From Bacteroidales bacterium (lineage in GTDB: Bacteria > Bacteroidota > Bacteroidia > Bacteroidales > VadinHA17): 39,028 nucleotides of DNA. The position numbers were made by a program, and so were the translations under genes. The stretch covers positions 1 to 39,028 of the forward strand of contig JAAYQC010000050.1 of NCBI GenBank assembly GCA_012519515.1, read 5' to 3'. The notes beneath the pieces were generated by a model, which saw only the letters and a list, made by a program, of their open reading frames with translations, did not search any database and was not told the origin of the DNA. How positions within the stretch are numbered: the first letter of the stretch is position 1; the number at the start of each line of letters is the position of its first letter. Positions 1 to 39,028 of this stretch are shown piece by piece.

Positions 1-1689
1 GTATCCGGTCAGGTTGTTGATGGCCAGGCTTACCCGGGTCGCGGCTTTCCGGTTAATCCGGGTGATATTGTTATTACCGAGATCATGGTCGATCCGACAC
101 CGGTCGTGGCACTTCCGGCAAAGGAGTACCTGGAACTGCATAACCGCGGCAGTGATACTGTCTGCCTGAAAGGCTGGCGCCTGTCCGACGGCAAATCAAA
201 CAGCCTATTCCCTGATGTGAGCATCATGCCCGGGGGCTGGCTGATAGTTTGTCCGGTGGCAGATACGGCTTTGTTTTCAGCTTACGGTCTCACGGCAGGA
301 CTGAGATCATTTCCCGCGCTTACTAATGAAGGGAAAACCATTTTTATAAGAGATGAGAGTCTTAAGCTTATTCATGGAGTGAAATACACTTCTGACTGGT
401 ACGGGAATGTTCTGAAATCGAATGGCGGATGGTCGCTCGAGATGGTCGATGTCGCTTATCCCTTTCATGAAGAGGGCAACTGGAAGGCATCCGTTTCTCC
501 ATCAGGCGGAACGCCCGGAGCCAGGAATTCAGTGGCGGGAATAAATCGCGACACCTTCTTTCAGGGGATAGAAAGTGTCTTCCCTGTCGACAGCCTGACA
601 GTGGAATTAAGGTTTTCCGAATCTGTGTCGGATCTGTGCAATATGAAGGAGAGCATTTCGATCGACGGAACGGTGATCAGCGCCATTGCCGCCAACGATC
701 CGCTTTTCATGAGCTTCAGCCTGTCGCTTGGCGAAGCTCTCGTGAAGAAGAAAGTTTATACACTCAGGGCAGGAAGGGAGGTGAGAGATTTTGCCGGGAA
801 CGGGATGATTGTTAATGAATTCAGATTCGGTCTGCCTGAGTTTGCCCGTAGCGGGGATGTCCTTTTCAATGAACTTCTGTTCAATCCCTGGCCCGGCGAA
901 CCTGATTTCGCGGAGTTTTACAATTGCTCCGAAAAGATCATAAATCTTAGTGATCTCTTTTTGTTTTCTGTCAGGGATGAAAGCTCCGACACATCGTCGC
1001 TCGTTCCCGTTTCCGCGGAAAATCACTGCCTTTTACCACGTTATAACATTGTTATAACGTCATCAAAAAGCATTCTGGAAGAGAGGTTTACATCATCTGT
1101 GCCGGAAAATATAACAGAGGTTTCAAGTCTTCCTTCCATGCCTGACGCGGGAGGTCACCTGGTTCTTGTACACCGTTTTCTGGAAAAGATCGATGAGGTA
1201 TATTATGACGAGAAGATGCATTTCCCCCTTCTCGGAGGTTTTGAGGGAATCTCTCTCGAGAAGGTTAATCCATGCGCTCCATCGATCGACAGGTCTCAGT
1301 GGCATTCTGCTTCGGAAACCTCGGGGTGGGGGACACCAGGGGCTCCCAATTCCGTAATGCTGGAGGATCAGGGCAGTGATGAGTCCGTGATTTTTTCATC
1401 GACAAAAATAACACCCGACAACGACGGCAATGAAGACCTTCTGCTCATAGACCTGAACCTGAAAAATCCGGAAAGCGTGGTATCCATTATCATTTTTGAT
1501 GAAGCCGGCCGTTTTGTAAGCAAGCTTGGCGACAATCTGCTTGCCGGTCCGGCGGCTTCAGTGGTATGGGACGGAACCGGATCTGACGGAAGGCTTCTGG
1601 AAACCGGGATCTACGTGTTCCTGATCACTTCTTTCGACAGGACGGGAAAGACGGGGAGGTGGAAAAAGGTATGCACTGTTATAAGATAA
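1..1689 (+). CDS. Secreted lamin-tail-domain protein with C-terminal FlgD-like Ig domain (5' partial)
   Basis: The reading frame is open from the first base of the window to the TAA at 1687-1689, giving 562 visible residues; the ATG at 85 is internal, because the residues before it (GDIVITEI) already belong to a lamin-tail (LTD) domain. A second LTD-like segment begins near visible residue 284 (GDVLFNELLFNPWPGEPDF). Between them lies a region resembling bacterial Ig/SbsA-like domains. The last 90 residues (PDNDGNEDLL ... VVWDGTGSDGR ... ETGIYVFLI) resemble the FlgD Ig-like domain that ends many secreted Bacteroidota proteins. Such proteins are large, extracellular and probably surface-associated; no catalytic motif is visible. 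The signal peptide and the rest of the N-terminus lie outside the window. Domain assignment is by pattern, and the function is not known. Confidence 0.75.
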   Translation, partial: VSGQVVDGQAYPGRGFPVNPGDIVITEIMVDPTPVVALPAKEYLELHNRGSDTVCLKGWRLSDGKSNSLFPDVSIMPGGWLIVCPVADTALFSAYGLTAGLRSFPALTNEGKTIFIRDESLKLIHGVKYTSDWYGNVLKSNGGWSLEMVDVAYPFHEEGNWKASVSPSGGTPGARNSVAGINRDTFFQGIESVFPVDSLTVELRFSESVSDLCNMKESISIDGTVISAIAANDPLFMSFSLSLGEALVKKKVYTLRAGREVRDFAGNGMIVNEFRFGLPEFARSGDVLFNELLFNPWPGEPDFAEFYNCSEKIINLSDLFLFSVRDESSDTSSLVPVSAENHCLLPRYNIVITSSKSILEERFTSSVPENITEVSSLPSMPDAGGHLVLVHRFLEKIDEVYYDEKMHFPLLGGFEGISLEKVNPCAPSIDRSQWHSASETSGWGTPGAPNSVMLEDQGSDESVIFSSTKITPDNDGNEDLLLIDLNLKNPESVVSIIIFDEAGRFVSKLGDNLLAGPAASVVWDGTGSDGRLLETGIYVFLITSFDRTGKTGRWKKVCTVIR

Positions 1690-1691
1690 TG

Positions 1692-1727
1692 GGTCTTGCA
1701 GGTCTTGCAGGTCTTGCAAGTCGTGCA
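1692..1727. repeat. Tandem 9-bp repeat, RGTCKTGCA-type
   Basis: Four consecutive 9-base units follow the stop of the left-edge gene: GGTCTTGCA three times and then AGTCGTGCA. The same word recurs around 37550-37570 and, degenerate, near 35802. The rest of the spacer to 1970 holds C-rich and G-rich runs (for example near 1757-1767 and 1928-1942) and no recognisable gene. Confidence 0.7.
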
Positions 1728-1970
1728 GGTCCTTAGTCGCTTTGTTTTCGCAAAAGCCACCCCCAAACCCCTATAGGGATTTAGTTCGCTGGATCATAGC
1801 TATTTACTTGATGACTTTTATGATATAAGGAGCCTCAAATAAGACTTTGAATCGATAACTTGAAACTAAAAGTGTACGAATAATCTCCATACCTATACCC
1901 TACATTATCAGCTCTTTAGCCTCCCTTGGGGGGTTGGGGGGTAAAGCACAGAGCACAGGGCGCAGAGCAC

Positions 1971-2780
1971 CTACAGCTCCGAAATCAGTTCCGTCATTAT
2001 TGTGGTCATTTTGCCTTCGGCTTTTTCAGCTTCACGCTGGACCATCTCGTGAGTGATGTATTCGATCTTTCCTTCCACTCCCAGGTCGCTGATGATGCTT
2101 ACTCCGAAAACAGTCAATCCCATGTGCCTCGCGGCTATAACCTCGGTTACGGTTGACATGCCCACCGCGTCGGCGCCGATTATCCTGAAGTACTTGTACT
2201 CTGCAGGTGTCTCGAATGTCGGTCCGGTGGTGCCGAGGTACACGCCCTTCCTTACCGTTATGTTATTCCTGGAAGCTATCTTCTCAGCCTTTTCGATGAG
2301 ATTCAGGTCGTAAGGATGACTCATGTCGGGGAACCGGGGACCGATCCTGTCGTCGTTTCTACCGATCAATGGGTTGGGTATAAGGTTTATATGGTCCCGG
2401 ATGATCATAATGTCGCCTATATGGAAATCGGGATTCACTCCACCGGAGGCATTTGAAAGGAAGAGATATTTGATACCCAGGTATTTCATTACCCTTATCG
2501 GGAAAACTATCTGTTCGGGCTGATAGCCTTCATAAAAGTGAAACCTGCCTTTCATGGCGACGATTTTCTTCCCGCCGAACTCGCCGAAAATAAGTTTACC
2601 TGCATGTCCTTCGACTGTCGATACCGGGAAGTTAGGAATATCCTTATAGTCGATTTCCCTGATGGTTTTTATATGTGTTGTCAGTCCGCCAAGACCTGTA
2701 CCGAGGATCACACCGGCTTCCGGATCAATTATCCCTTTCTGTCGCAGGAATCCTGCAGTTTCATTTATTTTTTCGAGCAT
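1971..2780 (-). CDS. Purine nucleoside phosphorylase (trimeric PNP/MTAP family)
   Basis: Cytosolic enzyme that cleaves purine nucleosides with phosphate to the free base and (deoxy)ribose-1-phosphate, for purine salvage. Family motifs, numbered from the ATG at 2780: phosphate loop GTGLGG (27-32), GRFHFYEGY (78-86), NASGGVNP (110-117), GPTFETPAEYK (186-196) and GADAVGMSTVTE (202-213). The length of 269 residues is normal. A TTG six bases upstream (2786) is an alternative start; I prefer the ATG. The gene overlaps the end of lpxK by 20 bases, so translation is probably coupled, as the last gene of a leftward sppA-lpxK-pnp operon. The motif that in human PNP carries the base-contacting Asn243 (SLITN) reads SIISD here, so the base-recognition residue is Asp, as in the 6-aminopurine-specific MTAP branch. 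Inosine versus adenosine preference is therefore uncertain. Confidence 0.9.
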   Translation of the reverse strand: MLEKINETAGFLRQKGIIDPEAGVILGTGLGGLTTHIKTIREIDYKDIPNFPVSTVEGHAGKLIFGEFGGKKIVAMKGRFHFYEGYQPEQIVFPIRVMKYLGIKYLFLSNASGGVNPDFHIGDIMIIRDHINLIPNPLIGRNDDRIGPRFPDMSHPYDLNLIEKAEKIASRNNITVRKGVYLGTTGPTFETPAEYKYFRIIGADAVGMSTVTEVIAARHMGLTVFGVSIISDLGVEGKIEYITHEMVQREAEKAEGKMTTIMTELISEL

Positions 2781-3837
2781 ATTCAATTATCACTTTATCA
2801 AATTCGCACTTATTGTCGTTCAGAAAACTGACTCCTGCAGGAATGAAGTACAGAGTCTTTTTCAGTGAGTCGTCAATATAACTAATTTCCCTCAACCTGA
2901 CCGCATCTTTCTCCGTTGTGATTATAATTTTTGAGCTAAGTGAGACACTTTCAAAGGCTTTACTGATTTTTTCCAGATCTCTCCGGGTAAAGCTATGATG
3001 GTCGGGGAAGCGGAGATGCCTGATTACGGCAAAGTATTTCCCGAGGTGATTTATCAGCGGCCTGGGCGATGCAATACCGGTTAGGGCAACTGCAGCCCGT
3101 TCATTCCTTTCTTTTTCGGTGGGAAGATCCATGGGGTGAGCATATTCTTCAAAAACCGGTTGAAGCGTGCCATAGGAAATTGTTGAAAAGAAGATCTTCT
3201 GATCTTTTGCTGTACGAAGCTCGTTTGAGATCGCGATTCTTTCAGATTCTGAAATGTCAGCCGGTGTTTTTGTGACAATGATCGTGCCGGCTCTTTTTCT
3301 TTGGGAGGCCTGTTCCCGGAGTCTGCCATACGGAAGGAGGCTGTCTCTTGTCATCAGCCGGCTATAATCGGTGAGCAGGATTGAAAGTCCCGGTCTAAGC
3401 CTTCTGTGCTGGAATCCGTCGTCGAGAATAATTACATCTGTATCGGGATAATCCCTGAGGATGGTTTTTATACCCTTGATCCGGTCACTGTCGACTGCCA
3501 CGATGGTACCGGGGAATTTGCGTGATATCTGGAGAGCTTCGTCACCTGAATCAGCAGCGCCGGATGATGGAGTTACATATCTGAAACCGGATGTTTTCCT
3601 CATGTAGCCCCTGCTGAGAAGCGCCGTGCGGAATTCCCTGCCGAGAAGTGAGATAATGTATTCGGCATGAGGTGTTTTTCCGGTTCCTCCCACGGTTATG
3701 TTTCCTATGCATATAACGGGAATCCCGAACTCCTCCGAAGGGATAATACCTTTATCGTAGAGGAAGTTTCGTATCCCTGTCACCATCCGGAACAGCAGTG
3801 AGAACGGCCACAGGAGAGGATTTTTTCCGGCTGCCAT
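2761..3837 (-). CDS. lpxK: Tetraacyldisaccharide 4'-kinase
   Basis: Phosphorylates the 4' position of the tetraacyldisaccharide-1-phosphate in lipid A synthesis, at the inner membrane. The 358-residue protein has the family's P-loop in GNITVGGTGKTP (about 45-56), a DSDRIKG segment, and the diagnostic DDGFQHRRL (about 139-147). The N-terminus (PLLWPFSLLFRMVTGIRNFLYDKG) is the usual amphipathic membrane-binding helix. It starts three bases after the sppA stop and overlaps the nucleoside phosphorylase start, so the three genes form one tight transcription unit. Its presence implies an outer membrane with lipid A. Confidence 0.95.
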   Translation of the reverse strand: MAAGKNPLLWPFSLLFRMVTGIRNFLYDKGIIPSEEFGIPVICIGNITVGGTGKTPHAEYIISLLGREFRTALLSRGYMRKTSGFRYVTPSSGAADSGDEALQISRKFPGTIVAVDSDRIKGIKTILRDYPDTDVIILDDGFQHRRLRPGLSILLTDYSRLMTRDSLLPYGRLREQASQRKRAGTIIVTKTPADISESERIAISNELRTAKDQKIFFSTISYGTLQPVFEEYAHPMDLPTEKERNERAAVALTGIASPRPLINHLGKYFAVIRHLRFPDHHSFTRRDLEKISKAFESVSLSSKIIITTEKDAVRLREISYIDDSLKKTLYFIPAGVSFLNDNKCEFDKVIIEYARKNK

Positions 3838-3840
3838 TTA

Positions 3841-5610
3841 TTAGTGTAGCTCTATGTAATATGGTAATCTGGCCTGTATTCCCGAAAAGTCGCGGATTTC
3901 TCTGAGATCGTCGAAGATACGTTCAAACTCGCCGAGTTCGTTTTTCAGGATTCTGTTTTTGATTTCGGCGCCAAACTGGGAAATCATTTTAAGAAAAGGA
4001 TCTTCCGACACTGGCAGTTCCCTGAGCGACCAGGCTTCCAGTCCGGCCAGGCGGCCTGCTTCGGCCACGGCGTCGGTCAATCCGCCGAAACTATCAACAA
4101 GTCCGATCCTCATCGCGTCGGAGCCGCTCCACACCCTTCCCTGGGCAATGCTGTCGACTTCGTTGAAAGTCATCTTCCTTCCGGCCGACACTTTGTTCAC
4201 AAAATCACTGTATATTACTTCTATAGATCTCTGCATTGCTTCTTTTTCAACAGTATTCATCGACCGGTACACTGATGGGAAGTCGGAATTGGAGTTGGTC
4301 TCAACAGTCTCGTAGGTCACTCCCAGTTTCTGTTCCATCAGTTTTCCGGTGTTTGGGATCAGTCCGAACACTCCAATAGAACCGGTGATGGTTGTCGGGC
4401 TCGCCATTACCTTTGTGCCGGGTGCGGCAATGAAATACCCTCCCGAAGCTGCATAGTTTCCCATTGAGATAACCACGGGCTTATCCTTTGCTGCCAGTTC
4501 GAGTTCCCTCCATATCATGTCAGATGCAATGGCACTTCCCCCGCGGCTGTTGACCCTGAGCACGATAGCCTTCACCGTGCTGTCCTTTCTTTCTTTTCTG
4601 ATCACGTCCCTGAAAGCGTCGCCTCCGATATTGTTTTCATTTCCCTTTCCATTCACAATCGACCCTGATGCATAGACAACAGAGATCTTGTTCTTCTGGA
4701 AGGGAGTTTTCTTTGATTCGGGGACTTTTGTGTACTTATGCATCGGAACAAGGGCAATCTTGTCGTCGGGTGTAAGTCCGGAGCGGACCTTCAGGGTATC
4801 TATAAGCTGGTCGTGATACAGCAGTCCGTCAACAAGTCCGCTTTCAAAAGCTCCCTGTGCCACGTATCCGGTCAGGTTGTCGGCAATGCTGTTCAGCTTT
4901 TCGACGGGTATGCCGCGGTCGGCTGAAATATTGTTCAACACGTGCGACCATATTGATCCGACATATGTAAGAATCTGTTCCCTGTTTTCAGCGCTCAGTC
5001 TGTCGAGGATATAGGGTTCGACAGCTCCCTTGAATTTTCCGTGGCGTATTACCTGAACCTCTACTCCCAGTTTCTCGAGAGCTTTTTTATAGAACAGGAT
5101 TTCTCCGCTCAATCCCTTGAAATCGACCGTTGAGGACGGATTAATGTAAATCTTGTCGGCCGCGGCTGAAAGGTAGTAGCCCTCCTGAATCATAAGGTAA
5201 TCAGACCAGGCTATTACGAATTTCCCGCTCTCCCTGAATTTTTTGAGGCCATCCCTCAGTTCTTCGGTAGTTGCCCATCCCGGGGGAATCATTCCGTTTT
5301 CGATCAGCACACCCTTCACCTTATCGTCGGATGCGGCCTTTTTAAGGTTCTGAAGGATCTCATTCAGTCCCGGCGCCGGAGTGACGGTCATATTTATAAT
5401 ATCGATTCCCGAGTATGGATTTTTGCTTCCCTTGTCGGGGATGTTAACCCCGGCTTTCAGTACGAGTACTGAGTTATCGGTAATCGACGTCGTCTTTTCG
5501 CCCGACACCATCATCACGCTGAGGCTCGCGAGCATAACCACCATGAAAAGGATGGACACGATAATTATTCCTGTAATTGTAGCCAGGACGTATTTCAGAA
5601 AGTTTTTCAT
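3841..5610 (-). CDS. sppA: Signal peptide peptidase SppA, 67-kDa type
   Basis: Membrane-anchored serine protease that degrades cleaved signal peptides. It is 589 residues, the full-length duplicated (67K) form rather than the short 36K form. One N-terminal membrane helix spans about residues 8-34 (YVLATITGIIIVSILFMVVM). The Lys of the Ser/Lys dyad is in GKFKGAVEP (about K194, matching E. coli Lys209 in its YKSAVEP context). The Ser is in AASGGYFIAAP (about S389, matching E. coli Ser409), followed by the conserved TGSIGVFG. It is first in the sppA-lpxK-pnp operon and divergent from folK across a 104-base spacer. A possible -7 box (TATCTTTG on the minus strand, complement of 5639-5646) lies 29 bases ahead of the start. 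Confidence 0.93.
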   Translation of the reverse strand: MKNFLKYVLATITGIIIVSILFMVVMLASLSVMMVSGEKTTSITDNSVLVLKAGVNIPDKGSKNPYSGIDIINMTVTPAPGLNEILQNLKKAASDDKVKGVLIENGMIPPGWATTEELRDGLKKFRESGKFVIAWSDYLMIQEGYYLSAAADKIYINPSSTVDFKGLSGEILFYKKALEKLGVEVQVIRHGKFKGAVEPYILDRLSAENREQILTYVGSIWSHVLNNISADRGIPVEKLNSIADNLTGYVAQGAFESGLVDGLLYHDQLIDTLKVRSGLTPDDKIALVPMHKYTKVPESKKTPFQKNKISVVYASGSIVNGKGNENNIGGDAFRDVIRKERKDSTVKAIVLRVNSRGGSAIASDMIWRELELAAKDKPVVISMGNYAASGGYFIAAPGTKVMASPTTITGSIGVFGLIPNTGKLMEQKLGVTYETVETNSNSDFPSVYRSMNTVEKEAMQRSIEVIYSDFVNKVSAGRKMTFNEVDSIAQGRVWSGSDAMRIGLVDSFGGLTDAVAEAGRLAGLEAWSLRELPVSEDPFLKMISQFGAEIKNRILKNELGEFERIFDDLREIRDFSGIQARLPYYIELH

Positions 5611-5663
5611 TTTAAGCCAGCTTTAATAAAATGAGTACCAAAGATATAAAAAATACATGGCGG

Positions 5664-5697
5664 ATTGCCCGAATGACAGGCATAATTTTTAAATTTG
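5664..5697 (+). promoter_or_regulatory. Predicted Bacteroidota-type promoter for folK
   Basis: A TAAATTTG box (5690-5697) fits the Bacteroidota -7 consensus TAnnTTTG. An ATTG at 5664-5667, 22 bases upstream, could be the -33 element. The folK start is 17 bases downstream. The same spacer must hold the divergent sppA promoter. Confidence 0.5.
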
Positions 5698-5714
5698 GAT
5701 TATAAGCGGCCGCT

Positions 5715-6218
5715 ATGGAAGAAACAGTATTTCTCGGACTTGGGACCAACCTTGGCGACAGGGAGAACAATCTTTTGATGGCTGTGAATATGATCAGGGA
5801 AGAGATAGGCAGGGAGATCGATTGCTCTTCCGTTTATGAGACCGAGCCATGGGGTTTCCTCAGCGACAATCCTTTCCTTAACATGGTTGTCAGGGTCACA
5901 ACCTCCCTGAAGCCACAGGAAGTGCTTGAGAAGACGCTTATGATAGAGGCCCGGCTTGGCAGGCGGAGGGGTGTCAGGAGATATGTATCGAGGACGATGG
6001 ATATTGACATCCTCCTGTACGGCACGGATGTGATAAATAATGAAAATCTTGAAATCCCTCATCCCGGGATAGCCGTTCGCAGGTTTGTCCTTGAGCCTCT
6101 CCGCGAGCTGGCTCCGGAGATGATGCACCCGGTTCTGAAAGTCACTTTTTCAGAGCTTCTTATGAAGTGCAGGGACAAACGCGCTGTTTCCGCGAAGCAT
6201 CCCTTTTCAGCAGGCTGA
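5715..6218 (+). CDS. folK: 2-amino-4-hydroxy-6-hydroxymethyldihydropteridine pyrophosphokinase
   Basis: Cytosolic HPPK of folate synthesis, transferring pyrophosphate from ATP to the hydroxymethyl-pterin. Motifs in order: FLGLGTNLGDR at the N-terminus, YETEPWGF (about 36-43), EARLGRRRGVRR (about 76-87), the metal and substrate signature SRTMDIDILLYG (about 92-103), IPHPG, and RRFVLEPLRELAP. At 167 residues it is a complete monofunctional HPPK. The start is the only ATG ahead of the first strand. It is divergent from sppA and convergent with radC, only 13 bases apart. Confidence 0.95.
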   Translation: MEETVFLGLGTNLGDRENNLLMAVNMIREEIGREIDCSSVYETEPWGFLSDNPFLNMVVRVTTSLKPQEVLEKTLMIEARLGRRRGVRRYVSRTMDIDILLYGTDVINNENLEIPHPGIAVRRFVLEPLRELAPEMMHPVLKVTFSELLMKCRDKRAVSAKHPFSAG

Positions 6219-6231
6219 GCCTTCCTTTTTC

Positions 6232-6915
6232 TCAGATAAGTCCGTTGTCGGCGAAGCTGTAATAATCCTTTCCCGAGATAATTATATGGTCGAGCAGCTG
6301 GATATCCATTATGCTGCCGGCTTCCTTTATCTTTCCGGTGATCTTTGAATCGGCATCGCTGGGGTTCAGGTTGCCCGAAGGGTGGTTATGGCAGACGATG
6401 ATAGCGGAGGCCAGGAATTCAACGGCTTTCTTCATTATTATCCTTACATCGGTCACGGTTCCGCTTATTCCTCCCTGGCTGAGCTTCATCCGGTCGATTA
6501 CCCTGTTGGAGCGGTTGAGGAATAGTATCCAGAATTCTTCATGATGCAGGTCGGATAACAGAGGCTGGAAGATATCGGCTGCATCTTTCGAGCATCTTAT
6601 TTGCCCGGCATCAGGAAGTTCGGCTATGTTTCTCCTTCTTCCGAGTTCGAGGGCGGCGCTTATGGTTACGGCTCTGGCCGGACCGATGCCCCTGAATTTA
6701 AGCAGATCGGAGATTGAGAGCTTACCGAGGGAGTTGAGGTTGTTGCTTACTGAGCTGAGCAGTTCTCTCCCCAGGTCGACGGCAGATTTCTTTCGGGTGC
6801 CTGAACTGATGAGTATTGCTAGCAGTTCGGCATCGCTCAGGGTGGATATACCTTTCCTGATCATTTTTTCCCTGGGCCTGTCCTCGACAGCCCAGTCGGT
6901 GATTTTTAGTGACAT
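6232..6915 (-). CDS. radC: RadC/YsxA-family JAB1/MPN (JAMM) protein
   Basis: The 227-residue protein has the N-terminal helix-hairpin-helix-like segment (LLKFRGIGPARAVTISAALELGRR, about 71-94) and the C-terminal JAMM metal site HNHPSGNLNPSDAD (about 176-189), with His176, His178 and Asp189 as probable zinc ligands. The family was historically called a DNA repair protein, but its biochemical role remains unsettled. The length is typical. It converges on folK, and the two genes leave no room for separate terminators. Confidence 0.93.
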   Translation of the reverse strand: MSLKITDWAVEDRPREKMIRKGISTLSDAELLAILISSGTRKKSAVDLGRELLSSVSNNLNSLGKLSISDLLKFRGIGPARAVTISAALELGRRRNIAELPDAGQIRCSKDAADIFQPLLSDLHHEEFWILFLNRSNRVIDRMKLSQGGISGTVTDVRIIMKKAVEFLASAIIVCHNHPSGNLNPSDADSKITGKIKEAGSIMDIQLLDHIIISGKDYYSFADNGLI

Positions 6916-7061
6916 AACGAGACATATTTCCGGGAATAAAATTAGGAAAAGGAGGGAACACTAAAAAATAAAAATTGAATTTTGTTTTGCAGGAAAAAAG
7001 GCCTTAGGAGGAAGGGGATCGGTGTTGTTCAGGATAATGGGCCACCCGGAAAAGAAAACGC

Positions 7062-7086
7062 AAAAAAAAGGATCCGTTCCGGATCC
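7062..7086 (-). terminator. Rho-independent terminator after rpsT
   Basis: On the minus strand the sequence reads GGATCCG-GAA-CGGATCC followed by eight T residues. This 7-bp perfect stem with a U tract begins 27 bases after the rpsT stop. Confidence 0.85.
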
Positions 7087-7112
7087 CTCTGAAAGTTATC
7101 AAATTATCATGC

Positions 7113-7367
7113 TTATTCCAAACTGTTGACATGCTTCATTATGGACGACTTGAGGTTGGCAGCCTTGTTGGCATGAATTATATTCCTCTTTGCAAGCTTG
7201 TCGAGCATTGAATTGACTTTCGGCAGCAGGGTACCGGCTTCTTCCTTGTTTGATGTGTTACGGATTTTCTTCAGGGCATTTCGCATCGTTTTCGCGTAAT
7301 ACCTGTTGTTCAAATTCCTGGTCTTATCCTGCCTTATCCTCTTCTCGGACGATTTGTGGTTTGCCAT
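7113..7367 (-). CDS. rpsT: 30S ribosomal protein S20
   Basis: A small basic primary rRNA-binding protein of the 30S subunit, 84 residues, starting [17 protein letters not shown], the standard bacterial S20 N-terminus. The C-terminal half carries [22 protein letters not shown], also typical. The open frame continues 29 codons further upstream, but those codons lie largely within the tRNA-Glu gene, so the ATG at 7367 is the real start. It probably shares a transcript with the tRNA, whose 3' end is 29 bases upstream, and ends at a strong terminator. Confidence 0.97.
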
Positions 7368-7396
7368 TATCAGTATTATAATTATATAAAATTTTG

Positions 7397-7468
7397 TAGT
7401 CCATAGGGGAATCGAACCCCTGTTACCAGGATGAAAACCTGACGTCCTAACCACTAGACGAATGGACC
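7397..7468 (-). tRNA. tRNA-Glu (anticodon TTC)
   Basis: Read on the minus strand, 72 bases fold as a complete cloverleaf. The acceptor stem is GGTCCAT/ATGGACT (G-U at the first pair), the D arm GTCT..GGAC, the anticodon stem TCAGG/CCTGG with loop TTTTCAT giving TTC, and the T arm AGGGG-TTCGATT-CCCCT, with discriminator A. CCA is not encoded and must be added. It sits directly upstream of rpsT in the same orientation. Confidence 0.96.
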
Positions 7469-7547
7469 GTTAAAGAACTTTTTAAATGCGGATGCAAAGA
7501 AACAATCTTTTTTCTTATCTGCAAAATATTTTGCTCAAATAAATTAA

Positions 7548-8906
7548 TTATGCAAGCAACTCTTCTGCAAGCATTTTAAGGTTACAGCCGCCAAAGTCGC
7601 CCGAACTCATAAAAAGCCAGACCGGCGATTTGAGTTTTATATTTTTTATATGATCCATCAAAGCGGAAGAGTTATTGAAGACGGTCAGGTTATTTCCTCC
7701 GAATCCCTCTTTCACCGTATCGGGGGAGAAAGGTTCGAGTCTTTTCTGTTCAAACTGTCCGGGATTGAAATACACTATTGCCCTGGATGCTTTTTCGAGG
7801 CTTCCCTTATAGAACGGCAGGAAATTTTTGTTCAGGCTGGAGAAGGTATGAAGTTCGAAGCATGCCACAATGTTGCGGTCCGGATAGCGTTCGGCAACTG
7901 CCTCCACTGTTGCCTTCACCTTAGAGGGCGAATGAGCAAAGTCGTAGTAGAAAGTTCCTTTTTCGTTTTCCCTTATTAGTTGCAGTCTGCCGGATGTCCC
8001 GCTGAAACTGCCGATTGCATCATAGAAGCTGTCGCTGCTAATTCCTGCAGCCAGGCATGCTTCCATGGCAGCCGAGAAGTTTTGCATGTTATGCCGGCCG
8101 AAAAACTGAAGTTTGACAGTCCGGCTGATGCCGGCTGCATAAAATCCCGTCTTGTTCCGGAAATGGCCATGAACCCTGTATGGAATCTTTTTTATATCAT
8201 CCCTGGCCGATCCGGCAATTTTCTTCACTTCCGGGTCGTCCTCAAAATACACAAGTGTTCCTCCCGGGCTAATTTTATCTGCAAAGATCCGAAACTGTTC
8301 CACGTAGTTTTCAAAAGTCGGAAAGACGTTCATATGATCCCATGCTATGCCGTTAAGCACGGCTATATCAGGCATGTAAAGGTGGAACTTTGGCCGCCGG
8401 TCGATGGGGGAGCTGAGGTATTCATCGCCTTCCAGCACTGCAAATTCGGAATCGTCCGACAGGCTGACCATTGTTTCGTAGCCTTCGATTGATGAACCCA
8501 CCATGTAGTCGAACCTTATCCCGAGGGTCTTCATCACGTGCATTATCATTGCCGTGGTGGTTGTTTTACCATGGCTTCCGGCAACCACTATCCTCTTTTT
8601 GTTCCTTGTCTGTTCCAGCAGGAATTCGGGGAAGGACATTATCTTCAGTCCCAGTTCCGCGGCTTTTGCCAGTTCGGGATTATCAGCCCTGGCGTGCATG
8701 CCGAGGATGACAATGTCGATATCGCGGTTTATTTTTTCAGGATGCCATCCGTAGGCTTCGGGAAGAAGTCCGCGGGCAGCAAGCCGTGACCGGGACGGTT
8801 CGAATATTTCGTCATCCGATCCCGTTATCTCATATCCCTTTCGGAGGAGGGCGATTGCAAGGTTATGCATCACTGCTCCGCCGATGGCGATAAAGTGGAT
8901 CCTCAT
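7548..8906 (-). CDS. mpl: UDP-N-acetylmuramate:L-alanyl-gamma-D-glutamyl-meso-diaminopimelate ligase
   Basis: Mpl recycles murein tripeptide by attaching it to UDP-MurNAc, using ATP in the cytosol. The 452-residue protein has a Mur-ligase N-terminal nucleotide domain (IHFIAIGGAVMHNLAIAL), the central ATP loop AGSHGKTTTTAM (about 109-120), GDEYLSSPIDRRPKF, the IAWDHMNVFPT segment, and the C-terminal DFAHSPSK motif that replaces the HHP of MurC. The ligand-domain GRLQ matches Mpl better than MurC. One base separates its start from the stop of the upstream isomerase-like gene, so the two are cotranscribed. No U-tract hairpin is visible between its stop and the tRNA gene. Confidence 0.92.
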   Translation of the reverse strand: MRIHFIAIGGAVMHNLAIALLRKGYEITGSDDEIFEPSRSRLAARGLLPEAYGWHPEKINRDIDIVILGMHARADNPELAKAAELGLKIMSFPEFLLEQTRNKKRIVVAGSHGKTTTTAMIMHVMKTLGIRFDYMVGSSIEGYETMVSLSDDSEFAVLEGDEYLSSPIDRRPKFHLYMPDIAVLNGIAWDHMNVFPTFENYVEQFRIFADKISPGGTLVYFEDDPEVKKIAGSARDDIKKIPYRVHGHFRNKTGFYAAGISRTVKLQFFGRHNMQNFSAAMEACLAAGISSDSFYDAIGSFSGTSGRLQLIRENEKGTFYYDFAHSPSKVKATVEAVAERYPDRNIVACFELHTFSSLNKNFLPFYKGSLEKASRAIVYFNPGQFEQKRLEPFSPDTVKEGFGGNNLTVFNNSSALMDHIKNIKLKSPVWLFMSSGDFGGCNLKMLAEELLA

Positions 8907-8907
8907 T

Positions 8908-9771
8908 CTAGACGTCGCAGATCTGGATACACTTCTTCAGGGAAGCCAGTTTATCTTTCTGTGCAGGTACGAATTCCTGTCCGACAAATCCCTTATAGCC
9001 CAGGCTGACCAGGGCTTTCATTATAGCCGGATAGTAAAGTTCCTGTGTCTCATCCAGTTCATTTCTTCCGGGGACACCACCGGTATGGATATGCCCGATA
9101 TATTTGAAATATTTCTTCAGTGTATCGATAACGTTGCCTTCCATTATCTGCATGTGATAAATGTCGTAAAGCAGCTTGAAGCGTTCCGAGTTCACCATTT
9201 CGGCCAGTGCGGCGCCCCAGGCTGTACTGTCGCACATGTAATCGCGGTGTCCTATGCCGTTGAGGAGTTCCATTATTATTGTCACCCCGTGTTTTTCAGC
9301 AGTCGGCATTATTCTTCGCAGGCCGATAGCGCAGTTTATCATACCTTCGTAATCGCCCATGCCTTCACGGTTTCCTGAGAAGCAGATAAGGTTCGGTACT
9401 CCGGCTGCAGCTGCCTTGGGTATCATTGCCTCGTAGTCGGCGACCAGCTTGTCGTGATTCTGAACGCGGTTGAAACCTTTCGGGATTCCCCAGTCGGTTG
9501 CATATCCAACGGCGCATTTCAGTCCGGCCTTTGCCACCACAGGCCAGTCCTTTTCATTGAGCAGTTCGATCGACTCAATTCCTATTTCCTTGCAGTATTT
9601 TGCGAACTCCTCGAGGGGGATACTGCCAAAGCACCACTGGCTTACCGAATGCCTGATGTTGCCCTTAAGCCTGTAAGTTTCCTGAGTTATCCCTGCAAGG
9701 GAATCCAGAGGCCTGCCCGCGGCTATCACCGCTGCACCGGCCATGCTTCCAATCATATTTCTTCTTGTCAT
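8908..9771 (-). CDS. Tat-exported TIM-barrel protein, hydroxypyruvate isomerase-like
   Basis: Sugar-phosphate isomerase/epimerase (AP-endonuclease 2-like) TIM barrel, most like hydroxypyruvate isomerase. Visible motifs are VSQWCFGSIPLEEFAKYCKEIGIESIEL near the N-terminus, IIMELLNG (probable catalytic or metal Glu), LLYDIYHMQIMEGN, IGHIHTGGVPGRNE and GFVGQEFVP. The start at 9771 yields 287 residues beginning MTRRNMIGSMAGAAVIAAGRP, a twin-arginine type leader; the frame extends 177 codons further, but that part has no domain character and runs into the divergent cls gene. The twin-arginine leader suggests export, which is unusual for an isomerase but common for this family in Bacteroidota. It is followed one base later by mpl, with which it shares no obvious pathway. 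The exact substrate is unknown. Confidence 0.82.
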   Translation of the reverse strand: MTRRNMIGSMAGAAVIAAGRPLDSLAGITQETYRLKGNIRHSVSQWCFGSIPLEEFAKYCKEIGIESIELLNEKDWPVVAKAGLKCAVGYATDWGIPKGFNRVQNHDKLVADYEAMIPKAAAAGVPNLICFSGNREGMGDYEGMINCAIGLRRIMPTAEKHGVTIIMELLNGIGHRDYMCDSTAWGAALAEMVNSERFKLLYDIYHMQIMEGNVIDTLKKYFKYIGHIHTGGVPGRNELDETQELYYPAIMKALVSLGYKGFVGQEFVPAQKDKLASLKKCIQICDV

Positions 9772-9915
9772 GTTATACTTTGTTTGTTCCGGTCTAAAAT
9801 AGTCTTTTTTTCCGAAAATCGGTAATCGGTAATCGCTTATTGGTAATCGGTCAGCTGCAGACAGACTCGCCGGATAAACAGGATGCCGCAAAATCGCCGT
9901 GCCGGGTAAATTTTT

Positions 9916-9923
9916 TATATTTG
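9916..9923 (+). promoter_or_regulatory. Possible -7 promoter box for cls
   Basis: TATATTTG matches TAnnTTTG, 31 bases ahead of the cls start. No convincing TTTG lies at the expected distance upstream, so this is only a half-supported promoter. Confidence 0.4.
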
Positions 9924-9954
9924 TAAGGCAGTTCGATATTGCAGAGATTATATT

Positions 9955-11124
9955 ATGAAACGTTCCCCGAAACACGATTACAAGGAAGGACATAATGTGG
10001 AACTTCTGCAGGGCGGCGGGTCTTTTTTCCCGACTGTTGAACGGGTGCTTGATGAAGCGAAGCATTATATTCATTTTCAGAGTTATATTGTCGATGAGGA
10101 TGACACCGGCAAACGGATAGTCAGTGCGCTTGTAAGGGCAGCCCGAAGGGGTGTAAGGGTCTATCTTCTGCTTGATGCCTTTGGCACCAAATACCTTACC
10201 AAGGAGTTTATTGATGAAATCGAGGATTCCGGGATTTTTTTCAGGTTTTTCTCTCCTGTCTTCATTATGAAGGGTTTTCAGCTGAGCCTGAGGCTTCATC
10301 ACAAGGTTGTGCTGGTCGACGGGGAGCTTGCCATCATCGGGGGTATAAATTTTGCCGACAGGTATCGCGGTTCCGACTCAGTAAAGGCCTGGCTCGACTT
10401 TGCAGCTCTGATCAGGGGTCCTGAATGCGTTCGTGTAAACAACATCTGCAGGAGGCTGTGGAACAAGACATTCCTCGCGAAGGAAGAGAGGTCTTCCGAG
10501 ATAGTGTATTCAACTGCCCTGTACGAGCAGAATATAAGTCTCAGGGTGGTTGAGAACAACTGGTACAGGAACAAGATAGAGATACTCAGGAGTTACAGGA
10601 CTGCCCTCAGGGATTCCAGGAGTCACATGATAATCTTTGCCAGTTATTTTCTGCCCGGCAGGCTGGAGAGGAAACTGTTCAGGCTGGCCAGCGAAAGGGG
10701 AGTAGATATCAGGATAGTCCTTGCTGCCAAATCGGATGCCCCCATGTTCAAAAGGGCCACAAGTTTCCTCTATCAATACATTCTGCGCAACAATATAAAG
10801 ATATACGAGTACTATCCCGCTAACCTTCATGCCAAGGTGACCACCGTCGACGGTAAATGGTGTACCATTGGCAGTTATAATTTCAACCATATCAGCGATT
10901 ACGGGAGCATCGAGATGAATGTTAACATCCTGGACGAAGCCTTCACCACGGATTTTGAAAAAACCCTTAATGAGATAATAAGAAACGACTGCCGCCAGGT
11001 AACCGTTGAGGAGTACCTCAGGCGCTCGACCTGGTGGACCCGGTTAAGAGGATGGACTTCCTATCAGATGATAAGGCTTCTGATGAGGATATTGGCCCAG
11101 ATGACCTCAAAAAAAGGAAGATAG
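9955..11124 (+). CDS. cls: Cardiolipin synthase-like phospholipase D family protein
   Basis: Phospholipase D superfamily enzyme with two HKD motifs: HHKVVLVDGELAIIGGINF (about 115-133; His115, Lys117, Asp122) and HAKVTTVDGKWCTIGSYNF (about 292-310; His292, Lys294, Asp299). The arrangement, the 389-residue length and SYIVDEDDTGKRIVSALVRAARRGVRV fit cardiolipin synthases of the ClsB type, which transfer phosphatidyl groups between phospholipids at the inner membrane. No N-terminal transmembrane helices are present, unlike ClsA. The C-terminus is basic (RRSTWWTRLRGW ... MTSKKGR) and probably membrane-associated. It converges with the esterase gene, five bases away. Another PLD-family transferase activity cannot be excluded. 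Confidence 0.85.
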   Translation: MKRSPKHDYKEGHNVELLQGGGSFFPTVERVLDEAKHYIHFQSYIVDEDDTGKRIVSALVRAARRGVRVYLLLDAFGTKYLTKEFIDEIEDSGIFFRFFSPVFIMKGFQLSLRLHHKVVLVDGELAIIGGINFADRYRGSDSVKAWLDFAALIRGPECVRVNNICRRLWNKTFLAKEERSSEIVYSTALYEQNISLRVVENNWYRNKIEILRSYRTALRDSRSHMIIFASYFLPGRLERKLFRLASERGVDIRIVLAAKSDAPMFKRATSFLYQYILRNNIKIYEYYPANLHAKVTTVDGKWCTIGSYNFNHISDYGSIEMNVNILDEAFTTDFEKTLNEIIRNDCRQVTVEEYLRRSTWWTRLRGWTSYQMIRLLMRILAQMTSKKGR

Positions 11125-11129
11125 TGTTT

Positions 11130-11993
11130 TCAGTTCTGGTGGAAGCTCGTTGAGATGAATTCGAGAACCACGGGCAAGGCTGTCCGCCAGTAACTCCAGG
11201 TATGGCCGCCGTCGCGGACCCTGTATTCATGGGGAATCTCTTTCTTTCTCATAGCGATATGTACCAGCGAATTGCCTTCATAAAGGAAATCGTCGTCGCC
11301 GCAATCAATATACCATCTCACGGCTCTCTTCTGATCATCCTTCATGGCGTCGATCAGCCTGAGGACGCTGTATTTCTCAAAATAGGCCTTTTTCTGGGCC
11401 TCGGAAATATCGCCTGTCTTCCAGAGCCTGTAGTTACCCATTTCTTCAACCGATGCCGGTCCGGTTGCCGCGCTCAGGGGACAGGCCGACGAAAACAGTT
11501 CCGGATGGCGCAGGGCATAGATGAAAGTACCTTCACCGCCCATGGATAGGCCTGCAATAGCACGGTAACGTTTTTCGCCCTTGATCCTGTATGTTTTTTC
11601 AATGTAAGGCATGAATTCCTCGAAGAAGAAATCCTCGTAGCGCCATTCCCCCTTTGCATCATTGACATAGCCCCTGGTCCCGGTGTTCGCGTCGGGCATC
11701 ACTATTACCATGGGAGTTGCCGAACCTGAAAGGATTGCTTTGTCGGCAATGTGAAGAACCTCGCCGAACTGTACCCATCCCGTCTGGTCGTCACCTGCTC
11801 CATGCAGGAGATAAAGCACGGGATAGCTTCTTTCGGAAGTGAAGTAATCGGGCGGCAGGTAAACGGCATATTTCCTGTCCATTTTCAGGATATTGCTTTT
11901 CATCGACTGGTTATCCATTACCTTGCCGCTAATCTGGGCTGAAAGCGACATGGCAATCATGAATGAAAGAATGGAGAGCAGCGTTTTTTTCAT
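11130..11993 (-). CDS. Exported alpha/beta-hydrolase esterase (esterase D/feruloyl esterase-like)
   Basis: A 287-residue protein with a signal peptide (MKKTLLSILSFMIAMSLSAQ) and the putative-esterase family fold. It shows VYLPPDY, the oxyanion segment YLLHGAGDDQTGW, nucleophile elbow GLSMGGEG (about S150), probable acid in IDCGDDDFL (about D234-D235) and His in DGGHTWSYWR (about H264). Relatives are periplasmic or secreted esterases, often of the xylanase-Z/ferulic or acetyl type. The single-domain protein lacks a carbohydrate-binding module. No neighbouring glycosidase indicates its substrate. Confidence 0.82.
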   Translation of the reverse strand: MKKTLLSILSFMIAMSLSAQISGKVMDNQSMKSNILKMDRKYAVYLPPDYFTSERSYPVLYLLHGAGDDQTGWVQFGEVLHIADKAILSGSATPMVIVMPDANTGTRGYVNDAKGEWRYEDFFFEEFMPYIEKTYRIKGEKRYRAIAGLSMGGEGTFIYALRHPELFSSACPLSAATGPASVEEMGNYRLWKTGDISEAQKKAYFEKYSVLRLIDAMKDDQKRAVRWYIDCGDDDFLYEGNSLVHIAMRKKEIPHEYRVRDGGHTWSYWRTALPVVLEFISTSFHQN

Positions 11994-12105
11994 AATTATC
12001 AGGGTTTTATTGTTATTTGTTTAACAGTTGCCTGTCCTCGCGGATTAAGCAAGCGGAAATATAATAAAATAATCCTTAGCGGAACGCGTGTGATAAAAAG
12101 GCATT

Positions 12106-12113
12106 TAACTTTG
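12106..12113 (+). promoter_or_regulatory. Possible -7 promoter box upstream of the MBL-fold gene
   Basis: TAACTTTG matches TAnnTTTG. Transcription from here would place the whole palindromic element 12141-12204 in the 5' leader of the downstream gene. No clear TTTG box lies about 19 bases upstream. Confidence 0.35.
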
Positions 12114-12140
12114 GATTCGGGAATTAGTTATTATTGCAAG

Positions 12141-12204
12141 ATGAAACCCACATGTATTGCATACACAAACACGAATCAATATAATTTTCAAACATGTGGG
12201 TTCC
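12141..12204 (+). repeat. Structured palindromic leader element, copy A
   Basis: Outer arms of 11 bases, AACCCACATGT at 12145-12155 and ACATGTGGGTT at 12192-12202, are perfect inverted repeats. Inside the 5' arm lies a mini-hairpin TGTAT-TGC-ATACA (12154-12166). The element ends 30 bases before the MBL-fold start codon. A near-identical element, expanded in the middle, lies at 31176-31263 ahead of another predicted lactonase gene, in the same orientation. Confidence 0.75.
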
Positions 12205-12234
12205 ATCCGACCTTTAAAATAAAATAATATACGG

Positions 12235-13083
12235 ATGAAAGCAGATATTTTCAATATAGCAAACTTCAAGGTCGACGGGGGCGCGATGTTCGGGGTTGTT
12301 CCCAAAGCACTCTGGTCGAGGGTTTATCCCGCCGATGAGAACAACCTGATTGTTCTGGCTCTCCGCTCGCTCATCGTTGAAACGGACGGTCATGTTATTC
12401 TTGTCGATACCGGATGGGGCGACAAGCAGGACGAGAAGTTTTTCAGGCATACTTACTTGCATGACGGTGAAGGCCTTATTGAAGGACTTCGTGTCAGGGG
12501 CTACAAGCCCGGGGATATTACGGATGTGGTGCTCACACACCTTCATGCCGATCATTGCGGCGGAAGTGTTGTGAAAAGCAGCGGGGGAACAGGTTTTGAG
12601 CTGACATTTCCGGAGGCCATATACCATGTTAGCCGTGTCCAGTGGGAATGGGCCCTTAAGAACAATCCGCGGGAGGAGGATGCTTTTCTGGAAGAGAATA
12701 TTCTTCCGATAGGGCAGAGCGGCCATTTGAACCTGGTGGATGAGGATTGTGAACTTTTCAGCGGCTTTTCAGTGAGGATCTGTTACGGTCACACTCCGGG
12801 GATGATGATTCCTTTCATAAATTTCAGGGGAAAGACGCTTGTTTACACAGGCGATCTTATCCCGACCATGGCTCATCTGCCGCTCATCTGGAATATGAGT
12901 TACGATATAGAATCGCTTCGTACCATAGATGAAAAATCGAAGCTGCTGGAAGAAGCTCTGGCAGCCAACCATATTCTGGTTTTTCAGCATGATGTTACAG
13001 CGGAATGCTGTACTCTCATGATGACTGAGAAGGGGATCAGGGCAGGGAAAAAGGGAAGGCTGACGGATTTCGTGGAGAAGTGA
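12235..13083 (+). CDS. MBL-fold metallo-hydrolase, lactonase-like
   Basis: Metallo-beta-lactamase fold hydrolase of 282 residues with the dinuclear zinc site: HLHADH (about 102-107), His in GHTPGM (about 186), Asp in YTGDLIP (about 207) and a late FQHD His (about 254). The N-terminal half (LRSLIVETDGHVILVDTGWG) and the absence of a signal peptide resemble the AttM/AiiA-like lactonases and related cytosolic hydrolases. Lactone hydrolysis is inferred from family resemblance only; other MBL hydrolases share the same motifs. It lies alone between an esterase on the other strand and fumarase. Its leader carries the palindromic element that also precedes the lactonase-family gene at 31313. Confidence 0.8.
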   Translation: MKADIFNIANFKVDGGAMFGVVPKALWSRVYPADENNLIVLALRSLIVETDGHVILVDTGWGDKQDEKFFRHTYLHDGEGLIEGLRVRGYKPGDITDVVLTHLHADHCGGSVVKSSGGTGFELTFPEAIYHVSRVQWEWALKNNPREEDAFLEENILPIGQSGHLNLVDEDCELFSGFSVRICYGHTPGMMIPFINFRGKTLVYTGDLIPTMAHLPLIWNMSYDIESLRTIDEKSKLLEEALAANHILVFQHDVTAECCTLMMTEKGIRAGKKGRLTDFVEK

Positions 13084-13105
13084 AATAATTTATTTGTATT
13101 TGTTC

Positions 13106-13136
13106 TTGTCTTCTGCATTTTGCCTTCTTATATTTG
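13106..13136 (+). promoter_or_regulatory. Predicted promoter for the fumarase gene
   Basis: TATATTTG at 13129-13136 fits TAnnTTTG and is preceded, 20 bases upstream, by TTG at 13106-13108. The fumarase ATG is 31 bases downstream. Confidence 0.55.
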
Positions 13137-13166
13137 GTACTGCAATGCCCATTAAACTGAAAGATC

Positions 13167-14777
13167 ATGGCAGAATTCATTTATGAAAAGCCCTTCCAGC
13201 ACGGGGAGGATGTTACAGCATACCGCCGGATTGCGGACGACCATGTCAGTGTTGCCGAATGTTGCGGCAGGAAGATACTGCAGATTCAGCCCGGTGCCCT
13301 GACGATGCTTGCCAGACAGGCTTTTATCGACCTGAATTTCTTTATGCGTTCTTCGCATCTAAGGCAGCTGGCCGGGATACTTGACGACCCGGAAGCCACT
13401 GACAACGATCGCTTCGTGGCATGGACCATGCTCCGTAACACTGTGATCTCGGCCGGGGGACAACTGCCCTGGTGCCAGGATACCGGCACGGCTATCGTCA
13501 TGGCATGGAAGGGGGAGAATGTTGTAACCGCGGCTGATGATGCCCTTCATCTGAGCCGCGGGATCTGGGAAACATACAATGAAAAGAATCTGCGGTATTC
13601 CCAGGTCGTCCCGTCGACTATGTTCGAAGAGAAGAACACGGGCAGCAACCTGCCTGCACAGATAGATATAACTGCCTGTCAGGGAGACGAGTATCACTTT
13701 CTTTTCATTGCAAAGGGAGGAGGATCGGCTAACAAGACCTTTTTGTATCAGCAGTCGAAGTCATTGCTTAACGAAGCTTCCCTTGAAAAGTTTGTCAGGG
13801 AAAAGATAGAGGAGCTTGGCACCTCAGCCTGTCCGCCCTATCATCTGGCCCTGGTTATTGGAGGAACTTCGGCTGAAATGACCTTGAAGACCGTTAAGCT
13901 GGCCTCGGCGGGATATCTTGATGATCTGCCTGTTACGGGCAATGCATCAGGAAGGGCTTTCCGCGATCCTGAATGGGAGAAAAGGATTGAAAGGATCTGT
14001 CAGCAATATGGTGTCGGTGCCCAGTTCGGAGGGAAATACTTTGTTCATGATGTAAGGGTGATACGACTTCCCCGTCATGCCGCCTCGTGCCCGGTGGGAA
14101 TGGGTGTCAGTTGCAGCGCCGACCGCAACATCAGGGGAAAGATAACGGCAGAAGGCATATTCCTGGAACAGCTTGAGACCAATCCGGCAAGGTTTATGCC
14201 TGCAAAGGCCCCTGAACTCGAAAAACCGGTAGAGATAGACCTTGACAGACCGATTCGGGAAATACTAGCCGAACTCACGAAATATCCTGTAAAGACCAGG
14301 CTGAATCTGAGGGGGACACTGATAGTGGCCAGGGATATTGCTCACGCGAGGATCAAAAAGATGCTTGATGAAGGCAGGCCGATGCCCGAATATTTCAAAA
14401 ACCACCCGGTTTACTATGCAGGACCTGCCAGGACACCGGAAGGCATGGCATCCGGAAGTTTCGGACCGACCACTGCCGGCAGGATGGACAGCTATGTTCC
14501 GCTTTTCCAAAGCCTTGGAGGATCGTTGATAATGGTGGCAAAGGGAAACCGCGGCAGACAGGTTATCGAATCGTGCCGGAAGCACGGAGGCTTCTACCTG
14601 GGATCGATAGGAGGACCTGCTGCCGTCTTGGCCAGGGAAAATATCAAATCGGTGGAGGTTGTTGATTTTGAAGACCTTGGAATGGAAGCAATAAGAAAGA
14701 TCAGGGTGGAGAACATGGCCGCCTTCATTCTTACCGACGATAAGGGAAATGATTTCTTTGATGAATACAACAAATGA
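13167..14777 (+). CDS. Fumarate hydratase, class I (iron-sulfur)
   Basis: Interconverts fumarate and malate in the cytosol (TCA cycle and the reductive branch of fermentation). It is a single 536-residue polypeptide with both alpha and beta parts, like FumA/FumB rather than two-subunit forms. The three 4Fe-4S cysteines are visible as PWCQDTGT (Cys103), SACPPYHL (Cys222) and GVSCSADRN (Cys316), the same spacing as the E. coli FumA cysteines. The C-terminal beta domain shows [16 protein letters not shown] and a KGNRG segment. It has its own promoter and abuts the convergent nucleoside-hydrolase-like gene with zero spacing. Confidence 0.95.
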
Positions 14778-16208
14778 TCACTTAATCACCTCAATGTCAA
14801 ATATCTCATTCCTATCCATGTTGAGCCAGTATTTGATCGAGTTTTTACGTACCAGTTCCCAGTAGGTGTTGCTGTCGAGGCCATACACGAAGTTGAACTC
14901 CTTCAGTTCGGAGATGACCTTTTCGGCCAGTTCGGGTTTAAGAGAAAGCCTGATAGTCCGGTTGTAGTAGGTGAATTCTGCTGCCGGTCTTGCAGGCTGG
15001 TCATTCACAACCGTAAGCAGACCGTGACCCGGTGTGGCGCCTGTACTGACCTGTATCCCATCGTTAAAGCAGCTGATTGGAGGCGTTGAACCAGCCAGGG
15101 ATCTGACATGGAACTCATCCACTCCGGTGGCGAAGTACTCCCTCGCCCTTATACCCATTTTTACCCCGATGACGGTAAACACCCCTAGATGACGGTGAAG
15201 CTCATTTGAAATCACTGATGAACTGAACTCATCAATACCGTGTTTTTCAATAATGGCAGTGACCGATCCGCTCAGGTCGTCGAAATAAAAATCCGGATCG
15301 GCAGAAAACTCCTTTATAACCTGGTTTCTGGGTACTGTTTCGCCTTTCAGTATCTTCAGGGTGTTTTCCCTTAACCCGGCCGGATCTGAAGGGATGCAGT
15401 CGGTAACATTACCCAGGGTTTTGCAAATGAATAATTCCGGGTAATGAAGAAACAGCGCTGTCATTTCATCGTTGGCTTCAAGGGCGAATCTGTGACTTTC
15501 AGAAAAGTCCGACACGGAACCGGCTGCTTTGGCGTAGCGGGTGTTTATGGCTTTAACAGCTTCAGTCAGTTCATTGTCCCAGAAAACAGAATTGTTGAGC
15601 ATATATTTCCGCACGATCTTCACGGGGATTTCCTGTTTCAGCATGGATACGGAAGATTTTGCGTCAATGTTGTAATTGAAACCGGTTTTGTCGTCAGCCC
15701 CGTCGGCGCTCCAGATGAAATCCTTTACCTGATTGCCGAACTCAGGAATGTTCCTGAGAGCATTAAGAGCAGTCGACATACTTCCGAGGCAGATGAAGCT
15801 GAGCTTAGTTTTTTCTACTCTTATTATTTCTGAAATAATATCGTTAGAGTTTCCGGCAGAAGACGGATCTATTCCTTCCTCATCACCCCAGCGGGCATTC
15901 AGTGCAGCAGGGAACTCCGGCGATCTGAAGCTGCCCAGCCGGTTGATGCCGACCGGAATTCCTTCATGGTGGAATGAGTTGAGAAGGCTTTTTACCTTGA
16001 TGAAAGCCTTGTCGGCAGGAAGGGCTCCATTTGAAACTGTGACGGCAAGAAGCCTTACATCGGGCGATGCCAGAAGCATTGAAATAGTTCTGATGTCGTC
16101 GATGCCTCCATCGGTGTCGACTATCACGTAGTGTGATGGTTTCCAGGGATGCGCGCTGACGGCAAGCGACAGCAGAAAATATGCGGACATAATAAGAAGT
16201 CTTTTCAT
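14778..16208 (-). CDS. Exported nucleoside-hydrolase-like protein with C-terminal FmdE-like domain
   Basis: From the ATG at 16208 the protein is 476 residues with a signal peptide (MKRLLIMSAYFLLSLAVSA); the frame extends 17 codons further without improving it. Residues 26-290 look like an inosine/uridine nucleoside hydrolase: VIVDTDGGIDD (28-38) is the DxDxxxDD calcium and ribose site, followed by LLAVTVSNG and NDEMTALFLHYPELF (about 246-260), resembling the second metal-site region. Residues about 318-470 resemble FmdE: LHRHLGVFTVIGVKMGIRA is like the family's HGHLCPGLVIGYRMG, and SCFNDGIQVSTGATPGHG is like CAVDAIQVVTGCTLGKG, but the CP of the first motif and the cysteine of the second are missing. 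The role is probably periplasmic nucleoside or related glycoside cleavage; the function of the second domain is unknown. Confidence 0.7.
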   Translation of the reverse strand: MKRLLIMSAYFLLSLAVSAHPWKPSHYVIVDTDGGIDDIRTISMLLASPDVRLLAVTVSNGALPADKAFIKVKSLLNSFHHEGIPVGINRLGSFRSPEFPAALNARWGDEEGIDPSSAGNSNDIISEIIRVEKTKLSFICLGSMSTALNALRNIPEFGNQVKDFIWSADGADDKTGFNYNIDAKSSVSMLKQEIPVKIVRKYMLNNSVFWDNELTEAVKAINTRYAKAAGSVSDFSESHRFALEANDEMTALFLHYPELFICKTLGNVTDCIPSDPAGLRENTLKILKGETVPRNQVIKEFSADPDFYFDDLSGSVTAIIEKHGIDEFSSSVISNELHRHLGVFTVIGVKMGIRAREYFATGVDEFHVRSLAGSTPPISCFNDGIQVSTGATPGHGLLTVVNDQPARPAAEFTYYNRTIRLSLKPELAEKVISELKEFNFVYGLDSNTYWELVRKNSIKYWLNMDRNEIFDIEVIK

Positions 16209-16287
16209 CAGTATAATATTGATTTTAACACTACCACGTTCGGACCGGATAATCCACATAACTGAAATTTAAACAAATACGTGTAAG

Positions 16288-16302
16288 TGTATTTAATATA
16301 CA
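16288..16302. promoter_or_regulatory. Palindrome in the divergent spacer 16209-16473
   Basis: TGTAT-TTAAT-ATACA is a perfect 5-bp inverted repeat between the divergent nucleoside-hydrolase-like and cytochrome/SUMF1 genes, flanked by GTGTAAGT and GGTGTATTTG. It could be a regulator site. The rest of the 265-base spacer shows no gene. Confidence 0.3.
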
Positions 16303-16473
16303 AATTGGTGTATTTGACGCATGCAGGTTTCATATCATCCGGTAATGAAGTGCAAAAGTAATAAATTAAAGCTATTGCGGCGAAGCCCCTGAATTGCCGG
16401 GGATCTAAAAAAACAGGAGGCAGCTTCGGAGATATTGATAAAATATTTATCTTGACGGCCTTAATTTTCTGTT

Positions 16474-18006
16474 ATGAAGAAATTCCTTTTATGGTTCACG
16501 CCCGGTCTTATCCTGGGCATTGTCATTGTACTGGGTGCCGGAAAGGCCCTGGATGCCACATCGACAAATGATTATTGCCAGTCGTGCCATATTCATCCGG
16601 CTGCCGACATGAGCTGGAAAAGCTCGGTTCACTATGAGACTAACAGCGGCTACCGGGTTGCTTGTGTCGAATGCCATCTGCCGCCGAAAGGCCAGGGCTA
16701 TCTCTGGGCGAAGGGCACGACAGGGCTTCGCGATCTCTGGAGTTACTACACTAAGGATTCCGCATCATTTGACTGGGATGAAAGGGGAAGGCTCGAGGTT
16801 GCAAGGAGGCACGTCTACAACAGCAGCTGCCTCAAGTGCCATGAGAATCTTTTCCCCCCTGAGCTTACCAAGGAAGGAGAGGATGCACACTTATATTACA
16901 CGCAGCAGGAGGAGAGTCCCGATCTTCACTGTATCAACTGCCATCTGAATGCAGGTCATTACATTGAAGGTTACACCCATGGAAGCAATGTCACATTCGG
17001 GAGCGTATCATCTGCGCCGAAGGAAGTGTTTAAGGAAGCGACAACTGTAACTGAATTTGTGAACTATACCGAGAATATACCGGGTTCGCCGGTTTCATTC
17101 AACATGATAGCCATCCCGGGAGGTACTTTTAACATGGGAAGTCCCGATGATGAACCTTTCAGGAGGCCGGATGAAGGCCCGGTAAGGGAAGTTGAAATAA
17201 GTCCTTTCTTTATGGCAGAAATTGAGGTTACCTGGGATGAGTATCTGGCATTTTATGCCCAGACATCAGCTGAAGGACGTTCGACCGATACTGAAGGGCT
17301 GAGATCAGGAATGGCAAGTGATGTTGATGCCATTTCCGGAGCCACTCCGCCTTATGGCCAGCCCGACCAGGGATGGGGAATGGGGCAGAGGCCTGCAATT
17401 TCATTCACCTTCCATGCTGCCGAGACTTACTGCAGATGGCTGTCGCAGGTCACGGGAAAAACCTACCGTCTTCCCACTGAAGCGGAATGGGAATATGCCT
17501 GCCGTGCCGGCTCCAGCGGCCCCTATTTCTTTGAAGGAAATCCGAAAAAATTCGAAAAATCAGGCCTGATGGCTAAGCTTTCCAAAAACGATACCTCGCT
17601 TATCAATACCTATGTTATTTATAAGGAGAACAGTCCATCGAAGACTCAGACTCCCGATCTTGTCAGGCCCAATCCATTCGGTTTGAAGAACATGCTCGGG
17701 AACGTTGCAGAGTTCTGTTCCGACTGGTATCAGGCTGATGCCTACAGCCAGTACCCTGAAGGCCTGATAAGGGATCCGAAAGGACCTGAGAGCGGGGAGG
17801 AACATGTTGTAAGAGGAGGCAGCTTCCTGAACAGTGCCGGATTGCTCAGGAGCGCAACACGCGACTATACCAGGACGGAAGCATGGCTTCGGACCGATCC
17901 ACAGATCCCGAAGAGTATCTGGTGGTATTCCGACTGCTTTAATGTCGGATTCAGGGTTGTTTGCGAATTTGACGAAAAGACAGGTAATCTTAGCTCCTCT
18001 GAATGA
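16474..18006 (+). CDS. Tetraheme NapC/NrfH-like cytochrome c fused to a SUMF1/PvdO-like domain
   Basis: The 510-residue protein has an N-terminal membrane anchor (about 5-24) followed by four CXXCH heme sites: CQSCH (35-39), CVECH (64-68), CLKCH (119-123) and CINCH (153-157). The first half resembles NapC/NirT/NrfH quinol-oxidising cytochromes, so it should face the periplasm and take electrons from the quinone pool. From about residue 208 (MIAIPGGTFNMGSPDDEPFRRPDEGPVREVEI) to the end (RGGSFLNSAGLLRSATRDYTR ... VGFRV) it is a SUMF1/FGE-sulfatase fold domain with YRLPTEAEWEYACRAG and GNVAEFCSDWY. The paired copper cysteines near the C-terminus of true formylglycine-generating enzymes are absent, so sulfatase activation is unlikely. 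It stands alone 470 bases upstream of susC and divergent from the preceding gene. Its partner and electron acceptor are unknown. Confidence 0.85.
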   Translation: MKKFLLWFTPGLILGIVIVLGAGKALDATSTNDYCQSCHIHPAADMSWKSSVHYETNSGYRVACVECHLPPKGQGYLWAKGTTGLRDLWSYYTKDSASFDWDERGRLEVARRHVYNSSCLKCHENLFPPELTKEGEDAHLYYTQQEESPDLHCINCHLNAGHYIEGYTHGSNVTFGSVSSAPKEVFKEATTVTEFVNYTENIPGSPVSFNMIAIPGGTFNMGSPDDEPFRRPDEGPVREVEISPFFMAEIEVTWDEYLAFYAQTSAEGRSTDTEGLRSGMASDVDAISGATPPYGQPDQGWGMGQRPAISFTFHAAETYCRWLSQVTGKTYRLPTEAEWEYACRAGSSGPYFFEGNPKKFEKSGLMAKLSKNDTSLINTYVIYKENSPSKTQTPDLVRPNPFGLKNMLGNVAEFCSDWYQADAYSQYPEGLIRDPKGPESGEEHVVRGGSFLNSAGLLRSATRDYTRTEAWLRTDPQIPKSIWWYSDCFNVGFRVVCEFDEKTGNLSSSE

Positions 18007-18476
18007 GGAATTAAGAGCAGTCGCACTTTTATGATAATGAAATTTGCAGGAACAAACTTGCATTTGAAGTACAAGTTCTTTAAATTGCAGCGGTCTTAAC
18101 ATTTTTTAAGAACCCTAAACAGATCAAGCTAATAACCTTAAATTTGTCTGAAATAAAAAAACAACGATTGAAGAAAAAGCAGGACAATGAGTGTAAGTTT
18201 TACACTTAATATCCCCTTATTGTGCTATATGTTAATGATTTAAATAACTAATTCAAAAAGAGAGACAAACAAACGGCAGAGAATAATGAGATTAGTAAAT
18301 AATCCCGGATGCTCCGGGTATCGCTTTGGAGAAAATATATGAAGCAACCATTTGCCGGCATAATGCATCTATATTAAATGGAAGACCTGATTATTGCCCG
18401 CCGAGTAGCTTCATGTAACAATTTAAATAATCCTAATATCTATCATTAATTTTTAACTAACTAACAGTGTAACAGT
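18007..18476 (+). promoter_or_regulatory. Long non-coding leader/spacer upstream of susC
   Basis: This 470-base gap contains no credible gene. It holds a TAAATTTG box (18139-18146, a -7-like element without a clear -33), a perfect palindrome GTGTAA-GTT-TTACAC (18191-18205) and a stem-loop CCCGGA-TGC-TCCGGG (18304-18318) with no U tract. The AT-rich last 60 bases are typical of susC leaders. The palindrome is a candidate operator and the stem-loop a candidate leader structure. Confidence 0.45.
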
Positions 18477-21400
18477 ATGAAAAAAACTCCCAACTGCTTT
18501 TGGTCCCAGTGGCCAGATGTAAGTTTTCGCAGGTTACTACTGCCTGTGAAAATTGTGGTAATTCTTCTGTTCTGCGGTCTGGTGATGCCTGCCCATTCGC
18601 TGGCTGCAGATAATCTGCAACAGGCAACCGTAACAGGTACAGTGACCGATGCCGCAACCGGCGAGGCAATGGCCGGTGTGAACATTCAGGTCAAGGGAAC
18701 CACCCAGGGCGCCATCACCGACATTGCCGGCAAGTATACGATAGCGAATGTTGACGGGAATGCAACCCTTGTCTTTTCGTTCATCGGATACGTAACCAAG
18801 GAGGAAGCCATTGCAGGCCGGTCAGTGATTGACATGGCTCTTAACCAGGAAATTACCGACCTTGACGAAGTTGTTGTAGTGGGATATACCACTCAGAAGC
18901 GTGCAAACGTAGTAGGTTCGGTAACCTCGCTGTCAGGTGAGGGCTTGACTCAGATTCCGGCAGCCAACATTAACAATGCTATTTCCGGCCGTCTTCCCGG
19001 TACGACCATCATGCAGGGCAGCGGTGAGCCCGGTCAGCAGGCTCCGAGAATTATGATCCGCGGACGTTCGACTCTTGGAGCATTAAGTGACGGGTATACC
19101 AACCCGCTCATTATTATCGACGGTGTTCAGGGTCGTTCAATGGACGAGCTTGACCCATCAGATATCGAGAGTCTGTCTGTTCTGAAGGATGCTTCTGCTG
19201 CAATCTACGGTGCAACTGCTGCAAACGGTGTTATTCTTATCACTACCAAGAAAGGTCAGGAAGGAAGACCGAGGCTGAACTACCAGTTCTACCAGGGCTT
19301 TATGACACCGACCATTATTCCCGATGTTACCAATGCTGCAGAATATGCAACCATGCTTTCGGAATATCAGGTGGCAAACGGCAAGAACCGCACATACAGC
19401 GATGAGGATATCAGGCTTTTCGCTTCAGGTGAAGATCCATGGGAACATCCCGACACCGACTGGTATGGCGACCTGATCAAGAAATGGACCGGAACAGCCA
19501 AGCACAACCTGTCGATTGACGGCGGAAACAGGGGAATGACTTACTACGTATCCCTTGGTTATAAGACAGATGATGCCATTTACAAAGCTTCATCAACCAA
19601 GTACAAACAATACAATATCCGTACAAAGGTTGAAATGCCCATTACCGATTGGTTGAAAACAGGGATTGACGTTGCAGGCTTCCTTGTGAACCGCGTTTAT
19701 CCTTATAAATCAGCTGATGCCATTGTAGGTCAGTCAACCCGTCTTGTTCCTACCAGCTGGTCATTCTGGCCCACGGGCGAACCAGGCCCTGATATCGAGT
19801 ACGGAGACAACCCTGTTGAGACCTCAACTTTCTCGGCCGGTAAGAACGACCAGAAAACATACAGGCTGCTGAATACACTGACCTCTACCATTACGGTTCC
19901 TTTTGTACAGGGGCTCTCATTTACCGGATCATTCAGCTTTGACCTGACCAACTATTACCAGAAGGCCTTCTATCAGCCATGGGTACTGTACTATCCGCAG
20001 TGGGAAAATGCCGTGCGCAATTCCCAGGGCTATATCACAAGCATGCCTTTAACACCAACGCTGAGAGGTCTTTCATCACCTCAAAACAATGAGAGGTATG
20101 ACAGGACGATAAACCAGACTGTTAACCTGAATGCAATGTATCAGAAACAGTTTGGAGGTCACAACATAACACTGTTTGCAGGTTATGAGCAGTATACAAA
20201 TGATTACAACAGGCTGCAAGGCTTCAGGCAGTATTATATCTCATCGCTTATCCAGACAATGGATGCCGGCGCTGATCAGGATAAACATACTGAAGGCTTC
20301 AGCACTATTTATGCAAGGAAATCACTTATCGGAAGGGCAACCTACGACTTCAGGGGCAAATATCTTGCTGAGATAGTCTTCCGTCGCGACGGATCCCTTA
20401 AGTTCCCGGAACACAGCCGTTGGGGCAACTTCCCCGGCTTCCTGCTCGGGTGGAGAGCATCTGAGGAAGATTTCTGGAAGAATAACATTGGGTTTATCAA
20501 CTATTTCAAACTGAGAGGATCGTACGGTAAGATGGGTATGGACCCCGGAGCTGCTTTCCAGTATATGAACAAATTCGGTCTCTCGAGCGGTATGGTCTTT
20601 GGAACCGGCAGCTCTATTGAAACCACGCTAGGTCCTCCTTCGGTTGCAAACCCGAATATAACATGGGAAACACAGACCACCCGTAACATTGGATTTGACT
20701 CGAAATGGTTCAATGACCTGATAACTCTTAACTTTGATTACTTCTTCAACAAGAGGGAGGATATCCTTACGGAAAGGGATGCTTCGGTTCCCAACTTCAC
20801 AGGTCTTTCACTGCCGCGCGAAAACATTGGTGTGGTAAATAATAAGGGCTTTGAAATTGAGGCAGGTTTTCACAAGAGCCTTACTCCTGAACTGAGACTT
20901 GACATTACAGGCAACTATGGTTTTGCAAGGAACAAGATCGTATTCTACGATGAGCCTGCAAGGGTGGTTCCGTGGCAGGTTCGCACCGGACATCCTTACG
21001 GATCAATTCTGATGTACAACGCTATAGGCATCTTTGAAAATGAGGCGGCTCTCGAATATCCTCACTGGACAGGTGCACAGCCGGGTGACGTGATCTTCGA
21101 GGATGTGTCGAAGGATGGAATAATCAACAGTGATGACATGATTCTCTTTGACAATACGGATTCTCCCGAAACATTCTACGGAGTTTCAATTGAAGCAACC
21201 TGGAAGGATTTTTCGCTTCAGGCACAGATCCAGGGACAGGGTAAATTCCTGAGGAGAAACTACTATGACAACAGAAGGGGTGAAGCCGGTAACTATTTCC
21301 AGTGGAACTACGACAACAGGTGGACGCCAACAAATACCAAGACGAACATTGCAAGGGCTTACAACAGGAATGACTATTACTGGAGCCTGGAGGTGAACGA

Positions 21401-21638
21401 CAGCAATTACTGGTATGACAACACAGCATACTGCCGTCTGAAGAACGTGGTTCTGACATACACCCTTCCTCAGAATCTGTACAGGGGCCTTGGCATATCA
21501 AGGGCCAGTGTTTATGTATCGGGTAACAACGTGGCTCTCCTCTGGACAGCGACCAGGAAATTCGACCCTGAAGGCGGCGGCGCCGGTGCTTATCCTCTTC
21601 TGAAGACATATGCCATAGGAGCGAATATTACGTTTTAA
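18477..21638 (+). CDS. SusC/RagA-family TonB-dependent outer-membrane transporter
   Basis: The 1053-residue outer-membrane receptor has an N-terminal extension and signal peptide (about 1-44), a carboxypeptidase-D regulatory-like domain (about 51-124: GTVTDAATGEAMAGVNIQVKG), the SusC signature TonB-box region DEVVVVGYTTQKR (about 130-142), a plug domain with ISGRLPGTTIMQGSGEPG, MIRGRSTLGA and SVLKDASAAIYGATAANGVILITTKKG, and a long beta-barrel ending in ANITF, with the C-terminal aromatic expected for BAM insertion. It works with the SusD partner encoded 29 bases downstream to import a ligand bound on the cell surface. The DUF4880/FecR anti-sigma docking domain (STN) is missing at the N-terminus, consistent with no sigma/anti-sigma pair nearby. 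The substrate cannot be deduced from sequence. Confidence 0.96.
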   Translation: MKKTPNCFWSQWPDVSFRRLLLPVKIVVILLFCGLVMPAHSLAADNLQQATVTGTVTDAATGEAMAGVNIQVKGTTQGAITDIAGKYTIANVDGNATLVFSFIGYVTKEEAIAGRSVIDMALNQEITDLDEVVVVGYTTQKRANVVGSVTSLSGEGLTQIPAANINNAISGRLPGTTIMQGSGEPGQQAPRIMIRGRSTLGALSDGYTNPLIIIDGVQGRSMDELDPSDIESLSVLKDASAAIYGATAANGVILITTKKGQEGRPRLNYQFYQGFMTPTIIPDVTNAAEYATMLSEYQVANGKNRTYSDEDIRLFASGEDPWEHPDTDWYGDLIKKWTGTAKHNLSIDGGNRGMTYYVSLGYKTDDAIYKASSTKYKQYNIRTKVEMPITDWLKTGIDVAGFLVNRVYPYKSADAIVGQSTRLVPTSWSFWPTGEPGPDIEYGDNPVETSTFSAGKNDQKTYRLLNTLTSTITVPFVQGLSFTGSFSFDLTNYYQKAFYQPWVLYYPQWENAVRNSQGYITSMPLTPTLRGLSSPQNNERYDRTINQTVNLNAMYQKQFGGHNITLFAGYEQYTNDYNRLQGFRQYYISSLIQTMDAGADQDKHTEGFSTIYARKSLIGRATYDFRGKYLAEIVFRRDGSLKFPEHSRWGNFPGFLLGWRASEEDFWKNNIGFINYFKLRGSYGKMGMDPGAAFQYMNKFGLSSGMVFGTGSSIETTLGPPSVANPNITWETQTTRNIGFDSKWFNDLITLNFDYFFNKREDILTERDASVPNFTGLSLPRENIGVVNNKGFEIEAGFHKSLTPELRLDITGNYGFARNKIVFYDEPARVVPWQVRTGHPYGSILMYNAIGIFENEAALEYPHWTGAQPGDVIFEDVSKDGIINSDDMILFDNTDSPETFYGVSIEATWKDFSLQAQIQGQGKFLRRNYYDNRRGEAGNYFQWNYDNRWTPTNTKTNIARAYNRNDYYWSLEVNDSNYWYDNTAYCRLKNVVLTYTLPQNLYRGLGISRASVYVSGNNVALLWTATRKFDPEGGGAGAYPLLKTYAIGANITF

Positions 21639-21667
21639 CTGATTGAGAAACATTTAAACTGTAGAAT

Positions 21668-23575
21668 ATGAAAAAATTACTTTATTATATCATTGCAATT
21701 GTGATGCTGATGCTTCCGGTCACGTCGTGCGATGACGTTCTCGACAAGCAATCGGTGGACTCGTTTAACGAACAGGTTGTTTTCTCAGACATAAACGTGG
21801 TAAAAGCCTATCTGGGTAAATGCTACGACAGGATGGGAGGCAATACCAATGCCGGAATCCTCGGGATGCGTGAAGACCTTTTGTCATCCGCGACCGATCA
21901 GACACTCTGTATCCACAGGCCTGCCAACTATGTCAACCTGAAAGGAACCCAGAGCCCCGACCAGCTTGGATTCTTCGCGAGTAACGGCATGGGGGGTTAC
22001 CTCAGATGGCCGAACCTGTATGCAAACATTCAGAATATTAATAACATTCTTGCCAATATTGATGATGTTCCGCTTACAGCAGGTCAGGATGTCCTGGCAA
22101 GGCGTCTTAAAGGTGAAGCCTATTTTCTCAGGGCATTTGAGTATGCCACTCTCCTTATGCTTCACGGAGGTGTCATTCTTTCATCCGAGCCATGGGAACT
22201 AGGTCAGGATTACTCGACAGTTAACAGGTCGACAATTGCCCAGACTCTTGAGTTTGTTCTTGCTGATATTGCTTCGGCGATTAACATTCTGAAAGATTAT
22301 CCCACCATTGAGCAGGGCAGGGCCAGTATGGGAGCTGCAGCTGCACTTAAATCGAGGGTATTGCTTTTCTGCGCCAGCGAGCTTACCAATGGCGGATTTC
22401 AGCCTTCCAATACACTGGTTTCATTCCCGGCAGGAAACCGCGAAACACTTTTGCAGCAGGCAAGGGATGCCGCCAAGGATGTAATGGATGGTGACTATGG
22501 CGACTATTCACTGGTTGGCTCCACCGATGATCCGGCTCTACCTCTTACCGAGGCTCAGGTCCAGGCTTATTCGGACAATTACTACAGTATTTTTACACAG
22601 CATGGCAAATGGAACAGTGAAACTATCTGGGCTATCCAGTATCCGCTGACAGGTGGCAACTACATTACCACGAACAGGTGGAACGGTCCCAACGGTTATC
22701 ACAACTGGGGTAACAACGGCCCGACCGAGCCTGCTGTAAGAAGCTTTGAAATGGCTGATGGAACGCCTTTCGTATGGGATAACGGCCAGGGTGAATACCT
22801 GCGTACAGCGACAGCCGCCCAACTGGCTGCCGATCCCCTGCTAAATCCCTATAACGGACGCGAACCGCGCTTCTACGCTATTGTTTTATATCACGGCGCT
22901 CCATGGCAGGCACGTCCTTCCGATGCTGCCGCGTTCGATCCCTACAACAAGGTGCAAACCGGGTCTTTCTACAATCCTGACGGCACTCTGATAATTGCAG
23001 GGGTTGATACCCGCCAGGGCCTTATCGAGGCATGGAACGGCACAAAATCCGGATACTACCTGAAGAAACTGATGGATCCGGCAACACAGGGCCAGTATTT
23101 CAACAATACCAACCATTGGGTTGAGTTCCGTTATGCAGAGATCCTGCTTAACTATGCCGAGGCTTGTATTGAACTTGGCGGAGATAATCTTCAGCCAGGT
23201 CTTGATGCTCTCAACATGGTAAGGAACCGTGCCGGACTTCCCGACAGGGTAACCGATGACCAGGATGAGGCCAGAGCATTCGTGCGCCATGAAAGAGCCA
23301 TCGAGTTCTTCGCCGAAGGACACCGCTTCTGGGATCTCCGCCGCTGGATGGAGTCCGAAAATGTAGTTGAAGATGTGTACGAGATGAAAGTCAGGGAATA
23401 CAGCAACGGAGACTTTGAATGGTACTATGCTGCTGATCTTTCAGAAGGCGCGCATAGAGAATTTGCAAGGGCTGATGCAAGGCAATGGGGAGGCGATCAT
23501 TTATACTGGCTGCCCATACCTCGCGACGAAATGAACAAAGCACCTCAGCTCGTTCAGAACCCGGGGTATAATTAA
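21668..23575 (+). CDS. SusD/RagB-family surface glycan-binding lipoprotein
   Basis: Surface lipoprotein of 635 residues that caps the SusC barrel and binds the ligand. The signal peptide ends in a lipobox LPVTSC (Cys21) followed by DD, fitting outer-membrane export. The N-terminal helical tetratricopeptide-like repeats include GEAYFLRAFEYATLLMLHGGVIL, and the conserved SusD C-terminus is clear: YAEILLNYAEACIELG, LNMVRNRAGLPDR and VRHERAIEFFAEGHRFWDLRRW. It is 29 bases after susC and ends at a strong terminator. It is longer than average owing to loops rich in Tyr, Trp and Asn (residues about 290-420), likely the ligand face. Confidence 0.95.
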   Translation: MKKLLYYIIAIVMLMLPVTSCDDVLDKQSVDSFNEQVVFSDINVVKAYLGKCYDRMGGNTNAGILGMREDLLSSATDQTLCIHRPANYVNLKGTQSPDQLGFFASNGMGGYLRWPNLYANIQNINNILANIDDVPLTAGQDVLARRLKGEAYFLRAFEYATLLMLHGGVILSSEPWELGQDYSTVNRSTIAQTLEFVLADIASAINILKDYPTIEQGRASMGAAAALKSRVLLFCASELTNGGFQPSNTLVSFPAGNRETLLQQARDAAKDVMDGDYGDYSLVGSTDDPALPLTEAQVQAYSDNYYSIFTQHGKWNSETIWAIQYPLTGGNYITTNRWNGPNGYHNWGNNGPTEPAVRSFEMADGTPFVWDNGQGEYLRTATAAQLAADPLLNPYNGREPRFYAIVLYHGAPWQARPSDAAAFDPYNKVQTGSFYNPDGTLIIAGVDTRQGLIEAWNGTKSGYYLKKLMDPATQGQYFNNTNHWVEFRYAEILLNYAEACIELGGDNLQPGLDALNMVRNRAGLPDRVTDDQDEARAFVRHERAIEFFAEGHRFWDLRRWMESENVVEDVYEMKVREYSNGDFEWYYAADLSEGAHREFARADARQWGGDHLYWLPIPRDEMNKAPQLVQNPGYN

Positions 23576-23621
23576 TCAATCAAGTAAGTATTAGGATTTT
23601 AAACCCGAAAGGGAAATAGGA

Positions 23622-23649
23622 AGAGCCGGCTGAAAAGCCGGCTCTTTTT
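23622..23649 (+). terminator. Rho-independent terminator after the SusC/D pair
   Basis: A 10-bp perfect stem AGAGCCGGCT-GAAA-AGCCGGCTCT is followed by TTTTG. It lies 47 bases after the SusD stop and just before the convergent membrane-protein gene, for which it could also act, though its reverse U tract is weak. Confidence 0.92.
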
Positions 23650-23651
23650 GT

Positions 23652-25430
23652 TTAATGATAAAACCCATAATACCAGAACGTTTCACCGAACCTCTGCCTC
23701 AAGGCAGCTTGTGCCGTTTTCAGGTTATTGCCGAATGAATTGAAGGTTTGAAGGAACTGGTTGAACCTTGTTTCTGTCTGGGGTTCAATCTTCAGACTGC
23801 CAAGTCCGGAAAGCGATAAACCCGACATTCTGCTGACAAGAGCCGCCTCCTGTATATGAACAGGCACCCTTGTGTAGCCCAGGCGTTCGAGATGTGGCAA
23901 TCCTACCACTATTCCCTCGTAGTTTTCAGTAAGCATCTGGTATGCCACCCGGTATTCGTACAGTTTCCTGTTGGAGCTGTCGGCGGAAAATGCCAGCTCA
24001 ACATTAATGTGGGGATTGTCGGTTATTGAAAAGAAATCATGTTCTATCTTTTCCCCGCGTTTTGCACCCAGTTCCGGATGACTGTCGATAAGCGCGGTAT
24101 CGGCCAGCAGGCCAAGGTATTCTTTTGCTTCCTCGCGGTAAGAGAAAGTCTTGGAAAGCATGGCGGCATATTTTGCAGCCATCCTGTAATTCCCGTTTAT
24201 AATCTCGCACTTAACCAGCATAAGGAGGTCCTGCGGCGTGATTCCTTTCATCACCATGTTCTCGAAAGCCCAACGCTCTGCCTCATTTATCATGCCTGTG
24301 GTGTAATAGAAATATGCCCCGCGGCGCAACACCTCACCATACATCTCCCATTTGAGAAATAGCGACTGACCGTCGGGACTCTGCCTGTAATGGAACATTT
24401 TATCGTTCAGCCTTCCTGTTTCGCACAGGGCAATATTGTTAAGGTAGATGGTAAGCCTGTTGTTCGAGGGATGTTTGTCAATATAATCATTGAGTTTCCT
24501 GTATTCTTTCTGGTAAAACAGTTTTTCGGCAGTAAAATATTCCGCGTACACTTTGCTGTAGCGCGAAACAGCCGTGGTGCCGGCCAGCAGAAAGGCCAAA
24601 ACCACGATAAATATTGATTTGTATTGTTCAAACCGTTTTATCCCAAGGGGTATCTTTATCCTTATCCCCGCCATTGCCGGCAGAAGGATGACGGCCACTG
24701 CCATCGCTGGGAAGAGTATCAGAGGCGAGCCGGTTCCTTCGCGCGCGAGCGGGTAGACAAGCATATCCCTGAAATTATGAAAGAGGAAGAATTCCCCGAG
24801 ACACCATATGATCAGAAGAGTGATGCCGGGCATTAATATAATTTTCAGCCACTCCCTTTTCAGCGATTTCAGTGCAAGATGGATCGAATACATCATAGCG
24901 AACATCCATGCGAATCCTCCCATTATCAGGTAGCAGAACGGGAAAAGCATCACCGGGAGCCAGCCCTTGGAGTATTTGACAGCCAGATAAAAGCAGGCGA
25001 GCTGCAGAAGTATTCCGAGGTTGTTATGGACCAGATACTGGTAATTTCCCTGGAGGGCAAAAAATACAGTCCCGAAAAGAAGCGGTACAAGAAAGCCTTT
25101 TCTTCCGGTCAGCTGGCCTATGATGCCTGATACCAGGAAAATTACCAGACCGGTCATCAATGCAATCAGCAATCCGCTCAGTACGGGTGAATGGAAAAAT
25201 GTTGTTATGAAACGGCCAATATAAACCAGCAGCGATCCGGGCCGGTTGACGGTATCCCTGAAATAGTCGGCAGAAAATATGAAGAGCGACTGCTTTTCCT
25301 GGTAGAATCCTATGTAATCGGCCGCGAAGGCAAAAAAAACAAATACCGGTACAAGAAACACAAGGAAGGGTAGAGACGCGGCTATCCGGTCTTTAGCTGT
25401 GATGTCCGAGGTTTGATTGTTTTTCTTCAT
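23652..25430 (-). CDS. Multipass membrane protein with soluble C-terminal repeats (DUF6057-like)
   Basis: About ten hydrophobic helices fill residues 20-330 (for example FLVFLVPVFVFFAFAADYIGF, GLLIALMTGLVIFLVSGIIG, IFIVVLAFLLAGTTAV), followed by a soluble region of about 250 residues with TPR-like helix pairs (YRKLNDYIDKHPSNNRLTIYLNNIAL; AERWAFENMVMKGI). The start at 25430 (MKKNNQTSD, 592 residues) avoids overlap with the upstream gene; a GTG at 25475 would add 15 residues. It follows the CXXCH propeller lipoprotein gene by 29 bases and is surely cotranscribed. The architecture resembles the Bacteroidota family I know as DUF6057, of unknown function. A role with its lipoprotein neighbour in an envelope redox or assembly process is inference only. 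Confidence 0.75.
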   Translation of the reverse strand: MKKNNQTSDITAKDRIAASLPFLVFLVPVFVFFAFAADYIGFYQEKQSLFIFSADYFRDTVNRPGSLLVYIGRFITTFFHSPVLSGLLIALMTGLVIFLVSGIIGQLTGRKGFLVPLLFGTVFFALQGNYQYLVHNNLGILLQLACFYLAVKYSKGWLPVMLFPFCYLIMGGFAWMFAMMYSIHLALKSLKREWLKIILMPGITLLIIWCLGEFFLFHNFRDMLVYPLAREGTGSPLILFPAMAVAVILLPAMAGIRIKIPLGIKRFEQYKSIFIVVLAFLLAGTTAVSRYSKVYAEYFTAEKLFYQKEYRKLNDYIDKHPSNNRLTIYLNNIALCETGRLNDKMFHYRQSPDGQSLFLKWEMYGEVLRRGAYFYYTTGMINEAERWAFENMVMKGITPQDLLMLVKCEIINGNYRMAAKYAAMLSKTFSYREEAKEYLGLLADTALIDSHPELGAKRGEKIEHDFFSITDNPHINVELAFSADSSNRKLYEYRVAYQMLTENYEGIVVGLPHLERLGYTRVPVHIQEAALVSRMSGLSLSGLGSLKIEPQTETRFNQFLQTFNSFGNNLKTAQAALRQRFGETFWYYGFYH

Positions 25431-25459
25431 TTTCAGGATAGTTACAACAAGGAAGGATT

Positions 25460-26935
25460 TCAGTTTCCGGTCCACACTGCCTGCAATGTCTCTCCCCTGG
25501 CACTCTTCAGTATCTTACCCGGGTTCACATCAACTTCAAGAGTTGAGAGCTCCGGAACGTTATAACTTTTGAGGAAGCGGTCGTAAAATCCGGGATCTTT
25601 CTGAGGCATTATAAAAGGTTTTGAGGCATTTCCTTCACTGTCGATATATGAAAAGAACAACCTGGCTGTGAGACCGTCGGTCCTTTTGCTACTGAATGCA
25701 AGCCAGCGGCCGTTTGAAGACCATGAATGATAACTGTCGGTAGCGCTGCTGTTGAGCGCCATATTTGAGGCTTTCATTGTTCGCAGGTCGATCGAGACAA
25801 GGTCGGCTTCGCTGTGCCATATCGGGAAACAGCCGTAATTATGAAGCGTTATAACAATGTTATAACCGTCGGGAGAGATCCTTGGGAATGAGACACTTTT
25901 GCCCATGGCGGATGCATTGTAAATCAATTCAGGGGCTCCGGTCTTTCTTGTCGCCTGGTCGAAGGGAACCCTGTAAAGGTCATAGTATATGCTGTCGTAA
26001 CTGAACCCTTCTTCCAGAGCCGCTGCCCTGCAGAAATACAGGAAATTGCCGTCGGGTGACCATTCGGGATAGGTATCCATATGTTTCTCCTTATCGGGGA
26101 TATTGAGATCCATTATTTCATTTTTCTCAATATCATAAAGTACAAGCGATGATTCCAGGTCGCTTACTTCCACCTTTTTATCAAGAGCTGAATGGAATTG
26201 CTGAACAATTTTGTTAGAAGAGAAGGCTATGAATTTTCCCGAGGGATGCCAGCGCGGATAAACGGCGCCGTTTTTCAGTTCATTGGTTTTAAGGTTTACC
26301 TTGATGAAATTGCCGTCGTTGTAGAAGTAGGTAGCTCCGAGGCTGCCCCTCATGTGGATCATGAAGCTTTCGGTATGTCCGGTATTGTTGTATGAATGGC
26401 AGTTCAGGCAGTTCTCCTCAACAAGGCTGTTTTCTATAATCGATTTTTCCCTGAAGCTTTCAAGGCTGCGTTGTTTGATGTGAATCTCCTTCCAGCTTTC
26501 ATAACCCGGGTAAAGGAGCCTGTATGTTATGAATGGATCGACAGCTTCATTTGCTATAAGGTTGCTTATTGTCCTGTATTTCGTCCAGCCTTCATCGTCC
26601 CTGACGAAGATTTCGATTTTGAGTTCAGCGCCCTTGTTTTGTTCAAGAAGATCTTTCCATTTCCGGGCAGGGATTGCTATGTCGCCGTTTCTGCTTTGAA
26701 CCTCTGTCATTTTGCCGTTTTCAGCCTGAAATCTGGCTACGAAAACCGATCCTTCATTTTCAATTCTGAAGTTCATCGGTGCTATGTTGAAAGGGATCAC
26801 TATTCCGCTATAATCAGGGTTGATTGAGGGGTATTCATCCTTTTCGACTGTGTCTTTCCCCGGGCTTCCCGAGCATGACCACAGGAAAAGGAGGACGAAA
26901 AATGAAATAGATATATGTATTTGAGCTAAGTTCAT
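25460..26935 (-). CDS. Monoheme-motif TolB/PD40-like beta-propeller lipoprotein
   Basis: From the ATG at 26935 the protein has 491 residues with a lipoprotein signal (FFVLLFLWSC, Cys21); 14 extra codons upstream are not needed. A single c-type heme motif CLNCH lies at about 176-180, followed by the PD40/TolB-type propeller repeats: YPRWHPSGKFIAFSSN, TYPEWSPDGNFLYFCR, SFPRISPDGYNIVITL and SYHSWSSNGRWLAFSSKR. Residues 35-170 form a separate beta-rich N-terminal domain. It probably sits at the periplasmic face of a membrane and binds one covalent heme; the propeller may bind a partner or ligand. It is cotranscribed with the downstream membrane protein. The function is unknown, and the combination of heme motif and propeller is the notable point. 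Confidence 0.8.
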   Translation of the reverse strand: MNLAQIHISISFFVLLFLWSCSGSPGKDTVEKDEYPSINPDYSGIVIPFNIAPMNFRIENEGSVFVARFQAENGKMTEVQSRNGDIAIPARKWKDLLEQNKGAELKIEIFVRDDEGWTKYRTISNLIANEAVDPFITYRLLYPGYESWKEIHIKQRSLESFREKSIIENSLVEENCLNCHSYNNTGHTESFMIHMRGSLGATYFYNDGNFIKVNLKTNELKNGAVYPRWHPSGKFIAFSSNKIVQQFHSALDKKVEVSDLESSLVLYDIEKNEIMDLNIPDKEKHMDTYPEWSPDGNFLYFCRAAALEEGFSYDSIYYDLYRVPFDQATRKTGAPELIYNASAMGKSVSFPRISPDGYNIVITLHNYGCFPIWHSEADLVSIDLRTMKASNMALNSSATDSYHSWSSNGRWLAFSSKRTDGLTARLFFSYIDSEGNASKPFIMPQKDPGFYDRFLKSYNVPELSTLEVDVNPGKILKSARGETLQAVWTGN

Positions 26936-27126
26936 ATAGAATTTTAGTATCTTTGTGTCAACTAACAAATGTAGCAATAAAAAGTATTACAGCACGCCAT
27001 TGATGCCTGTCGTTCTCTGACGCAAAGTAATGGAACAGCTTTACCGGCCAGTCCGGAGGCGGATAATAAGAGTTTGAGGGGAAGGAGAATGAGTTTCTGT
27101 TAAAAAACTTTAAATTCATTTGAATC

Positions 27127-27158
27127 TTTGGTTATTAAAAACTCTATATTTACATTTG
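27127..27158 (+). promoter_or_regulatory. Strong Bacteroidota promoter for the Gfo/Idh/MocA-isomerase operon
   Basis: TTTG at 27127-27130, 20 bases of spacer, and TACATTTG at 27151-27158 match the -33 TTTG and -7 TAnnTTTG consensus well. The start codon is 63 bases downstream of the -7 box. Confidence 0.75.
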
Positions 27159-27221
27159 ATAGATTCATGACCATTGAAAACCAGGTATATTAGTTCTTAT
27201 AAAAACCTAATCTGATCAAAT

Positions 27222-28628
27222 ATGAAAAAATCGAGTATCTCAAGACGTAATTTTCTTGGCAAGGCAGCTACAGTTGGTGTGGCAGGAGTTGTCGTTCCGA
27301 CGATCATAACAAGCTGTGCCCGTGAAACAAAGAAAGTTGTTGAAGTTCCCACTTTCCTCGACCAGGCTCCCGACGGTCCCGTGCTCAAGGCAGGGATAAT
27401 AGGTTGTGGCGGCCGCGGAACCGGAGCAGCCCTCGACTTTCTCAATGCCGGTCCGAATCTTCAGGTGACCGCTCTTGGCGACACATTCCAGGACCGTGTT
27501 GACAGCTGCAAGGCAAGGATTCTCAAGGAGAAGAATCAGGAAGTTCCGGCCGAGAATTGCTTTGTAGGTTTTGATGCTTACCAGAAAGTTATCGATTCGG
27601 GAGTTGACATTGTTATTCTTGCAACCCCTCCGTTCTTCCGTCCGGAGCATCTTGCAGCCGCGGTGGCAGCCAAGAAGCATATCTTTGCCGAGAAACCGGT
27701 TGCAGTTGATCCTACAGGAGCAAGGTCGGTAATGGCAACAGCCAAGAAGGCTGAAGGACTGGGACTTAGCATTGCAACGGGAACACAGCGTCGTCACCAG
27801 CGCGACTATGTTGCCAACTGGCAGCAGGTTCAGCAGGGTCTGATAGGCGAGCTTGTCGGTGGTAATATATGGTGGAACGGCGGTAAGCTATGGCATCGCG
27901 ACAATAATCCGTCATGGAGCGAAATGGAATGGATGATCCGCGACTGGGTTAACTGGACATGGCTTTCAGGTGACCATATCGTTGAGCAGCATGTTCACAA
28001 CATCGACGTTGCCCACTGGTTCTTCGGAGCATATCCGGTCAAGGCAGTCGGTATGGGATCGCGCCTCCGCAGGGTAACAGGCGACCAGTATGATAACTTC
28101 AGCATAGATTTTGTGATGGAGAACGGTGTTCATATTCACAGTATGTGCCGCCAGATTAACGGATGTGCAAATAATGTTTCCGAAAGGCTTCAGGGAACCA
28201 AGGGTTCAACAAATTGCCGGAACACTATACTTGACCTGGCAGGAACAGAACTGTGGAAATATGAATATCCGCTTGATGCCGACGGCAAGCCCACCGGAAG
28301 TGTAAGCGTCGATCCTTATGTACAGGAGCACATCGACCTTGTCACCGCGATCCGTACGGGAAATGTATTCAATGAACTGGAGGCCACGGCAATATCGACC
28401 ATGGTAGGTATCATGGGGAGGATTTCGGCTTATACAGGAAAAGAAACCACGTACGAGGAAATGATGAACTCCGACCTCAAGCTTGGCCCGGAAGTGTTTG
28501 TATTTGGTCCGGTCGATATTCCCAAGGAAGTTCCGATTGCAGGAGAAGCATACCAGCCTCCGACACCCGAACAACTTGCCGCGCAGGCCAAAAGAAGAGC
28601 AGCAGCTGCTGCTGCAGCCAATCAGTAG
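27222..28628 (+). CDS. Tat-lipoprotein Gfo/Idh/MocA family oxidoreductase
   Basis: The 468-residue NAD(P)-dependent oxidoreductase of the glucose-fructose oxidoreductase family carries a twin-arginine leader (ISRRNFLGKAA, residues 6-16) ending in a lipobox-like IITSC (Cys32). The Rossmann motif is GIIGCGGRGTG (about 58-68), the family's catalytic segment AEKPVAVD (about 156-163), and HNIDVAHWFFGAYP is the typical substrate-domain motif. It is exported folded with its cofactor. The last 20 residues are Ala-rich, an odd low-complexity tail. The TIM-barrel gene follows 29 bases later, before a terminator, so the two act in one pathway. In Bacteroidota such pairs take part in exported sugar oxidation, including 3-keto sugar chemistry; the substrate here is unknown. 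Confidence 0.9.
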   Translation: MKKSSISRRNFLGKAATVGVAGVVVPTIITSCARETKKVVEVPTFLDQAPDGPVLKAGIIGCGGRGTGAALDFLNAGPNLQVTALGDTFQDRVDSCKARILKEKNQEVPAENCFVGFDAYQKVIDSGVDIVILATPPFFRPEHLAAAVAAKKHIFAEKPVAVDPTGARSVMATAKKAEGLGLSIATGTQRRHQRDYVANWQQVQQGLIGELVGGNIWWNGGKLWHRDNNPSWSEMEWMIRDWVNWTWLSGDHIVEQHVHNIDVAHWFFGAYPVKAVGMGSRLRRVTGDQYDNFSIDFVMENGVHIHSMCRQINGCANNVSERLQGTKGSTNCRNTILDLAGTELWKYEYPLDADGKPTGSVSVDPYVQEHIDLVTAIRTGNVFNELEATAISTMVGIMGRISAYTGKETTYEEMMNSDLKLGPEVFVFGPVDIPKEVPIAGEAYQPPTPEQLAAQAKRRAAAAAAANQ

Positions 28629-28657
28629 GCAGGCAACTAAATGATAATATCTCAAAT

Positions 28658-29602
28658 ATGAATAATTCGAGAAGAGATTTTATAAAAAAAGCTACGACAG
28701 GTGCTGCGATTCTGGCAGCACCTGCCATTTTAGGCTCTGCCAAAGCCTCCGGACAGGTTAGGGCGGCAGATGCCGTTGCACCCTTCAAGCTGAAATATGC
28801 TCCGAGTCTGGGCATGTTCCGGCAGCACGCGGGACAGGATCCCATAGATAATATAAAATTCATCCACGATCAGGGATTCAGGGCCGTCTTCGACAATAGC
28901 CTCATGAGAAGGGAACCTGCTGTGCAGGAGAAGATCATGAACGAACTTAACCGCCTTGGGATGGATTTCGGACCCTATGTCCTCAGGGCCGATTCGGGCA
29001 AACAGGATTTTGTCCTTAACAGCCAGGAGGTTCGTGATATGCTGATCGCCCAGATGAAAGAGGGAGTTGAAGTATCCAAAAGGACAGGGGCAAAACAGGC
29101 GCTTATTGTTCTTGGCCGTTATGATATGAGACTTCACATGGATTATCAGACAGCCAATGCTATTGACAACCTGCGCTATTGCGTCGACATAATGGAACCT
29201 GCAGGTGTTACACTGGTTCTTGAGCCTCTGAATCATCATACCAATCATCCGGGATTGTTTCTGAAAGGGATTCCGCAGGCCTATGCAATATGCAGGGCGG
29301 TAAATTCACCCGCCTGTAAGATAGTAAATGACCTTTACCATCAGCAGGTAAGAGAGGGTAACCTTATCCCGAATCTTGAGATGGCATGGAGCGAGATCGC
29401 TGCAATCCATCTTGGAGATAACCCGGGGAGAAATGAGCCCACCACTGGTGAGATCAACTACAAGAATATTTTTAAATTTCTGTACAACAAGAAATACGAC
29501 GGGACCCTGTGCATGGAGCACGGGATAAGCCAGAGAGGAACCAAAGAGGGCGAAGCCCGGGTGATACAGGCATACCGCGAATGCGATAGTTTTGAAGTAT
29601 AA
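28658..29602 (+). CDS. Tat-exported sugar phosphate isomerase/epimerase-like TIM barrel
   Basis: A 314-residue TIM barrel of the AP-endonuclease-2/xylose isomerase-like family, with a twin-arginine leader (NNSRRDFIKKATTGAAILAAPAIL) ending near AKASG. Motifs: VTLVLEPLNHHTNHPG (metal and catalytic Glu), KIVNDLYHQQVREGNLIPN, IAAIHLGDNPGRNEPTTGEINYKNIF and LCMEHGISQ. It resembles the exported hydroxypyruvate-isomerase-like proteins, and the one at 8908-9771. Being in the operon of the Gfo/Idh/MocA oxidoreductase, it most likely isomerises or epimerises that enzyme's substrate or product. Confidence 0.86.
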   Translation: MNNSRRDFIKKATTGAAILAAPAILGSAKASGQVRAADAVAPFKLKYAPSLGMFRQHAGQDPIDNIKFIHDQGFRAVFDNSLMRREPAVQEKIMNELNRLGMDFGPYVLRADSGKQDFVLNSQEVRDMLIAQMKEGVEVSKRTGAKQALIVLGRYDMRLHMDYQTANAIDNLRYCVDIMEPAGVTLVLEPLNHHTNHPGLFLKGIPQAYAICRAVNSPACKIVNDLYHQQVREGNLIPNLEMAWSEIAAIHLGDNPGRNEPTTGEINYKNIFKFLYNKKYDGTLCMEHGISQRGTKEGEARVIQAYRECDSFEV

Positions 29603-29611
29603 AATGTTTTA

Positions 29612-29639
29612 AGAGGCTGTGAAAACAGCCTCTTTTTTT
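29612..29639 (+). terminator. Rho-independent terminator of the oxidoreductase-isomerase operon
   Basis: A 9-bp perfect stem AGAGGCTGT-GAAA-ACAGCCTCT leads into a run of seven T residues, starting ten bases after the isomerase stop. Confidence 0.93.
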
Positions 29640-29660
29640 ATTTAATTTATTTATTTTGTC

Positions 29661-29696
29661 AAACACGGGGTTGCACTATTTTATAACTCCGTGTTT
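29661..29696. promoter_or_regulatory. Inverted repeat ahead of the sialidase-fold gene
   Basis: AAACACGGGGTT (29661-29672) and AACTCCGTGTTT (29685-29696) form a 12-base inverted repeat with one mismatch and a 12-base spacer. It lies 23 bases before the preferred start codon and could be an operator or a leader hairpin. Confidence 0.45.
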
Positions 29697-29719
29697 CTAT
29701 GTATTTCAAATTCTTTATC

Positions 29720-30985
29720 ATGAAGACATCTATACTTATTATCCTCCTGTCGGCTTTATCCCTGATCGCTCCTTCTCAGGTAAAGTCCGGCAAATCCTAT
29801 CTCCGGATTCCTGTCATCGACCTCAATGACGAATCCTTCCGCCAGGTGGTTGTCGACAGGGAAAAAGGCCAGTACCTGGGTCATCCGACAACGGTTCTTC
29901 TTGACGACGGCAGGACTATCCTTACCGTCTATCCCAAAGGTCATGGCCGTGGTGAAATTATTTACAAGAAGAGTACCGACGGAGGTCTAACATGGAGTGA
30001 ACGGATTCCTACGCCCGAAAACTGGAAGACCTCACTCGAGACACCCACAATTTTCCCGACCGTCGATCCCTTCGGGAAGAAACACCTTATAGTGTTTTCG
30101 GGCCTTTACCCGGCAAGGCTTGCCCATTCGGAGGATGATGGACAAAGCTGGAGCGAACTTGAACCAGTGGGCGACTGGGGAGGGATTGTCGTGATGAGCG
30201 CGATGACTGAGCTAAAGACGGGCAAAGGCCATTATATGGCGCTGTTCCACGATGACATGAGATATTTTACTGCCGGCGGACAGGAAACTTACCGCGCAGA
30301 CAGGAAAGTCAATGATCAGGCTTTGTTTACGCTTTACAAGACCATTTCGACCGACGGAGGGCTGACTTGGGGCATTCCGGAACCCATTCTCAGCAGGAGG
30401 GACCTTAACCTCTGCGAGCCGGGTGTTATAAGGTCGCCCGACGGAAAAACACTTGCAGTCCTTCTAAGGGAAAATGCAAGAAGGGCAAATTCTCAGATAA
30501 TTTTCTCCAGTGATGAAGGCAAAACATGGACCGATCCGCGTCCTCTTCCCAATGAGCTTAATGGCGACAGGCACGTGCTTAAGTATGCACCCGACGGAAG
30601 GTTGCTGGTTGTGTTCCGGGACATAAGCCCGAATAGTTTCAGGCCTGAACTTGGAACTATTGCAAAGGAGAGAGGAGAAGTGAACTACAGCCTTATTGCT
30701 TCTGAAACCGGACAGGGAAGTCCTACCGAAGGTGACTGGGTCGGCTGGGTCGGAACATGGAAGGACCTGGTAAAGGGCAAGCCGGGGAAGTACAGGATCC
30801 GCTTCAAGGATAACATCCACAGCTGGGATTGCTGCTATCCCGGAGTCGAGCTTCTACCCGACGGCACATTCGTGGTAACCACCTACGGGCACTGGGACAA
30901 GGATGAGGAGCCCTGGATTCTCAGTGTAAGGGTAAGGCTGGATGAGCTTGACAGGAAATACAGGGAGCTCGGAAAGGGGAAATGA
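29720..30985 (+). CDS. Exported sialidase-fold (BNR/Asp-box) protein
   Basis: From the ATG at 29720 there are 421 residues with a signal peptide (MKTSILIILLSALSLIAPSQ); an ATG at 29699 adds seven residues and is less likely. Four Asp-box repeats (S-x-D-x-G-x-T/S-W) are visible: STDGGLTW (about 85-92), SEDDGQSW (137-144), STDGGLTW (210-217) and SSDEGKTW (263-270), marking a six-bladed sialidase-type propeller. An Arg-containing segment HPTTVLLDDGRTIL and a NEL-type acidic region follow the GH33 pattern, but the arginine triad cannot be proved by eye. It may be an exo-sialidase or a related propeller glycosidase or lyase. The gene stands alone between a terminator and a repeat-rich spacer. Confidence 0.75.
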   Translation: MKTSILIILLSALSLIAPSQVKSGKSYLRIPVIDLNDESFRQVVVDREKGQYLGHPTTVLLDDGRTILTVYPKGHGRGEIIYKKSTDGGLTWSERIPTPENWKTSLETPTIFPTVDPFGKKHLIVFSGLYPARLAHSEDDGQSWSELEPVGDWGGIVVMSAMTELKTGKGHYMALFHDDMRYFTAGGQETYRADRKVNDQALFTLYKTISTDGGLTWGIPEPILSRRDLNLCEPGVIRSPDGKTLAVLLRENARRANSQIIFSSDEGKTWTDPRPLPNELNGDRHVLKYAPDGRLLVVFRDISPNSFRPELGTIAKERGEVNYSLIASETGQGSPTEGDWVGWVGTWKDLVKGKPGKYRIRFKDNIHSWDCCYPGVELLPDGTFVVTTYGHWDKDEEPWILSVRVRLDELDRKYRELGKGK

Positions 30986-31175
30986 GAGGGCGGTTTCATC
31001 CCCTGAAATGCTGTTTTTCCGGATAAACCCTTTTCCCGGCTTTAACAGGGGGGACACGGGGTCGGCAGACTCCTGCAAAAGCTTACAGGAAATCTTAATT
31101 TTAGCAAAACATTCATACATATTAATCATAGCCACACTATATTAATTATACCCACACTCTGTAACTGCATCAAAC

Positions 31176-31263
31176 ATGAAACCCACATGTATCAAATACA
31201 CAAACACGTATGAATTCAAACACAAACACATAATGAATATGATTTTCATTCATGTGCGGTTCC
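31176..31263 (+). repeat. Structured palindromic leader element, copy B (expanded)
   Basis: It shares with copy A (12141) the first 33 positions except a three-base loop (TGTAT-CAA-ATACA here), and the last 32 positions with few changes (ending CATGTGCGGTTCC). The middle is enlarged by about 24 bases, apparently a duplicated ACACAAACAC unit (31198-31207 and 31220-31229). It contains an additional stem CACATAATGAA/TTCATTCATGTG. The gene for the lactonase-family propeller starts 49 bases downstream. Confidence 0.72.
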
Positions 31264-31278
31264 CCCGCTTGAGCGGGG
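31263..31278. repeat. GC palindrome CCCCGC-TTGA-GCGGGG
   Basis: A 6-bp perfect stem with a four-base loop, with no T run after it, so it is not a terminator on its own. The complementary-loop version CCCCGC-TCAA-GCGGGG is at 37603-37618, so it is a dispersed palindromic repeat in opposite orientation. Confidence 0.7.
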
Positions 31279-31312
31279 CAGGCTATCATACCGCTAAAAT
31301 CAAAATTATATT

Positions 31313-32437
31313 ATGATGAAAAGGTTGATATTATCACCGGTCCTTATTCTGATTTCAATAATCCTTTCCCTCAGTTCATGCCGTCAGGGGCCCCGTCTCT
31401 TCGTTGGCGGTTTCACCGAAAGGGAAGGAGAGAAAGCCATGGCGGTTTTTGAATTCAATCCCGGAAGCGGCAAGCTCAAGTATATTTCTTCAGCCGATGT
31501 AGGTCCGAGTCCGGCTTATTTTTGCTTTTCTGACAGGACAGGGCTGTTTTATGTCATTAACGAGGTGATGGAATTCAGGGGAGAGTTCGGAGGAGGGTTG
31601 TCGACTTTCAGCTACGATGAAAAGAATGCAGGTTTTGAAAAGCTGAATGAAATGCTTATTCCATATGCCGGGCCATGCTATATTTCGATGTCGGCCGACA
31701 GCGGGCATCTTTTCATAGCCAACTATCCGAACGGCTCGGTGGCTGTGGTCAGGCTTGATGAAAGCGGAGTGCCGGAGACCATCACCGATACCATCCTTTA
31801 CGACAGGAAGTCACCCGACAGATCGCACGCCCATATGATACTCAATGATCCGGCAGGACGCTATGTTTATGTCACCGATCTGGGTCTCAACAGGATATAT
31901 GTTTATGATTTTGACAGCAGGGCAGGAAAGCTGAATCTGCTTGAGAATGGAATCACAAGTCTTCCCAGGGGCTCAGGACCGCGTCATTTTGCATTCAACA
32001 GCGACGGTACACGGCTTTATGTGATTAATGAACTTGGCTCAACAATGATGGTTTTTGCTGTGGAAGAGAATCAGGGGCTCAAGCTGCTTCAGACACTTCC
32101 GACAATGAAGGGAGGAATAGTTGAAAACAATTACTGTGCCGATGTCCATATAAGCAAGGATGGCAGGTACCTGTACGGATCGAACAGGGGCGAAAACAAT
32201 ATCGTCACGTTTAAAATACTTCCCGACGGACTTATAGAGCCTGTCGGTCACAGTTCATGCGGAGGTGACTGGCCTCGTAACTTTGTAATTGATCCTTCAG
32301 GCAGATATCTGATAGTGGGGAACCAGAAATCGGATCAGATTACCGTCTTCAGGATCGGTAAGACAAACGGAATGGCTGAAAAAGCAGTTGATTCAGCAAA
32401 GGTTAAGATGCCGGCTTGTTTGAAGTTTTACGAATAA
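31313..32437 (+). CDS. Lactonase-family (6-phosphogluconolactonase-like) seven-bladed propeller lipoprotein
   Basis: The 374-residue protein has an N-terminal signal ending in LSLSSC, a lipobox (about Cys23), followed by the lactonase/YkgB-YbhE-type propeller: RLFVGGFTEREGEKAMAVFEFNPGSGKL, ANYPNGSVAVVRLDESG, SHAHMILNDPAGRYVYVTDLGLNRIYVYDFD, GSGPRHFAFNSDGTRLYVINELGSTMMVFA, SNRGENNIVTFKI and WPRNFVIDPSGRYLIVGNQKSDQITVF. The family includes bacterial 6-phosphogluconolactonases, but a lipoprotein outside the cytosol more likely opens an unphosphorylated aldonolactone or related lactone. It would suit the product of an exported Gfo/Idh/MocA oxidation. It is 74 bases upstream of the glycerol-3-phosphate dehydrogenase gene. 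Confidence 0.88.
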   Translation: MMKRLILSPVLILISIILSLSSCRQGPRLFVGGFTEREGEKAMAVFEFNPGSGKLKYISSADVGPSPAYFCFSDRTGLFYVINEVMEFRGEFGGGLSTFSYDEKNAGFEKLNEMLIPYAGPCYISMSADSGHLFIANYPNGSVAVVRLDESGVPETITDTILYDRKSPDRSHAHMILNDPAGRYVYVTDLGLNRIYVYDFDSRAGKLNLLENGITSLPRGSGPRHFAFNSDGTRLYVINELGSTMMVFAVEENQGLKLLQTLPTMKGGIVENNYCADVHISKDGRYLYGSNRGENNIVTFKILPDGLIEPVGHSSCGGDWPRNFVIDPSGRYLIVGNQKSDQITVFRIGKTNGMAEKAVDSAKVKMPACLKFYE

Positions 32438-32511
32438 AATTTAAGCCCATTGTAGCTAATCATCGTTTTTATTTGTAACATTGGTTTTGGTTTAATATAA
32501 GGGCATTTGAT

Positions 32512-34071
32512 ATGAACAGGGGATTACAAATACAACAGCTTGAAAGCAATCAATCGCGGGAATGGGATATAATTGTGATTGGCGGTGGCGCCACGGGACT
32601 TGGAACAGCTCTTGATGCTGCAACACGTGGATACAGGACCGTCCTTTTCGAGCAGTCGGATTTCACAAAGGGAACATCATCGAGGAGCACCAAGCTGGTC
32701 CACGGCGGCGTACGGTATCTTGCCCAGGGTGATGTCCTGCTTGTAAAGGAAGCGCTTTATGAACGGGGACTGATGCTAAGGAATGCACCTCATCTCACTG
32801 TCAACCAGGAATTTGTAATTCCAGTCTATACATACTGGGATGTTTTCTTTTACACTGTAGGCCTTAAGTTCTATGATCTCCTTTCAGGCAGACTGAGTAT
32901 GGGGAAGTCGTATTTCATCAATCGTTCGAAGACTCTTGAAAGGATTCCTCCTCTCAAAGCTGAGGGTTTGAAGGGAGGAATTGTTTATCACGACGGGCAG
33001 TTTGACGATTCCCGCATGGCTTTGGCCATTGCATCGGCCTGTGTTAAGAACGGCGGAACGGTGCTTAACTATTTCAGGGTTGACAGCCTTTTGAAGAATG
33101 ATCAGGGCCGGGTCAGCGGAGTTGAAGTCACGGATGTCGAAACCGGAAAGGTATACAATATAAAATCGAAGCTTGTCATAAATGCCACCGGTGTTTTTGC
33201 CGATCAGATCCACAGGATGGATGATCCCTTGGCCCCGGCAACCATAAAGCCGAGCCAGGGAGTTCATATAGTTCTCGACAAGAGTTTCGTGAAGGGCGAT
33301 TCGGCAATCATGATCCCGAAAACCGACGATGGCCGCGTTCTTTTTGCAATACCCTGGTACGGGAAGCTTGTTGTCGGAACCACCGACACTCCGCTTAATG
33401 ATATAAGCCTCGAACCGAAGGCTCTTCAGGAGGAGATTGATTTCATTCTTCGGACAGCCGGAAAATATCTTACCCGGGCTCCCCGGAGGGAGGATGTGCT
33501 TTGTATATTTGCCGGGCTCAGGCCTCTGGCAGCCAATCCCAACAAACCTGAAGCGACAAAGGAGGTGTCGAGAAGGCATAAGATAAGTCTTTCTCGCTCA
33601 GGTCTTCTTTCAATCATAGGAGGGAAATGGACCTCGTACAGGAGAATGGCAGAGGAGACTGTTGACAGAGCCATCAGGGCAGGTATTCTTGAGAAAAGGA
33701 AATGCATGACAAGGAGTTTCAGCTTTTGTTCTCCTTCTGTCAACACAATCCCGGAACAATTCAGGATCTATGGAGACAGGGCTCCCGACATTGTCAATCT
33801 GATTGAGAATGAGCCCGGGATGGCGGAACTGGTGCATCCTAAGCTTCCCTACTGCAAGGCTGAGATCGCGTGGATAGCAGCAAACGAGATGCCGCGGACA
33901 CTTGAAGATATGCTGGCCCGAAGGACGAGAGCGTTGTTCCTTGATGCCAGGGCAAGCGCTGAAGCAGGACCTGTTGTTGCCGGTATTATGGCAAAGGAAC
34001 TGGGATTCGGGAAGGACTGGATTGACAGGCAGCTCCACGATTATGAGAAGGTGCTGGAGAACTATTTGTAA
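32512..34071 (+). CDS. glpD: FAD-dependent glycerol-3-phosphate dehydrogenase
   Basis: Membrane-associated flavoprotein oxidising sn-glycerol-3-phosphate to dihydroxyacetone phosphate and feeding electrons to quinone. The 519-residue protein has the FAD dinucleotide fold IIVIGGGATGLGTALDAATRG (about 20-40), the family signature GTSSRSTKLVHGGVRYL (about 54-70), KPSQGVHIVLDKSFV, AIPWYGKLVVGTTDTPL, and a C-terminal DAO domain ending with LARRTRALFLDARASAEAGP. It is close to the GlpA/GlpD type of bacteria with a single-subunit enzyme. It precedes glpK by 133 bases and glpF by nearly 2 kb in a glycerol module. The symbol glpA would be equally defensible. Confidence 0.93.
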   Translation: MNRGLQIQQLESNQSREWDIIVIGGGATGLGTALDAATRGYRTVLFEQSDFTKGTSSRSTKLVHGGVRYLAQGDVLLVKEALYERGLMLRNAPHLTVNQEFVIPVYTYWDVFFYTVGLKFYDLLSGRLSMGKSYFINRSKTLERIPPLKAEGLKGGIVYHDGQFDDSRMALAIASACVKNGGTVLNYFRVDSLLKNDQGRVSGVEVTDVETGKVYNIKSKLVINATGVFADQIHRMDDPLAPATIKPSQGVHIVLDKSFVKGDSAIMIPKTDDGRVLFAIPWYGKLVVGTTDTPLNDISLEPKALQEEIDFILRTAGKYLTRAPRREDVLCIFAGLRPLAANPNKPEATKEVSRRHKISLSRSGLLSIIGGKWTSYRRMAEETVDRAIRAGILEKRKCMTRSFSFCSPSVNTIPEQFRIYGDRAPDIVNLIENEPGMAELVHPKLPYCKAEIAWIAANEMPRTLEDMLARRTRALFLDARASAEAGPVVAGIMAKELGFGKDWIDRQLHDYEKVLENYL

Positions 34072-34204
34072 CTAAAAATGCAGCCGCTTCGGATCACTTT
34101 TCCCTGGATGATTAAAATACAGGGAGAAGGCCGGGGATAGGGTATCGATAAGAGTAATTATAAAATATTGCCGATAGTCATCAGATATTAAAACCAATTG
34201 CTAC

Positions 34205-35695
34205 ATGAAAGATTTCATACTATCATTTGATCAGGGGACTACCAGTTCCCGCGCGATAATTTTCGATCATTCCGGTAAGCCGTTGGCTTCAGCGCAGAAG
34301 GAATTCACTCAGATCTACCCGAAACCCGGATGGGTGGAACATAAACCTGAAGAGATCTGGTCGACACAGATAGGGGTGGCCACAGAGGTACTGGCCAAGG
34401 CCGGATTGAAAAGCACGGATATTGCTGGGATCGGCATTACCAACCAGAGGGAAACCACGGTGGTATGGAACAGGATCACAGGTAAACCGGTTTACAATGC
34501 CATTGTTTGGCAGGATCGCAGAACAGCCGACTTTTGCGACAAGCTTAAGGCTGACGGCGTCGACAAAATGATACTCGAAAAGACCGGGCTGATAGTTGAT
34601 GCATATTTCTCGGCAACAAAGATTAAATGGATTCTTGACAATGTCGACGAAGCTCGCGGACTAGCCGAAAAGGGAGAGCTTGCATTCGGAACCGTTGATT
34701 CGTGGCTGATGTGGAATCTGTCGAGGGGAAAACTTCATATCACCGACGTGTCAAATGCATCGAGAACCATGCTTTTCAATATTCACACGCTTCAGTGGGA
34801 CAAGGAGCTGCTTGATATTTTTGGCATTCCCGAAAGCATGCTTCCGCATGTCAGGTCGTCGAGCGAGATTTACGGCTCCACCGAAGGTCAGTTCTCATCG
34901 GATATCCCTGTTGCCGGGATCGCGGGTGACCAGCAGGCAGCCATGTTCGGCCAGATGTGCATTGAACCGGGAATGGTGAAGAACACTTACGGCACCGGCT
35001 GTTTCATGATGATGAACATCGGCGACAAGCCTATAGCGTCGAAAAGCAGACTTCTGACCACCGTTGCATGGAAGATAGGCAACGAGACACGGTATGCCTT
35101 TGAAGGTTCCATCTTCATAGCGGGTGCTGTTGTGCAATGGCTCCGCGACAGTCTGGGCGTTATTGCAAGGTCTTCCGATGTTGAGGAGCTTGCAGGCAGG
35201 GTAAGCGACAGCGGCGGTGTGTATTTTGTTCCCGCATTTGCAGGGCTGGGCGCTCCCTACTGGAACCAGCATGCCCGTGGAACCATTGTCGGTATCACCA
35301 GGGGTTCCACGACGGCTCACATCGCCCGGGCAGCCCTCGACAGCATAGCCTATCAGACGCTGGAAGTGCTGCATGCCATGGAGAAGGATTCCGGTATTGA
35401 CATCAGGGAACTGAGAGTCGATGGAGGGGCAACAGTCAACAACAGCCTGATGCAGTTCCAGGCCGATTTGCTTCAGGCAAGCGTCATCAGGCCAAAGATA
35501 ACGGAAACCACGGCACTTGGAGCAGCTTATCTTTCCGGACTGGCAACAGGTTACTGGAAGACCGTTGATGACCTTTCGAAGCAGTGGCAGATTGACAGGA
35601 CTTTTGTTCCGGCTCTTGATCAGGAACTTACCGGATCGCTGATAAAAGGCTGGAGACGGGCGATTAAGGCTGCCGAAGCATGGGCGGAGGGATGA
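34205..35695 (+). CDS. glpK: Glycerol kinase
   Basis: ATP-dependent kinase producing glycerol-3-phosphate in the cytosol; 496 residues, the standard FGGY-family length. Motifs: [16 protein letters not shown] at the N-terminus (ATP binding), [102 protein letters not shown], and [22 protein letters not shown]. Its glycerol comes through the GlpF channel encoded 250 bases downstream, and its product goes to the dehydrogenase upstream. A Glu/His or EIIA-type regulatory site cannot be judged by eye. Confidence 0.97.
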
Positions 35696-35813
35696 ATAAT
35701 GTGATATGTATTATAGGCGATGTATAAACAATTAGTAATTAATAATTTGCAATTAACAATTTGTTCCCTTCTGTCGCTGTCTATACGCTTCTCTGTCTCG
35801 CGGTCGTGCAAGT

Positions 35814-35837
35814 GCAGGCTAAGGAGTGAAACGACGA
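35814..35837. repeat. Dispersed 24-bp repeat, copy 1
   Basis: The 24 bases beginning GCAGGCTAAGGAGTGAAACG and ending ACGA are identical to 37507-37530. The core GGAGTGAAACGACGA resembles the dispersed intergenic repeat with GAGGAGTGAAACGACGAAG seen in many Bacteroidota genomes. It lies in the 250-base glpK-glpF spacer, which otherwise contains only AT-rich sequence. Confidence 0.75.
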
Positions 35838-35945
35838 GGTCTATCTCCGCGGGATGTTACAAGTCTCATGTAATGAAGCAATTGACCATTCTGAAAGCTT
35901 AATGCTAATTTTGAACCAATAATAATTAATAAATACCTTGAACCT

Positions 35946-36659
35946 ATGAATCAATTTTTTGCAGAGTTTTTTGGAACAGCCATGATACTTGTCCTTGGAT
36001 GCGGTGTTGTGGCCAATGTTCTGCTACCTAAGACCAAAGGGCATAATTCAGGCTGGATAGTAATAACCTTCGGATGGGCAATCGGTGTTTTCAACGGTGT
36101 TTTGATATCCGCATCAGTCAGCGGGGCTCATCTTAATCCGGCAGTAACACTGGCTCTTGCCATTGCCCACAAGTTCTCATGGGCCAAAGTTCCCATGTAC
36201 ATCCTTGCGCAGATTCTCGGTGCAATGTTCGGTGCCGGCCTTGCCTGGCTTGCATACAAAAAGCATTTTGATGCCTCCGACGATGCTGAAACCAAGCTGG
36301 CAGTGTTCGCCACCATTCCAAACATCAGGAGTTACTGGTACAATGTTATTACTGAGATAATCGGCACCTACGTGCTTGCACTGGCAGTGCTTTACATGGC
36401 TGAGCCGGAGGTGGGACTGGGGGCGCTGAATGCACTTCCGGTAGCGCTGGTTGTTCTGGGTATCGGTCTGGGAGTCGGAGGACCGACGGGATATGCTATA
36501 AACCCTGCCCGTGACCTTGGTCCCAGGATAATGCATTTCCTGCTTCCTATCAAAGGTAAAAGGGACAGCGACTGGCAGTATTCATGGGTTCCTTTTTTTG
36601 CTCCGATGGTCGGAGCCGCGCTTGCAGCATGGATGTTCCTGATCTTTGGCGGTTCCTGA
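35946..36659 (+). CDS. glpF: Aquaglyceroporin, glycerol facilitator
   Basis: Inner-membrane MIP-family channel, 237 residues and six membrane helices with the two half-helices. The NPA motifs are SGAHLNPAVTLA (about 60-70) and GYAINPARDLGPR (about 182-194). Asp after NPAR (D190) is the glycerol-facilitator signature, distinguishing it from water-only aquaporins. It supplies glycerol to glpK. The module order is dehydrogenase-kinase-facilitator on one strand. Confidence 0.95.
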   Translation: MNQFFAEFFGTAMILVLGCGVVANVLLPKTKGHNSGWIVITFGWAIGVFNGVLISASVSGAHLNPAVTLALAIAHKFSWAKVPMYILAQILGAMFGAGLAWLAYKKHFDASDDAETKLAVFATIPNIRSYWYNVITEIIGTYVLALAVLYMAEPEVGLGALNALPVALVVLGIGLGVGGPTGYAINPARDLGPRIMHFLLPIKGKRDSDWQYSWVPFFAPMVGAALAAWMFLIFGGS

Positions 36660-36711
36660 TCAGAACGAAAAAGACTGGCCCTATCCCGGACAAGGCTAAC
36701 TACTTTTTAAT

Positions 36712-36726
36712 TCTGCCTGTGGCAGA
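36712..36726 (+). terminator. Weak stem-loop after glpF
   Basis: TCTGCC-TGT-GGCAGA has a 6-bp stem, followed by TTCTTAAA rather than a clear U run. It is possibly a partial terminator or leader hairpin 17 bases before the next start codon. Confidence 0.3.
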
Positions 36727-36742
36727 TTCTTAAATTATCGAT

Positions 36743-37294
36743 ATGAAGCGCATAACTATTCTTACGGCAGTTTTTATATCCTCCTTTATCATTGCAGCCG
36801 GTCAGGAGCCGGTTTTTGTTAAAGGGAGCAGGGTTTTCAATGCAGGTCTGGGTATTGGCACCAGGGTTCTTTCGGCTACATACAACAAACTTGTCTTTCC
36901 TCCCCTGTCGGCATCGCTTGAAGTAGGTCTGACTGATAATGTGCTTGAAAAAGCTTCGATCGGTGTAGGGCCCTACATAGGATTTTTGTCATACAAATGG
37001 GAGTATTCAAATTGGAGCGCGAGGTATTCGAACACTATTGTCGGTGTAAGGGGCAATTTTCATTATCCCTTTATTGAGAAACTCGATACCTATGCAGGCC
37101 TTCTTATTGGCTGGGACATTGTGAATGTTAAGGAAACAGGTGAACCCTATGAAAATTACGCGGACTCATCCAGTCATATAGCATGGTCCTTGTTCGTTGG
37201 AGCAAGGTATTATTTCCGTGAAAATATGGCTGCCATGGCCGAGCTGGGCTATGGTCCTTCGTACCTCAATCTGGGACTGGCATTTAGTTTCTGA
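36743..37294 (+). CDS. Small outer-membrane beta-barrel protein
   Basis: The 183-residue protein has a signal peptide (MKRITILTAVFISSFIIAAGQ) and alternating polar/hydrophobic strands (FNAGLGIGTRVLS, ASIGVGPYIGFLSY, TIVGVRGNFHYPF, YAGLLIGWDIVNV, WSLFVGARYYF, AAMAELGYGPSYLNLGLAFSF). It ends in Phe, the C-terminal signature for outer-membrane barrel insertion. This fits the OmpW/OmpA-barrel-like eight-stranded type. It follows glpF by 83 bases, so it may be an outer-membrane channel connected with glycerol, but the sequence offers no proof. Confidence 0.75.
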   Translation: MKRITILTAVFISSFIIAAGQEPVFVKGSRVFNAGLGIGTRVLSATYNKLVFPPLSASLEVGLTDNVLEKASIGVGPYIGFLSYKWEYSNWSARYSNTIVGVRGNFHYPFIEKLDTYAGLLIGWDIVNVKETGEPYENYADSSSHIAWSLFVGARYYFRENMAAMAELGYGPSYLNLGLAFSF

Positions 37295-37506
37295 TTATGC
37301 TGACAGGGGGGGTGGCATAATAAAGAAAGCCAGCACCCCGTTTTATCAGCATTAATCAATTATGTTAGTCAAATACAATTTCCAGAGCAGGAAAGTGCGA
37401 ATGGGTGCTGGCCGGTTCAAATTTAGGGATAGAAGTTAAATTGAGATAGCCAAGTAAATAACAATTTAGCGAAGTTATTAACAATTTAATCCGGATTTAA
37501 GGTCTT

Positions 37507-37530
37507 GCAGGCTAAGGAGTGAAACGACGA
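37507..37530. repeat. Dispersed 24-bp repeat, copy 2
   Basis: Identical over 24 bases to 35814-35837. Here it is embedded in a longer mosaic with the palindrome TCCTGC-CCC-GCAGGA and 9-base TGCAAGTCK-type units. Confidence 0.75.
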
Positions 37531-37602
37531 AGTCCTGCCCCGCAGGATCGTGCAAGTCTTGCAAGTCGTGGTTTCTTTGGATTCCCTCCTCCGGAGAGTC
37601 TG

Positions 37603-37618
37603 CCCCGCTCAAGCGGGG
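37603..37618. repeat. GC palindrome CCCCGC-TCAA-GCGGGG
   Basis: Second copy of the palindrome at 31263-31278, inverted in the loop. No T tract follows. Confidence 0.7.
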
Positions 37619-37692
37619 GTGGGAGCAGGTAAAGCAGAGTGAGAGTGTCAGTTTCGTGTGGCGCATGCTGCGAAAACCTCTGCAATCGAGTA

Positions 37693-37723
37693 TTTTCTAA
37701 ACAGGATAGATTTCGTAAATTTG
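37693..37723 (+). promoter_or_regulatory. Predicted promoter of the toxin-antitoxin operon
   Basis: TAAATTTG at 37716-37723 fits TAnnTTTG, with TTTTC (37693-37697) 18 bases upstream as an imperfect -33. The antitoxin ATG is 16 bases downstream of the -7 box. Confidence 0.45.
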
Positions 37724-37738
37724 TAAAAATGAAACCAT

Positions 37739-37969
37739 ATGGAATCCTTAATAATTGAAATAATAAATCCCAAAGCAAAAAGCTTGATAAAAAGCCTTGC
37801 TGATATGAATCTGATAAGGATTAAGAAAGAAGAAGTAAGATGCGAGCTTAAAGAATTACTGGACAGCCTTAGAAAGTATTCTGATGAGGCTCCCTCGTTG
37901 GATGAAATTACTAAGGAGGTTGAATCTGTCAGAAAAGCCCGATATGAAAAGCAAAAAAGTAATCCTTGA
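37739..37969 (+). CDS. Probable antitoxin of a PIN-toxin pair
   Basis: A 76-residue protein, highly charged and predicted helical after a short N-terminal strand (SLIIEIINPKAKSLIKSLADMNLIRIKK). Its last 26 bases overlap the start of the PIN-domain gene, the usual antitoxin-toxin arrangement. It resembles the small DUF2683/RelB-like antitoxins; its C-terminal region (EITKEVESVRKARYEKQK) would wrap the toxin, and the N-terminal strand is a candidate for DNA binding as a dimer. Family assignment is by size, charge and position only. Codons are more AT-rich than in the neighbouring metabolic genes. Confidence 0.7.
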   Translation: MESLIIEIINPKAKSLIKSLADMNLIRIKKEEVRCELKELLDSLRKYSDEAPSLDEITKEVESVRKARYEKQKSNP

Positions 37970-38351
37970 TACTAACTTGTGGATTAGTTTTCTTATTTCC
38001 GGAGACTTCAGTTTCCTTGACGACTTTGTGGAAAGTAATAGGTTGAAACTTGTCTTTTCAATGGAGTTATTACACGAATTCATGGCAGTTGCACAAAGGC
38101 CTAAGTTTAAAAAGTACTTTTCGAAAAGCGATCTGTCAAGAATTATTAATTTTATTGATAAAAATGGGATTATAATAGAAGTAAAATCAAAGACCGACAA
38201 ATGTCGTGATCCTAAAGATAATTTCTTATTAAATTTAGCAATTGACAGCAAAGCTGATTACCTGGTAACCGGGGACAATGATTTGTTAGAAATCAAGTTC
38301 ATAGAAAAAACCAGAATCCTAACAATCAAGGAAATAATATCCGAATTCTAA
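37944..38351 (+). CDS. PIN-domain ribonuclease, putative toxin
   Basis: From the ATG at 37944 there are 135 residues; the frame is open 20 codons further upstream, but those residues are not domain-like. PIN features: first strand KKVILDTNLWISFL with Asp9, Glu45 in MELLHEFM, Asp92 in CRDPKDNFLLNLAI and Asp111 in YLVTGDNDLL, the four acidic metal-binding positions. It matches the subfamily often annotated as PIN-family toxin component of a toxin-antitoxin system. It would cleave RNA when not held by the protein encoded upstream. The 26-base overlap suggests translational coupling. Confidence 0.85.
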   Translation: MKSKKVILDTNLWISFLISGDFSFLDDFVESNRLKLVFSMELLHEFMAVAQRPKFKKYFSKSDLSRIINFIDKNGIIIEVKSKTDKCRDPKDNFLLNLAIDSKADYLVTGDNDLLEIKFIEKTRILTIKEIISEF

Positions 38352-38444
38352 AGTACTACGCTACAACACATTATTCACTCACTTAGGTACGATGAGCTCC
38401 CCCGTTCCGCAGCCTAGGTTCCGTCAGGCATAAAGATCGACAGT

Positions 38445-38538
38445 GCGGAGATTAAATCCTGTATTCAAAGCAAATTTCGCGGAGAAAGTTTCATTTTTGA
38501 AGAATATAAAGTATATTTGTCGCATAATTTGCGGAGAA
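38445..38538 (+). promoter_or_regulatory. Repeated GCGGAGA motifs and -7 box ahead of the fic gene
   Basis: GCGGAGA occurs at 38445-38451, 38479-38485 and 38531-38537, the last forming the start-proximal RBS-like site. The longer AATTTCGCGGAGAA and AATTTGCGGAGAA pair is at 38473-38486 and 38526-38538. A TATATTTG box (38512-38519) fits the -7 consensus. CGCA-TAATT-TGCG (38521-38533) can pair across part of the RBS. This is a likely autoregulatory region. Confidence 0.5.
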
Positions 38539-39028
38539 TGATAGTTTATATTCATGAAAGAGAAGACTGGACAGACTTCACCTGGGACAATGAGAAAGTG
38601 ATGATAAAACTTGGTGAAGCCAGAAATCAGCAGGGCAGACTTCTTGGAAGAATGGAATCGTTGGGTTTTGATTTGCAAAATGAAGCGGTATTGAATACTC
38701 TTACTTTAGATGTTATAAAATCATCGGCAATAGAAGGCGAGCTTCTGGAAATAGAACAAGTGCGTTCTTCAATTGCCCGGCAACTTGGAATTGACATTGC
38801 AGGAGCAGTGGAATCAGAGCGCCATGTTGACGGAATAGTTGAAATGATGCTTGACGCTACTCAAAAATATGACATGCCTTTGACTAAAAACAGATTGTTT
38901 GGTTGGCATGCAGCGCTGTTCCCTTCGGGATGGAGTAATCTTAATAAAATCACAGTTGCCGGCTGGAGAAAAGATACGACCGGGCCTATGCAAGTTGTGT
39001 CAGGGCCTATGGGAAAAGAAAAGGTTCA
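38538..39028 (+). CDS. Fic family protein with N-terminal DUF4172 (3' partial)
   Basis: The frame opens at ATG 38538 and runs past the window end, so only 163 residues are visible. The N-terminus MIVYIHEREDWTDFTWDNEKVMIKLGEARNQQGRLLGRM looks like DUF4172. SSAIEGE (62-68) contains the Ser-x-x-x-Glu-Gly inhibitory helix motif, and the segment PLTKNRLFGWHAALFPSGW is the usual approach to the Fic core; the HPFxxGNGR active site itself lies beyond the edge. Such proteins transfer AMP to targets and are autoinhibited by the Glu. The start is preceded by GCGGAGA. It is adjacent to the toxin-antitoxin pair but separated by 186 bases. Confidence 0.85.
   Translation, partial: MIVYIHEREDWTDFTWDNEKVMIKLGEARNQQGRLLGRMESLGFDLQNEAVLNTLTLDVIKSSAIEGELLEIEQVRSSIARQLGIDIAGAVESERHVDGIVEMMLDATQKYDMPLTKNRLFGWHAALFPSGWSNLNKITVAGWRKDTTGPMQVVSGPMGKEKV

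Follow-up and report, generated by a model that had tools for sequence, protein, structure and literature searches.

A tetraheme cytochrome fused to a SUMF1-fold domain as a candidate electron arm of exported Gfo/Idh/MocA oxidoreductases in Bacteroidales

Results

In the window (the whole 39,028-nucleotide stretch of Bacteroidales DNA that was analysed), a single uninterrupted open reading frame with an ATG start joins a membrane-anchored tetraheme cytochrome to a SUMF1-fold domain (Table 1). We propose, with a probability of about 0.6, that its product is a membrane electron arm leading from a sugar dehydrogenase to menaquinone, in which the SUMF1-fold half provides docking and relay and a flavin step intervenes. 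Electrons from sugars outside the cytoplasm would probably be carried to the respiratory chain in this way, possibly via the attached flavin; binding, direction, substrate and flavin are all points that we infer.

Table 1. Features of the window discussed in the text. Fractions of 81 refer to the window plus the best 80 of 115 fused loci.
Feature	Position	Strand	Basis
Fused protein, membrane-anchored NapC/NrfH-type tetraheme cytochrome plus SUMF1-fold domain, 510 aa	16474..18006	+	ORF, Pfam, relatives
Cytochrom_NNT domain (residues 6-163), including N-terminal helix	16489..16962	+	Pfam, model
Heme motifs	16576-16590, 16663-16677, 16828-16842, 16930-16944	+	CXXCH codon patterns
K80...D87 pair	16711..16734	+	invariant in 74/74; aligned with K...D of NrfH (2j7a, FKAIAGARD)
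SUMF1-fold half (residues ~196-500)	17059..17973	+	Pfam, fold match, alignment
Putative ApbE flavinylation motif, D285-A-I-S-G-A-T291	17326..17346	+	exact motif match
SusC/RagA-type outer-membrane transporter, between fused gene and Gfo here and in some relatives	18477..21638	+	
SusD-family lipoprotein, partner of SusC/RagA transporter	21668..23575	+	
Partner enzyme, Tat-signal lipoprotein Gfo/Idh/MocA oxidoreductase	27222..28628	+	Pfam, linkage, alignment
Tat-signal AP_endonuc_2/hydroxypyruvate-isomerase-like TIM barrel	28658..29602	+	profiles, linkage
Seven-bladed lactonase (PF10282)	31313..32437	+	cluster in 17/81 loci
Glycerol-3-phosphate dehydrogenase-like flavoprotein, below NCBIfam cut-offs	32512..34071	+	cluster in 13/81 loci
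Glycerol kinase GlpK, 741 bits (cut-off 590)	34205..35695	+	cluster in 17/81 loci
MIP-family channel, possibly glyceroporin	35946..36659	+	cluster in 11/81 loci

The fused protein

Pfam profiles recognise both halves of the frame, Cytochrom_NNT (PF03264) with an E-value of 4.1e-25 and FGE-sulfatase (residues 210-464) with 5.2e-45, and the same fusion recurs at 54-90% identity in 80 further loci (the best 80 of 115). This confirms that a NapC/NrfH-type cytochrome continues in frame into a SUMF1-type half, as a sequence-only reading of the region had claimed. Matches to the fused protein with E <= 1e-100 occur in 92 of the 117 genomes of the window's family. The idea that a frameshift or mis-assembly joined two genes is excluded by the recurrence of the fusion in these loci and genomes and can be regarded as extremely improbable. 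In what follows, the fused loci are the window and the best 80 of 115; 74 of these 81 proteins entered the full-length alignment, seven being dropped as truncated or overlong, and 43 entered the structure alignment. The loci and genomes counted are mutually related and not independent, and the phylum and class genome sets are samples. Open reading frames were taken as the longest open frames, and GC-rich or overlapping loci are mis-called (L125, L129, L134 and L149). Cultured carriers include Mariniphaga anaerophila DSM 26910 (L061) and strains of Maribellus and Draconibacterium (L065 and L069). One fused protein, that of locus L057, comes from a metagenome-assembled genome labelled Gemmatimonadetes, which may be mis-binned. 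Our searches of the open-licence PMC literature, the only literature covered, yielded no description of a fused cytochrome-SUMF1 protein, and comparison with PHROGs gave nothing useful.

The four CXXCH motifs, already noticed in the sequence-only reading, are present in the frame, and all eight heme cysteines are kept in 74 of 74 full-length sequences, the window's included. Over the whole window the CXXCH codon pattern has eight matches against 2.18 expected, a number reached in none of 100 shuffles. The N-terminal helix spans residues 2-29 in the predicted structure, and the Lys80/Asp87 pair aligns with residues of NrfH that we take to belong to its quinol site. With the profile match, the four heme motifs and this pair, the half has the features of the NapC/NrfH family. 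Heme 1 is bound by CXXCH-I-H41, the last His being present in all 74 full-length fused proteins, while the corresponding motif of NrfH is CXXCHXM (PMC8840924); this speaks against an assignment as NrfH itself, and the wider family still fits. NrfA is also an unlikely partner: the window's genome has two NrfA genes, both on other contigs, one of them just downstream of another match to the cytochrome half.

The SUMF1-fold half is no formylglycine-generating enzyme (FGE). The copper and catalytic cysteines of FGE, presumably Cys336 and Cys341 of the human enzyme, were placed by eye at Asn453 and Leu458 of the window protein. In the 74 full-length sequences these columns never contain Cys (Ser, Asp, Asn, Ala or Met at 453; Val, Leu, Thr or Ile at 458), so the reported absence of the FGE cysteines holds, no homologue among the 74 has an intact pair, and FGE activity is ruled out. 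Other cysteines of this half are conserved, namely Cys320 (72/74), Cys415 (73/74), Cys488 (70/74) and Cys497 (73/74), and residues 475-484 form a DPQxPKSxWW signature that is widely conserved. The predicted model of the whole fused protein is poor (pLDDT 63) and worthless at residues 266-310, so Thr291 cannot be placed. Fold comparison of residues ~190-500 gave matches to Treponema denticola variable protein 1 with Z 20.3, PvdO with 19.9 and FGE with 17.8. The best NCBIfam match is PvdO (E 4.7e-31), with 107.9 bits against a cut-off of 500; GldK/PorK scores 104.1 bits, under its cut-off of 350.

The partner enzyme and its linkage

A Gfo/Idh/MocA oxidoreductase (hereafter Gfo) of the same cluster is encoded downstream in 60 of the 81 fused loci, immediately next in 52 of them and after other genes in eight. 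In the remaining 21 the sequence ends first, with 0-5 downstream frames and no Gfo among these. In a further set of regions, Gfo directly follows the fused frame wherever the latter was called (18 of 18 loci); four of these are contigs already in the first set, and the further set includes a second paralogue, 54-59% identical. Fusion and adjacency are kept together in two paralogues and in genomes of three family codes (f1, f3 and f18). We hold it to be very probable that the SUMF1 half and Gfo are a functional pair, and probable that the cytochrome is the redox link of the Gfo enzyme. The conserved linkage also suggests that the SUMF1 half physically binds Gfo. The notion that the SUMF1 half is a covalently attached reductase for the cytochrome is left unsupported: the recurring partner is an exported oxidoreductase encoded by its own gene, and it also stays with a cytochrome-free SUMF1 protein in other families. 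That this half is the missing reductase is improbable; the other option of the sequence-only reading, a binding module through which the cytochrome docks to a client, fits better.

The window's Gfo matches PF01408 (E 2e-14). Its structure alignment, with 43 of 54 sequences, has as invariant residues Arg8, Arg9, Phe11, Cys32, Gly61-Gly63-Gly66, Glu157-Lys158-Pro159, His259 and Asp262. By sequence, the nearest solved relative is DgpA1 (E 4.6e-9), which we take to be a glycoside 3-oxidation enzyme; fold matches include glucose-fructose oxidoreductase (GFOR) and aldose-aldose oxidoreductase.

Neighbouring genes bear on the substrate. A ThuA neighbour is found in locus L137, the L144 locus has a glycoside 3-dehydrogenase gene (884 bits, cut-off 750) that diverges from the fused gene, and GMC oxidoreductases are present in L104 and L106. 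The TIM barrel of the window is a candidate 3-keto-glycoside lyase or hydratase, a role for which AtOGE/AtHYD is a precedent (PMC10628242). Together, the TIM barrel, ThuA and the glycoside 3-dehydrogenase make 3-keto-glycoside chemistry a reasonably likely setting. The co-occurrence with SusC/D and the CXXCH propeller envisaged earlier proved a minority arrangement: SusC, SusD, DUF6057 and the propeller lie between the fused gene and Gfo in five of the 60 loci with a visible Gfo, and with Gfo directly next in 52 they were rejected as defining partners.

Relatives without the cytochrome

Among 395 phylum genomes there are 45 matches, of which 42 span the SUMF1 half only. The same Gfo family lies within 3 kb of it in 33 of these 42 genomes without a fused cytochrome, the Gfo genome set (390) being not identical with the SUMF1 set. 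The list used shows no Gfo inside this distance for the other nine: in G298, G250, G365 and G487 Gfo is encoded elsewhere, the long frames of G400, G325, G187 and G214 differ in architecture, and G508 is missing from the Gfo match list. A quick tree was built from 65 rows, among them 26 of the 81 fused loci, picked by hand and without L134 and L135; in it the 42 fused rows are one side of one branch with an SH-aLRT of 99. The reservation that the SUMF1-like half might be split off in homologues is therefore borne out for other families, where it is a separate protein, and not for the fused rows, which stay together. As the cytochrome-free SUMF1 protein keeps its Gfo, the cytochrome was probably a later addition to an older SUMF1-Gfo pair.

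The flavin question

Covalent flavinylation by ApbE takes place at D-x-x-[ST]-G-A-[ST] (PMC12052999). The exact motif is present in 57 of the 81 fused proteins and a relaxed form, D..[ST]G[AP]T, in all 81, while only four of 952 other frames of the fused loci contain the exact motif. Since [ST]GPT replaces [ST]GA[ST] in 24 of the 74 fused proteins of the full-length alignment, with SGPT in that of Draconibacterium sediminis (L069), and all 25 non-fused SUMF1 rows lack the canonical motif, flavinylation is, as far as these motifs indicate, not conserved in its textbook form. In 12 of 44 genomes an ApbE gene lies no more than 5 kb from the SUMF1 gene; genome size and the number of ApbE genes would predict about 0.28 such cases, an expectation that ignores phylogeny; one of these cases (G250) is without a nearby Gfo gene. 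No ApbE gene is found in the 80 fused loci (best 80 of 115), and the window's genome carries ApbE away from this locus.

Other proteins were considered as ApbE targets. The string [ST]GA[ST] is absent from 54 Gfo and 26 TIM-barrel sequences of the fused loci, and both were rejected as targets there. A scan of 11 ApbE-linked loci showed five [ST]GA[ST] strings, none with the Asp, and three of them are in Gfo proteins (L106, L111 and L128). In one ApbE substrate, exchange of the motif Asp made little difference (PMC12052999), so Gfo may be the ApbE target in these three loci, which weakens the case for a flavin on the SUMF1 protein. SUMF1, Gfo and NapC are not mentioned in the main text of PMC8238504 or of PMC11334425. 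An FMN on Thr291 as relay, suggested by the motif and by the ApbE linkage of relatives, is a tentative candidate, somewhat short of even odds.

Discussion

In the proposed mechanism, the SUMF1-fold half would be a dedicated docking and relay subunit, not an FGE, of the Tat-exported lipoprotein Gfo. The Gfo enzyme would oxidise a sugar or glycoside, with C3 as the likeliest position, by moving a hydride onto its bound NAD(P), and would hand this hydride to a flavin, most likely an ApbE-attached FMN at Thr291 of the SUMF1 half, from which the four hemes would receive the electrons one at a time. The NapC/NrfH-type half would then deliver these to menaquinone, as its family and the conserved Lys80 and Asp87 suggest. 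In other Bacteroidota the SUMF1 subunit would serve the same Gfo enzyme without a fused cytochrome. FMN on Thr291 is a sharp prediction of the mechanism. That the complete series, from an NAD-dependent periplasmic Gfo glycoside dehydrogenase through an ApbE-FMN SUMF1 relay and fused tetraheme cytochrome to menaquinone, constitutes a new respiratory class is rather doubtful.

Electron flow from sugar to quinone appears the likelier direction. Potentials are about -80 mV for menaquinol and about -320 mV for NAD(P)+; NAD(H) chemistry should run downhill towards menaquinone, making the cytochrome more likely quinone-reducing than quinol-spending, and menaquinol cannot readily reduce NAD(P)+. These values count against the same complex running backwards, which we consider unlikely, with the cytochrome oxidising menaquinol and Gfo reducing a periplasmic keto-sugar or other carbonyl, in the manner of NrfH-NrfA. 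Such a reversal would agree with the reviewed systems, in which NapC/NrfH proteins are quinol oxidases (PMC12285233), and with the NADH-dependent reduction of 3-keto-glucose by a Gfo oxidoreductase in the Agrobacterium pathway (PMC10628242). CymA, of the same cytochrome family, speaks for both directions: bound to its partner it becomes a quinol oxidase, but its intrinsic activity is that of a quinone reductase, so the direction favoured here is not exotic (PMC6295460).

Two other readings dispense with the flavin relay. If the SUMF1 half is a cofactor-free module that only holds Gfo at the membrane, bound NAD would be recycled by a second sugar, as GFOR-type enzymes recycle their bound cofactor, and the cytochrome would serve another periplasmic enzyme or redox sensing. 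GFOR is among the fold matches of Gfo, the best folds of the SUMF1 half include T. denticola variable protein 1 and PorK, which we take to be binding or scaffold proteins, and in other families the SUMF1 protein adjoins Gfo with no cytochrome domain of its own. Against this, fusion and Gfo adjacency persist across both paralogues and the three family codes, and the ApbE linkage in relatives suggests a flavin; we judge docking alone improbable. Still less probable is a PvdO-like role, in which the SUMF1 half would itself dehydrogenate what Gfo produces, or some other small molecule, with direct electron transfer to the hemes. The top NCBIfam match, the widely conserved signature and the requirement for PvdO in the periplasmic oxidation of pyoverdine maturation (PMC6206403) fit such a role, but the score is far under the PvdO cut-off and no cofactor site is evident, in a look that did not extend to the EgtB/OvoA His triad.

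The proposal would give a function to an FGE-like family without the formylglycine-forming cysteines. The SUMF1-subunit pairing in many Bacteroidota, with the fused-cytochrome lineage, points to a plausible respiratory outlet for periplasmic Gfo/Idh/MocA enzymes and would probably explain where the electrons of such pathways go in uncultured Bacteroidales. The proposal is also relevant to PvdO, a protein with no known electron path that was inactive and without detectable cofactor when purified (PMC6206403). Should the complete series hold, the SUMF1 fold, which otherwise serves as an oxidase, a sulfoxide synthase or a binding module, would also act as a flavin carrier, and the 3-keto-glycoside pathway would be connected to respiration.

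Comparison with known systems

With NrfH, CymA and NapC the fused protein shares the N-terminal membrane helix, the four CXXCH motifs and the NrfH-aligned Lys/Asp pair; it differs in the SUMF1 domain on the same chain, the CXXCHxH motif of heme 1 and the linkage to Gfo. Glycoside C3 oxidation coupled to cytochrome c is also known from the GMC-type glucoside 3-dehydrogenase, the catalytic subunit of which contains flavin, whereas here an NAD-dependent Gfo with a separate relay is proposed. The window's Gfo has the Rossmann GxGxxG, the EKP motif and the fold of GFOR and aldose-aldose oxidoreductase; GFOR-type enzymes use a second sugar for recycling, and here a cytochrome is joined to the SUMF1 partner. 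The window's Gfo is exported, and BT2158 is a periplasmic glycoside 3-dehydrogenase (PMC11300592), but with 22.7 bits against the BT_2158_fam cut-off of 750 it is not an equivalog.

The SUMF1 half has the fold and Pfam domain (PF03781) of FGE, without either of its cysteines. PvdO is its best NCBIfam match and among its two best folds, yet the curated score is far from reached, and PvdO is without a cytochrome and acts on a siderophore precursor. With the ApbE-flavinylated proteins (NqrC, RnfG, FMN_bind, DUF2271 and DUF3570) the window protein shares the exact motif, and its non-fused SUMF1 relatives share the linkage to ApbE genes.

Architecture and distribution of the fused protein

Four CXXCH motifs and a membrane anchor continuing in frame into a SUMF1 domain, as read earlier from the sequence alone, are borne out by a single open frame. 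The search of both halves against profiles that had been proposed assigns residues 6-163 to Cytochrom_NNT and residues 210-464 to FGE-sulfatase, both far over the Pfam cut-offs. The absence of the FGE cysteines also holds: their positions, which we take to be 453 and 458, are occupied by Asn453 and Leu458 in the window's protein and by cysteine in none of the 74 full-length fused sequences. In all 74, the eight heme cysteines, His41, Lys80 and Asp87 are invariant, and Lys80 and Asp87 align with the Lys and Asp of NrfH. Structure comparison of the second half (Z-scores of 20.3 with T. denticola variable protein 1, 19.9 with PvdO and 17.8 with FGE) confirms a predicted SUMF1 fold, within the limits of a whole-protein model with a mean pLDDT of only 63.

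Coordinates of the features in the window
Feature	Position	Strand	Description
Nucleoside hydrolase-FmdE domain fusion	14778-16259	-	
Fused ORF	16474-18006	+	Single open frame, 510 codons; N-terminal helix, four CXXCH, SUMF1-type domain
PD40 propeller lipoprotein	25460-26977	-	Single CXXCH
Gfo/Idh/MocA oxidoreductase	27222-28628	+	Tat signal, lipobox
TIM barrel	28658-29602	+	Tat signal, AP_endonuc_2 family

The fusion is a genuine, conserved protein, common in the window's family, where 92 of 117 genomes match it at E <= 1e-100, a count that takes in the window's own genome; many of these also list a second paralogue, about 54-59% identical. Of 115 relatives confirmed in genome contigs, the best 80 were retained; these are 54-90% identical, mostly along the full length, and come from Bacteroidales MAGs and named Mariniphaga, Maribellus and Draconibacterium strains. 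In wider draws it is rare: counting the window's genome each time, it was found in two of 295 genomes drawn from the class (E <= 1e-100) and three of 395 drawn from the phylum. A contig labelled Gemmatimonadetes (L057) carries it at 63% identity with adjoining Gfo and TIM barrel genes, reflecting either mis-binning or inter-phylum transfer. One copy (G037:C35:1892-3266) was matched as two pieces with four stops within the second match, and is probably degenerate or badly assembled.

A constant oxidoreductase partner

Among the clustered neighbours of 81 fused loci (the window and the best 80 relatives) there is one constant companion, the Tat-signal Gfo/Idh/MocA oxidoreductase. Its gene lies downstream of the fused gene in 60 loci, immediately next to it in 52 and after intervening genes in eight; in the other 21, no Gfo gene was found within the 0-5 downstream ORFs available. 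Co-occurrence with SusC/D and the CXXCH propeller, which the sequence-only reading had put forward as a check, is seen in part: SusC, SusD, DUF6057 and the propeller intervene in five of the eight loci, including the window, but the constant companion is Gfo instead. In 20 further regions, the fused ORF was called at 18 fused loci, and Gfo is the next gene at every one of them; four of these contigs also belong to the first set. Arg8, Arg9 and Phe11 of the Tat motif, Cys32 of the lipobox, the Rossmann glycines and the EKP motif are invariant in 43 of 43 partners, and the partner's model (pLDDT 83) matches the folds of inositol dehydrogenases, glucose-fructose oxidoreductase and aldose-aldose oxidoreductase. 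We infer that the fused protein binds this partner and provides its electron path, and is probably the electron arm of an exported sugar dehydrogenase. This explains the fusion better than could be done from the sequence alone.

A second Gfo relative in the window's own genome, 58% identical, lies at the extreme edge of its contig (L130:2-1195, G000:C204); beyond the contig end, upstream, there is perhaps a second fused cytochrome.

The SUMF1 half without the cytochrome

In the phylum draw, 45 genomes match at E <= 1e-40, of which 42 have the SUMF1 half alone, in 37 cases as an open frame of 317-440 residues. The 18 SUMF1 ORFs inspected from these 42 genomes all lack CXXCH, and many have a hydrophobic N-terminus, as judged by eye. 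The same Gfo family occurs within 3 kb of the SUMF1 gene in 33 of the 42 genomes, or 35 of 44 when the two other fusions are counted. Of the remaining nine, four carry a Gfo gene in another part of the genome, another four show long frames with a different architecture, and the last is absent from the Gfo hit list. A half that is consistently split off in homologues had been named as grounds for doubting the fusion; the split form exists, but when 65 SUMF1 halves were put into a quick tree, a single branch (SH-aLRT 99) set all 42 fused rows apart from the others. The tree is unrooted, and long branches among its non-fused rows call for caution. Because both sides of that branch have the Gfo pairing and just one has the cytochrome, the pairing probably predates the fusion. 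This is the chief reason for assigning the SUMF1 half to the sugar enzyme, with the cytochrome as a later addition.

Two non-fused relatives (L096 and L097) have no Gfo of the partner family nearby. The L096 neighbours tested are YceI, PSD1/PSCyt and DUF1501 proteins; the L097 neighbourhood resembles it by eye and also contains ApbE.

Substrate chemistry

A Gfo reductase of Agrobacterium is described as acting with two enzymes, a 3-keto-glycoside beta-eliminase and a 'sugar phosphate isomerase' that preliminary evidence makes a hydratase (PMC10628242); by analogy, the TIM barrel encoded after Gfo may work like the beta-eliminase or the hydratase. Besides another Gfo protein, the operon of the second paralogue in L137 encodes a ThuA protein. 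The gene that diverges from the fused one at L144 reaches 884 bits (cut-off 750) against the family of BT_2158, described as a periplasmic glycoside 3-dehydrogenase (PMC11300592). Together, these neighbours make oxidation of glycosides at C3 the favoured candidate reaction. The Gfo of the window itself scores 22.7 bits and hence is not a BT_2158 equivalog. Genes for GlpK, a glycerol-3-phosphate dehydrogenase-like protein and an MIP channel follow in the window (clusters in 17, 13 and 11 of the 81 loci) and faintly suggest a substrate that releases glycerol, such as a glycosylglycerol.

The nucleoside hydrolase-FmdE cluster is represented at 39 of the 81 loci, in most cases immediately upstream and on the other strand, and more than 97% of the 33 members aligned retain the stretch SC..DG.....G.T.GHGL; the FmdE domain is otherwise tied to formylmethanofuran dehydrogenase. 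The PD40 propeller retains its CXXCH in eight of eight cluster members, each adjoining a DUF6057 membrane protein.

Electron direction and a possible flavin

Thermodynamically, menaquinone can oxidise an alcohol more readily than menaquinol can reduce NAD+, which counts against electrons passing from menaquinol to the sugar enzyme. The quinol oxidase role described for NrfH and NapC speaks for that direction. CymA of the same family is reported as an intrinsic quinone reductase whose quinol oxidase activity is switched on by partner binding (PMC6295460). The intrinsic activity of CymA and the potentials together favour flow from sugar to menaquinone, to which we assign a probability of roughly 0.6; the reverse we consider unlikely. 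The window's genome has two NrfA genes (G000:C71:12630-14571 and G000:C177:11033-12322), the former just downstream of another match to the cytochrome half.

Transfer from a hydride enzyme to one-electron hemes requires a go-between, which is usually a flavin. Residues 285-291 of the window's SUMF1 half, DAISGAT, exactly match the ApbE motif D-x-x-[S/T]-G-A-[S/T], on whose last residue FMN is reported to be placed (PMC12052999). We tentatively suggest, at somewhat less than even odds, that FMN may be attached to Thr291. The exact motif is present in 57 of the 81 fused proteins and in four of 952 other ORFs of these loci; all 81 fused proteins have D..[ST]G[AP]T. Counting against a flavin, proline replaces the alanine in 24 of the 74 full-length proteins, none of 25 non-fused SUMF1 rows has the canonical motif (most have [ST][RLM]P[ST] or ARPS, usually retaining the Asp and the final Ser/Thr), and ApbE is absent near the fused gene in all 80 fused loci. 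The substrate motif is found in the window's protein and not family-wide; the window's genome has an ApbE gene elsewhere.

Among the relatives, 12 of 44 genomes have ApbE (PF02424, over cut-off) no more than 5 kb from the SUMF1 gene, against about 0.28 expected; the number rises to 20 of 44 if a distance of up to 3 kb from any of the Gfo copies listed is also accepted. No ORF of the ApbE-linked loci inspected has the canonical motif; the preferred candidate target there is the Ser/Thr that is conserved in the SUMF1 protein, the alternative being the Gfo proteins of loci L106, L111 and L128, with [ST]GA[ST] lacking the Asp. In L127, L128 and L131, all of family f39, ApbE directly adjoins a Gfo copy without a SUMF1 neighbour, followed by TIM barrels; the SUMF1-Gfo pair of these genomes is on another contig.

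Comparison with known systems

Among the top-ranked papers in searches of open-licence texts, none describes the fusion or SUMF1-Gfo pairing, and the words SUMF1, Gfo and NapC are absent from the available main texts of two flavinylation papers (PMC8238504, PMC11334425). By sequence tests the SUMF1 half is neither an FGE, a PvdO nor a GldK, and the cytochrome half belongs to the NapC/NrfH family but is not NrfH proper. Heme 1 of NrfH is described with the motif CXXCHXM (PMC8840924), whereas the fused protein has a histidine, His41, instead.
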